DNA of 64,000 nucleotides from Polytrichum commune (taxonomy: Eukaryota; Streptophyta; Polytrichopsida; Polytrichales; Polytrichaceae): assembly GCA_950295325.1 (NCBI GenBank), contig OX485806.1, forward strand, positions 24,242,001-24,306,000, written 5' to 3'. The position numbers and the translations under genes are program-made. Shown here piece after piece: positions 1 through 64,000 of the stretch. The notes beneath the pieces are model-generated. The model was not told the DNA's origin. It was given only the letters and a program-made list of their open reading frames with translations, and searched no databases. The stretch's first letter is position 1, and each line of letters opens with the position of its first letter.

Positions 1-869
1 GCTTAGGGTGAGTTTCCGTGTAGGCTGCTCACCCACCAAATTTGAGTGGGAATAAGGACAAACATGTCCAAATGTAGGTAGAATCTGGTGGGGCAGGGTT
101 TTTATGTTTCAACTATACTGAATATGATATTTATTGTCGCAAGTTTTGATTGTCTTTGTCAATCCTAATTATAGACCGCAGTACAGTAGTCACCAATGCT
201 ACAATGTTAACCCAACATTGTTATTTGTCATTCCTTGTAAACGTTTTTGGGGGGATTCATGGATTTACAATGTTGCGATTACTATCACTTACTAAGTGAT
301 TTTTCATCCAAATGTCAATCATCCATGACAATATTTCATCATAGATTTTTTAGGATGCAAATTATACCAAACCTTGTTTCAATAATTGGCAAGGGTTTCA
401 TGCATACACCGCACTAAACAAACAACAACATACACATACATGAACTGGGGCACTTAATTGATAGAAATTTTGAATGACTTACGGTAGAGATCAATTCTAA
501 ATTAACACTTCAAGATGGACAATCACAAAACATCAATATCGTCTTTCTTATCGAGTTAGAACTGTGAGAAACTTAAGGGCGATCCAAGAATACTAGTCTT
601 CCAATTATGGCGAAATCTTGGAAATTGAGTGGCTAACTTGAAGCAGGGCACTCAAGAGGTCACATAATTTGTTTCAATATTGATGCTTTGAAGTTGCACA
701 AGTAGATCTAGGAGTGAAAATCCCTTTGGATTCCAAGAAAAACTGCGTTTAAAAGGCCTTTAAAAAACGTCAAGAAAACCGTTACAAAGACAAGGGAAAA
801 TTATAAGCTCTACAACGCATATATTAAGTTTTGAGTCTCATCTCAATTATCTAAAAGCACCACTAACCT
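1..869. other. Non-coding DNA, nothing recognised
   Basis: AT-rich sequence with no open frame of useful length, no recognisable RNA gene and no clear repeat. It leads into the CT tract and the leader array of the Gnk2-type gene. Confidence 0.5.
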
Positions 870-890
870 ATTAGTGTTAACCCTAACTGC

Positions 891-918
891 CTCTCTCTCT
901 CTCTCTCCCCCCCCCCCC
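891..918. repeat. CT microsatellite followed by a C run
   Basis: About nine CT dinucleotides run directly into a C homopolymer. Shorter CT tracts recur inside each unit of the tandem array that follows, so this may be the decayed edge of that array. Confidence 0.85.
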
Positions 919-919
919 A

Positions 920-1805
920 GACAGTTAGAGTTAAGGTCTCTCTCTCTCTCCAACAATGACAACATCACAGTTGATGACGATGAAGATGGTGATAGTGATG
1001 GTGATTTCCGATCACGAAATGGGATCCTGGTTGAGGTTGAAGGAACGTAGAATTGGTGACTTAGAGGGGATGGCTATGGTGGTTGTATATGCATGACTTG
1101 TGGTGAGCATTAGCATGGTCTCATAGACATTTAGGGTTAAGGTTCTCTCTCTTTCACTCTTTCCAACAACAACATCACGGTCGATGATGATGATGATTTC
1201 CAATCACGAAATGGGATTTTGGCTAAGTTGAACCGAGTGTAGGAATTGATGACGCGGAGGAAATGGCTATGCTGGTTGTACGTCCATGATTTGTGATGAG
1301 CATTAGGATGGTCTTGTAGACATTCAGGATTAAGGGTCTCTCTCTTTCTTCCCAACAACAACATCATCAAGGTCGATCATCATGAAATGGAAGTTTGGTT
1401 AAGTTTAAGGGAACGTAGGAATTGGTGACTTGGAAGGGATGGCTATGGTGGTGGTGGTGGTTGTACATCCATGATTTGTGATGGGCATTAGGATGGTCTC
1501 GTAGACATTTAGGATTAAGGGTCTCTCTCTCTCTTCCCAACAACAACATCATCAAGGTCAATCATCATGAAATGGAAGTTTGCTTCAGTTTGAGGGAATG
1601 TAGGAATTGGTGACTTGGAAGGGATGGCTATGGTGGTGGTGGTGGTTGTACATCCATGATTTGTGATGGGCATTAGGATGGTCTTGTAGACATTTAGGAT
1701 TAAGGGTTCTCTCTCTTCCCAACAACAACATCATCAAGGTCGATGATCATGAAATGGAAATTTGGTTAAGTTTGAGGGAACGTAGGAATTGGTGACTTGG
1801 AGGGG
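920..1805 (+). repeat. Tandem array of about 180-bp units copied from the Gnk2 leader region
   Basis: Units carrying a similar GTAGGAATTGGTGAC-type landmark occur near 1047, 1239, 1415, 1600 and 1782, giving periods of 192, 176, 185 and 182 bp. Each unit also holds a CT tract, a CAACAACAACATCA-like stretch and an ATGGCTATG start-like sequence. The last unit is continuous with the start codon and signal-peptide region of the gene at 1806. In the earlier units the same ATG opens a mini-frame (MAMVV-, MAMLV-) that ends within about 8 to 12 codons at a TGA. The array therefore looks like head-to-tail duplication of the 5' end of the gene; if transcription begins upstream, the copies would act as short upstream ORFs. 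Confidence 0.75.
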
Positions 1806-4800
1806 ATGGCTATGGTGATGGTGGCGGTTGTTATACGAGCATGGATGGTGGTGGTGGGCATTTGTGTGATGCTCCCGGTGTTTGGGAGGGCCGAGTACAA
1901 CTGCAGCATGGTGCCGGTGCCGGCAAACACGATCGATTTCTTCACATTCCTTCGAAGTACTTGTCAAACACTGCAGCAAGGGACGGGCAAAACGCCCCAA
2001 CACTCCATGCACGCCACCTCTGTCAACCCAAAAACAAACCAAACTCTTGAAGTGTGGGCCGATTGCTCCCTCAACCAAGACGAGACGTTCTGTGAGGTGA
2101 GAAGGGGAGGTTGTGCGAATAAAAATATAGTAAAATGAGCGTGTTCTTCCTCTGTACATTGCAATGTTGGCGGCCATCAAGGTAAGTGGGTCTTAAAAGA
2201 ATAAAAAGGGTGTTTTTTTTTTTTTCCTCTCTGTACCCACTTCTCGTATGATATGGAACACCAAATAAGTGTGAGACGAATAGCAAATCTAAATCATGCA
2301 TGTAGCAATTTTTCTCATAATTTTTGAAGAGCGTATGAATATATTCTGTCAATTGTCAAAGTGAAGGTTCTTTGAGTCAATAAATGACCATGTAGTTCCT
2401 CCCAGTTATGTTGACTATTGTGTCTAGAATGGTTAACAACTTTTGAGCACGTAGTCCAATCTCTTTTCAACACATGTCTTTTGGTGCATGTTCTTAGAAT
2501 CAAACCCAACCATACACCACTTCAATATAGATTTAAGATCCAAACCCAAATTAGGCATATCTACCTTATGTTATTAAGCTTTTTTTATGAGATCACCCCT
2601 AGATTAGGAATCAAAAGTCATTGTTGTAAGAATGATGTGATGAATCCGTACATATTAAGGTTAAAAATGGTGAGGGCTTACCCTAAATATGTTAGCTTGT
2701 CCATGCTTCATGTATAGTTTGCAAATTGAGGTGGATTGCTTTGTTGTTTGTAGCTATTCTTCGTCCTTTGGTTTGCACATGTGGATAGGAGGTGGGGCCA
2801 TTTGTCTTTCTCATTGTTTGGGCTCATGGTACAATTGGGGTTGACATGTGTAAGTGGCCAATTTTTCTTTTTAGTGGTATCCAATGTAGTGTACGTATCT
2901 AAAATTTAATGTGTTGGGTAATTTGTGCCTCAGATATTCCTAGTGGTTTCTAATAGAAGCTAGATAATTTGTGGTGTATTTGTTCATTGGACAAGCATTT
3001 GTCGACATATGTGGATTTGGATTTGGCTACTTTGGTGCCTTTTTTCCTATATTCTTTGTTGATACATGCATGTAGATTGTAGATCGAGCCATTGTGCATG
3101 GCAAGACTAAGAACCCTTTAGCTAATAGGGGATGGTGTGCATTGTATGTAAGAGAGGAGCTGGGGTTTGCTTGTTTTTGGAAGCTTTGTCGATTGCTATT
3201 GTGTCTGCTATATCATCACCAGTGATTCCCGTGTGTGCCCAAACTTTTTGTATGGTTGATTTTCGCATTGTCTAGTATATTTGATGTATTGTGGTTGCAA
3301 TTTGTTCCTCTTTGAGGGACTTTTGGATAACTCTATTCTTTGTAGGAAAAGAATGTGTTTCTTCCAAAGTCAAATAATGTTATGTCAACATGATACATTC
3401 TATAATTCATTGTTCACTTTGGCCGTTAATGAAGGCAAGACATCTGCAAGTTGAGGAGGTTGTTGTGCTAATTAAATATCTCCCTTTTAGAGGTTGGTAA
3501 TCTTCACATGCTTCCATAATATTATTGAGCAAGCCTATGTGTTGTGCTTTGTGGGCCTTAGGAATCGCTTAGACTTGTGCTGGAATATTACACCTAAGGT
3601 ACACGAGTCTAAAATGGTTATTTTCATCATTTAGAACCCGTCATGAATTGATATGAATTTCTAAAATCATGATGGCTAGGAAGTTATAACATGGTCACAT
3701 TGTCCCTAGCACGAGGCAATCTCATCGTAGATATCAATGTAGATTTGAGAACCTAGCACAGATGTCACTATTCACAAATATTTTAAAATAATCTTAAACC
3801 CCTTCGTATGACATCTTGAGGTCTAGAATGGTTTCTCGGACCTTATGGAGGTGTTGAGTGCGAAAAATCACAAAGAGAAGTCAAAATATGTAACCCCTCA
3901 CCTTCATAGTCAAGCATTGGTTCATTGGAAGGGAGGTTCATGTGAGCATTCAACAAACAAGGGCCCCCCAATGAGGGCTTTATTGGATGTAGAGCTTTAA
4001 TTGAACGTGTGTTGGGGTAGATTTGAAGTCCGGACTTCCCAAAGACTTGTGTATAGCGTTGACTATGTGGTAGGAAGCCTCGATTGACTTGAGACTCATG
4101 ATTGCAAATACAAATCAACAAATCAACAAATCAATCTTCACCCCTGTATTTATTCTTCGACCCCAATTGTGGACCCTCCCTTTAACAATATTCCATAAAA
4201 TTAGAGAAGGAATTTTTTATAGAGGTACCATATCATCGGATAATGATTACATATGTCTAGTCTTTCAAAACAAGTCTAATCTATCGTCTCTTCTTTTTTT
4301 CCACTCTTTCCTTGTAATTTTCTTCTATATCTCCTATCTTGGGCATGTCTCGGATTTTTCCTTGTGTTCATCTATGTTGTGTAAAACTCTTGTAAATTCC
4401 AAGATTATGACTATGTGTTTCAAGGACAAAACAAAGGAATGAAGGCATGCAACTACTAGTTCACACAAAAAAATATCACATAGAAAATCTTGATTCTCCA
4501 ATCCATCCTCTTGCTCATTTTCAACGGTCAGGATTGTCCAAGACATGCTCACAAGACCTAATAGGTCCATATTCCATTTCTCTTAGAAGTATCCCTAGCT
4601 TTCCCTTGCTCTCATTGGTTGTTGCCATCTAATTTCTGAACATTTTTGGGGCTCCCCAAACTTCCTAATGACCCCAAATGGAACATCAAGGCCCACCTAG
4701 TTATATTGACTTGGCCAATCTTGGTGTTCCCGAAAGAACATGGAGACCATGTTTTCATTTCATTTTTTTTATATGTTAATTTTGAAGTGGAAATGGTTGA

Positions 4801-5096
4801 CTGACCGCGTTTGTTGTCATCCTCTTATTTAGACAAGAGCTTATGTTGGATGAGTGCTCTTGTATGTGCAGCAATGCTTACAAATCCTGAGCTCCAACGT
4901 CCTAACCGTGTGCCGAAATAGCAGTTGGGCGGACCTCAACATCGAGAACGATTGCTCCATTCACTACAATGCCTCGGACTACTTGAACCGACCCATCAAC
5001 AGAGTGCAAAATCTCCACAATTTGGAGTCCACAGCCACAATGTACATGAAGATGTTCACGTCCCTTTTCTTTGTCACTCTGTTGTGTTTCCGATGA
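1806..5096 (+). CDS. Gnk2/DUF26-type secreted cysteine-rich protein (two exons)
   Basis: Exons 1806-2096 and 4872-5096 join in phase 0 into a 171-residue protein. Residues 1-30 are a hydrophobic signal peptide ending near FGRA. The splice reconstructs the family signature C-x8-C-x2-C (C87, C96, C99): exon 1 ends ...DETFCE and exon 2 begins QCLQIL. Further cysteines lie at 33, 53, 111 and 125, and NDCSIHYNAS resembles the conserved end of the Gnk2 fold. Gnk2 domains occur in ginkbilobin-like antifungal lectins, plasmodesmal proteins and cysteine-rich receptor kinases; here there is one domain and no kinase. The C-terminus (MFTSLFFVTLLCFR) is hydrophobic, so a GPI-anchor signal or tail anchor is possible. 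Donor GAG|GTGAGA and acceptor TGTGCAG both fit consensus. Start 1806 is preferred over 1812 because it opens the hydrophobic leader. The 2775-bp intron carries a dispersed repeat. Expression is unproven. Confidence 0.68.
2226..2580 (+). repeat. Dispersed repeat family D, copy 1
   Basis: Begins with a ctctgtacccacttctcgt-type end and runs to a taggcatatctac-type end. The same succession of landmarks (cacccacttctc, tcaaagtgaag, acacatgtctt, cttagatcc, ccacttaa) appears near 52790-53110 and, reversed, near 5660-6016 and 55405-55712. It lies in the intron of the Gnk2-type gene. No protein is encoded. Confidence 0.65.
2581..4871. other. Remainder of the long intron of the Gnk2-type gene
   Basis: AT-rich intronic sequence between the dispersed repeat and the second exon. 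I see no second gene, no transposase motif and no RNA gene in it; the short frames present lack any family motif. Confidence 0.45.
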
Positions 5097-5279
5097 GCAT
5101 GAGCACTATGTACAGGAGAAAGGAAGCTGAAGAGGGTGTTTGCGGATAGAAGATCCGGGAACAAGGACGGGACCTGAAAACCCAAAAAAGAAAATATATG
5201 GTTTTTACACATCACGGTTCCTCAAAATCCAAAGAGCAACTCCAGCCAGGTTTTGTGTGGTGACAAGAACTGTTCTTGA

Positions 5280-5507
5280 TCCGACACACCAGTGTGCAAG
5301 TTGCTTGTTGATGAGTTGCCTTGTTGCATTTCTCACGAGAATGAGCTTGGCTACTGCACCATTGACCAGCCTTGCATATAGAAGTGGTCATGTGGAGGAC
5401 GGCATCAGGCACCAGCAATTCTCCCTCAATTTTACAAAATGTCACAAATGGTGTACGACATTGACGCCACAAGAAAGATTTGGGCCTTGACCGAGGAGTT
5501 TGACTGA
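5280..5507 (+). pseudogene. Possible short-chain dehydrogenase (protochlorophyllide reductase-like) C-terminal remnant
   Basis: In one frame 5382-5507 reads KWSCGGRHQAP..., then KMSQMVYDIDATRKIW and ALTEEFD before a stop. The last 21 residues line up position for position with the tail of plant protochlorophyllide reductases, sharing S-Q, D, R-K, W and E. A neighbouring frame just upstream contains SLATAPLTSLAYRSG, resembling the preceding LA...SL..SG stretch of that family, so a frameshift would separate them. The fragment is too short to be certain and has no upstream catalytic YxxxK region here. It could instead be chance similarity. Confidence 0.22.
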
Positions 5508-5659
5508 CACGACCCCTAACAGAATGGATCATAGTTTTCCCTTTTTGAGTTGTTTGCCTCCGCTCCCAATTTTCTGCATGCAACTTCCACCCTTCCATTT
5601 GACCGACTGCATGTCGTACTCACAACACATTCAAAAGCTGCTCTTTCCATCGACAAGCA

Positions 5660-6016
5660 TAACGTAGACATGCCTAAATCGAACACATCCATAATGTGGA
5701 CACCTATATTGAGTGCTACGTGGTTAGTTGTGGATCGGAGAACTGGCACCAAACAGACATGTGTTTAAAAGGGATCGGATTACGTACTCAAAATATGCTG
5801 ACCATTCTAACCTCAATAGTCAAACATGATGGTGGAGTCCTATATGATCACTTAATGAGTACAAGAATCTTCAATTGCAATAATGAAGAAAATATTCATA
5901 TGAGCTCCAAAAATTTATGAAGCAAATGGCTACAGGCAGGATTTGGATTTGCTCCTCATGTTTGCACTGATTGCGAGCTTGATATCCTATGAGATATCAA
6001 GTGGGTGCAGAGAGAA
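5660..6016 (-). repeat. Dispersed repeat family D, copy 2
   Basis: Reverse-oriented relative to copy 1. It starts with gtagacatgcctaaatc and ends with caagtgggtgcagagagaa. It matches the copy at 55405-55712 most clearly (tgtttaaaag-gat, ctcaaaatatg, atatcctatgaga). Confidence 0.65.
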
Positions 6017-7281
6017 AAGTATCCATCTAAGGCACATTGACCTCAAACAGCCCTGAATATAAACACACGTGTAATGTGATTTCACATTTGCTGCTTCGAC
6101 CGCAAACAGAAGATCAAATTCTTGATCATTTTTAAATACATGCCAGCTTTGGAATGCTGTCCCCTGTGGGCTCCATTGGCATGTTTTTCCATGCAGCACA
6201 CTTTTTCACAGAACTACCATAAAGCTGCAGATTCCAAGTTGACGAGAGTACAGATTCACCTAAAAAGCACATGGTAAGCAAAAAGTTGTACACCTGAACA
6301 CTTTTGGTGGCGCCACACCAATCATGACTTGACCAAAAGTTATTCAAAGGGGATAAAGCAATGATTTGTGGGACTCCCAGAGACCAATGAAACGAACTTG
6401 AATAGCAGCAATGCTGCGGATGACCTACACATTAATAGGAGAGATACATTTCTAGATATCATAAACCCATCGAGCTTTTTATTTATAGGAAAACTACCCA
6501 AAAGGGCAGCACCGGGTTTACAAGGTAGAAAACAAGATTTGAAACATACAAGGTGCTCATAGAAATGCATCATCAACCAATTTACAGACATGGGTCTGGA
6601 TGGCCTATCGTTGTGCACCAACTGCACTTGTTCCAAGCCTAGATTGTTTGCAATAGATGTATCAATAAGAAAAATGTTTAATATTCAAAGCCATTCGCTA
6701 CAACATTGCATCTATAAAGTGCTCTTCCTGTTTCCCCAAAAAACAACAAAGATGCAGCCAGCCTTTGCTATTTGAATGTTAGAGACTATTGAGAACTTTG
6801 TCAGCGGCTATTGGTCAAGCTTAGGTTCCAAAGGTGGCAGCAAACAGGCACAGACTCTAATAGAATGTACTAAACCAAAGAAACACCTATTTGCTGCATC
6901 TCCAAAAAAGGAGACAAAGAATTTAACTTTTAGGTAATAATTACCTTAGTATATGGCACTACAATTGTAACCAGAGCACTACACTTGACACCTTCTTGAG
7001 GTGGATCTAATAATAGATACAACATCCTACGGCTGGTTACATGGAAACATGTTGCCAGCTCATGAAAGCCAATGTATTGGGAAACATAAAAAGACTGGTA
7101 AATCAATGGCAGACCAATAGTGACCTGGTTACAGCTAGTGCGATTGTGTGAGATGTGCCTGAAATCTCAACTGCAGTGACAAGCAAACAAGAGGTTATGT
7201 GAACCAGCGTGGATATAGCTGAGGTAGATAACCTTAATTGGAATTTTGATTGCCGATTTTACTCGAATTAGGGCTCTGAAA
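6017..7281. other. 3' flank of the golgin gene
   Basis: No independent gene recognised. On the minus strand this is downstream of the golgin stop codon at 7282 and probably includes its 3' untranslated region; an AATAAA-like signal on the minus strand lies near 6479-6484, but the true cleavage site cannot be told from sequence. Confidence 0.4.
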
Positions 7282-10200
7282 CTACTTGCCTCCCACAGCT
7301 GCACTGAGTCTTTCGATCTGCAACAACACCAAAATCTACTGATTAAAAATAATGGACATGATATGAATATCAGAGTCAGAATTCCAGTAATTGCTGAAGG
7401 TTGCCACAAAACCCAAAGTGAAGAAAGATACTAGGCCAGAAAATAAAAACCTCCAGTGCAGTTCCTACACCTTCAGGGACACCCTACAAGATCAAAGCTT
7501 CACAAAGATACAGACCAAATGATGCATAAAAATAGAGTTTTTTTGTTAAGTTTCCAAGTGAAACGCCCAGTGAGTTGGCTACCCTGAGTTTGAAAGCTTA
7601 TGCATAAAGTGACCCAAGTTTTATTAAGGCTTAAATTAGCATGATAAAATAGCAGGGCCAGGTTATTGAAAACGGGAATTCTAGAATCTCGTACTAGGAT
7701 CAGGTGGACCAAGCCAGCCATGCATAGGCCAACCCAGAATTTAGGGTGGCAGGTCCCATGGGGTCAGAACCAATTTTGGATCTTCAAAGTCTCAGTTTTT
7801 TCGATTGAACAAGGAGGTCCAAGGAGTTTCACCCATGTTTCAAAAATAGACTCAAGCTCAACGAGGCACCAAACTCTTTGACCTGAGAACTTGTGATATG
7901 GTCTGAGGACTCCTTGTTTGCTGTGGATAACTCTAATACAAAGCAAACAAAGACAGTTTTTGAAGTAGATGATCTGTTACAACTTCAGCTACTGCCATTT
8001 CTCTAAAGAAAGCTTGCACAATGTACCTGACCCACAAGCATGTCAATCTGTTCTCGATACATTTGTTTCACATCTGACAAATCTGCTCTAAGCTCCTCCA
8101 CCTGTGCCCAGACCGCATCCTAGTTTAGAACCTCTTTGAACATGATCAAATAACATTCAGTGGCATTGAACAGAATGAAATGCACAATCTCAAATAGGAT
8201 TGCCAAGGAAGGTGTATAGAGAGGTAAAATAGATGATGTACACAATACAGAGATTCAAAGGGATCACAGTGAAGTCCTAAGGCCAAGGGGAGACTAGCTA
8301 AATTCCATGAAGTAAGAAAACTTTGACAGGTACAGAGAAGTTCATATATGCATTCCTAGTGTACATACTAACCTCGTTGGAACTACTTCAGGAATGACAC
8401 TGCCACTTTTAGGAGACACACAAACTGCCAAAAAGATGGTGATTCCTATCCTATGTTTGTTTCACGTAATATTTAAAGAGATAGAAGAGAACATTTGCAC
8501 TCTCACCTCTTCATCACGCTCTCCCATCAGCTCAAGAGCTGACGTGTGTCTACGCCTCAAAGACTCCAACTCAGCTCGCATACCCGGCAACAAAGTGGCT
8601 TCAGCCCTCAGTGCCTCACACTGACTCAGAAATGAAAAGTCATGATATCAGGCATTTTCCAAAAGAACAAAGAACAAATCACTAGTTCTCAAGCCAGAAT
8701 TAGCAAGCAATGAGTGAAAATCCATCAGCAAGTGCGCAGCAACAGCATGTTTATATTTGACAGTACTTTCCTGATGATGTTAACCCACAGTTGTAATCAT
8801 TAAGGAGCATCCAGGTTCATCAAATAATTAAATTCTTTCGCGTTTTAAATTAATCAATTATATGATTGCTAACCACATTTAGCACCTTAATAGAAACACA
8901 TCTCAAACTTACAAATAAGGTTACCTTGCTGAGCCTGGGAAATCTGCCTGACAAATTAATTACAAACTACATACCAATGACACACGCAAAGGACGTACCT
9001 GGGTGGTAGCTTTAACTAGCTCCTCGGCTAGAGAATCACGAGTCAATTCCAGAGCAGCCTGCAGGCATGAAGGCCCCAACAAGGTCAAATGCTGCTAATA
9101 TGTCAACAAACCAGAGCTATTAAAAGGGTAGACTATACCATTGCAATCTCAAAAGAAAGTAGGTACCCATCAACCTAATGTGCACAGATGGACTGATCAA
9201 ATACTGAGGCTTGAGCTGCTGCATACCAATCGTGTTGCGTAAGAGGCCACTTCTCCTTCTTTGTGCCGCACAAGGATTTCCAGTTGTTCATATGTACTTT
9301 TCCCAAAATGCAGTGATGGTGACGGAGGTCGGTCACTGAAACTAAATCTGTCACTATGTCGGTCACTATGACCTAGGAAACGGTCTGGCAGGTTGTCAAA
9401 TGGAGACTGCTGCAGAAGGAGACTCTCTTCCATACTTCCCTGACTGCTCATACTAGGCCACCGCTTCAAGCCCTTTGCCACAGCTGCCAGAGAATATCAA
9501 TCCTCTCAGCATTATACACCATCAACAAGCTAATATTATCAATCAAATTCATGCATTGCTGCTGAAGCTTTGCACTTGTAATCTATGAAAGCTTCAAGAA
9601 TTATCATAAATAATCAAATAACAGCAGATGAAAGATGGAGTTCTGCATTTTTCCAGTAATGTACAAGTCACTCTCATTGCAAAGGTACAGTCCCAAAGAA
9701 ATGGTAAATGAAAGTTATGGGGTGCAGTTCATTGCTTGGTGAAGGAAGGATGCATGTATTTGTTCCAACAAAAATACTGCAACACAGTTTAGATGCCAAG
9801 AGAAGAGAACGTACAGGGCTCATTGGGTTGAGCAGCTGCAACAGCCTTTTCTGCAGCAGCCCGACCCTCTGCCCTAATACGTTTCTCATACTCTGCCATT
9901 GCTGCCCGCTCTTGCTCTATTTCCTGTGAAAACAAGCATGATAGAACTTTTAAGTTAGGCTTTGTTTCCTGGTACAATGAGAACTTTAGGTACAATTCAT
10001 CTCCAACCTTTACCTTAACTCTCATTACTATTAACTTCCGTCCTGACTCAAGAAACCTTATGATCAGTGCCATTATAATCTTGTCATTATTTAATTCTCA
10101 GTTGGAAAGTATGTGGGTCAGCTATTGCAACCATCAGTACAATCTGATCTTCTCAACTCCTAATGCTAATTAAGGTGCACAAAAGGATACAAATTGTCAG

Positions 10201-13200
10201 ACACTAATCCATCCCAGAAACCTCAAGGCAAACACAAAATTATATGTTCCAATCTTTCAGAAAGTTTTAGGAAGCCCTTGAATTTCAAGAGAACAGAAAC
10301 CTGCTCAAGAGCCTCCCGACGAGCTTTCTCCTCATTCAATTCACGCTTGTATTGTTTTCGAATTGTTTTAATCTCCTCTTCAATCTGGCGGGCACGGCCC
10401 TCATGAGTAGCTGCAGCCTCTGTGGCAGCCAAGTATTCTTGCCGATTCTCTGATGCACGCTGTCTCTCTTTCTCTAAAGAACGCTGAAGCTGAGCTTGCT
10501 CTGCTCTTAGGCATGAAACCTGTATTGTTCCAAGAATTCTTCAGTAGCATACACTGGGTGACTTTAAAGTCAGTGACCTCAAACTGAACATAAGCAACAT
10601 AATTTTAGCATGTCAGGAAAAGATTTCCAATAGACGCTGCATATAGCACAATACCCATTCAATACCTCCACTTTTCTCCTGTTTACGATATCTTGATAGT
10701 TTATTATGGAGTATTTATAGCAATCAAATTGAGATCAAACTTTAATTTCATAGTTCCAGCAGTACCACAAACCTGAGCTTCCATGACTGCCATCCGAGAC
10801 AGTGTTTGAGTAAGACGCTCATTCACTGCTCTCTCCTTTTCTTGAGCAGTTGCAGCTTTTGCCTCTGCTTGCTGCAATTTCGACCACAAAGAATTCAGTT
10901 GTGCTCCATTCAAGTATAATCTGATGGGAAACTTCCCTTCATTCTCTTTCATTATGATATTCCAATCCACCAGAAAGCCACAGCATATTTTGTGCCACAA
11001 ATAATAATACATGCTTGAAACTTTATTTTCTTCCAAAGCTCGTCCTCAGAAGTCGTTTTGTTAGTCACTTCTCAACATGGCCACACGCACACTTAGGTAG
11101 GCATGGTGGATGCATCATATTTGAGTAGCATGTCTCAGGCACCAGAGGCACCTTTACTTTGTAGATGTTTAAGAACTTGAAAGGCATCCTCAACATAGGC
11201 TGTACAGCAACTACAAAAGAGATGTGCTCACCTGCAGGCGAGAGTTCAATGAACGCTCCACACCATTCCATGCATCGGTTCGCATTGTCATTGATTCCTG
11301 AATGTGAGAAAATGGAAGTTTGGTTACAAAAGACATGAAACATCTACTGATTGTATAATAAAATCGAGTGAATATGGATAACAACTCAAGCATGATAACG
11401 CGTAGGTTTGAAAGTTCATGCAAGTAACACAAATACCTCCCAAATACCTTCATCCAAGTAGGATGAGATCATCATATGTGATTACAACCAAAAGAGGACC
11501 CTTAACATACACAAAGCTCATTCTTTTACAATACCATCAACCACCAAGGTAGATAATCCTGGCTTGGAAAATAGGCTTCATCCAGGCACTTCTGCTTGTA
11601 TGACAGATCAATCTTAGACCACATCAATAGTCACACAAAAGGAATGCACCTGTAAGGCTTCAATATGTCGAAGTAAAGGTCTGGTGGAGTCAGGCATCCG
11701 TGCACTCAACTCTTCATACCGTGCTTCGGCAGCCTGAACAAATTACCAAGCTCTTCAAATTAAGCCTCCCCAACTTGCAATCATTATCTAAAATTTGTTC
11801 AATTTGTAAACTCGAGACAAAAGAATAAGAGAAAACCCCAAAACCTTCTTGAAGCCCCCAGTAACTTTAAACAAGTTCATTTCAGAAGCTTAAGAACAAT
11901 CAGTCTGCACTTACAGAAACACACATTATCTTATAGGAACCAGACATTCTTTGTTCTATGCTACTATTTTAAATCCTGGCAAACAGTATGAAATTACTCT
12001 AATGCCAAACACGGAAAATATATCACAATCTTTAATCATAACAACTATCATGCAGAAATTCTACCAGGAGCCTGCTATGACAACAGTAAGCTACTGTAGT
12101 TGTTGCAAGTCAGAAGGCTGTGACAGAACAAGAATCGATATAATACAAAGCTTGAGACAACAGAGTCCTTGGACAATAAAGTACCTGGCAGCGCTTCTCA
12201 AGATCTTCAATATCATATCGGAACCTGTCCTCTTGTGAAGCCGCCTGTCAACCACCGCCCAGCATTGAAAAGGCTCACATTAGACAGTGGACCTGCCTCT
12301 AAGTAGCTACCCCAAAAGAATCTGTTTATGGCAAGATTTCCTGGTCTTGCAGTTATATTGAACAGGTTATCTTCACTGCAAAGCCAGCTCACAGTTAAAA
12401 TGGCATGTTACGCAAATTACACAATTTATACAATTGACCATTAATATGATACTATCACATTAATGCATATTACAGATTTTTACAGATTCTTTTGGAAACA
12501 AATAACTGAAGTGGACCTGCTGCTCAGTGCGTGTGAGAGCCTGCCGAAGTTCAGCTATATTCTGCACAAGGGCAATTTCACGTTCACTGGCTTCCTTCAA
12601 GCGGCGGTCTAAATCAGCCCGAGCTTCACTATCAACGCGAGCTTCAGCAAGAGCTGCAGCTTCCTTTGCTTCATTTAAAGCCTTGCTGTAAAACTCTTTC
12701 TGAGCTGCCATCTCCACCTGTCCTCTCTCCACTGCCTCCTGCAAGGCTTTTTCAGTTGCAGCCTTGTCTTTTCTCATACTCTCCACCTTTGCCTCCTCCA
12801 CCTGTAGCCAGTGGGCACAGAACCTATGTTAAGACATCAAAACTCCGCAATCTGTTCATGTTGAACAAAAGCACTAAACACTCACACAGTCAGTGAACTA
12901 TTCTTTGTTTTGAATATACATCAAACAGTCTCCAATGTAGCAGCTGCAAAAAGAAGAAGCAAATTGCCTTGAAAATCATGTCACTTGAGAATCGTGTTAC
13001 CTTGAAAACATCCTGCATATTTCTCTGTGGCCCAGAACATGCGCAGCTACTTAAATGCTTCACCCTCTTTTGTATAAGATATTATTTGTTATAATACACA
13101 GATAAGGACAATGTTGCCAAACCTGAAGTTTAGAAGTCAACCGATTCTTCTCCTCTTCCATCTCTCGAACCTGGGCCCGCAGTTTTTTGATAGTTCCCTC

Positions 13201-16200
13201 TTGCGCTGCTTGTTTTTTAGAAAGCTCCTCACCTGAACAAAGTATAAATTTGAAAAGAAGCAACAATCTAGTATGAAATTAACAAGCTTACAAGAGAATC
13301 TGGGACTCAAAGAACCTTAAGAAACTTGTAAGAGAAGTCCTTACCTTCAGCCATGACTGCTTTGATAATTTCATCTTTCTCCTTGAGTAATATTGAGGAA
13401 TCACTCTTCCGATTTTGTTCTCTTCTCAGCATATCTCTCTCCTTTGTGAGAGCATACACCTGCGCAGCCAGTCTCCTAGTTTGAATGACTGGTGATCCAC
13501 TAGTCCCCATTGCAACTGCTTGTGCTATTAAAGTGTTCATCTATCAAGCCCATCAGTTCGCCAATATGCACAGTGTCTCTTTTACAATCAGATGCAAATT
13601 GAAGATATAGGAACATATTCTCCTAGACTTCAACCTTGAGAAATGGACAGTATCAGCAGTAAGAGGCCAAAGAGTATATTCTAATCCAGTAACTTGCATC
13701 AACATGCCAAGTTCCGGTTTGTTATGTACTAACAGAATCAACTTCCTTCTATGAATAGAAACCAAAGTTGGAGACCACCTCTTCCTTACTCAAGACCTAA
13801 TTGCCTGCACCCGACTGGTTTTGAGATCTTGAGGACTAGTAAAACACCAAAAGAATTCCATCTGTACTGGCCTAGACCTTAGCATACAATTGAAAGAAGA
13901 AAAACCCTAGAAGGGATCACTTGCCTTGCGCTCTGCAGCACTTATCCGCTGCTGGTACTCTTCCCGCAACGAATCCAACTCCGTTTCATTTGGCTTTCTC
14001 TGATTCAATTTACATTGTTGTGAGTATCAAGGTTCAGACAGCACTGACAGATTAAAGGTGACCTGAGTCAAATAGCATTTATTAGGTACTAGATTTCTCT
14101 CCAGGTGTGTGCATCAGATACACTGCATTCTAAGAATCGTAACTGTCAGAGCCACTAGAAATACAACCACATGGACAACACGCCATAAGAATCTCACAGA
14201 ATACCCTGTGACCATAGGGTCTTGCAATCTCAGCAAGCGCTATAGACTTGACAATGTTCTCAAGCATTATGAAGATGACCAGATCTCTCGCTTCTTCCGA
14301 TTCCCTCAAGGATTACTCACAGTTTCAATCCAGGAATAGTGAAAATTTGCAAAACAATTACTCCTTAAGCTTAAAATGGAAAGCTTATTGTGTGGAATCT
14401 CCAGGGATTCAAGGCTTCCACATCTGCATGCAAGTACTAAATATGGAGTTGGCATTGTGAAGGAATTGGCTATTTCTACACAATCGTTGTGATTTTGCAA
14501 AAGAGACAAGATAGATTGATCAAAAAACTACCTTGAGATCCTCAAGAGAAGATTTGAGTTGCTCATTCTCCATCATGAGCCTTGAGATCTCGTCTGCTTT
14601 TGACTGCCAAAAAAACCAATGTCAAAATTCACTACAAGATGCCCTACATATAGCCACACTCCTACTCCTCGGATATAAGAGGTCGCTATCACACATGCAT
14701 TGTGATCATAGTGAAGGCAGGTATTGTTGTAAGCTGTCATAATACCCTAAGGCTCCCCACTTTGTTGTGAGAAATGATAGGACTGCAATTTCACCAGGAG
14801 GTTTCCATCACTTGAGAATATTAGGTTTGAAAAGAGCACACAAGGTTCACCTGACCAATAGGATAATGTCTAGCAGCAACTTAAATATTCTCTGACTCCC
14901 AAGGACAACGCTCCGTCTTCATCCACTAGATATGGATCAAGAATTTTACCCTCAGTGGAAGGTTTCCACTCAACTGACAATTTCATAATTACATCTTGTG
15001 ACATGACTATGTCATGTATGCCCTAAGGTACCATTTGGCTCATCAGGTTCCCGTGCAGGATAGCACTCTGTAACTAACAACTTCGAGACTTCAAATATGG
15101 CCTCATTTTCAGATTGTCAAGTGCTATGTTTGTTTGACCTCTTGTATTCAGATCCTCGACAAACTTCAAAGGTTCAGGGTGGCTTAGAAAACCCAACATT
15201 GTCACTGTATATCTACAAGGCATTATGGCAATTCTGTGTCTCGAGCAAAATTAACTAAGGATTCTTCAGAACTTCACAATAACAAGCCCTTGCATGTTTC
15301 TAGTAAGATCAGATGCCGTTTCTGCAGTAACCATCTATGGGCACTATGACGTGCATCACATCAGATTGAATGAAATTGTGGGCTCAAAACTTTGGCCATG
15401 ATTACAGTGTGAAAACCAACTACCAAATCTGTTGGGACTATTTTGATGAGTTTAGTACAAGCATGGCAGAATCCATATGATGACTATTCATTGGCTGATA
15501 TTGCTCATCAGAATGGATTATTTCAGAGATTATGCACCTTAATGAAGATCCCTCTATGCATTTTACTAAGCCCAGGATAAATTGGAATAGAAGCTCGACA
15601 GAAAATGGTGCGCTCCCATAAGGAGCTAGGTAGTCTACAACATTCACTCGGTCATTTCAAACAGCTCACCTGCGCTTGCCTGGCTGCCCCCTGAAGCGCA
15701 GCTTCCATCATTCTCATCTCTTTCTGCATTCTATCATCCCCTTGGCCAGCATCATCATTAAGAGTAGACTTCAATTCCACAACTTCATCAGTTTCTTTTG
15801 GATGCATGCCATTGGCCAGTTCAAGAGCCCCTAAATTGTGCACAGACTGGCCCTCTGGCGGCACATCGTCGTGATCAGCTTTTTCAATCTTCTCCTGATG
15901 AATCTGGGAGCTCCCTTCAATCGTACCATTACCATAATCACCATTAGTTTCCGCTCCTTTTGCAGCTTCAGGCTCCTCAGCAGCTGACTGGTCTAAAGAA
16001 TTTCCTGTATGCACATTGCTTTCCTTATCCACCTCGGGAGCAGAAGAATTCAATTCCCTACTAGTTGATCCGTCTTGCTCCCTAATAATGTCCACATTTG
16101 AAGATCCCTCTTGAGTAGTACTCTCAGTATTGGAATTTGGCAGCGTCAGAGCTTGCGGTGCCTGCTGCGGCTCCTTCACACCCACATTGGTGTCAGCAGA

Positions 16201-16817
16201 TACAGAACTCTCATCCCTACTCTCAGAAACACCTGGGATTTCATCCGTGGATTCCTCCACAGCTTCGGGTTTTGCATGTGATGCACTGCTCTCGGATGCG
16301 GGCGTCCCGAGAATTGACTCAGCTGTTGCCTTTGCCAGCACGGAAGGGTGTAGAAGCGACTCAAAAACACTGGAACTTCTCTCCACAACTGGTCGGCCTT
16401 CGATTAAAAGCACAACAAAAGGCATCAGCACACAGATTTTGTATCATCAGCAGAAACAAACTGAGCATGAAAGCCAGCATGTTTTAAATTTAATTATATT
16501 CCTTCAAACACATTTCGTAAGCACTGAGATAGATCTTACTCTTCAACATGATCACGAAATCTCACAACTATACCCTAACATTATTCTCTTCGACCTTCCG
16601 TCATAGATCGAGCTCCACGCCCTAGAACCCTAGCATTGCATCAGGCCAGGAAGTGGAGTGGAGTGGAGTTTCGCCACATACCATCACTGCTACTCTCGGC
16701 GTTGCTTTCGAAGCCGAGAGCGGAATCGAAATTCTTCTCAATGTTCTTCACACTCTCACTCAGCTTCGTCACTGCCCCCGCGAAGTCGTTCACTGTGAAC
16801 TTGCCCAACCACGCCAT
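7282..16817 (-). CDS. Golgin candidate 5-like protein (TMF/ARA160 family), 18 exons
   Basis: Exons in transcript order: 16817-16682, 16397-15670, 14603-14532, 13999-13925, 13459-13345, 13232-13123, 12801-12517, 12244-12185, 11733-11650, 11297-11232, 10871-10773, 10519-10301, 9923-9815, 9483-9227, 9058-8999, 8620-8507, 8101-8027, 7317-7282. They sum to 2700 bp, encoding 899 residues with all phases consistent. The N-terminus MAWLGKFTVNDFAGAVTKL, the coiled-coil core (VYALTKERDMLRREQN, GEELSKKQAAQEG, ALQGAARQAQSKADEI) and the C-terminus (ELMGERDEEVEELRADL) match plant GC5, the homologue of animal TMF1. Residues about 46-265 are acidic, Ser/Thr-rich and disordered; the rest is almost continuous coiled coil. 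TMF-family golgins are peripheral Golgi tethers that bind Rab6-type GTPases. Length is close to the Arabidopsis protein. One intron uses a GC donor. Confidence 0.93.
13460..13924 (-). other. GC-AG intron 4 of the golgin gene
   Basis: The exon ending ...AAERK has donor AAG|GCAAGT, the classic GC-AG form, while the acceptor is GCGCAG. The nearest GT, four bases inside the intron, would shift the frame. Both flanking exons are conserved family sequence (ERK then VYALTKER). Confidence 0.85.
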
Positions 16818-16869
16818 CGCGATGATTCTCCCTCAATTCCGCTCTCCCAGGGTTTGGTTTCACTTCGCA

Positions 16870-17101
16870 CCTCTCTCTCTCTCCCTCTCTCCGCACCTCT
16901 CTCTCTCCCTCTCTCTCTCTCTCACTGCATCATCACATCCATGCATCCATGCGTCGTGTCATCTGCCCTGATGATGGTTACCAATCTCCTCCGATCGCCA
17001 CTATCATCCCCCACGCAAGCTGCCGCCGGAGTTCAATCTCGCCATTATCACCAACCAACCTACACCAACCCCGACGGCACTCCATCTCTCGCGCGCGCGC
17101 G

Positions 17102-17147
<46 letters not shown>

Positions 17148-17150
17148 CCT
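16870..17150. repeat. CT/GA microsatellites and GCGCGC tract 5' of the golgin gene
   Basis: CT runs at about 16870-16923 and 17106-17146, with an alternating CG stretch near 17092-17102. On the golgin strand these read as GA repeats 50 to 330 bp upstream of its start codon, the usual place for GAGA-type sequences in plant promoters or 5' leaders. A regulatory role is an inference. The open frames crossing this region on the plus strand are low-complexity and not convincing genes. Confidence 0.7.
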
Positions 17151-17261
17151 CCCCTGCCATCACGGCCTACTTACCAAATCATCGCATCGCAACGGCAGCT
17201 TCTCAGATGCATGGCAATGGAGATGGAATGCAGACAGCAGACTGGACTAGGGTTAAGCTAA

Positions 17262-20200
17262 GCTAACCGAAGCGAACTCGTTATTTTCATATGATTGCTG
17301 TGGCAGCGACGACGATGATGGCAGCGACGCAGCGAAGCACTCGCTTTGTTCTTCTTCGCACTCCTGCGATCCTTCTCCTCCCTTCAGCACACGCGGTCCA
17401 TGTACAGGGGGGAGTAAAATTGCAGGATATGTACAGGGTATCACGGCTTCCTTCAACATGCATGGCCGTGTGCGGCGAGGTATCCTTGTACCCTGTCCAT
17501 GTTTGGCGTCAGGGTAAAGGGTAGGTCAGGGTATCTCCTCTGCAGGGGCCTCTATTATTGTTAAAACCTGACTCTGGGCTCTCTAAATGCCCACTGCCAC
17601 CATGCCCCTGCCAGCCACTTCGAGAATTGAGCTCCGCTTCTCACATGTATATAATATAACATGTAAGGCCTCGGCCTGAGGACCTTATCAATTGCACATA
17701 TATCCAAGTAATTCTACACCGTGCGATCATGAATTTTGATCAACGGCTCAGGGTCAGTTATGGAAATTATTCCACTAGATTTTCTGTTGGGCAATCATAC
17801 ACCGTAAGGATCCCACCATTTACACGATGGAAATAGAAGGAAAAAAAAAATTGGAAAATTGAAGGGCTTTGCATGATGGGGATGAAGTCGAGCTTCAAGG
17901 GGACCCGAATCACCCCCATACAAAACGGTCAAACTAATTTTGCATAATTGTTTCCCAATGCTATACCATAACGTTATTCAAGTCCGTAACAGTATTATGT
18001 GGGACTGATAGTATTCCACGTAGTATTCCTGGACATTTTCTACATTCAAGCTGAATATTTATGACTCCCCACATCCCGTTGAGATTGTTAGATAGTAGAA
18101 TGCCCCTAATGAATGGTTTCTAGTATGTAAGGTCAATGAGACCATCTCCCTTTGGAAGATCTTTGTGTTGGAGTTAGACAACTCCCAATAGAGGGTGTTA
18201 TTCATGGGAGCTTAAACAACTCTCAATAAATAAATGAATCTAGTTGAAATTATACAATTCTAATTAGGATAATGGATGAATGAATATAGTTGGAATTAGA
18301 CAATTCCAACTAGTGGATTATGATTGAGCTAAAAGACAAAAAGATTCATAGTATAACCAAAGATAGAGCTATGAATAAAAGATTTTTACTATATGAGAAA
18401 TAGAAAGTAAAAGCAATGTTGGCATGAAAATGGAGCTCGGGGGAGGAGAGAGGATATTTTGTCTCTCTCCTATGGTTAGGTGGTTTGAGCTCATAGGCAA
18501 TCACCAATTTGCAATTAAGTTGTAAAGCTTTTGGAATATACAAAGTTTGGAAGTTCATAATCTAGTGTTTTATGTACATTCTTGAGTGTATTATTGTTGT
18601 GAAAAAAGAGAGGATTGTGACAATATGGTAGAGATATGCACGATACAAAGATTATAAGGGTGCAAAGTGAGGACCTTAGGCATTTGGAGAAGTTAGTTTT
18701 ACATAACAAGTCAACAAACAAAGAAAATGTCATGTACACATTCAAAGTGTACATATCGGTATTGTTAATTTAATAGGTTCATTCATTCCTCATTATGTAG
18801 AATGAAGAGCTCCAAGATCAGTTTGTAGAGTGGCCGCATGGTGTGTGAAGGGGTAGTGGTGCTCAAAGACTGAAGCCACATAGCATTGCTCATGTTGTTT
18901 TTATGTTTGAAGTGTCATTGCCCCCTCCACCCACGACCTATCCACCACCCAGAGCCACTGGTCCATGAAACTCACACTCACCCAATGACTCACCTTCACC
19001 ATCTAGCTAACTCTCATCATTAGTCTAGCATCGCCACCAGATCGAAGCTCTCATGTTATCACTAGAGCTCTCTATTTTTTCATGCTCTCACACTCCCATC
19101 TTTGGCCCCTTACATGTGACATATAGCTATTAAAACCAAACAATAGAGACATCATGCATTTGAAAAAATGAATGAATTTCAAAAAACACAAACATTGTTT
19201 CAAGATACAAATATTACCCAAAAGAATGTTAGAATATACAATATCGTTGAATTGTATTAACATATTGCCATCAATATAATAATAAACAATAATTTCATTG
19301 GAGGATGTCATGCGAGAATTTCAAGTTATTTACATACACGATTGGATGGGATCAACCGTACAACATCCATAAACACCATACATGTTGTTTGTTCAACATC
19401 TCAATTGCAATCATGGTTGTTGTAGTCAACATGAACAAGGACTCGAGTTTTTCTTTTGGCTAACCATGCAAGTAGTGTGCACAAAGGACCTTGACACCTT
19501 ATTTGTTCATATACATCACGCAAAATATGAATCCCCCAAATAGCAGATCGTCTTGACTATATTCCTTTAAAACCTACAAATATATAAATATTTGAATGCC
19601 TACCTACCACCTCAACCCTTGAGCCACCTCCCATGCCCTATATGAGACATGCCCTCGATCTTGATAGTGAGGACATGTTAAAAAATTGGGTGTGCTTTAA
19701 GAAATTTTGTGTGGAGCGCACAATCAATCGCTCGTCTCAGTGGAAAGCAAATCCCGGTACTTGCTTCTCTATCCATGCATAGAACAATTTATTTATAACT
19801 TTTGAGTTTTGCCCATAAGCATACCATTTATGCTCCATGAATGGATCAAACAGGCGAAAATTGCACCACGGTCGCAACTTGTCATCCACACTCCTCTTGC
19901 TCTCCTAGTGTTGCTTATGTAAGGTATGTGGCCTAGTTTGAGAACCTCCAACTCCAACACTAAAGACAATTTTAGACCTTGGATCAAACCAAAATTGTCT
20001 CGTTCAATAGGGTGCAAGCATGGCAAAGTGGACAACACTCAATCCTTGCACATGTTTAAGTGAAAGTGATTGAAAACAACACACTAACTTTGATTTGTTG
20101 AAAAAATAAGTCTTAAACATTTCAAAACCATTTTATCTACAAGCCAAGCACTTTACATTGACACAAATCATTTCATAAAAAAATTTACGTATATGTAGGA

Positions 20201-20640
20201 GACAGTGCAAGTGTGTGCGCAAGTGGTGATACTAAACAAGCAATTGTCAAATTTTTGTTAAAAATATGAGAATTTTACATTGAGTTGATGATTTCCTAAA
20301 AAAACATTTGACTATGACCTCAAGTGTATAATGAATTAAGGATATCTTACAAAAAATAAAGTTCAAAATAGTTAAGGTCATGAAATTTATGTCCAAAACC
20401 AAATCTAGGAATTTTCTTTCGAGCATTACTTTGAATAATAAGTTTTGAAGATCTCCTCTCGGTATTCTACATTTGAGTACTTAACACAAAATAGAGGTCA
20501 TTCTGACAAACTATTCAATTTAAAATTATTTTGCAAACTTCTTTTATATGTCCATTCGACATTCATTGGGATGTCGAGGGCTTCTATTCATCTTGGTGTT
20601 TAGGATCACCCTATATCAAATGGTACATGTTGTAAGTCAT
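17262..20640. other. Intergenic DNA with a small degenerate tandem repeat
   Basis: AT-rich, with no gene recognised. Between about 18169 and 18315 a unit of the type GTTGGAGTTAGACAACTCC, itself nearly palindromic, recurs three times with drift (18169, 18242, 18287). The rest shows nothing I can name. Confidence 0.5.
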
Positions 20641-20643
20641 TGG

Positions 20644-23038
20644 ATATGGCTTATGAGTGCTTTGCTAAGGAGGTCATGAAAACACCATGTGCCAAAAACT
20701 TTACTATAGTAGTGGCGGTTAACAAGTAGTTTTTGGCAGACTACCTTCTTAAATCACCATCAAATGGCGATGACCATAATTTGACAAGTTCTTCTCTGGA
20801 GGTGGTTATGGATAAGTTCAATACTATTGCTTCCCTAAATTGTCGTAACTTTGTTTCAGACAAGCGTTTTGTTCATAGTGGGATGGATATCATGAATAAT
20901 ATTATGGATTTGAAGGGCCATTGGGATTTCAAGTACATCCATGGTAGCAATTTTTTTAGGTTAGTACAAAGATTAAGTCTTTGTCTTCAAAATATCAATT
21001 GACCTTCCTAGGAGCAGTGTGGATTTGGTGAAAGACTTGCACATCGAAAGGGATATTAAAAACTGGTGGATAATATTTGTCCATATCAAACGCTTGAAAG
21101 ATTGGGCCACCATGGCATGCAATCTATATATCAACAAGTATTGGAAGGTATTAACGATTACGTCTTGTAACATGCAATTTGAAGATTGCACAATATAAAC
21201 TTTGTTTTGTAAAAAATTGAATCCCATCATGGCAGAGAGTAGAGTGCCCACGTGAATTTCAAAGGATTCATGGCGGATAGTGCTCATGCTACTTAGAACG
21301 TAGTGAGGAAGATAGTGGGACAATGATCCAAGTCTGTCAATAGTGGGTCATGAGTGCACTTCTTTTTTCCACTAGTCAACAAGCTTGAATAAGGTGACCA
21401 AACAAAAAAATCTATGCATCTTTGCAGTTTCAGCACAAACAACTATGGAGGGATTATAAGGATGTGAAGACAATGGACAAAGTTGAAGTTAAGTACCATG
21501 TGATTAGTTCATGGTGGTTGTCATCCAGAGTAGCCACAAAAGAAGGCATTTTTGGTCTCTCATAGTGGTTGGGGTTCTAGCACTTCCATTAATGTCAATG
21601 ATTATTATGAGTGCATGTTCACATTCCGTTTTTGAAATATCTTTTACGTTTGAAATCTATGGTAAATATAAAATTTGTTATAATTTGTGTATCATTGCCT
21701 AATATGACTATGGATGAACTTGCATAAATGCCAACGTGTAACTTTGCAAATAATTCATAACAAGTAGCTACAATAGTTTGACAAAAAGGTGACTTGCATG
21801 TATGAAACGATAGTAGAAGATTTTATTTATGCATTCATACAAATTGCAAATTACAAGTTGTGGTTAAAAAATGAGTATACTAATAACCTTGATTCTATGT
21901 CTTTGAGATTGAAGGTTGTTGCCAAGTGTGGAGATCCCAAGCTGCTAGTAGATGCGATGAAGTCTTAGGGGCAGAAAATCTTAACATTAGAGATTGTGCC
22001 TTGGAGGGGTCCGAGTTTTTTGGATCCACTAGATGCAAACTCAATCTTTTCCCAAGAGTTGCTTGTGAGTCACATTGACCAAACAAAGTCAATTACTTCA
22101 TTCCTCACCCTAACATATGAACAACTTTGCATCAAACAAAAAAAATCATTGAATTATGCAGAGCATGGCATGGCTCATACCTCATCGATGTTGGAGATTA
22201 ATTGTCATGTTCTCAGTGGCACATTACAAGGTTGCCACCCAACTCTACCAAAATATCTTGGGCTATGCAAGCCAATACATGGACTTTGTGCAATGCCAAA
22301 GTTGGAACAAACAAACATGGCACCCCTACCCACAGATACAAGGGTGTGAAGAAAAAGTACCGCTCCACCAACAATGTGGAGCACGAGTTTTGGTTTTGCC
22401 TTGACGACATCAAACATTATGTGAGTGGCAACAAAAAGAAGTACTCGTTGGACAAGGCTATAGTTTCCAACACGTAACTAGTAAAGATATGTACCAATCT
22501 CTCAAGGGAGAAGAAGTTTTGGCACTTGAAGACGTTGGGTTCCAATTGCAATAGAGTTTCTACAATTATAGAGCAATTGGGTTTTTACAATTGTGTCACT
22601 TCCAATCCCTTAGTCGCATTTCCCTATACCACCTAACCCAAACACACACTTGATTCTAGGTTTGGGAAGACATTGATGGCGGATCACAAAAACAAATGGG
22701 AGAGTGCGGGACTCATAGACGGTAACTCTGTAGTGGGAGTCACTACCAATTCCTATCCAAGATTCGAAGTGATCATCAACATCATTTCCAAGGAGGACAT
22801 TGCATACCGTGTTACAATTGGCGATATCCCACATTGCACTTGCCTTGACTTCACGAAAATGCCATCTCAGTATTTTGGAAAGAAAGGGAAATGGGTGTAC
22901 TACAAACATCTTTATAATGTGTTTGGACTTTTGTGCAAGGTGGATTACAATAATGACAAGGTCATTCACGCTCCAACATACACATCCAATGAGGTCATGC
23001 AACTACTTGAGCTTGCTGGTGTCATGGAATGTGAGTAG
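20644..23038 (+). pseudogene. Degenerate SWIM zinc-finger protein, probably MULE-related
   Basis: Protein-like fragments follow each other in several frames with stops between them. They include MAYECFAKEVMKTPC at 20.65 kb, an uninterrupted stretch at 20733-21002, ITSCNMQFEDCTI and NFKGFMADSAHAT near 21.15-21.28 kb, SLNKVTK near 21.38 kb, HEFWFCLDDIKHYV near 22.4 kb, and a final 121-codon stretch ending at 23038. That last stretch has a SWIM-like CxC (HCTCLDF) and then WVYYKHLYNVF, where the family has CKH; the cysteine is a tyrosine here, a single G-to-A change. The FMADSA stretch recalls the RNase H-like catalytic region of transposase-like proteins. The order of blocks matches a family I associate with SWIM-finger proteins of early land plants. 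The gene is clearly dead. Confidence 0.5.
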
Positions 23039-24394
23039 TGATCTAAATTTTACCTTTGGCCACATGTTTAATAATACCAGTAAATGACATGTATTGGTGT
23101 GGATTGTTATAATAAAATTTATTAATGGATTAATAGTTTTGGGAACTATCCATGGTATTAGGTGCTCATCGTTTTTTTTCCCTTCAAAATGTTAGTATGT
23201 TACGATTGAACGATTGCAAAAAAATGAATGTCAACTTTAAAATTTGTACCCTAAAACTGTGCCCAATTTCTAAATTCGGCATCGTCATTCACTTGTTACA
23301 CCTCGTTGCTTGTGGCTTACCGCTCACCGCTTATTGCTCAACTTCTTTCAAATTTCAGGCACCAAGAAAACACAAGTTTATGTCAAAACCCTAAATGCTT
23401 CGATGTGCATATCCTTTTACTTGCAGAATGAATGTGCAAGTAAGTTTTTCTCAAACCAAAACACAATTGAAATAAACAATTAATTGAACATGGAAGGTGT
23501 TGAATGCAAATCACCTAGCTTGACCAAAAAGAATGGAATTTCTCAGGCTTCCTTCTAACCTTGAGAATTACAAATATCAACTAAGCTTGGAGTGTAAATG
23601 ACACCAACTGCACTCACAACAAGTCAAAAATGTAGAAATTCATGCAAACACCCACAAACCAAATATTCATCCTAGCATTGTAGAGAGTTCTATAGATATA
23701 AACAATATGGATGCAACACAAATGACACTGACAAGAAAGATCCACCACAATAGTGGTAAATTGTAGCATACAATCTCACACTTAGTTAGGACATTGACAT
23801 AAATATTTGTATTATGTCGTCACGTGATGCGTCTTCAAAGGTTGCCAATTTTCATTCATACAAGAATTCATCATGTTGTGTACCGTATCTTGCCTCTAAT
23901 TAAAGCATGTAGTTCTTTCCTAGGTAATAATCTGGTCTCCAAGCCCAAAACCCTCTTCCCTTTGAACCCTTAACACCCACTTAAGCGACAGTAATTGCTA
24001 CACTGTAAATCTATTAGCCCCCCCTGCCCCAATTACAAGGGATGACAAATAATGTTAGGTTAACATTTAGTGTTGTTGACACTGCAACGGGGTTAACATT
24101 TAGTATTGAGCAAGACAATTTGAATTGGTGACACTAAATACAATGTGTTAGTGTAGTTGTGCAACAATATAGGGGGTCTTCTACCTAGTCAAACCTCCTC
24201 CATGAGGCACTTCATGGTTTATATTGACCTTTGCATGGTTGATGAATTGTTGATTTCCACACACACACATACACTATCTCTTAATATATATTTCGGATAG
24301 GAGCTTGGAGGCAAAGAGCCTCTTCATTTAACTGTGCTTGCTCCAACATGAGCTGACATATCTATCTATCAATCTATTCATCCATCCATCCATG
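23039..24394. other. Intergenic DNA, nothing recognised
   Basis: No gene, repeat family or RNA gene recognised. A short run of ATCT/ATCC tetranucleotides lies at 24361-24392, next to the insertion point of the pogo-like element. Confidence 0.45.
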
Positions 24395-24396
24395 TA

Positions 24397-24987
24397 TAGT
24401 TATCTCTTGCTTAAGTTTGCACTTTGAACTGGAGCCGTTGGTGCGCACTTAGTTGGTAGGTGTGTACTTTACTCATATTGTTTTCTAAATCCTTTGATTC
24501 AATGAATCGCACTGGGAAACAGATGAAACTTGAGGTAACCCGCTTGACCGAAGCCCAACGATGTGAAATCATTGCAAAGTTGAGCAAGCCGAATGTGCCG
24601 AGCAATCAGGCGCTGGGGCGGGAGTACTACAACGAAATCCAACCTATCAAGACATTTGTTGAATTTGAAAGTGCTACCGACTTCAAAGGCTTTGAAGCCC
24701 TACACAACACTCTCCTCGACATTGACGACCAATTGCTTTGCTCCGATGTTCAAACGGAAGCTAGACATATGTATGATGAATTGTGACGATCGTTTTGAGA
24801 CGTTTTAGGGAAACGTTAACAAATCGACATTTAATGTCAAGCATAAAAAAATCCATGCATTCGAGGCAAATGACTCTACATGACATATTCAAACAATAAA
24901 ATATGAACCCTAATTTTTGTCAAAAAAACTGCGCACTTAACCTACATGCGCACTTGAACGGGTGTGTACTTAAGCGGGGGAACAATG
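24397..24987 (+). mobile_element. Pogo/Tigger-like element, copy 1 (non-autonomous)
   Basis: Flanked by TA at 24395-24396 and 24988-24989. The outer 19 bases (TAGTTATCTCTTGCTTAAG on the left; CATTGTTCCCCCGCTTAAG read inward from the right) are imperfect inverted ends with the shared GCTTAAG core. The right-hand subterminal block with gacaaaaatta matches the element at 35955-36900. It carries a fragment of a CENP-B-type helix-turn-helix ORF and no DDE catalytic domain, so it would need a transposase from elsewhere. TA duplication and this domain fit the pogo branch of the Tc1/mariner superfamily. Confidence 0.72.
24502..24786 (+). pseudogene. Truncated CENP-B-type helix-turn-helix protein of the pogo-like element
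   Basis: Reads MNRTGKQMKLEVTRLTEAQ then RCEIIAKLSKPNVPSNQALG, the first HTH of CENP-B/Tigger DNA-binding regions. Compared with the copy at 36602-36814 it lacks about 51 bp, removing the EVSEGAIQNVWDNRENI recognition-helix stretch, and then runs in frame into sequence that is non-coding in the other copy. It is unlikely to be functional. Confidence 0.6.
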
Positions 24988-24989
24988 TA

Positions 24990-25874
24990 TGTTTATGCAA
25001 TCATATAATACTAGGTGTATAATCATATATCATTTGTCTTTGCATGAGCATCACAATGGTGTTGGATCCATCGCCCTTTTTAAAAGTCCCTTCACCTATC
25101 ACTCTACAAACCCCAAGCCCTCGGCAACCACTTTGGAGCAGAAGATGTTACAGTGGCATAGGTGAAGATGTTGTTCGTATTATCATTCTTATCCATAATG
25201 AATTCCAATCTCTCCAAGATTTTCTCACCTTAAAATCCTAAACCCTAACACTAAGAAATTGGGGAGAGGTGGCACCATTCAACCTCATAATACGACATAC
25301 ACACACCTTACTAATGACATTTTCTCTTTCTACTCATATTTTTAGGTTGAATACGCTCAACTACAATTTATCACACTTCATTAGTTTGAATGTGTATGAA
25401 TACTCATGAAAGTAGGAGGCATTAACTAGAATACTATAAAATATACTACTAAGAATAGAACATTAATTTTAGTTTCATTTTAGAATGACAAAGACCCTTT
25501 CTAGCTGTACGTCACAAAATTGTAACCTCATCGCCAATGAGGATTTTGTGATATTTTTTGACTTCCAAGTTGATTACATGCTTATCGACGGTTTCTCTTT
25601 GAAAATAAAATCCCAGTCAATTGCTTACTTACTAAGTGGAAGTGAACATATATATTGGATTTTGGACCTTGAGGATGAAGCGCACTCAAGATGGGTTTAT
25701 ATGGACAAGTGGCCTTCAAGAGTGCAAGAGTAATTTTGTTTCCGTAGTCAAGCGGAGCTGGCAACAATGTTTGGTCTCTAGTGAGTTTAGTACCTTTTGG
25801 GGGCCAAGGCTAGAGATCCACCTCTTTGAGCTGCCCCCCCCCCCACCACTATTATGCCCCCTTCCCACTCGACT
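24990..25874. other. Spacer between the pogo-like and Harbinger elements
   Basis: No gene recognised. Short frames near 25.49-25.88 kb have no family motif. Confidence 0.45.
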
Positions 25875-25877
25875 TTA

Positions 25878-25916
25878 GGGGCGGTTTACACCATAGACCA
25901 TGAACTCGTCCCACGG
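25878..25916 (+). repeat. Harbinger left terminal inverted repeat
   Basis: Starts GGGGCGGTTTACACCATAG and ends CGTCCCACGG. It differs from the reverse complement of the right end at three positions. Just inside, 25896-25909 and 25937-25950 form a perfect 14-bp inverted repeat (GACCATGAACTCGT). Confidence 0.92.
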
Positions 25917-26201
25917 AAGATGCCTTATTCCTTGGTACGAGTTCATGGTCTACATTTCATGGTCCGTTATTAAAAAATTGATTTACAAAGCCGTTGGGCC
26001 CCTCACTAGGTGTAAACCGAATGTGGACCAAGAGGAATGACCATGCGGCAAGGAGTGGATGTGCTGATTTTTTTAATATAAAGCCCAAAAGTTTAGTAAA
26101 AAGCAAAGTTTGACCATTTTGTTGACTTCACTTGTCTACACATGCCTTCACTTATCTTCTCACTTAGGTTTTTCTTCTTTTCGCCTTAAAATTCAGCAAG
26201 T

Positions 26202-27602
26202 ATGGTCGAAATGGAAGAGAGGAGGAGGAAGCTAGTTGTGCTACTAGGATTGTACATATTTTTGTACATGCTTGTGAAGAATGTTGTAGGCATTCAAACA
26301 CTGATTTTGCAAGGAGAATGGGAAAAATTTGCAATTTTGAACGTGGTTTATAAAAGCATTGGACATAAAGAAAGGAACATATGGAGTCAAGAGAGGATGT
26401 TAGGTTTTGTGGACCGGTTGCTATTGGGTTCGTGGACGGAGAAAGAGTTTAGAAAGCGAACGCGAGTGACATATACGACATTTAGGTTCTTGTGTGAGAG
26501 GTTGGGTCCTTATTTGAAGAAAGAGGATACTCATTTTAGGGTTTCGGTGCCGGTGCAAGAGATGATAGCGATGTCATTGCATCGGTTGGGTAGTGGTGAT
26601 GGATTGCAAACAATAGGTGATTTGTGTGGAGTACATAAAATCACAATATCTATAATAGTGAGAGAATTTTGCAGAGCCGTAAGAAAACATTTTCAACCAA
26701 TTTTTGTGCAAACTCCAAGTGAATCACAGTTTAGGGTTTTAGCTTCAAAGTTCGAAAAGTTACACGGAATACCTTACATTATAGGTGCGATAGATGGATC
26801 ACATATTCCTGTTTTAGCTCCTATACTCGGGGGAGAAGATTATTACTGTAGGAAGTCATTTCATTCAGCGATTTTGCAGGGAATTGTTGGACATGATTGC
26901 ATGTTTTGGGATTATGAGTTTGAGTGGGCAGGGAGTCTTCACGATTGGGCAGTATTTCAAGTAACAAAAATTGGACGAGCTTGTATTGAGGGTAAATTCC
27001 AGCCATATAAGTTGATAGGAGATGCGGCATATCCGATACGACCTTGGATGTATTGTCCATGTAAGGGTGGAAAAACAACGCTATCCGGGAAAGAGGGAAA
27101 TTGAAATTTCATACAATCTTCGACGAAGATGTATGTAGAGAGGGCGTTTGGGATTTTGAAGGGCAGATGGATATTGATAATTAAACGATCTGAGGTACCT
27201 TTGAGGAATATGCCTGATATTGTAACAACTTGTACAGTATTGCACAATATATGCATTGTCAATAACGAAGGTATAGAAGAAGATTGGATTATTGAAGTAG
27301 AAAATAAATTATTTAGAAGAATTAGCGAGGGTGAAATAGGAGAAGGCAGTGAATTACGAGGAGAAAGAGCTGGAATTGCGGAAGTGCGAAGAAGGATATT
27401 AGCTAAGGAAGATATGCCAATTGCAGATGAAGAGAATGATGAAGAGGCAAATTTATTTTTATTGAGAGAAAATGAGAAGGCTAATGACCTTTTGCGGGAA
27501 GCTACAATGATGCACGAAACATTGGCAGAAAGTTTGTGGCAATACAAACTACGGCAGAAATCTAGTATTATGGAAACTGATAGTGATAGTGATATGGATT
27601 AA
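26202..27602 (+). pseudogene. PIF/Harbinger DDE transposase with one in-frame stop
   Basis: A single frame from ATG 26202 to TAA 27602 spans 466 codons and is interrupted only by TGA at 27102-27104. DDE signatures are present in order: D198 in IGAIDGSH, GSLHDWAVF, D274 in IGDAAYP and, beyond the stop, E313 in MYVERAFGILKGRW. The upstream stretch VSVPVQEMIAMSLHRLGSGD and the HTH-like TIGDLCGVHKITIS are also typical of this superfamily. The stop separates the third catalytic residue from the first two, so a protein from this copy would be inactive. Family members of similar length nick DNA at the inverted ends and integrate at TWA. A CGA to TGA change would explain the stop. The acidic C-terminus ends two bases before the stop of the convergent Myb-like gene. 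Confidence 0.9.
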
Positions 27603-28199
27603 ATCTAGAATTTAGCTATAAGAGCTGCAAAATTCTTATCCATATTCTTGAGGATAGCAGTAGATTCTTGGAATGAAGCAAGAAGTGCCCCTGAATTTCC
27701 TACAACCTGTTCTATAAGATTTTCAATATTCTCTTGTGTCTTCTTTTTCTTCTCTTGTGTTGGCGGTGCAGAAGTTGTTGTCTGAGACGGTGTAGGGGTA
27801 GAAGGAATATTATCTTTTGCCCAAGATTCTGTAGCACTAGCAGGAATTTCATTGTGAACACTGGCCCTACTACCATGCCATTGATCCATCTCTGTAAACC
27901 ACTTGCATTATTGTTTTCTATCACTGCCTGAAATTTCATTTGCTCTCTTGTCAGTTCTGTATTCACTTAAGATGGTTTTGTATTTCTTTTTGCACGATAA
28001 CCAGGAACGGTTGAAACCTTTGATTGCAGCGACCATTCGAATATGCAATTTGAGCCAAGAGTTGGTACCTACAGTAGCAACAAGAAAACACATTAAAAAC
28101 TCCAAATCAGAAGCTAAAAGATGTTGAAATTGATCCTGAAAAAAATAATTCAGCATAATTGAAATGTAGTATAAGGACATAAACGACGTCATTGGTATC

Positions 28200-28770
28200 G
28201 AAGTAGGGAGTGTAACGTAGTGGTAAGGATAGAGGTTTACCGTGCACCACAACCCGACTCGTTCGCGCGAACTGATGACGGTCTCTCCTCCGAGGGTCTC
28301 TCCCGTGACGACCCTCCCTTCCCCCTCCGCCACGTGCTACTGAGCCTTCCCGGACCTAGGCAATCCAGGGCTCTCCCCTCTCTGACATCTGTCACCCCCC
28401 CTGTCTTTTCCCGCCACCCGTTGGTACCCTTCAGGGCCCGGCCCGGCCCCCCTCTCCCCCGCTCTCTCGCTGACTTGGTTTTTTGAGTATTAGTTTGATC
28501 TTTTGGCCGCGCTGGACCCGGCCCCTCCGGGGCTTGGGCGCTGCCCCCCCCCCTTTCGGGGCTTGTAATTGTTACCTTCTTTTTAATTACCTCGGTGAGG
28601 TTTTCCTGGTAAGGATAGAGGTTTAGGGTAGAGGAGACGCGGGTTCCATCCCCGACCTTGGCAAACTTTTACTAAATACAGTAACAAAACTCGAAGTCCC
28701 CGCGGCAGCAGCCGCCCGACTACGGGGGGAGGGGGGGCATAGGGCCAAGGCCTCTACGGGCCCATCATAC
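28200..28770 (+). repeat. tRNA-derived SINE-like sequence split by a GC-rich insertion
   Basis: An A-box-like segment (TAACGTAGTGG, about 28212-28222) and a B box (GGTTCCATCCC, about 28642-28652) lie on the same strand but about 420 bp apart. A 19-bp direct repeat starting TGGTAAGGATAGAGG occurs at 28221-28239 and 28607-28625, exactly bracketing the GC-rich block. Removing the block and one repeat copy brings the boxes to tRNA-like spacing. The whole lies in the intron of the Harbinger Myb-like gene. Confidence 0.6.
28240..28606. mobile_element. GC-rich insertion with 19-bp flanking duplication
   Basis: This block is strikingly GC-rich against the AT-rich surroundings, with several C and G homopolymers and CGCGCG-like stretches. 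It carries no protein motif that I recognise; an open frame across it is low-complexity. The long flanking duplication suggests target-primed (LINE/SINE-type) insertion. Its identity is unknown. Confidence 0.5.
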
Positions 28771-29764
28771 GGCCAACATCATATGTTTACCTTTTACCTT
28801 TTACCACATTTACCTTTTACCAAAAATCAAATTACAAAAAAAATTGAAAAACATATTACCTTGTTTGTTTGCTGTTTTTGTGAATTCTTCCTCCATCTCC
28901 CCGCGAATTGCTATCAGGTGATGCACTTCAAAATCCTTCCATTTGATTCTGCTCATTTCTTCTTCTTCTTCTTCTTCTTCTTCTTCCGATTCGCCAATTT
29001 CGATTGTATTCTTCTTCTCGCCTTTCTTCATCTTCTTTGCTGATTCTTTTGTAACACACCCCCTCTTTCTTCCTGCTAGTTGGCTCTTTGCTGCTCCCTC
29101 GGTTTCCTCTTTTTCTTCAAACATTTCTTCTCTAACATGATGACTATCTAACTGTCCTCCTTGTCTGTAATTTGTCATGTTCAGAAGTGAAGGAGGATGA
29201 AATACACTAAAAGTGTTGGGGAGCACATTTGGACCTTGCAACATTCGTGAAATCGAATTTTGATTCTATCTGAAATTTTGATTTGACACTCGTTGCATCC
29301 ACTCTGAATTTTGTGACCACTCTCCTTGTGACTCTCTACGTGCTTCCTCATCAACAAAGTATCCTTCCATTTCTGCGGAAAAAAAATTCTGCGAAAAAAA
29401 ATCTATCACTCTATCACTATGTTGCAAGAAAGAGAAATGACAAATCCTTCATATAACGGCCTTTTCATTGTGCCCTGAAATTAAACCATTAATCCGTTTT
29501 AACAGTAACCTGCAGCGGACAATAAAAAATTATTAAATTTTTTATTTTGGCATTTTTCTGCCATGGGCCCCTGACTGTTTTTCCAGGACCACCTCTTTTG
29601 CCCCTCCCAACGGAAAACCCGTTGGACCATGGCAGTGGATATAGTAGGCTTAAAATACAAAATTTGTGGACCTCAACCTCCGTGGTCACTCTGCCATTTT
29701 TTCCTTGGTGTAAACCCAAGTCGTCCCGGGACGACTTCAACGTCCAATCACATCGCTTAGACGG

Positions 29765-29803
29765 CCGTGGGACGACTTCATGGTCCATAGTGTAAACCGC
29801 CCC
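29765..29803 (-). repeat. Harbinger right terminal inverted repeat
   Basis: Ends TGTAAACCGCCCC before the duplicated TTA. About 28 bp inside, 29718-29737 is a perfect 20-bp palindrome around CCCGGG, with arms AAGTCGTCCC that repeat the TIR motif. Confidence 0.92.
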
Positions 29804-29806
29804 TTA

Positions 29807-30934
29807 GCTAAGCCTAAAAGTTGGTTCTAAAAACACAGCCTTCACACCATCGACGCTATCTAGTCGCGAGACTAGCTGGCAAATGATGTGGCATGGTTTA
29901 AAAGTGGAGGTTTTAAGCCTCATGCACCGACCCTCCCATCGGTACCAAGACACGAGGCAAGAATGTAGGACCTTCAAAAGTGTCGCGCCTCCCACCCTTG
30001 TGATTGGTTGCTTTTAGTCTTAGCTATAAGGGCACGAGGAGCTGCATTAACAAAAACTGATGGTAAGATAGATGAGTAGTAAGGCATTTGGGGATGGGAC
30101 AAAAACTACCCAACATTCATTGCTTGGTGATAAAACAATAGACACGTGTAAAGACTACTTAACTAAAACCTACTCGAAAATCTCCGGAGCAAATTCTTGT
30201 AGGTGCATTGGGATAACTGGATGCCTATGCCATAACCAAGAGAGCTTTACCCAGTTTTTAGGAAAGACTTTGGTTATTTGGTAAAGTCAGGTGGGAAGGG
30301 GGCATTAACCAAGGTAAAAGGGATCTGGTCCAATACTAAAATATGGGGATCAAGTTTTTACAAGACCAGAGCTCTATGGGGATCAAGTTTTTACTAGACC
30401 CCCTTTACCTTGGTAATAGTGGTGGGGGGCCAGCTCAATGAGGTGGGTGTCTAGCTTTGGCCCTTTAATGAGCCCAACCAAATAAACAGTAGAAGAGTAA
30501 GGGGCCTTTTTCCCTGGTCATCTCAAATCACGCGAACCTGGCCCCCCATGACGAGGCTGGCGATGGCGATGGCGATGGCTGCCATGACGGACACTGCTAC
30601 GACTCCCCTGTCTGCACCGCTCTTCTAAATTGCTCCGAATCGCCGAATCTTCTCTTCATCCATTTCGCTCTTCGCGCCAAGGCAAGGCAAGGCAAGGAAA
30701 ATCAAGGCGTTGCATCAGAGCGGTCCACCAGGGCTCTCTCGGAGACTCTTGTTTCCGGGGGGAGCCTACTGAGTTTGCGAGCTTCCTCCCTCCATTTTTA
30801 GGGTTTCTTGGGTGCTTCCTTGTGCTTCCGTCACTAGGGCCCCCCATTTGGGACTGGAAATTCGGTAGGAACCAGGCTGGGTTTGCAAATTAGGGTTTTC
30901 AAATTGCGGTTGTTCGTTCGTTCGTTCGATAGCG
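29807..30934. other. Spacer and 5' region of the DUF1664 gene
   Basis: No gene recognised before 30935. It includes a short foldback (listed separately) and, near 30540-30930, the more GC-rich probable promoter and 5' leader of the following gene. Confidence 0.45.
30304..30416. repeat. Short foldback repeat
   Basis: ATTAACCAAGGTAAAAGGG at 30304-30322 pairs with CCCTTTACCTTGGTAAT at 30400-30416. Between them a GGGGATCAAGTTTTTAC segment occurs twice (near 30345 and 30379). It could be a miniature element or local hairpin duplication. Confidence 0.55.
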
Positions 30935-33288
30935 ATGGCGATGCAGGCGAGTCTTGGAGCCACCAAGTTTGTGGTGCTGTTCGGGGCGGGGCTAGTGGGA
31001 TCCGTGTTGGTCAGGAACAGCCGCGTCACGGAATTCTTCACCGATCTTTCCAAGGTGAGGAGGAATTCATTTCGATGAGTTTCGAACAAGGTGTTGTGTG
31101 CCGTGGTTGTGACATGAGGTTTTGAATCAATAGGATGACCACTTCTGGGATGTGAGGTAGAACAACGCAAGCCGGAAATCGGATTCGCGATTGAAGCGGA
31201 AAGTATTGGAAAAGCGGTGATGATGATGATGATGATGATGTCTCAGGTGTTGAGGTGAATTTCTTTTTCAGGCGGATAAGTCGCTGGGTTTTAGAGGTAC
31301 ACATGTTTGTTTGGAATTTCACATCTGTATCATCTATCGACCGCGCCTCTTACACCGTTCAAGAAGCAGGGTTGTACTATGCTGGTCTAATATAAACAAA
31401 CACTGGCAAGGAAAAAAAAAATTCATGTCTCATCACTTTGCAGCAATGAAGAGCTACTCTTTTTTTTCTTTCTTTTTGGTGAAGAGCCTTGAGGAATACC
31501 CATGTCAAAGAAGTACTTTTTTCAGGTTCTTGGATGGGTTTGCTCAGAGATTCTGTCAAAGGAGTTATTTGCCACTCAGGCAAATAAAGGGGATAGCGGA
31601 GAGTTCGAGCATTTGTTGTTAATTTGTTTAGAGAGTTAACTATCTAATGCCTGAAAATGATGTAGAGAGAGATGGATAAAAGGTGAAGGAGATATGTATA
31701 TCTGTGGAGCTTGACCAAGAGTATTGATGGACTTGGTACAATCCAAGTGTGCAATGACAAGTCTTTAAAATTGAATAACGTGGTTATCGCACTGATGGAT
31801 ATTCCCTGCACCAGTGCACATCCATTGTGGCTTGACAAATGAACTACATGCTCATACTTAGGAATTCGGTGCATTTGACGTTGATATGGACTTGGTATCT
31901 TGGTAGTAGTTCTGGGATGGGCTCCAAAAGATGTAATAAGATGGGATGTGTGTGTTGAATAGCTCAATATGCAGAGAGGTAGGTAATGTGAGTAGAGAGG
32001 TCACGAAAGATTCTGAAGGAGTTCATTTGTAGAATTTAGGGCTTCTCTGGTTATCTATGTACTTGACACAGCTTAGCATTGTTTTCTTTTCTCACAAGTG
32101 AGAAGAAGAGCATTTGTTACTTAAATATGAGCTAAGTGTCAGTGATAGTCCTACTTTTGTGTCTTTCAAAAACTCAAAAGATCTTAGCTTAAAGGAAGAA
32201 CTGCAGCTGCACTATCCATATATCATATGCAGTTCGATCTAATGTGCCGCATTCACATCAGTTTCACCACTTTTGATAGTATGAGCAGGATGTGTATGAC
32301 TTATGAGGAACACATATACATTTATATTTTGCAGGTGTTGTCAAAGCATTTGAAAGAGGAAGGAGGTAAAGGGGAGGGTGGGAGTGATTATGCTGCTGCT
32401 CTTACAGTCCAGGTCCAGCGATTATCACAGGAGTTGCGGCAACTAGCAGCTTCGTCAAGGACAGTGACGGTTGTGAACTCGGGTTCTGGCTCTGGTTCCA
32501 CCTCTTTTGTGTCATTAATTGTGCCGGCTGCTGTAGCTGGAGCTGCAGGATATGGATACTTGTGGTGGCGGGGCTTCTCGTTTGGGGATGTTATGTATGT
32601 GACGAGGAAAAGCATGACTAATGCCGTGGCAGGTGTGGGCAAGCAGTTAGAACATGTCTCGGCAGCCCTTTCATCCACAAAGAGGCACTTGAATCAAAGG
32701 CTTGATGGTGTGACTAGCAAATTGGATGACAGTGTGGTTATCACAGGGTTGATACAGAATCAGGTGGAGGAAGTGAAGAATGAAGTCGAGAGGAGTGTGT
32801 TTGAGATTGAGAGTGTGCAGCGGCAGATTGAGGGGTTGGAGGTCAAGATTGATGAGGTGCAAGGCAGCCAGATGTTTGCCAATCAAGGCATCACTCTTTT
32901 AATAAAGTGGGTGCAGGATTTGAACCTCATTTCCAACCAGCATCCAGAACTTGCACAGAGCTTCAATTCATGGTATTTGAATGCTGGAAGTAATCTGGAG
33001 CGGACATCTTCATCTCCAGCTTCTATTGCTTCCACAGGATTGAAAGAGTTGCAGTTTTTCTCACAGGCGTTGGAATCTAGAGGCTCTTCAGGGGTGGCCA
33101 ACACAACTGCAGACATAACACCTGTGAAAAGTTTTGGGGAGTCTAAACCTGGATTGGGTTTGGCAGGTAACAGCACCCCTAATCTGGGCGTGTCAAGGAC
33201 GTTTTCTACGTCCATGATTTCGAGGCTTTCTTTCAACAAATTCCAGGCAGGTTTAGGTGGCCTGGCTGGAAGTCGAGGGTTGAGCTAA
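30935..33288 (+). CDS. DUF1664 family protein (two exons)
   Basis: Exons 30935-31054 and 32335-33288 join in phase 0 to give 357 residues; the 1280-bp intron has donor AAG|GTGAGG and acceptor TTGCAG. The protein starts MAMQASLGATKFVVLFGAG, a membrane-type segment, followed by RVTEFFTDLSKVLSKHLKEE. A second strongly hydrophobic stretch (SLIVPAAVAGAAGYGYLWW) precedes a long heptad-like coiled coil (HLNQRLDGVTSKLDDSVV through VQRQIEGLEVKIDEVQ). The C-terminal third is Ser-rich and disordered. This order matches plant DUF1664 proteins, which have no established biochemical role and are sometimes misnamed bZIP-like. The start is the first ATG in a GC-rich leader; a second ATG two codons later is possible. 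Confidence 0.85.
31217..31238. repeat. TGA trinucleotide microsatellite
   Basis: About seven tandem TGA units in the intron of the DUF1664 gene. Confidence 0.85.
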
Positions 33289-34900
33289 ATTTCTGTCCAA
33301 ATCCAAGTTTGAGGGTAAAAATGGCAACCTTTAGGGCACATCATACTTTTATCTAGATTTTTGCACCAAGGAACATACATTACATTCTTTTTCCTGTTAT
33401 CAGCACAGTAATAAGTATCATATGTTAGCCAGGAGGTAGACATGTGTTCTTCACGGGCCTAAGGCCCTTTTCTGGCCACTACAGTCACAGGAGGTTTTTC
33501 CGGGCAGATTTCAGTAGTGAAGATTACAAATTTGAGAAGAGTCTACTTCAGCTTAGTATTGACATATAGTAAGTGGCCAAAAAACTAAAGAGTAGTGTTC
33601 GCCACTGTCTGTTTCATCAAAAATATCAGTAAAAGGCCCATGACCATGTGCTGTTGGTTAGAGATACACTGCACACCAAGTCCCTTCGCACATTTTTTGA
33701 AGCCAGTGGATAGAGGTCTGTATATTGGTTGGCATTCAGAGTTCATTTTGTTAAATTTTTCGTTACATTGCATAGGAGAAGCTATTGGATTGCTTTCAAT
33801 GTTTTAGAGAAGAGTTAAGTTCTCCTGTCTATAGGTTCGTTTTAGCACCTCGTTGTGGGTCCTGTATTGTTTGTTGGTGGTGTTGCTAGCACGAAGCACA
33901 CCCTCCATTTTTCTGTTGATGATTGTGGTCTTCAATTTGTTGTTTTCATGCAGTCCACTAAATGTCAGGTGTTCTACCCTAGTATCTTTCTGATGGTCAC
34001 TGTGATACTTTGTTTGTTGTTTACGCATACTCTTTAGGTTCATTCATTGTTGTGTTGTGCAAGTTGAATTGGAATGAGGACAACCTTGTCATATCAAGGT
34101 GCGCAACATATAAAGGACACTGGCTTTGATATGGACAGAATTCTGAAACTTCGTGAGTCACATTGTTTACCTTGTCTAGATTTCATTTGTGTTAGAACCA
34201 AGGTCACACACCGTAGCCTTTATACATATGAGAGTATTGCTTTGCACTGTGAGGGCTGTGAAGGTGGTGGACAAGGTTGAGAATCCCTTACATTGTAATC
34301 AGATTGCATGCAATGTAAGTAAGGTGAATGGGTACTCCTGCCTTATGTTCAGTGCTTCATAAAGCAGTGGATTGTTGTACTGCAACTAAGTTAGCCAGCT
34401 ACAAATGCATTTCATGTTTCTCTGTCACCTCAGGAACACAGATACATCTGCTGAGCAGATCATGGTGTTTGCGAAGTTAGAAGTCACAGTCTTGCCATAG
34501 GTATGCTAGTGAAATATGAATGAAGGAGGTTTTATGAATACAAAACATACAGAAGGGCCACCAACTCCAATGAGGAATAACTGTAGTTTTATGATAACTT
34601 GTGGAATAAGGCAGGTGTGCTTAATTTGGTTTGTGACCTATTATGGACACATTAAATTATAGGTATAATGAACACAAAGCACTTTATGCTACATGGTTTT
34701 CAACCAAATACAAGTCATTGTGAAGCCCACATTGAACAAGAATGATTAAGAGGCTTCTAGCCAGTGAGAAGGCTTCCCCGCTTAAGAGGCTCCTTGTCAA
34801 TGAGAAGGTTTCTCTGCTCTCAATCTTTAAACTCTCATTGGGTATACCATATTGAATTGGTAATATTAATTTTATTTTTTATTTTTTGTTTTTTTGTTTT
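33289..34900. other. 3' flank of the DUF1664 gene, nothing else recognised
   Basis: Presumably contains the 3' untranslated region. No further gene, RNA or repeat identified. Confidence 0.45.
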
Positions 34901-35169
34901 TATACCACCATGTATACATGGTGAGAAGGAATCATTGCATACAAGAGCATACCTCTCATTCATCCAACATAAAAGCCGCAAAGTATGAGGTATACCGGAG
35001 GATACTTTAAAAAAGTTAACTTGACATCAGAATTAGCTTCAAAGATCCAAATTAATGTAGTTGAAGTCATTTGAGACGAACAACGACAAACTTATCATGG
35101 TTTAAGTTTTAATGCCGGATGGATGAGAGGTATGCTTGTATGCGACAAGTTCCTCTTGGTGGTGTATAT
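34901..35169. repeat. MITE-like foldback element
   Basis: The left arm (34901-34975; ends TATACCACCA, then GCATACAAGAGCATACCTCTC) is an imperfect inverted copy of the right arm (35104-35169; GAGAGGTATGCTTGTATGCG, then TTGGTGGTGTATA). The arms are about 65-75 bp, with a loop of about 130 bp and no coding potential. The TATA-rich flanks hide any target duplication. Confidence 0.65.
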
Positions 35170-35569
35170 AATGATGATTTTACATTTTTTTCTTCTGATA
35201 TTGGTAAATAATGGATATTTGAAGATGCTTTTGTTTTGAGATCGGTCAAGTCTATATACAGTATAATCCAAGAACCTTCAGACTTAGGTCAAATTATCCT
35301 AATATCATATGATACTAAGATAGTAGATATTGACCGAAACAATGACTTAGGTAAAGAAGATTCTCTTATCTTGTAATACTCACCAGTACAAGTACCAATA
35401 TATGATTGGTAGGAATTACAAATTTGATATTGGACTAGGTGGGTGTTTCCATTACTTACTATATTTGACCAGTGTTTTGTTGTTAGGTCTCATGTGTAGA
35501 TCTCAGCCGACCTTGGGGCCCATGATTCGTTAACTTTGAAAGAGAGGTATTAGAGGCTTGAAAGAATGC

Positions 35570-35820
35570 TCCTAAGGGCCACTTCACACACAAGCCAAGA
35601 GCCGTGACCATGAAGTTGTGAGAGCCCAAACAAAGTGTACAAAGGCCGTCCCAACACACCTTCATAATCATGTATTGTGGTCGTGGATCCTCAAGTGTAG
35701 TGTGAAGCCATATGCGACCGGGCCCTCAACCAAATGCTATTTCAATGAATTTATATTCATGCGGGTCCTCACACATGGTAAAATTGACTAAACCAATGGT
35801 TGTGAGTGTTCGGAGTGCCA
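35570..35820 (+). repeat. Dispersed repeat family E, copy 1
   Basis: Shares AGGGCCACTTCACAC, a TCAAGTGTAG segment, CTCAACCAAATGCTATTTCA and GGTTGTGAG in the same order with 55995-56235. It does not encode a protein. Confidence 0.6.
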
Positions 35821-36048
35821 TGGTCTCCCGGTTTTGTGTTAGGCCTACCTCCAAGAGGTGGTTTTTGAAAATAATCCAAGTGACCATGAAACATGATCCA
35901 TTCGATGCCATGTAGGAATCCATTTAGACTTTACATCCATCTTGCATTCACATACAATAACCTCCCGCTTACGTATGCACCCATTTAGGTACGCATCCCG
36001 ATTAAGCGTGCAATTTTTTTGACAAAAATTAGTGTTTATACTTTATTG

Positions 36049-36372
36049 CACTACAACAAAACACGTCTTTTACAACTGGGTTTTTTAACTCCTACGAGTG
36101 AGAAAATCCAGACTTTACTGACGTAAAAAACGACCAGTCGCTTCGGACAAGCAGTAAAGTCTGGTCATAGTCATGTCGGACAAGACGTTCCCAATGGACA
36201 CGTTCCCAATGGCAGTGAAGTTTGGGGTGCTCCGCGTGCTTCACTTCATAAAGTCATGTCCTACTTCACTATGCCTCGTCAATATAAGCAACATAATACA
36301 TGTCACCATATAACTCCCTCTAGTAATCTCGGACAAGTCATGTAGGTGTGTACTAACTTTTGCACTTCATTG
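36049..36372. mobile_element. Insertion nested in pogo-like copy 2, CACTA-like left end
   Basis: Alignment with copy 1 shows TTATTG followed directly by TTTGAA there, whereas here 324 bp intervene. ATTG occurs at both junctions (36045-36048 and 36369-36372). The insert starts CACTACAACAAAACACG, close to the CACTACAAGAAAA end of En/Spm-type elements, but the right end has no clear matching inverted terminus. It may be a decayed or 3'-truncated CACTA derivative. Confidence 0.55.
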
Positions 36373-36601
36373 TTTGAACATGTCATGTAGAGTCATTTGC
36401 CGCAAATGCATGAATTTTTTGTGCTTGACATTAAATGTCAGTTTGTTAATGTGTCGCTGAAATGTCTCAAACGATCATCGGAGTTCATCATACATATGTC
36501 CAACTTCCTTTTGATAATCGGAGCAAAGCAATTGGTTGTCGATGTCGAGGACAATGATGTGTAGAGCATCAAAGCCTTTGAAGTTGGTAGCACTTTTAGA
36601 T

Positions 36602-36814
36602 TCAACAAGTGTCTCGATAGGTTAGATTCCGTTGCAGTATGTTCTCCCGATTGTCCCATACGTTTTGGATGGCGCCTTCACTGACTTCATACTCCCGCCC
36701 TAGCGCCTGCTTACTCGGCGCGTTCGACTTGCTCAACTTTGCAATGATTTCACATCGTTGGGCTTCGGTCAAACATGTTGCCTCAAGTTTCATCCGTTTC
36801 CCATAGCAATTCAT
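36602..36814 (-). pseudogene. CENP-B-type HTH fragment of pogo-like copy 2
   Basis: Reads MKLEATCLTEAQRCEIIAKL, then QALGREYEVSEGAIQNVWDN and RENILQRNLTYRDTC before a stop. This is the complete first HTH of a CENP-B/Tigger DNA-binding region, keeping the VSEGAIQNVW recognition helix that copy 1 has lost. The second HTH and the DDE domain are absent. Confidence 0.7.
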
Positions 36815-36964
36815 CGAATCAAAGGGTCTAGAAAGCGATATAAGTAAAGTACGCAACAACGGCTCTGGTTCAAAGTGCATACTTAAGCGGGAGATTACCG
36901 TACTCCATTGGTCCCTGTAGTGTGAAGCGAACTTGGACCGGCTCCACCTTTTCCACCAATGAGA

Positions 36965-37025
36965 GTGCTTGAAGTGTAGTGGTCGCGGGCTCTCAGTCTC
37001 GTGTGTGAAGTGGGCCCTAAGGCAC
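36965..37025 (-). repeat. Partial dispersed repeat family E, reverse orientation
   Basis: Reverse complement reads AGGGCCCACTTCACACACGA, then GAGAGCCCGCGACCA, resembling the start of the copy at 35570. The homology fades after about 55 bp. Confidence 0.4.
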
Positions 37026-40000
37026 AGGATTTCTCTTTGGAACTTCAGGAAATCCCTTAGAGGAGCAGCAGAGATGGTGTTGATGAGAATATTTTTATTC
37101 TTCATTGAAACCTTGGCTATCAAGTTCCCTGAGGAGATCATTGATGGCCGAGCATGGTTTGTTGCATTTGATGAAAACGGGGACCTCATTCAACCTGACA
37201 AGGGCGATGAGAGAAGGCTATCGAGCATGCAAATTGTCCCATAGCTTTTGGACAAGACGATTGAAGTTTTATGTCAAAAATGTCAAACAATGAGTGAGAG
37301 AGAGAGAGAGTTAGATACCCGGGAGGGTGGGTGGGGTTATCCTCTTTTGAGGCATCATCTTCTTGTTTATTAGTTTTTTCAAAGAAATTGTGTTCAAGGT
37401 CGTTCAATATTTACTTAATATATCAAACTTCTTTGTTCATCATAAAGAAAATAAAAATAGTGTTATGTTCAAACAACTGTTGTGTTCGATGGTGTTAACT
37501 GTTCTGCTAGACTATAGTATTGAGTCAGTTTGATCACCAAGCACATAGTGTTGGAGTCTGGAGAGCTAAGCAAAATCAACTTTCATAAACGCATACAACT
37601 AGCTTAGTCTTGTTCATGTAATAGATGCTACCCATAGTTTGCCAAATACAAATTGTATTGGCAACTATGTATCCTCTTACATCCATTTACCAATATCCTC
37701 TCTTCTTGATACATAGATTACTTCAAAACATAGCAACTTATTCCCCCCATCTACTTATCACAAAAACATCTACGACTACATGCTTGAAGGAATTGCCTCA
37801 CCTGTGCCCACATAACCAACGTCCAAAATATGAGGTTAGTCATGTATGCCATAAATTGTTGTGTTTTATATTCATGACCCCTAAGAGCCTAATATAGTAT
37901 ACCTTCTTGCTAGCCCACGTTTATAAGTATTCAAATATTTATAAACATATATGAAAATTCTAAACTGAATATATATATAGATAGATAGAGGGAGGGAGGG
38001 AGGGAGGAAGGGGATAACACCTTTAATTGCCACGATGGATTATAAAATCTCTTTGCCTACTTGATTGTCAAGTTTTGTGTAACAACTATGTTTAAACACA
38101 AGATCGGGTTTGTATCCTTGTAGAACCTTGACTTTCGATTTAGTTGTCATGAGTTGTGGACCTTGTTGACATGTGAGTGTGGTAGCATTTCTTTGCTTCA
38201 CTTTAGCCCAAGTTTGTGATGCAAGAATCTCACAACTGAGATGTCGTTTGTTGAGGTGCCTGCATGAGTGTGTTTATTTACTCACGAGAATCATGATAAT
38301 ATATTAACAAGAAAAAACATGTAATGTCATACATATTACAATGTGGTTCAATGTTGGGAGGCTTGAGCTTCCATTATTTCTACTTGTTTTAAAATCAAAT
38401 TTTAATAATTTATGGGCTACATTGAATGTATAGCACTAGTTTGGACCCGTGTCGTCCTGATCCATTGCACTTGTGCATATGGATTAATAACCCGGGCCAC
38501 CCCAACCCTCTAAGGCCATGCAACTATATGTTTGTCTTAGTCTGTTTGTACTCATATATATATATTTCAATCTTTTTGTCCACCCACCCCCCCTTAGGCC
38601 CATGCTCATAAGCCTCACATGACTTGCCACCATGTTCCCCCTCCCATGCCATGCTTGTCACCTCTTCCAGGTTCCCACCACCAAACCCACCTTTTGCACT
38701 TTCAATCCCCCAACCTTTCCACATTCGTTTTCTCTTTCTTTTGTCACATGTTTGCATTGGGGAGGAGACTTTGACAAGTGGCGCTTTTCCTTTTTGAAAT
38801 TGTTTTTCTTTTTTTGGCAAGAATAATGGGGAACGATGGGGTGACGGCCTCACTATCACCACGTCTTCCACCATTGTATATAGATTATATGAGGACCATG
38901 AATATCTTGATGGTCATTTATATGTTAAATTGATGGCTATTTGCATTTTTCAACATCAAGCTTTTCAAAAATTAAGTAATAGTTGTATTACTCACTTGTT
39001 TATCCTACACGTAACATAATTTTCTACTTGAGGATAAGCTTGTGGAAGATTTGTTCCTTACATGGGTGTGGGATAGCTTATCGCAATCTCTCTCAATTTG
39101 GGCTTCTACCATGCATGAAGGGACATGGATGTTAGGTTTTTTTTTTAAATTATTATTATTATTTTAAATGCCAAAATTGGTTGAAGAGGTGCCATGTAGC
39201 CACCTATGTGTGCCACTTGCTATTGGGAAAGTAGACACCAAGTCCACAGTTAAAGATTGCTATAGGTGGACTTTATGTGCGACGAAGGGGCATGATCTAC
39301 GACAATCTAAGCATTCTCCATGATAACGTGAATGATCATCTCGGAAGCATGTGGGAAAGAGGTACGAAATGTACATTTGAAAGGATTGATGGTTTTCGTG
39401 CAAGCAATCTTCAAGCAACACAAGGGAGTTCCTTGCACTTTCAATCAAAACATTCATATTTCTTTGGACATTGCTTTAATTAGTAGAACCGTTGAAATGA
39501 AAAGCTAAGAAGAAGACTCAAAAGTTGCAGTTTTGAATTCCAAGTGCTTGAAAGATGTGTGAACCTAGATGACAAAAAGTTCACATAAATGTCTCTTGAG
39601 CTCGTTACTTTGAGAATTTTATGTCGTCAACGATGTATTCAAGTTTTAAAATGGTAGTGCCATTCACAATGAAGCGATTGGGTAGCAAATTTTGTTTGGA
39701 GGGACAATTGAAAGGGCATTCAATGGGTGTGGGCAACCACGCGACTTACGCAAAAGAAAAAAACAAACCTACAATATGGGAAAAATCTTTGTAAGGGTAC
39801 ATGATGCTCTACATGCTTCAAGTTATGTGTGCAAGAAGGCTAACAATATGTAGTTTTTGAAGTAACTCTTCAAATATATGTACACATGTGTAATTATCTA
39901 GCGTACATGTGATTGGCAAAAGAGGTGCAAAGGCTTGTTGACCCTATATTTCAATTTGAGTTGTTCAAGTTAAAATTCAATTTTTGCAATTGACTTTGGT

Positions 40001-42651
40001 GGCAATGGAAGGGAGTTGGTAGAAGACATGTGGCATAAGGAAAAAGAAGAAGAAGTGATAGCGCATGCGTATCATGAGTTCGACCTCCTCAAAAAAATGC
40101 AGTTATGGTAATCCAACAATTGTGGCCCGTGAATCAAAAGACTGTGGAATGAAGGCGGAGAAGTGGTTGAATAGGCTTGAAGCTTGTCTAGATGAGCAAC
40201 ATCCCAGGAGGATTTGTTCCTTCAAATCTTTTAAGGATGGCAACTGTATGGCAACTCCTCCATGTATGTAATTTTGTCATGTAGAGAATTTCCATCATAC
40301 TCCATTTGAGAAATGATTGGAATGTGTGATAAAAATGATAAAGGTAGATTGGAATCACCCCATGTGATGTCTTTTGTCAAATTGAAAATGGAATTGGTGT
40401 TCCCAAGATTTCTAAATGTTTGTCAACCAAGCATTGGCCATTGATTTATCTATTCAAATTGAACCTACATATGCTCTAAGATTGATTCTTCACTCAAGTT
40501 ACAAACAACTTTGCATTGAAATAGAAATAAATGAAATCATTGAACTTAGTGCACGTATTGAGTTTACGTGTTTAGGGTTTGCACAAGTTGGATATCATGA
40601 AATGAAGTGTTCCCCTTTTCATATTTTAAGTTTCATCATTGGGAAAATTATTTTATTGTTTAATTTAAGGTAAGTTATAGATTGTACAACCTGAGATGTT
40701 TAGTCTTGAACAAAATTATTTGTAAAAAAAAACACACATATAAGGGGGTTCGCAAGTTGTGTCAGAAAAAAATTAGAACCACGAATGCCATTGCTAGGTT
40801 TACGGACCAAGGCAACCAAGCACAAAAAATGTGCTTTGAATATGAACCTATCACACATACACAAGGAGAGATTATTAAGGAAAGCTTTGAGGAGTCTATT
40901 CCAATTTGACACGCAATTTGTTTTCCATATATCATAATGTGCCAACATTTTGTGCGAGTTTACGATCCACAGAATGTTGCAACAATCCAATCCAAGTAAT
41001 TTATTGCATATTGAGAACGCTAGAAAATTTGTCAATTGTAGATAGATGTTTTGGTTTGGTGTGAATGTTAGAATGAGTCACGATTTAAGCTGCATGTTGA
41101 ATTTGCAAACCACCTCATAAGATACTTGATCCTTTGAGGTTCTTTGTGTACATAATAAGTGGTTTTAACCCAATTCACTACATGTCATATGTATATATGT
41201 CTATGTATTTGTATTGTGGCAGTTGCAAATTACCATATACAACACTAAATGGTTCGATGAGCTAGTGGTGAGCTTATTGTTGATGAATGCCACAAAATTT
41301 GAAGAAGTACTATTGAAGAAACTTGACGATCGACAAGAAACCAATCACAAGAGATACGTACGTCACTGTGTTTCACAAACCTTTCGTAGCGTGCTCATAT
41401 TGAATGAGTTGGTTACATGCATATATAATATGCTCTTGATTGATTTTGTCAATATCAAGAGCAAATAATTGATTATGCGTTTGTGGTGCACATGTGTAAT
41501 TGACCCAATATCCTTGTCTTTAACCCATTAAATAATTGACATTTAAGTATATTTGGACTAACCGCTTGTCTAAAAATAATAAGGGATGTGCATTTGTGGG
41601 AACAAAAATATCAAACGACAACAACAAATACAATAACATGACAATCACAATGTTTGTATTCCAGGTTCGCCAACCACCGTAGTTGTATAGTTTTGCAATC
41701 TAACATACATCATATTGGTGATTGGAATTATCCGAATTCGTGCATAAATCCAAATATACTTACATCCTAATTAAATTCATGCAACAACTTCTTTTGAAAT
41801 TTGGATAGGTGTTTTGCAACCTCTAGCATGCCATCACTTTGTAAGTCACCACTTTTGAGCTTTTATTACACATACAAAAATTGATGTTTCTATGCTTGTA
41901 GTTAATGCTATTGGTCTCATATGACCAAAATGCATGTCTTGGGATTTGCATTTGTTTAATTTAAGCATGTGATTTTCATAACTACTTCATGCATTTCTAT
42001 ATTCTACATATGAGATCGAATCCATGTAGATGTCTATTGATTCACTTAGGAAAAAAAACCAAATATTAAATGTTAATTATTTTGGTATGCCAGAGTGAAG
42101 TTCATCCTCATACCAACAAATATGGAACGAAAGTCAATCCCAACACATGCTTTCTACCAATCTCACTTAAATAAAGGTAAAAAACAAGCAAAGGACCATA
42201 CAAATTAAAATCACAAGAGAAGAAACGAAGTACTTGGACAAACCATGCATCACCAAGTTCATACAAACAATCACTTGGTTCAAGGAAAACACCACATGAG
42301 CAACAAAATCAATAACTTGTAAGTGAAATCGCATAGAAAATCCAATGCCAAACTTTGATCAAAGAGATGAACAACTAGAACTAAATGAAAATGCAACCTC
42401 ATCACACTTAGATTCTCATGCATCTATTTCAGATCTTGATGAAACTTCCAAAAAACCTTATGTCCATTGGATCCCAAACGAAACAAATCCTTCACGTGAA
42501 TCATCTACGAGTGTTCAATAGTTGAATATGTTAGCATCAAGTAAACCCTCCTATGGAGGATCCTCATATGTTTTAGGTTTGAAGCATTTGCCTACATGAG
42601 ATTAACAGTTTCATAATTAAAATAAATTCATATCCTCCATCTCGACATATA
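37026..42651. other. Long AT-rich intergenic stretch without recognisable genes
   Basis: No gene family, RNA gene or clear element boundary identified. Short open frames (for example 40065-40271, 40416-40673, 41214-41468) have no motif that I recognise and lie among stops. Simple repeats occur near 37286-37307 (GA) and at 37969-38012. Confidence 0.45.
37969..38012. repeat. Compound microsatellite (TA, TAGA, GGGA)
   Basis: Alternating TA passes into TAGA and then GGGA tetranucleotides. Confidence 0.85.
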
Positions 42652-42858
42652 ATGTCTAAGGGAAAGATAATGATGGAGACTCCTGCAGAGGAAAATAACG
42701 AAATTGCTTGGTTGCAGTCATCATCTTACAAAACAAGTCAACAACCAAATTCAAGGCCCACATCTTATAGGCCAACTCAACAATATGTAACAAATAATTC
42801 ATACACGAAGAGTTATGGAGACCAATCACGATTGACGTCATTTAATTCAAATGAATGA
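42652..42858 (+). CDS. Upstream 68-codon piece of the giant repeat ORF
   Basis: Opens at ATG 42652 and ends at TGA 42856-42858. It lies in exactly the same frame as the giant ORF and already shows the motif (NSRPTSYRPTQQY, KSYGDQSRLTSFNSNE). After the TGA the same style continues without pause. It could be the true N-terminus cut off by a recent nonsense change, a start region joined by an unseen intron, or a decayed outer repeat. Confidence 0.4.
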   Translation: MSKGKIMMETPAEENNEIAWLQSSSYKTSQQPNSRPTSYRPTQQYVTNNSYTKSYGDQSRLTSFNSNE

Positions 42859-42999
42859 GACACCTCTGTAAGTAATGAATATCATCAAACTTATGTATCA
42901 TCTCAACGATCTTTGGCAAATAAAACATCATTTTTTGAGGATAATGGAGATCCTCAACTGGGACCAACATCATACAATGAAGCTCGACAATACACATCT

Positions 43000-45900
43000 A
43001 TGAGACTTCCAAGTGATGACAATCAAAGCCTATCAAAACCAACATCTCATATATCAACTCAACCATCCATGGCTAGCAACACAACGTCATATGCAGATGA
43101 TAGTGATGCTCGATCACGAGCAACGTCCTATAAAGCCACTCGACAATACACAATAATGACTCCCTTTCAAGATGAACCTCAAACTCAATCAAGGGCAATA
43201 TCTCAAATATCAACTCATCAATCTACAAGCAAGAATGAACCTGAATCAAAATTTACATCATACAAATCAAGTGAACAATCAATATTACAAGAAAATGCAA
43301 ACGATTCACTTGAAGCTCCATATCGATCAATGCAACAATCTACGACCAACTTATCTTTGGGGGAGAAACCATCATATAGATCAGAAATACAATCAATTGC
43401 TGGGGACGTTTCAGACACCATGTCTAGACCAATGTCCTACATATCACGTCATCAATCACAAACAAAGAAATCCTCTGAAGATGTGAATGATCCTCAATCA
43501 CGGACAACCTCGTACCACCCATCACATCAATCGATGGATTCAAACACAATAGAAGATGTTGCATCTCAATCGAGGCCAACATCTTATGTATCACAATCAT
43601 CACAATATCGTTCCAACCATCAATCAGGGATTGAATTTCCTCTTACAAATGAAAATGAATCAATATCTTATCAAGAATCCATGGCTGAGAACCCTTCAAA
43701 TTCCATGGATATACATGAACACCAATCAAGACCAACATCATATAAATCATCTCGACAATCAACTACAAACAATCATATATTTTCAAGACAACAGTCAACT
43801 ACAAATGACCTAGATACAGAAGAGGTTGAAACACAACCAAGATCTACCTCGTATGGATTGACTCGACAATCTCGGGTTGCGAGTCCTTCCATTCATGAGC
43901 AAGATAATTTGCAACAATCAACACATCAATCTATGGTAGAAAACCTTCAACCAATGGAAATTGACCCTCAAACTGGGGAACCATATTACGCACCGCCTCG
44001 TGAGTATACTATGGGGAGCTCCTCCATAGAGCAAAACCGAGCTCGTTCAAAGCCGGCATCTTATGCAAGATCGAATCAACAATCAATGGCAGATGATAAT
44101 GTAGGTAGAAATGAAGATGCATCAAGGTCCACATCATATAGATCAACTAGACAATCAACCAATGAAGGACCTAATTTTGTAGAAGAAACCAAACCTCAAT
44201 CGAAAGTGTCATCATACAAATCAACTCAACAATCTACTGCAAACCATGTTCTCAATGACATGTCAACACGACAATCACCGTATCGATCAACCCGTCATTC
44301 AACACCAAGTCATGTGGTTAGAAGGGGAGATCAAGACGCCCGGTCAAAGCCGACATCCTTTAAATCGGCCCGAAAATCTGCGCCTGCGAAGCGTTTTGTA
44401 GATGAAAATGAACTTCATTCTAGACCTGCATGGAACAAATGGATTGGAGAAGGCATACCTGACATTTTCTATGATAACACAAATGATGTCCTATCAACAC
44501 AAACACCCTATAGATCAACTCAACAATCCACAATTCATACATTAGGAAATGAATTTCAATCTAGACCAAACTCTTATGCAACAACTCCACAAAGATCGAC
44601 TCGGCCATCTAAAGGAGATTATGTTGGTTATGAGTCACAATCAAGACCTACATCTTATCGCTCAGCTCAACAATCAAGGTCACAAAGCCCTTTTGCACAA
44701 GATGACGTAGTGGAATCATGGAAATCACCATATGCATCAGTTCGACAATCTACTGCAGGAGGGTTTGATTCTCGATCACAACCAATATCTTATGCATCAC
44801 CTCAACAATCAACGACAAACCCTAGTTATAGTGACCAATTTGATAACCCGTCCTCATATCAATCAACTCACCAATCAATAGCCCAAAATACACAAGAAGA
44901 TGATGCTCAAACAAATAAAATACCATATCATTTTGCTCACCAGTCTACAATAGACAATCATAATACGGAGGCATTTGACTCTAGTTCTAGGCCAACCTCA
45001 TACCAATCAACATGGCAATCTACAAATGTGTCGCCATCGGGGTACATTGATGAATCTAACTCAAGGTCAACATCATATCATAATGAGGAGTTTCAATCCC
45101 AATCAAGGCCAATATCTTATCGATCCGCTCATCAATCCACAAGAGATTCTCCTATAGAGGCATTTGATTCTAGATCCAGGCCAATATCATATCGATCGGC
45201 TCATCAATCCACACAAGAGTCTGCCATTGATCCTAGGTCAAGGCTGGTATCTCATCAATCGGCTCATCAATCCATAACAAATTCCCTTGAAGAGGTCGTT
45301 GACTCTAGATCAAGGCCGATCTCTTATCGATCGGCTCATCAATCCACAACAGACTCCCCCGAAGGGGTGTTTGATTCAAGATCGAGGCCGATCTCTTACC
45401 GATCGGCTCATCAATCCATGACAGACTCCCCCGAGGGGATGGTTGATTCGAGATCAAGGCCGATCTCTTATCGATCGGCTCACCAATCCACAACAGACTC
45501 CCCCGAGGGGGTGGTTGATTCGAGATCGAGGCCGATCTCTTATCGATCGGCTCACCAATCCACAACAGACTCCCCCGAGGGGGTGTTTGATTCGAGATCG
45601 AGGTCGATGTCTTATCGATCGGCTCATCAATCCACAACGGACTCCCCCGAGGGGGTGTTTGATTCGAGATCGAGGCCGATCTCTTATCGATCGGCTCACC
45701 AATCCACAACAGACTCCCCCGAGGGGGTGTTTGATTCGAGATCGAGGCCGATGTCTTATCGATCGGCTCATCAATCCACAACGGACTCCCCCGAGGGGGT
45801 GTTTGATTCGAGATCAAGGCCGATCTCTTATCGATCGGCTCACCAATCCACAACAGACTCCCCCGAGGGGATGGCGGATTCAAGATCTAGGCCGATATCT

Positions 45901-48900
45901 TATCGATCGGCTCATCAATCCACAACGGACTCCCCCGAGGGGATGTTTGATTCAAGATCAAGGCCGATCTCTTATCGACCAGTTCACCAATCCACAACAG
46001 AATCCCCCGAGGAAATGGTCGATTCGAGATCAAGGCCGATTTCTTATCGATCGGCTCATCAATCCACAATTGACTCCCCTGAGGGGGTGTTTGATTCAAG
46101 ATCGAGGCCGATCTCTTATCCATCGGCTCATCAATCTACAACGGACTCCCCCGAGGGGATCTTTGATTCAAGATCAAGGCCGATCTCTTATCGATCGGCT
46201 CACCAATCCACAACAGACCCCCCCGAGGGGAAGGTTGATTTGAGATCAAGGCCGATCTCTTATCGATCAGCTCACCAATCCACAACAGACTCCCCCGAGG
46301 GGATGATTGATTCGAGATCAAGGCCGATCTCTTATCGATCGGCTCACCAATCCACAACAGACTCCCCCGAGAGGATGTTTGATTCAAGATCAAGGCCGAT
46401 CTCTTATCGATCGGCTCACCAATCCACAACAAACCCCCCCGAGGGGATGGTTGATTCGAGATCAAGGCCGATCTCTTATCGATCGGCTCACCAATCCACA
46501 ACGGACTCCCCCGATGGGATGGTTGATTCCAAATCAAGGCCGATGTCTTATCGATCAGCTCACCAATCCACAACGGACTCCCCCGAGGGGATGGTTGATT
46601 CGAGATCAAGGCTGATCTCTTATCGATCGGCTCACCAATCCACAACGGACTCCCCCGAAGGGATGGTTGATTCGAGATCAAGGCCGATCTCTTATCGATC
46701 AGCTCACCAATCCACAACAGACTCCCCCGAGGGGATGTTTGATTCGAGATCAAGGCCGATCTCTTATCGATCAGCTCACCAATCCACAACAGACTCCCCC
46801 GAGGGGATGTTTGATTCAAGATCAAGGCCGATCTCTTATCGATCAGCTCACCAATCCACAACGGACTCCCCCGAGGGGATGTTTGATTCGAGATCAAGGC
46901 CGATCTCTTATCGATCGGCTCACCAATCCACAACGGACTCCCCCGAGGGGATGGTTGATTCGAGATCAAGGCCGATCTCTTATCGATCGGCTCACCAATC
47001 CACAACGGACTCCCCCGAGGGGATGGTTGATTCGAGATCAAGGCCGATCTCTTATCGATCAGCTCACCAATCCACAACGGACTCCCCCGAGGGGATGTTT
47101 GATTCAAGATCAAGGCCGATTTCTTATCGATCGGCTCGCCAATCCACAACAGACTCCCCCGAGGGGATGGTTGATTCGAGGTCAAGGCCGATCTCTTATC
47201 GATCGGCTCACCAATCCACAACAGACTCCCCCGAGGGGATGGTTCATTCGAGATCAAGGCCAATCTCTTATCGATCGGCTCACCAATCCACAACGGACTC
47301 CCCCGAGGGGATGTTTGATTCAAGATCAAGGCCGATCTCTTATCGATCGGCTCACCAATCCACAAGGAATTATCCTGAAGGGGTTTTTGATTCAAGATCA
47401 AGGCCGATCTCTTATCGATCGGCTCATCAATCCACAAGAGAGTCCCCTGTTGATGTGAATGATCCGAGGTCAAGACCGGTGTCTTATAATCCTATTAGTC
47501 AATCCATAACAAATTCTCCTACGGAGGTGGATGACATTAGATCAAGACCAATGTCTTATAGTTCCGCTCATCAATCCATAACAAATTCTCCTGTAGAGGA
47601 GTTTGATTCAAGATCAAGGCCGGTGTCATACCGATCTGCCCATCAATCTTCAACCGAGTTGCCTACAATAGTGTTTGATTCAAGATCAAGGCCAGTGTCC
47701 TACAAATCAGCTCGTCAATCCACAAACGAGATTCCTATTGATGATATTGATTCTAGATCAAGGTCAGTGTCCTACAAATCAGCTCGTCAATCCACAAATG
47801 AGACTCCTATTGATGATATTGATTCTAGATCAAGGCCAATGTCCTACAAATCAGCTCGTCAATCCACAAACGAGACTCCTATTGATGACATTGATTCTAG
47901 ATCAAGGCCGGTGTCCTACATATCGGCTCGTCAATCCACAAACGAGACTCCTATTGATGATTTTGATACTAAATCTAGGCCGGTGTCTTATAGATCGGCT
48001 CATCAATCTACAAGAGACTCCCATGTCGATGTGTCAGATTCTAGATCAAGGCCAGTGTCTTATCGATCAACCCATTCATCTACAAGAGAGTCCCCTGTTG
48101 ATGTGGTGGACTCTAGACCAAGGCCAATATCTTATAGATCAGCTCATCAATCTACTGTTGATGTTGATTCTAGGTCGAGGCCGGTATCTTATCGTTCTGC
48201 TCATCAATCTACAAGAGAATCACCTACAGAGGTGTTTGGCTCTAGATCAAGGCCGGTGTCTTTTCGATCAACTCAAACATCTACAACAATTGTGCCAACA
48301 GAGGCGTTTGATTCAAGATCAAGATCTTATCGATCAGCTCAAACATCTACAACAATTGTACCAACAGAGGCGTTTGATTCAAGATCAAGATCTTATCGAT
48401 CAGCTCATCAATCTACAACCAATTCTCCCACTGAGATGTTTGATTCCAAATCAAGACCAATGTCTTATCGATCAGCTCATCAATCTACAAAAGGCTCTCC
48501 TGTAAATGACTCAAGATCAAGGCCCGGATCTTACCATTCCACGCATCAATCTATTAATGGGTCGCCCACAAGCATGTATGATTCCAAATCTAGGCCAGTG
48601 TCTTATCAATCGGGTCATCAATCTATGACTCTATCTTCGGAAGAGAATTATGGTAAATCAAGACCAACATCGTACCGATCTACACATGCCTCCATAGCAG
48701 ATCCCCCTCATATACAAGAATTTGATGCTCGATCACGACCAATATCATACCATCCAATGCAACACTCTATGACAAGTCCAACATCTTATCGTTCAGCACA
48801 CCAATCGACGGTATTCTCCAATGAACCTAGTTACGAGGTAATTGGACCTCGATCCGCCCACCAATCTGTAGCGTATTCTCCTTATGGAGAGGAGGTGGTA

Positions 48901-50064
48901 TATGATTCATGGGAGACACCATATACATCGAACCAACAATCTATGATGGATGATCGTGCCAAAAATGAGATAAAAGCTCAATCAAGACCAACATCGTATA
49001 GATCAACTCGTCAATCCACAAACCAAAATGAAAATTCTAGAACTCAATCAAGGCAGGAGTCGTATCGATCGGGACGCCAATCTAAGGTTGATTGTAAATC
49101 AACCCGTCAATCAAAAGTTGATTGTGAAAAAAATAAAGCTCGATCAAGAGCAACATCTTATAAAACAAATCAACAATCTATGAGTGATGGGCAACATACG
49201 AATGCTCAATCAAGCACAACATCCTATAGATCAAATCATCAATCAACAATCGGGGGCCTCAATATGGAAGACGAGGAAATAAACTCATGGCAATCACCAT
49301 ATGCATTGAATCGACAATCAAATGGTCCTCAATTTAAGAATGAGTATCAATCAAGACCGACGTCTTATAAATCAACCCGACCATCCACAAACAATCATCA
49401 ATTGATTGACGACGCCAAAGTTCAATCAAGAGCAAACTCATATTTTGGAGATGTTCCCTACCCTAAAGACATCAACGAAATTGAAATGGAACAAGAGAAA
49501 CGATATTATTCATTGGATGATGTGGAAAACATAAATACACTAGACACAAGAATATCATCAATTAATACGGGATTAAAAGATGTCAATAGAATATCATTTG
49601 GTAACAAAGTGTTGCCACCAAGCCCTGAGGACTCACGGTTTGTTACATTGGAGGTTCGATCAGACGTGCACACCGAAGCACTTGATAAATTTTTGGTTGG
49701 AGGTTGGGACAGCATTACACTTCAGATACCGCCTGAAGTACATACTATACTACAAAACATTCGTAGTTCAATTGATTCAACTCCGGGTACGGATTCACGA
49801 AACTCAATGATTAATAGAGTCGAGGTTCAACATGACAATAAAAGGTCAAACTCCAATTCAAGGAGATCATCCTTTGATGAACATGAAATTGGCAATCCAT
49901 CATTAAGCAATGGAGATGAAAACATGGCCAATATTCGAATCTCATTCCCAAATAGCACAAGTGCACATGATGCAATGGATGGGCAATCTCAAGAGGCCCA
50001 AGAGGCGGAAGACCGAAAGATTTCAGTTGGCTTGAGGTTTAATGTGGAGGATATAGAAAACTAA
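43000..50064 (+). CDS. Giant repeat-built protein of unknown family (SRPxSY/HQS repeats)
   Basis: The frame is open from the TGA at 42858 to TAA at 50064; the first ATG after that stop is at 43000, giving 2354 residues (2470 positions if counted from 42652). No intron is apparent. The whole protein is built on a short theme, R-[PS]-x-S-[YF]-x-[ST]-x-x-[QH]-S. It is irregularly spaced (about 25-40 residues) at both ends and strictly 24-residue periodic in the centre. Composition is rich in Ser, Arg, Gln, Thr and Tyr with scattered acidic residues, so it is predicted to be disordered and full of RxxS-type phosphorylation sites. There is no signal peptide or membrane span. The last about 210 residues are non-repetitive (RFVTLEVRSDVHTEALDKFL, GWDSITLQIPPEVHTILQNI, NMANIRISFPNSTSAHDAM) and could be a small folded region. 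I recognise no family. Retention of one frame through 7 kb argues for a protein; expression is unknown. Confidence 0.6.
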   Translation: MRLPSDDNQSLSKPTSHISTQPSMASNTTSYADDSDARSRATSYKATRQYTIMTPFQDEPQTQSRAISQISTHQSTSKNEPESKFTSYKSSEQSILQENANDSLEAPYRSMQQSTTNLSLGEKPSYRSEIQSIAGDVSDTMSRPMSYISRHQSQTKKSSEDVNDPQSRTTSYHPSHQSMDSNTIEDVASQSRPTSYVSQSSQYRSNHQSGIEFPLTNENESISYQESMAENPSNSMDIHEHQSRPTSYKSSRQSTTNNHIFSRQQSTTNDLDTEEVETQPRSTSYGLTRQSRVASPSIHEQDNLQQSTHQSMVENLQPMEIDPQTGEPYYAPPREYTMGSSSIEQNRARSKPASYARSNQQSMADDNVGRNEDASRSTSYRSTRQSTNEGPNFVEETKPQSKVSSYKSTQQSTANHVLNDMSTRQSPYRSTRHSTPSHVVRRGDQDARSKPTSFKSARKSAPAKRFVDENELHSRPAWNKWIGEGIPDIFYDNTNDVLSTQTPYRSTQQSTIHTLGNEFQSRPNSYATTPQRSTRPSKGDYVGYESQSRPTSYRSAQQSRSQSPFAQDDVVESWKSPYASVRQSTAGGFDSRSQPISYASPQQSTTNPSYSDQFDNPSSYQSTHQSIAQNTQEDDAQTNKIPYHFAHQSTIDNHNTEAFDSSSRPTSYQSTWQSTNVSPSGYIDESNSRSTSYHNEEFQSQSRPISYRSAHQSTRDSPIEAFDSRSRPISYRSAHQSTQESAIDPRSRLVSHQSAHQSITNSLEEVVDSRSRPISYRSAHQSTTDSPEGVFDSRSRPISYRSAHQSMTDSPEGMVDSRSRPISYRSAHQSTTDSPEGVVDSRSRPISYRSAHQSTTDSPEGVFDSRSRSMSYRSAHQSTTDSPEGVFDSRSRPISYRSAHQSTTDSPEGVFDSRSRPMSYRSAHQSTTDSPEGVFDSRSRPISYRSAHQSTTDSPEGMADSRSRPISYRSAHQSTTDSPEGMFDSRSRPISYRPVHQSTTESPEEMVDSRSRPISYRSAHQSTIDSPEGVFDSRSRPISYPSAHQSTTDSPEGIFDSRSRPISYRSAHQSTTDPPEGKVDLRSRPISYRSAHQSTTDSPEGMIDSRSRPISYRSAHQSTTDSPERMFDSRSRPISYRSAHQSTTNPPEGMVDSRSRPISYRSAHQSTTDSPDGMVDSKSRPMSYRSAHQSTTDSPEGMVDSRSRLISYRSAHQSTTDSPEGMVDSRSRPISYRSAHQSTTDSPEGMFDSRSRPISYRSAHQSTTDSPEGMFDSRSRPISYRSAHQSTTDSPEGMFDSRSRPISYRSAHQSTTDSPEGMVDSRSRPISYRSAHQSTTDSPEGMVDSRSRPISYRSAHQSTTDSPEGMFDSRSRPISYRSARQSTTDSPEGMVDSRSRPISYRSAHQSTTDSPEGMVHSRSRPISYRSAHQSTTDSPEGMFDSRSRPISYRSAHQSTRNYPEGVFDSRSRPISYRSAHQSTRESPVDVNDPRSRPVSYNPISQSITNSPTEVDDIRSRPMSYSSAHQSITNSPVEEFDSRSRPVSYRSAHQSSTELPTIVFDSRSRPVSYKSARQSTNEIPIDDIDSRSRSVSYKSARQSTNETPIDDIDSRSRPMSYKSARQSTNETPIDDIDSRSRPVSYISARQSTNETPIDDFDTKSRPVSYRSAHQSTRDSHVDVSDSRSRPVSYRSTHSSTRESPVDVVDSRPRPISYRSAHQSTVDVDSRSRPVSYRSAHQSTRESPTEVFGSRSRPVSFRSTQTSTTIVPTEAFDSRSRSYRSAQTSTTIVPTEAFDSRSRSYRSAHQSTTNSPTEMFDSKSRPMSYRSAHQSTKGSPVNDSRSRPGSYHSTHQSINGSPTSMYDSKSRPVSYQSGHQSMTLSSEENYGKSRPTSYRSTHASIADPPHIQEFDARSRPISYHPMQHSMTSPTSYRSAHQSTVFSNEPSYEVIGPRSAHQSVAYSPYGEEVVYDSWETPYTSNQQSMMDDRAKNEIKAQSRPTSYRSTRQSTNQNENSRTQSRQESYRSGRQSKVDCKSTRQSKVDCEKNKARSRATSYKTNQQSMSDGQHTNAQSSTTSYRSNHQSTIGGLNMEDEEINSWQSPYALNRQSNGPQFKNEYQSRPTSYKSTRPSTNNHQLIDDAKVQSRANSYFGDVPYPKDINEIEMEQEKRYYSLDDVENINTLDTRISSINTGLKDVNRISFGNKVLPPSPEDSRFVTLEVRSDVHTEALDKFLVGGWDSITLQIPPEVHTILQNIRSSIDSTPGTDSRNSMINRVEVQHDNKRSNSNSRRSSFDEHEIGNPSLSNGDENMANIRISFPNSTSAHDAMDGQSQEAQEAEDRKISVGLRFNVEDIEN
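45342..47429 (+). repeat. 72-bp tandem repeat array (about 29 units) inside the giant ORF
   Basis: Each unit encodes 24 residues: DSRSRPISYRSAHQST, then TDSPEGM and V or F. Many differences between units are synonymous (tca/tcg, cac/cat, aca/acg). Pairs of units form a 144-bp higher-order period around 45601-45888. Looser 24-25-residue units continue on both sides, roughly from 45100 and to 48620. As 72 is divisible by three, every frame free of stops stays open, which explains long antisense frames here. Confidence 0.92.
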
Positions 50065-51860
50065 TTTCGTAGAAGAATTTGTTGGCTCTCAATTATTAAG
50101 ATGCTAGTTTTGACTCAACTATGTACCATATTCATGGGAAAATGTTCAACATGCATTGTTGTGTAGTCATTTGATTCAAAATCATTAAAATTTATAACAA
50201 TTTTGCGACCACAAGTTTGGTATCATGTTCAAAATTATTTTCCACCTTATGGTATAATTGAGAGACAATGAAAGACATCAAATTTCACATTTGAATACAC
50301 GATGATATGATCATTTGGGACTTAGAGATCTCAAGACTACAAAATCCAAGGTTGCAAGAACATCCACATTGTTGGGCATTATTGACAACAAGAGGGGCAA
50401 TGAAACATACACTTATGGGAGAGTTTGGAGTTTGCATGTTGCCCACAAAAATTAATGTGTTTCAAAGTAACAAAAGTGTAGCAAATTTATAAAATGAGCA
50501 AAAGACATATACAAGGAGGTTTTATCCTCTTTGGATCCCCCTCAAGTTGAAAGAACAAAGCCATGAAGATATGAGATTTGAACCTAGATGGCTTACATCA
50601 AAATGTGGAGCACATTATTTCTCATGAAGAGGTGGATGACTAAGAGTCAAACAACGCTTTCAACCCTTTCCTTTGATGACAATGAGGATGGTGTTTGGCA
50701 ACACCTATGATTTGATAAGTGTACTTTATTCATATTAATTCTACAGAAGCATGAGTTGAGCTCATGATAGTTGATCACCACATATGTAGGTTGGGCGGGA
50801 AGGTTGTAAATACATAACACGGATTTTAATGCCAAAGAGATTTAAATGTTGTGCAAATTTTCAACTTGATTTGAATGAGAAAATGCAATCATACACATAA
50901 TTTCAGGGTACAATCACATCCGAATTCTATTCCTTGTAAACTAGCAAATTGATTGGTGCATAAAAATATCAGAAGCACACTAAACATGCAATTCAACCAG
51001 TTGCAATTAAGTATACTTAAGAATGTAAGAATGTTTCTCTACAAATTAATTTACACTCAAGCATGTGCACAAGTTTGTGATAATAATATGTCATTCATAT
51101 GAGGTTGTTGGCTACCTACAAACTAGTTTCCACCTTGTCAAGGGAATACTCTTTCCACCATAGGTTTATATGCTTGCGTACTCCACCTACATCTTTGCCA
51201 ACAAGGAATTTCAACATGCACCCAACCACCCGCAAACAAATCCGGCACATAATGCCCAGTTTAGATGCAATGCCTCATTGTATTGGTAGGTGGGGTGAAC
51301 AAAATTTCTCCTTGTATAAGGTGAGATCACCTTATTTCACAAGGGGAGTATGTTAACATGGATGAATTGAATTAAATAAACTTGTTAACAAACCAATTTT
51401 TGTTCATGCACGTGCACATATTTGTGATGATCTTATTTCATACCTTTGAGGTGGGTGGCTAATTGCAAGCTTTTTTCACTGTGCAATGAATTATTTTTCA
51501 TTACGGGTTAAACTAATCACATGTGCCACCTACACGGTCCACCATCAAGAAATTTCAGCACCTCTCCAATCACAAGTTTGATCATTTTCTCTTGGGAGCA
51601 TGTAAACTGAGCTTGGGACTTCTTGGGAATGTGTGGGAGCTGCGACGTTGATAAGACCTAGAGCAAGTCTACATCCCAAGATTTTGTTGAAGCTGAAGAG
51701 CTTCTGGCTAACACACCAAAGACAAGATGAACCTTCAAACACTGGATGGTTGCTCCCGATCTTTTAAGGATAACTCTAAAAGCTTGTAATGTAATGTATA
51801 AGTTCAGCCTAATGCATGCCAAGGAGAGTATAATAAGATATTTTGGGAGTGGAAATGTTA
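50065..51860. other. Intergenic DNA, nothing recognised
   Basis: AT-rich 3' flank of the giant ORF. No gene or repeat family identified. Confidence 0.45.
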
Positions 51861-52149
51861 GCCCCACATCATGAATGGATGAAGATGGAGATCATTCATC
51901 CGGAGCTGCTCACATTATCCGCAGGGCCACTGGCGCAGCGCAGATCGCTATCACCATCGCCTTCAATTGCCTCAGATATTTCGATTTCATTAGATATTTC
52001 CATCTGGTTCAATCTTCTCGTATTTGTTCACAATTTCCCTTTCAGTCCTGCCTCAGTTCTCGAATTGCTTCGAAAAGCCAACCCGACCTTCCTGCGAGGT
52101 ACATTCTTGCTCCCACCATTCTTCCTGGTCCGAATTGGCTTTCAAGGAA

Positions 52150-53350
52150 TGCAGCTTGAATGTCTTTGCAATTTTGGCCATTTCGTTTTTGGCTTTCTTG
52201 GTATCTGTGCTGCATGAAGTGGAAGTAATGGCATGTGTTGGCTTAAGATAGCTGGTCGACTTCTGGAAATAGGGTACATTCTAGTGAGAATTCTCTACCA
52301 TCTGTGTTTGGGGTCTCTGAGGGTCCGGGATTCTTGGGAGAATTTGGGATTTTGGGGGATTTGTTCTAATTCGCTTTTCTTTCTGTCAAGGTTTCCAGCT
52401 TGAATGTCTTTGCAATTTTGGCCACTTTGTTTTTGGTTTTCCTGGGATTTGCGCTGCATCCTGGAGTGGAAGTAATGGCATGTATTGGCTTAAGATAGCT
52501 GGTGGATTTTTGCTTTAGGTTGCACTTCTGTTGAGAATTTGCTACAACTCGTGTTGGAGGGGCCTTTGATGGTCTGGGCTTTCTGGGAGAATTTTTTAGG
52601 ATTTTGGGGAATGTGGTCCGAATTCTGTCAAAGACGTACTTCCTCCTGCAAACATTGACAACAGGCATGCGTTTGCTTAAGGTAGCTGGTGGCTTTTTGG
52701 TTTAGGTTGCGTTTCTGGTGAGAATCTGCTACATCTTGTATGGGGGGGGATTTTTGATAATATGAGGTCTTTGGGAGAGATTCCAGGTGGGCACCCGCTT
52801 CTCGTAGGATAGGATATGAAACACGCAATTAGTGCGAGATGATTAGCGAATAGAAATTGTGCCCGTAGCCATTTGCCTCATAATTTCTGGACCTCATATT
52901 GACAGCTTATCCATTATCAAAGTGAAGATTCTCGTGCTCATTAGTGGGCATATGGGTCCCCTCAATCATATAGCACATAGCCAATTCTCTTTTTTAAACA
53001 CATGTCTTTTTGGTTGCTGCCAGTTCTTAGATCCACACTTAACCACATACCACCTCAAATTTAGGTGTCCAGATTATTGTTGTGTTTGATTTAGGCACGT
53101 CTACTTAATGAAATTTTAGATTCAGCTATGCATTGTTGATGAAATGGAAGCAAGGGTATGGTTTGCAGGTGGAAGCAAATGGCCTTTTGTTTTCCTCTGG
53201 GATTTGTGGCACATGGAGTGAAAGTAATGGTATGTGTCTTAAGTAGTTTTCTTGTTTGAGCCCCGTAGGTTGCGATTTCTGGTGAGAAATTGCTACAATT
53301 TGCGCCGGGGGTCTTCGATGGCATCTGTGGGATCATTTCACATTCCACCG
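52150..53350 (+). repeat. Degenerate tandem repeats of about 243 bp upstream of the NFU gene
   Basis: CAGCTTGAATGTCTTTGCAA starts near 52152 and 52395 (243 bp apart). A third partial unit runs about 52630-52790 and a fourth about 53150-53350. All share a TTTTCCTGGGATTTG-like stretch, a GGAAGTAATGGCATG-like stretch and a GAGAATTTGCTAC-like stretch. Dispersed repeat copy 3 sits between units three and four. No protein is encoded. Confidence 0.6.
52790..53110 (+). repeat. Dispersed repeat family D, copy 3
   Basis: Same orientation as copy 1, from GGGCACCCGCTTCTCGTAGG to TTTAGGCACGTCTAC. It interrupts the tandem repeats upstream of the NFU gene. Confidence 0.7.
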
Positions 53351-53490
53351 CGCAGTGTTGATGAAGTAGAATTAAGGGTTGAGGTTTTGGGGGGAAATTG
53401 CAGGTTGGGAGGTTCGCAAAGGGGAGGCAGGGAATGAGGGTCCAGAGTGCGCAATCTTGAAGAGGAGATTGATTTAGGGTTCTTTCAAGG

Positions 53491-56488
53491 ATGGCAGCCA
53501 TGGCGTTCAAAGCAAGCGCAAGAATTTCCTCCTCCTTGGCACCAGGTCCAACTTCTTCAACTCAAAATTCAAGGGCGCAGAGCACACTAATTGGAGGCCT
53601 ACGCTCAAGAAAAATTTGCACCACAATTTCAACCCAAAGCATGACCACTGCCACGAAAAAGAGGGATGAATTCTGCAGCCTGTCTGCTCGGGCCAATGCA
53701 TCATCATCATCATCATCGTCGCAGCAGCAACAACAAAAAGAAATGCATCAAGCTCTCGAATCGCTCTCCACCGTGTTGACAGACGACGCGGTTCCGGAAG
53801 GTCACAAGGGCCTCCACGGATTTTTGTACGGGGAAGGCGGGGCGGAAGTTCACGGATCCGGAAGTTCCTCTTCGAAAGATTTCAAAATTCGTGAGGGCGA
53901 GGACGACGGCACCGGCATGGTTTCGTACGAGGCGTATCTTGCACCCCGGGAGCCTCACAAATTCGCGGGCGTCTTCGCGATTTATGATTCGGAGGGATCG
54001 GTGCAATACGTGAGTTACTCGCGGAACGTGGTTTCGTCCTTGAAGAGTTTGAGAGGTAGGGTTGGCGAGGAGAAATGTAGTTCGGTTAGGGTTAGGGTTT
54101 ACTCAGAAGCTTCGTTGATTACTCGGTCGAAGATGGAGGAGGAGAAGGGGAGGTGGTTGGAAGAAGTGGCGGGGATGGCACCCGGGAATTCGAGTGAGAA
54201 GGATTTGTGGGAAGGGAACGGTGCGAGTGGAAACGGGAGCTCGTTGGCGCTCATGTCGGAGGAGGAGCGACGAGAGTACGAAGAGAAGAAGTTGAAGATG
54301 CGGAAAGCCATGGGTGAGAATTTATTCGATGATGTTGCGGGGGAGGACGATGATGCGCGCACTCGCAGGCTCAAATTCATGCAGGTCAGGCTTTTTGGTC
54401 TTTTCTTATCTCATGTGTTGCTTTTTTTTCGTTGTGTGATTGAAATTGAGGGTTTTAGGCTAGGGCCCCCTGTACACTAGAGCTTGAACTTGCAATGATT
54501 TTGGGGAGTTTGATTCTTGGAGTTAACAAGCTTTCATCCAAAGCTCAGACTATTGAGAGCTTCTCGACCAACCTTTGAGGATGTTTTTGTTTTTGATACC
54601 AACCTTTGAGGATGTTTTTGTTTTTGATACCACTCGAGTCTCTATACTGTTTGCCCTCTTTTTTAAGACACATTTCGTCACGCAAGAAAGTTATGTAGTA
54701 CCTGAATGTCGTATTTTCGTTAATATGATATGTTGGCCTCCAATGTCGTACTATTAAGGTTTTTCGAGAAAATGGCCTATTTCAATGTAAAATGTCATCT
54801 TCTATACATAATGAAGATACATAAGTATGAAAGGACATTGTATTGAAAGCATATCCTCACAACGTTCCCCTACATGTTCCAAAGTACTAATCACATATGA
54901 ACCTTGAAATATGTGGATCCCACCACGCATGCACATTATTTACCTCTACTATATGACCATACATACTGGTAGAACATTGATCTGAACCCTAAAATTCTAA
55001 ATAGTGTTGTGGAATTTTATACAGGCGGTAGAGGGAGATGATTGGAGCAGTGTGATTGATGGCCAAACCCAGCAAACTTTGGATGCACCAGCTTCCAGCA
55101 ACGGAACTGCAGTTGAAAAGACACCCTCAAAAACACCAACCGAATTACCAGCACAGATTGTGAGCCCTTTTGCAAATAATTCGGGTGCTCAGACAGGCGG
55201 AGGAGGGCTTTACTCAGCAGATTCGTATGAGCTCAGTGTTGCAAATGTGGACATGGTTCTTGAAGAAGTGCGGCCTTATCTCATTGCTGATGGCGGCAAT
55301 GTTGAGGTTGTGAGCGTGACCGATGGCATTATTTCCTTGCGTCTCCAAGGTAAAATTTGGATAACCTTCCATATCTATGGATAAATCATTTCTCTACTCG
55401 TAAGGTAGACTGGTGTTGTTCCACCACCCCCAGAATGTGAACACCTATATTTGAGTGGTGTGTGGTTAGGTGTGGATCTAAGAACGGACACCAAAAAGGC
55501 ATCATGTTTAAAAGAGATTGGGCTATGTGCTCAAAATATGTTAACCTTTGTGTGGTTAGGTGTGGATCTAAGAATGGACACCAAAAAGATAGTATAGTCT
55601 TGTGAGCCCCGAAAGTTATGAAGTGAAGGGCTAGGGGCATGAGTTGGATTTGCTAATTATCTTGCACTAACTGCGTGTTTCATATCCTATGAGAAGTGGG
55701 TGCAGAGAGAAGGGATTATATTGAACTTAGATTAAAACATCTTGCAATTGACTACTGCATGTGTGGTATTTGGTCATGTGCAGGTGCATGTGGCACATGC
55801 CCAAGTTCGACAAGCACGATGAAGATGGGCATAGAAAGGGTTTTGAGGGAAAAGTTTGGCGATGCAATGAAGGAAGTGGTTCAAGTTGACAAGCAAGAAA
55901 TTGGTGCCAGCATTCCTGTACGTCGAATCCTCTCTTCCCTATTTTGTGACTTAGTGCAGTAACCAGTTGGATTCCGAAGAATGATGTACACATAATAGTA
56001 AGGGCCACTTCACACTATGACTATGAAATTCTGAGGGCCCTCTAAACTAATTTGAAGCCGTACTATGGAAGATTGAAATTGAATTTTGTGTAGTCACGGG
56101 CCTTCAAGTGTAGGTTAAAGATGTATGTGACTAGGCTCTCAACCAAATGCTATTTCATTGCCACCATATTCATATGGGCCCTTCTACCCAACTAATCAGA
56201 ATAAATCAAGGGTTGTGAGATTTGGAGTTTCTTTAGTCTTGAACTCAAGTGTAAATCTGCCGTAAGTTTTGGTGGTTCATATTAATGCAGGCTGTTGATG
56301 CACATTTGGAAATGTTGAGACCTGCAATTCGAAATTACGGCGGTTCAGTGGAGGTGGTATCAATTGACACGACAACTGGCATTTGCCAAGTGAAGTACCA
56401 AGGCCCTCCGCCGATCGGCATGGGTATCCAAGCGGCCATAAAAGACAAGTTCCCAGACATTAAGCAGGTCATTTTATCAGCACCTTAA
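53491..56488 (+). CDS. Chloroplast NFU1-type iron-sulfur scaffold with N-terminal GIY-YIG-like domain
   Basis: Exons 53491-54384, 55025-55349, 55784-55917 and 56291-56488 join in frame to 516 residues. The first 70 or so residues are Ser/Arg-rich and lack acidic residues until about position 60, like a plastid transit peptide, followed by a Ser/Gln run. Residues about 150-240 resemble the GIY-YIG-like fold seen at the N-terminus of plastid GRXS16 and in a cyanobacterial protein (GVFAIYD at 160-166, YVSYSRN at 173-179, PGN at 231-233). The canonical YIG glycine is S175, so nuclease activity is doubtful. The NFU domain follows (VDMVLEEVRPYLIADGGNVE) with the cluster-binding C409-G-T-C412 in LQGACGTCPSST. 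A second, degenerate NFU domain without cysteines ends the protein (AHLEMLRPAIRNYGGSVEVV). This order matches Arabidopsis NFU1, which has about 231 residues and lacks the extension. NFU proteins pass 4Fe-4S clusters to plastid targets. Confidence 0.9.
55405..55712 (-). repeat. Dispersed repeat family D, copy 4, in NFU intron 2
   Basis: Reverse orientation; it lies between exons 2 and 3 of the NFU gene. A 60-bp internal part (TGTGTGGTTAGGTGTGGATC) is itself duplicated at about 55460 and 55550. Confidence 0.7.
55995..56235 (+). repeat. Dispersed repeat family E, copy 2, in NFU intron 3
   Basis: Matches 35570-35820 in order and orientation, and occupies most of the last intron of the NFU gene. 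Confidence 0.6.
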
Positions 56489-57758
56489 ATTGTTATGATG
56501 GGAACTATGCGGCAGCTTGAAAGTTAGATAGGTTAAACCTAGGATTGAATGTATATCTACAGGTTAAATCCAAAATACATGGTGGGTGGTGGTTACTTGC
56601 TGAAATAACAAGGCTTAAAATGTGCATTTTTTTCTGCACACGGTGTTGGGTTCACTCTTTTTGCTGTTAACAAACACATGTGCCAAGTATTCAGTTTTGA
56701 CTAACCAATTTCAATGATTCAGCACAAAGGAGTATTTAATTTATAAAATTGGGAGGTCCTTTGATGATTGGATGGTAGGCAATAATATGTAACTTCTTTT
56801 CTCATATAAGTTTGAAGCACTTTCTTAAGGATCGGAGGTTAACAAGTTCGTTTTTCCTTGTAGTCTTCCCCACTTCAGTCTGAGCCTCCAATACATACCA
56901 GTAGCAACAAAGTGTTAGTCTCTCTTTAATGTCAATGGATTTCATTATACCCTAATTGAAATGAAGTTTCAGTATTTTTTATTTTGTGAGAGGCCAGGAG
57001 GAACTTGAAATTGCTCAAGCAGCATTCAACTATCCCTTCTGGTCTGTTCAAACTAACATGCCACCTAAGGGTTCCTGTGAAGGTTCGAGAAGTTGACTCC
57101 ACTCCCAGGCGAAATGCAGAGGCACAGTAGAGTTATGGGACTTTATGTTGGGAGTTGGTCCTGTATGATTTTTCCATCGGTTGTTTTGCACACAATATGA
57201 ATAATTGGTTTCCACTTGTGGTGCATGCGCGGAGGTGCTGTTTGAATTTAAATAAAATGCAACCTATTTTGGTTCATTGAGGGCCAAAACTCATCTTAAC
57301 ACCTCTCTGACATGCCAAAGTGAGTTTAACCCTCAACGAACCAACATAGAATGTTTTCTGTTCAAATTGTCATACTATCTCCAAGCGCGCACCGAAAACT
57401 TGCCGAACATGGAAAGTGTTGTATGCAAAAACAACCAACTCTTGACCGAAAGTCATGTTGAGCTGTAGAACTGTAGTCTTCAAAATCTTTCAAACTTATA
57501 GGCTTTTCTAGAGTTATTTTAATTGGGTTTGACTCTTCATTTCATATTATCTATAACCCAGTTTTCAGCTCAAATTTCCAACTTCTGACTCAAGTGGAAC
57601 TACTTCCTGTGGACAACTTGGCTGTCAAGACAACTGGGCCCGACACTATGAATGCGAATCTCCCATTAACATATGACCCTCTAGAAAGTGCACCAAAAAA
57701 ATCTCTTCAAAGTGGATTTGAGAGTCCCCCTGTAGTTTTGTGGATTGGCTGAACCCTA
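56489..57758. other. 3' flank of NFU and possible unseen 5' exon of the next gene
   Basis: Contains an AAATAAA near 57249 that could serve as a polyadenylation signal. The first exon of the TMEM254-like gene should lie here, but no ATG plus donor is convincing. Confidence 0.4.
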
Positions 57759-58040
57759 GCATTTATTATTCTATTTATTTCTGCATTTTATCCTGACATA
57801 TCCATGTTAGGTCCTTTTGAAATTTTTCGCAGAGGCCTTTATCTCATAGGACCTCCCAAAGTACTGCAAAATGTAGCATATGTTTCAGCATTGTTGCATG
57901 TTGTGGAGGCTTCCTACGCTCTTTTTCTAGCTCGGAAATTTGACCCCTCAAATGCATCTTTGTGGTTCTGGCAAACATTCTACATGGGCTTCTTCTCTTT
58001 GTATCTTTTGATGCAAAAGGAAAAATCCAAGGTGGAGTAG
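57759..58040 (+). CDS. TMEM254/DUF4499-like small membrane protein, terminal exon
   Basis: From acceptor CCCTAG at 57758 the frame reads AFIILFISAFYPDIS, MLGPFEIFRRGLYLIGPP and then LLHVVEASYALFLARKFDP and WFWQTFYMGFFSLYLLMQKE before TAG at 58040. Animal TMEM254 has the same order: a first membrane helix ending FWP, LGPLGPF, an IHVGESLYA-type helix, a charged loop, then a WFLQTFFFG-type helix. The family has no established function. The exon would enter at phase 1, so a short upstream exon with the first residues is needed; I could not place it. If translation starts at ATG 57804 instead, the protein would be 78 residues and lack the first helix. Confidence 0.62.
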   Translation, partial: AFIILFISAFYPDISMLGPFEIFRRGLYLIGPPKVLQNVAYVSALLHVVEASYALFLARKFDPSNASLWFWQTFYMGFFSLYLLMQKEKSKVE

Positions 58041-61000
58041 TGACTTATTCTTGACTTCAAAAAATCACTCAAAGCAAGGATACAATTTGAGGTAGGAATT
58101 TGATGTAATTGGTATTGTTCGCCACACTTTATCACCTACACACTCATTGTAGCACTGGTCCTCATTTGACCAAGTGTAATTAACTTACACGTTCTGGATG
58201 TTCAAAGATATCATGATATCAATCCGTACACCGATCCAACATTGGTAAATGCCAAATTCTAGCTTTTATAATTGCCATTGAAAAAACACTAAAACTGATG
58301 TCAACTCTTAAATCCCAGGAGACAAGGGTTTAGTTTGTGAAGTTGGAAGTGCCTATAATAGGGCCACATACCCTATGTTTGCGGGTAGAGTTGTTAGTTC
58401 AAAATACTAGCCCTAAGGTAGAGGGTGCTAAAACCAACATCCTAATCTTGCACAATAAGCACATGTTGATTTTGAGAATGTCCACCACCTTAACTCATGC
58501 TCATGTATTAGCTTCCAGTCATCTACCAATACACTTTTGAACCCTCATAGCTTTTGCACATGAAATTCAAATAAGACATACTTTGGTGTGTTGGAATTCC
58601 CTGCCAATTAGCGACAATCGCTTTTTTTCCTGTTCTTTATGGAAAAAAGAATCTACTAAAATTGTCTATGCTCAGTGGTTTAGCACTGTCAACCCTTAAA
58701 TACACAATAATACTCATAATGAAATCAATGAAGTTACTAACCCAAATAGTATTAAAGTTGTAATACAAGTCAAATATTGGTGCCAAACACAATTCATCGT
58801 TTCCTTTATTTGAAGCCTTAAACCCCTAAACCCTTCTTTCCTTGCACCTAAGGGTGGGTTTCAGTGTCTTTATAGTGGTCATATAAGGTCAAAATTTGGT
58901 AACAACCAATGTTTGATTGGTATGTCGTAGCCCGGGGGGGGGGGGGGTGTTGGACTCTTCGTTGAAAACCTAAATGACATGCATGGATCATTATGAAACT
59001 AAACAACCTATACTTGAGAAGTTTATAGAAAAAAACAATTGTATTAATCCATAGTGTATACATACTAATTGCAAGCTAGAAAATGGATTAATGTATTTAT
59101 AATAAGTTTTTCAGTACAATGTGATAAAAACCTCCACTTCTTATAGTAGATATAAATCATAAAATTGAAGATGCCTTCATTACATATGAAATGCACTTCA
59201 TTCTCTAATGAGAAAATCATTGAACTTTTTTTCACCCTTAGCATGTAACTCAACAATTGCATCAAATAAACAAAAACAAAAGCATAATAACTTAGCCACA
59301 ATATGGAGAAAAATTAAAGGAAGCCCATGAGCTCTCCAAGAGCATCCAATTTGTAAACACCTAAAACCCAAAATACAAACCCTAACGAAAATGAACACAG
59401 TAGTCATTGAGGGCTATTACCATATGACAATAATGAATAAAAACATAAATTGGATGAAACTAACACGTTTATTATCATGTTTTTCTCTAAACCTTAGTGC
59501 CTCTTTTTGTACCTTTTCTTCAAATTTCTTAATAGTTGTTTTGGATGTACACACTAGATAAAAATAATACCTCTCACTTATGTACACTATGTACACTAAT
59601 GCCTCAAATAATACCCCTTCTTACATTCATGTTAAGTTCGTACATGGTATAGAGAGTCCAACCACTGGGTGTCGTAGTACCATGGTATTTTCAATGTTTT
59701 ATTTTATTATTTCAAGATGTGTGTTATGAACTCATTATCATAATGATACTTAATTTCCATAAAGAATAAGTGAGAATGTAGTTAAATAATTCATTTCTCA
59801 AAATAGGATCTTGAAAACAAGGAGATAATTTGAAAATGGTTTGCCTAAACTACCACGGTGTATAATATAGATGAAATGCATCATATCAATTCACAAAAGC
59901 AAGAATAGAAACAAAGGACTCAACCGCACGGTATCAAAATTGTAAGGCATGCACGGGGAGGTGACTATCGGAATTTTAGAAACCACGTGAGATAAAAAAA
60001 TAGGGTCAATTTAATTCGTTGAGGGTAAAATTTATACATTCATTAGATCTACCATAGCTTTGGAAATATGTCCCCTACATGTTTATATGTAAAATAAGGC
60101 CGTGAATAATTCCTCCATTTTAGTAATCAGTAGAAAAAAATAGGATTATAAATATTGGATCCCCCCAAATGTGTGTAGTAGAATCAATAGAATAATTATG
60201 GGTTAGACTACTTGGATGAAGAATTGTGTAATTCTGTCCAAATTTGAATGGAACGCGTTAGTTTGTAGGGAAACGTTGTGGATTTTTTTTGGGGAAGGAA
60301 TGTTGTGACTTCTCAATGGTCCTTGGGTTGCTTAGGGTTTGGACAAGCATCGTGGTGTGAAGGTGGTGAAGCGTTTGGGTAGGAGGTCTTATATTGGTGA
60401 AGCGTGGCACAAAGGCGGTAGGTAAGACACATTTTTTGGAGCTTTCTTCTTTGTTCCATAGCATTCACAGCATTCACAGCATTCACACAGGGTGTTTCAC
60501 AAGCGCCAAATATTCGGCTTGCTTCGCTCTCGTGAGGTATGTCCGCCTCATGCCAACAATTAGTTTTAGTTCTTTGTCATCATTGGTGTTAAACCTTTTC
60601 AAATTTTTTGTCTTATCATGACATAAGAGAGGATAGTGATATGTACCTTGACATGTATTGGAGGGTGCATAGTTATATTCTAACCCTTCACATTGTAAAT
60701 ATTTGGTACAAGATTGAATGTGTTTGTGAACATAATTAAAGTAAATGTTTTCAATATGTGTATTTAGTTTTTTCAATTCAATGCAATCTTTTGTTTTGGA
60801 GTAGATAATTATGCAAAATTTTCATGTCTTATGACAATTGATTATATTTCTTGTTTTGTTCTATCCGTGTTTACAAATTGTCTATGTTAGCTTGTACATT
60901 TTGTCATCTCCATATTCATTGGTAATCTTTTAACTAAAGTCCAAGTGTTATTGATTGTATTTTGAATGGTACTTTGAATGCTTTAGCATTGGTATAACTA

Positions 61001-62133
61001 ATTGAAACCGATTAAATGACAAGATGGATGATATGAAACGTTTGTTGCTCACATAGTTGATTTTGCAATGCTATAGTATTTTGTTCATTATTTGGTACCT
61101 GTATAATTTATAAAAAAATTATGATGCTAAAAATTGGTCTCTCCACAAAATTACAAATAAACATAGGGTGCTTAAAAATATGTCAAAACAACTTTATATC
61201 TACAAATAGGGAGGGACAAAATACCGAGAGGTGCATAAATACCCCCCCATTAAATACCCCATTATCGCACGTGGTTACAAAATGTAAGAGGGTGTGACCC
61301 CCCCGTGAAGGCATGTAGGTCTAGAGTGACCAACAACATGAAATGGGTTCTAGCATAGAAATACATACCTACATTTGAAATGTGCATTTTTCAAAGTACA
61401 TGTGTATGTATGTAAGAATCTCTATGAGCATCATTTCAAGAGTTCCAAAGGCATATTTTTAGCTAAAAAGCATATTTCAACAGTCATGTTCCCATTTGGA
61501 TTAGCTAATGTAGTCACCGATATTTTTAATTAATATCAAACCGATATACATATGGCAAAATGTTGGAAGCGTCCACTTTAGGTACACATTAATATGAATG
61601 TCAACTTCTTGGTTAAACAAGCATGAATGAAGTGCCTTTTATTCCACGGGCTACTACCACCTTTTGGTGGGTGACTGATGAATATACAAGCTTAACCAAA
61701 TTGACTATGCAAAGGTGGAAGAGAAGGGGAAAGGGGGGTTACCGCCTGTAGTGAGGGTAAGTATGGGAGTGTATGTTGGAGGAGGCTTGAGAATTTTTAG
61801 TGAGTTTAGTGGGTTTGAGGTCACCTCGGGTTTATAGTAAAAAGTAAAACCAAAAAAACTTTGAGGGAGGGAGATTTCATTTTAAAAGAAGAAGAAAAAA
61901 GAAGAAGAAGCAAGCAATGATTCAAAACAAAGAAAAAAAAATTCTTGTAACCAAGTTTCTTAAATAGTATACAAGAAAGGAATCTTAGTAAACAAATGAA
62001 TTCCTTACACCAAAAGCATGCCCAAAAAGAATTGGAAACCGAGTATTGGTCTCCCAATCCTTTTGGGTTCAAGAAATTTATAGGTACTCACATCCCCATA
62101 ATTGTTAAAGGGTTGACAATTTGCAAACAAAGA
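58041..62133. other. Intergenic DNA without recognised genes
   Basis: AT-rich. It contains a G homopolymer at about 58933-58947 and a triple 9-bp repeat (AGCATTCAC) near 60461-60487. Short open frames show no family motif. Confidence 0.45.
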
Positions 62134-64000
62134 TCACACTCTATCCTTAGGTTCTAGAACTACTTTAAGGCCAAGTTTGTCATAATGTTCTATTACATAT
62201 GGCATCATAAGCTCCACACTCATCGGAAAATGTGGTTTGTCGCAAGCAATCACATCATTTAAAGATGAGGCATTTGTGTTCTCCAATTTGTTGAGATTGT
62301 GAAGATTATGATCCTTATCTACTGTAGATCTTGACGGCTCAAAGTCTAAGATTTCGTCCAAATCTAGTAGAGGTTCCATAGATGTGGAACTAAGTGCCAT
62401 GTTAAACCAATGTGAACTTCTACAAGCGTCATTCACATAAGGTAGAATGTCTTGGGTGCTTGGAGGGGCCTTCATGACTTGATGCAGTTGGTGCACATCT
62501 ATAAGATCTACATTTATTGTAGAGCTTTCGTCACTCTGCAACATTCATTCCAAAGAGCAATTTAATTGGTGAGGATTGGTTTGATAGATAATGGTCACAC
62601 ATGCCGTACCCCTAATAGCTATAAATAAAAGACTTGCACATCAAGACTCGCCCATTGTCCATTAAGATTAGAAACTCCCAACTTGGGCCACCTTACTTTT
62701 AAATACTTAGTTACTTTTGTGAAGAAATTTTGACAAATAAGTAAACCTAAAGCACACAAAGCAAAGAACAACCATGCAATACTACCTAACATATGATAAA
62801 GGCCATCTTATGGGTGGTTTGAATGTGATGATAAGTGAGGTTAACCCAACTAACGAATATGCTACATTAACGTAACTTAACCCCACACATGCAGTTCCAT
62901 TGGCGACTACTCTCATATATCATTCCTCTTCTAGGTTTGAATTTGGTTCTAGTTTAGTTTTGGTGCAACATCACTTAAGTTTTTAGCTACTCAATTCACA
63001 AATAAATGGCAGGTTGAGACGTGTCATGCATAGGTAAAACACTCTAAGAATGTGCAAGTTTATCACGATGGCCTCTAAGACTATTAGCAACTATTCAACA
63101 AGGAGGATTTTTGAAATACATAGTTCAACAATGAACCTTGAATCACATACCTTTTGATTTGCGGTCCATGTATTTTGAATCATTCTTTGCTCTCCAAGAT
63201 GTTTGTCTTCCACACACCTTGTTGTATGTGACTCCAATGCAAATCTATGAGCATCGCGGACATTATGATTCAACTGATCATCTCGGTGAATAAATGCGAT
63301 AGCATTATATGCTTCAATAGCTTCCTCAGCTGTCTTATAATTACCAATCCACATTTTCTTTCTTGATTTTGGAAGTTTGATTTCAGCAACCCAAGGATGT
63401 TTTCGCTCAGGTCGCCATCGCACACCTTTACATCGCTTCTCATGAATGCCTACCCGCATTTGTTGTTCCCTAACCATCTTGCGTGCAATTGTCCTTTCAA
63501 TAGCCCATGTTCTCTTGTTATGCCTTTGTAAGGATTCCGATGGCCTCAAATCAAAGAAATCAATTTGCACAATTATTTGCATACTATCTAATTTGAAAGT
63601 GTTCCTCAAAAATGCGAGTGTCTCTTGGGTACTTAGTACAACCCTAGCTCCAATAGATTGAAAAAATCTAGTGCCGATTTGATGAAGATTTGCTTGCCTT
63701 CCAAAGGATTCAAATGTGGGTCCAATTGAAGCTTGGTTGCAGGTGTCATATAGAAGACGATGTTGTGGCAATTCATATGTATCAAATTTGTAATCTTCTG
63801 ATGTTCGATAAGTTGAAATAATACCTTGTGAATCACATGTTTTCTTATGTACATGGAGAATTTGCAATCTATAATCATGTCCAATGGAGACATTTGTGAC
63901 GAAAGAAAGTTTTCCTACCACCAAAAAACATCCATCTTGTGATTTCAAATGAATTTCATAGGATCCCTTGTCTTTGTTATGTTGGAAATTTGTTACTCCA
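62134..64000 (-). CDS. AP2/ERF-domain protein, 5' part beyond the right edge
   Basis: Two exons are visible: 64000-63151 (open to the window edge) and 62535-62134, joined in phase 0 (donor AAG|GTATGT, acceptor TTGCAG). The AP2 domain lies at about 63440-63260: KRCKGVRWRPERKHPWVAEI, then KLPKSRKKMWIGNYKTAEEA and IEAYNAIAF. It keeps the GVR, AEI, W-[IL]-G and AA/EAYN landmarks of the GCC-box-type DNA-binding fold, but YRG is replaced by CKG and WLG by WIG. The region before it resembles no domain I know. The C-terminal exon is acidic (LLDLDEILDFEPS), as in transcription activation regions. It is probably a nuclear transcription factor; the subfamily is uncertain. Confidence 0.75.
62536..63150. 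other. Intron of the AP2-domain gene
   Basis: A 615-bp AT-rich intron; nothing else is seen in it. Confidence 0.6.

What the first reader, a model, noticed from the sequence alone, without database searches (positions are those of the whole stretch)
42652..50064. Giant intronless repeat protein with no recognisable family
A 7-kb open frame in an otherwise gene-free region encodes more than 2300 residues assembled from one short theme (R-P-x-S-Y ... Q-S). It has irregular outer repeats, a strict 24-residue core and a unique C-terminus. A random AT-rich sequence would not stay open this long, and diverged outer repeats keep the same frame, which suggests selection on the protein. The many R-x-x-S sites suggest a heavily phosphorylated disordered scaffold or extracellular/structural polymer, but that is inference.
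Basis: partly seen in the sequence, partly recalled or inferred. Interest (0 to 1): 0.8.

Follow-up and report, generated by a model that had tools for sequence, protein, structure and literature searches.

The report
Giant disordered repeat protein, plant gene
A probable plant genome holds a 7,200-base stretch that natural selection has kept as a protein-coding gene for a giant, floppy, highly repetitive protein of no known family, probably a many-armed scaffold, although its very start looks damaged and nobody has yet shown that it is expressed.

Summary
The giant frame is real, with one correction. It is open from 42859 to 50064 (2,401 codons; 2,354 residues, 265 kDa, from the first ATG at 43000). 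The claimed start at 42652 is cut off by an in-frame TGA at 42856, though the repeat theme continues upstream of it. A DNA-only profile finds 46 outer copies, 46 of 46 in one frame, although 31 of 44 spacings are not 72. The locus looks single copy: three protein searches of its 408-Mb genome matched only this locus (capped candidate lists). Pfam-A, viral contigs and prokaryote genomes gave no relative; the solved-structure hits to leucine-rich repeats are coincidental. Plant proteomes and RNA-seq could not be searched. The repeats look disordered, with Tyr at a median spacing of 24 residues, 229 Arg, 28 RxRxx[S/T] sites in the core and no hydrophobic stretch for secretion. Best reading: an intracellular, phosphorylation-tunable multivalent scaffold, working like filaggrin or FUS but a member of neither. 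Main rival: a gene that has lost its 5' end and may be dying.

The parts
42859..50064 (+). Open frame of 2,401 codons plus TAA; in-frame ATG at 43000 gives 2,354 residues (264.5 kDa, pI 7.3)
43000..43002 (+). First in-frame ATG after the TGA, the most upstream candidate start of the present frame (inferred, not shown)
42856..42858 (+). In-frame TGA that separates the long frame from an upstream segment with the same theme
42652..42855 (+). Upstream segment in the same frame, from ATG, with the same theme (profile hit at 42751, score 20.9, above the best score elsewhere in the window, 13.6); probably former N-terminal coding sequence
42210..42540 (+). Weak coding-like blocks in two frames (42210-42312 frame 0, 42345-42518 frame 2), perhaps further decayed or differently spliced 5' coding sequence
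   Evidence: scores 10.2 and 9.1; null 99.9% at 9.9; weak off-frame profile hit at 42342
42859..45102 (+). Left outer repeats, diverged, irregular spacing
45103..45309 (+). Three units (24, 21, 24 residues) leading into the core
45310..47469 (+). Core: 30 units of 72 bp, consensus SRPISYRSAHQSTTDSPEGMFDSR; GC at third codon positions 0.52
47470..49434 (+). Right outer repeats, from near-core to diverged
49435..50061 (+). Non-repeat C-terminal region, 209 residues, no match to a family or to another place in the genome
   Evidence: structure model uninformative

Best explanation
This is a protein-coding gene, apparently single copy, under purifying selection for its amino-acid sequence. It encodes an intracellular, intrinsically disordered, highly multivalent scaffold of about 2,350 residues. 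Each roughly 24-residue unit offers an Arg-Tyr pair (S-Y-R-S) as an interaction 'sticker' in a polar spacer. About 70 units on one chain would let it form a network or condensate, or gather partners, and the C-terminal 209 residues would act as targeting or partner-binding part. RxRxx[S/T] and S-P sites beside the Tyr would let kinases loosen or tighten the network. The central array is kept uniform by unequal exchange and gene conversion. Shown: open frame, selection, single locus, composition, motif enrichment. Inferred: disorder, condensation, phosphorylation, the role of the C-terminus, the start at 43000.
For: Selection: 30 core units dN/dS 0.29, shifted frames 1.9 and 2.2; 9 intermediate units 0.45 against 0.88 and 0.78; 28 outer motifs 0.34 against 0.93-1.18. 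Core changes 67 synonymous, 60 non-synonymous, 0 stop against 35.8, 87.0, 4.2 expected. DNA profile: 46 of 46 outer copies in one frame, 44 of 44 spacings a multiple of 3 though 31 are not 72. Disorder: scaled hydropathy 0.364 against boundary 0.414; AlphaFold2 on 27 aligned repeat windows pLDDT 43.6, pTM 0.10. Stickers: 104 Tyr with median spacing 24, 229 Arg, 51 YR. RxRxx[ST] 28 against 3.8 in shuffled core and 13 against 2.1 in the right part. No hydrophobic stretch. Tyr-Arg pairs drive FUS condensation (PMC7865556, passages); more filaggrin repeats lower the critical concentration (PMC12468283, passages).
Against: No transcript, peptide or orthologue could be examined. The 5' end carries an in-frame TGA and perhaps further lesions, so the present start is uncertain. 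In the left part RxRxx[ST] is not enriched (1 against 0.8) and [ST]P is below its shuffled mean (10 against 13.8), so the phosphorylation switch is at best a property of core and right part. A low-confidence model is compatible with disorder but does not prove it. The outer dN/dS set was chosen by protein motif, which biases it downward.
Confidence: 0.45

Rival explanations
1. Dying gene: the protein was under selection until recently, but the 5' end is now broken (TGA at 42856, perhaps upstream frame changes), so little or no normal protein is made and the long frame is a relic not yet hit by mutation.
For: The same theme in the same frame upstream of the TGA; coding-like blocks in two frames at 42210-42518; no paralogue found to check against.
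Against: One certain and perhaps a few more lesions in about 650 bp of 5' sequence against none in 7,205 bp, although the long frame has 233 places where one transition would make a stop. That uneven pattern fits an N-terminus lost or replaced while the rest stayed under selection. Splicing, a downstream start or an assembly error could each also explain the TGA.
Confidence: 0.25
2. Structural filler or repeat-length-tuned polymer without condensation: a spring, spacer or cytoskeletal cross-linker whose length and charge pattern matter rather than sticker contacts.
For: Disordered, near-neutral (pI 7.3), uniform 24-residue period, array length set by unit number.
Against: Near-invariant S-x-x-S-Y...Q-S residues over 27 aligned four-unit windows suggest contacts beyond mere length.
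Confidence: 0.15
3. Secreted wall or mucilage polymer (mucin- or extensin-like).
For: Ser/Thr/Pro-rich giant repeat protein, a composition shared with such polymers.
Against: Highest 19-residue hydropathy anywhere is 0.46 and it lies in the C-terminus, so no signal peptide from ATG 43000; no SPP, no PPP, 2 Cys, 12 NxS/T. A lost upstream exon with a signal peptide is not excluded.
Confidence: 0.08
4. Non-coding minisatellite with an accidental open frame.
For: The core is open in other frames too and has the form of a 72-bp minisatellite.
Against: dN/dS, frame-keeping of 46 of 46 outer copies, and a stop-free C-terminus and outer parts.
Confidence: 0.03

Closest known systems
Profilaggrin and other S100-fused-type proteins (mammalian epidermis)
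   Same: Giant disordered protein whose repeats lie in one large exon, flanked by unique ends, with a near-identical central array (PMC12468283, passages); rich in Ser, Arg, Gln, His (composition of filaggrin recalled).
   Different: No S100 domain or any other Pfam domain here; unit of 24 residues rather than one of roughly 324 (recalled); no sequence match found.
FUS/FET low-complexity domains
   Same: Tyr and Arg stickers in polar Ser/Gln spacers (PMC7865556, passages).
   Different: Tyr and Arg sit in the same short unit rather than in separate domains; no RNA-binding domain; strict period; much longer.
SR proteins (RS domains)
   Same: RS/SR dipeptides enriched, 114 against 45.6 in shuffled core.
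   Different: At most 34% of a 50-residue window is in RS/SR dipeptides, longest run 4 residues; no RRM match.
Leucine-rich repeats of lamprey VLR/repebody type
   Same: 24-residue period and a P-x-G-[VLM]-[FV]-[DE]-like string, giving E 7e-10.
   Different: The alignment rests on that string alone; the leucine positions face Ser, Arg, Tyr and Pro; outer units lack the string; the repeat model has pLDDT 43.6.
Plant extensins and other hydroxyproline-rich glycoproteins
   Same: Repetitive, Ser-rich, SY motifs.
   Different: No SPP or PPP, no signal peptide.

Membership tests
Leucine-rich repeat protein | Conserved hydrophobic (Leu) positions in each unit | tested here: not met
   Alignments match only the P-x-G-x-x-[DE] string; Leu is 1.5% of the protein.
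Leucine-rich repeat protein | Solenoid fold | tested here: inconclusive
   AlphaFold2 on 27 repeat windows: pLDDT 43.6, pTM 0.10, DSSP gave nothing; no fold, but low confidence is not proof.
SR protein | RS domain: 50 or more residues with over 40% RS/SR content (definition recalled) | tested here: not met
   Maximum 34%, mean 16%.
SR protein | One or two RRM domains | tested here: not met
   No RRM in Pfam scans; an unrecognised upstream exon is not excluded.
S100-fused-type protein (filaggrin) | N-terminal S100 domain | tested here: not met
   No such Pfam match.
S100-fused-type protein (filaggrin) | Giant tandem-repeat coding exon with unique ends | tested here: met
   this bears on how it works, not on membership.
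FUS/FET family | RNA-binding domain (RRM, zinc finger) beside the low-complexity part | tested here: not met
   No such Pfam match.
Extensin / hydroxyproline-rich glycoprotein | Signal peptide and SPPP-type motifs | tested here: not met
   No SPP or PPP; highest 19-residue hydropathy 0.46, measured from ATG 43000.
Condensate scaffold (works like) | Self-association in vitro or in cells | not testable with these tools
   Needs protein.

The most novel reading that the evidence does not exclude
A lineage-specific, single-copy gene for a giant plant condensate scaffold in which one 24-residue module carries both the Tyr-Arg sticker and its own kinase site, so that one kinase could dissolve or build a whole compartment at once, and in which array length, changed by unequal exchange, sets the threshold for assembly.
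Probability: 0.15. Interest if true: 0.75.

Novelty: new member of a known kind. Interest (0 to 1): 0.42.

Why it matters
Very long, low-complexity, taxon-restricted repeat proteins are easily dropped or masked by annotation pipelines (general knowledge). Here sequence alone shows selection on the amino-acid sequence. If it is a scaffold, its repeats are a natural set of about 70 sticker-spacer modules, with a uniform core and diverged flanks, in which the effect of valence and of phosphorylation sites could be measured. It would also be a clear test of how such a gene survives loss of its original 5' end.

Tried and rejected
Minisatellite with a chance frame: rejected by dN/dS, DNA-level frame-keeping and stop statistics. 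Leucine-rich repeat: 30 solved sequences matched the first ten core units at E up to 10, best 7e-10, most of them named as leucine-rich repeats, variable lymphocyte receptors or repebodies; rejected after viewing two alignments. SR protein, extensin and S100-fused membership: not met. Sub-cut-off Pfam matches of the parts: 10 families, all below their curated cut-offs, the best RabGGT_insert at E 5.1e-4 (20.6 bits, cut-off 24) on the right repeats; treated as composition matches. C-terminus: one match in its own genome, itself; no solved structure at E up to 10; no relative in viral contigs (5 pattern stretches, none confirmed) or prokaryote genomes (22 stretches, none confirmed); single-sequence AlphaFold2 pLDDT 35.8, not used. 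An intron over the TGA: I looked by eye at GT and AG sites and saw none that keeps frame and spares the theme; no splice-site program was run. Transposon origin: inverted repeats of 25 nt or more in 38000-54000 were 9 weak pairs (70-84%), none bracketing the frame as terminal repeats; no long direct repeat pair flanks it, though that output lists mainly the 72-bp array. Rfam at gathering score: 0 matches. tRNA: 0. Papers: listings showed nothing that describes this gene; these word searches cannot find an unnamed sequence, so no claim that it is unpublished.

Not answered although tried: the organism check by Rubisco small subunit PF00101 and a DNA search with 41500-42900.

Full report
What is there. 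The plus-strand frame is open from 42859 to 50061 with TAA at 50062. The first ATG after that is at 43000, giving 2,354 residues, 264.5 kDa, pI 7.3. Ser is 21.1%, Arg 9.6%, Thr 8.1%, Pro 7.0%, Leu 1.5%, Cys 0.1% of the 2,401 codons. The order is: diverged left repeats (42859-45102), three leading units, 30 strict 72-bp units (45310-47469, consensus SRPISYRSAHQSTTDSPEGMFDSR), right repeats that diverge with distance (47470-49434), and 209 non-repeat residues (49435-50061).

More than chance. The two outer parts have 748 and 648 codons without a stop; 300 order-2 Markov simulations of each gave at most 258 and 244, while the other five frames carry 17-78 stops each. The core does not count as evidence by itself, because its other frames are open as well (445 aa on the minus strand, 266 and 263 aa on the plus strand).

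Selection on the protein. Among the 30 core units, taken by position and not by motif, Nei-Gojobori dN/dS is 0.29, against 1.9 and 2.2 when the same DNA is read in the shifted frames. In 9 intermediate units (the first of which is also core unit 30) it is 0.45 against 0.88 and 0.78. In 28 outer 12-residue motifs it is 0.34 against 0.93 to 1.18; this set was chosen by protein motif, which biases it, and 2 matches of other length were dropped. Against the core consensus there are 67 synonymous, 60 non-synonymous and 0 stop changes, where the observed substitution spectrum predicts 35.8, 87.0 and 4.2. To avoid motif bias I scanned with a DNA profile of the first 39 bases of the unit: 46 outer copies score above everything else in the window, 46 of 46 are in one frame, and all 44 spacings between neighbours are multiples of 3 although 31 of them are not 72. 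At a looser threshold 55 of 56 are in frame. The long frame has 233 places where a single transition would create a stop, and none has one. Units are related by descent and not independent, so these are not formal probabilities, but they agree.

The 5' end. The theme continues upstream of the TGA in the same frame: a profile hit at 42751 scores 20.9 against a best of 13.6 elsewhere in the window. A codon-likelihood scan trained on the outer parts and C-terminus also rises at 42210 in frame 0 (10.2) and at 42345-42435 in frame 2 (8.0-9.1); in 5,040 windows from 1-42000 the 99.9% level is 9.9 and the maximum 20.6, so these two blocks are suggestive only. The profile's single off-frame hit, at 42342, is weak too. 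Either the gene once began further upstream and its 5' end has decayed, or splicing or an assembly error is involved. That no lesion is seen in the 7.2 kb downstream argues that the downstream frame stayed under selection, or that the damage is young.

Copy number and relatives. Searches of the 408-Mb, 64-contig genome matched only this locus: the C-terminus 1 of 1 match, the left part 27 of 27, and the right part plus C-terminus 15 of 15 even at E up to 10, one of these reaching up across the TGA. The tool scores only its best candidates (3, 13 and 14), so a very distant relative could be missed. Pfam-A gave nothing for the whole frame and only sub-cut-off matches for its parts. The C-terminus has no solved relative and no confirmed relative in viral contigs or prokaryote genomes. 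The core matches leucine-rich repeat structures at up to 7e-10, but the alignments show that this comes from a shared 24-residue period and a P-x-G-x-x-[DE] string, with the leucine positions unmatched. No plant sequence collection was available, so 'orphan' is unproven.

The organism is probably a plant: the window holds a DUF1664 gene (E 3.8e-40, plant family by recall), a glutaredoxin-S16-like frame and a sub-cut-off AP2 match (27.5 bits, cut-off 33.3). A check by another gene family did not complete.

How it may work. The chain lies on the disordered side of the charge-hydropathy boundary (0.364 against 0.414). AlphaFold2, given 27 aligned four-unit windows, returned pLDDT 43.6 and pTM 0.10, and DSSP gave nothing. 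There are 104 Tyr at a median spacing of 24, 229 Arg and 51 Tyr-Arg pairs. Tyr-Arg contacts drive FUS condensation, with Ser and Gln as spacers that promote hardening (PMC7865556, passages). In filaggrin, also a giant repeat exon, 12 repeats condense at low concentration and variants with four or fewer fail under physiological conditions (PMC12468283, passages). RxRxx[ST] sites number 28 in the core against 3.8 in shuffles and 13 against 2.1 in the right part, but 1 against 0.8 in the left part. No stretch is hydrophobic enough for a signal peptide or membrane helix. I therefore favour an intracellular multivalent scaffold tunable by phosphorylation; condensation and phosphorylation are inference.

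The core differs from its flanks in base make-up: GC at third positions 0.52 against 0.23-0.25. Neighbouring units differ by about 6 of 72 bases and units 25 apart by 9. Both fit homogenisation by unequal exchange and GC-biased gene conversion (inference).

Verdict. A real gene by its history, single copy as far as seen, of no family found here; present function unproven. Works like filaggrin or FUS; member of neither.

Noticed in passing
window 45310-47469: The homogenised core has third-position GC 0.52 while the flanking repeats have 0.23-0.25, a possible GC-biased gene conversion signature inside one gene.
   Followed up: partly
window 24456-25000 and 35942-36860: Long inverted repeat arms (four pairs, 60-171 nt, 78-87%) about 11-12 kb apart; one arm overlaps a frame with a CENP-B N-terminal match (36602-37189), so probably two inverted copies of a Tc1-like element.
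   Followed up: no
window 26202-27602: Two adjoining frames with DDE_Tnp_4 matches (E 2.4e-11 and 5e-5), a Harbinger-type transposase remnant in two pieces (type name recalled).
   Followed up: no
window 32227-33288: DUF1664 protein in one frame (E 3.8e-40).
   Followed up: no
window 53491-54480: Frame with a match to the solved domain of chloroplast monothiol glutaredoxin S16 (E 1.1e-4), with a 31-bp duplication shortly after it at 54567-54632.
   Followed up: no
window 996-1831: 185-bp tandem repeat, about 3 copies in each of two overlapping rows.
   Followed up: no
window 63091-63999: Frame running off the window with an AP2-domain match below the curated cut-off (27.5 bits against 33.3).
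   Followed up: no
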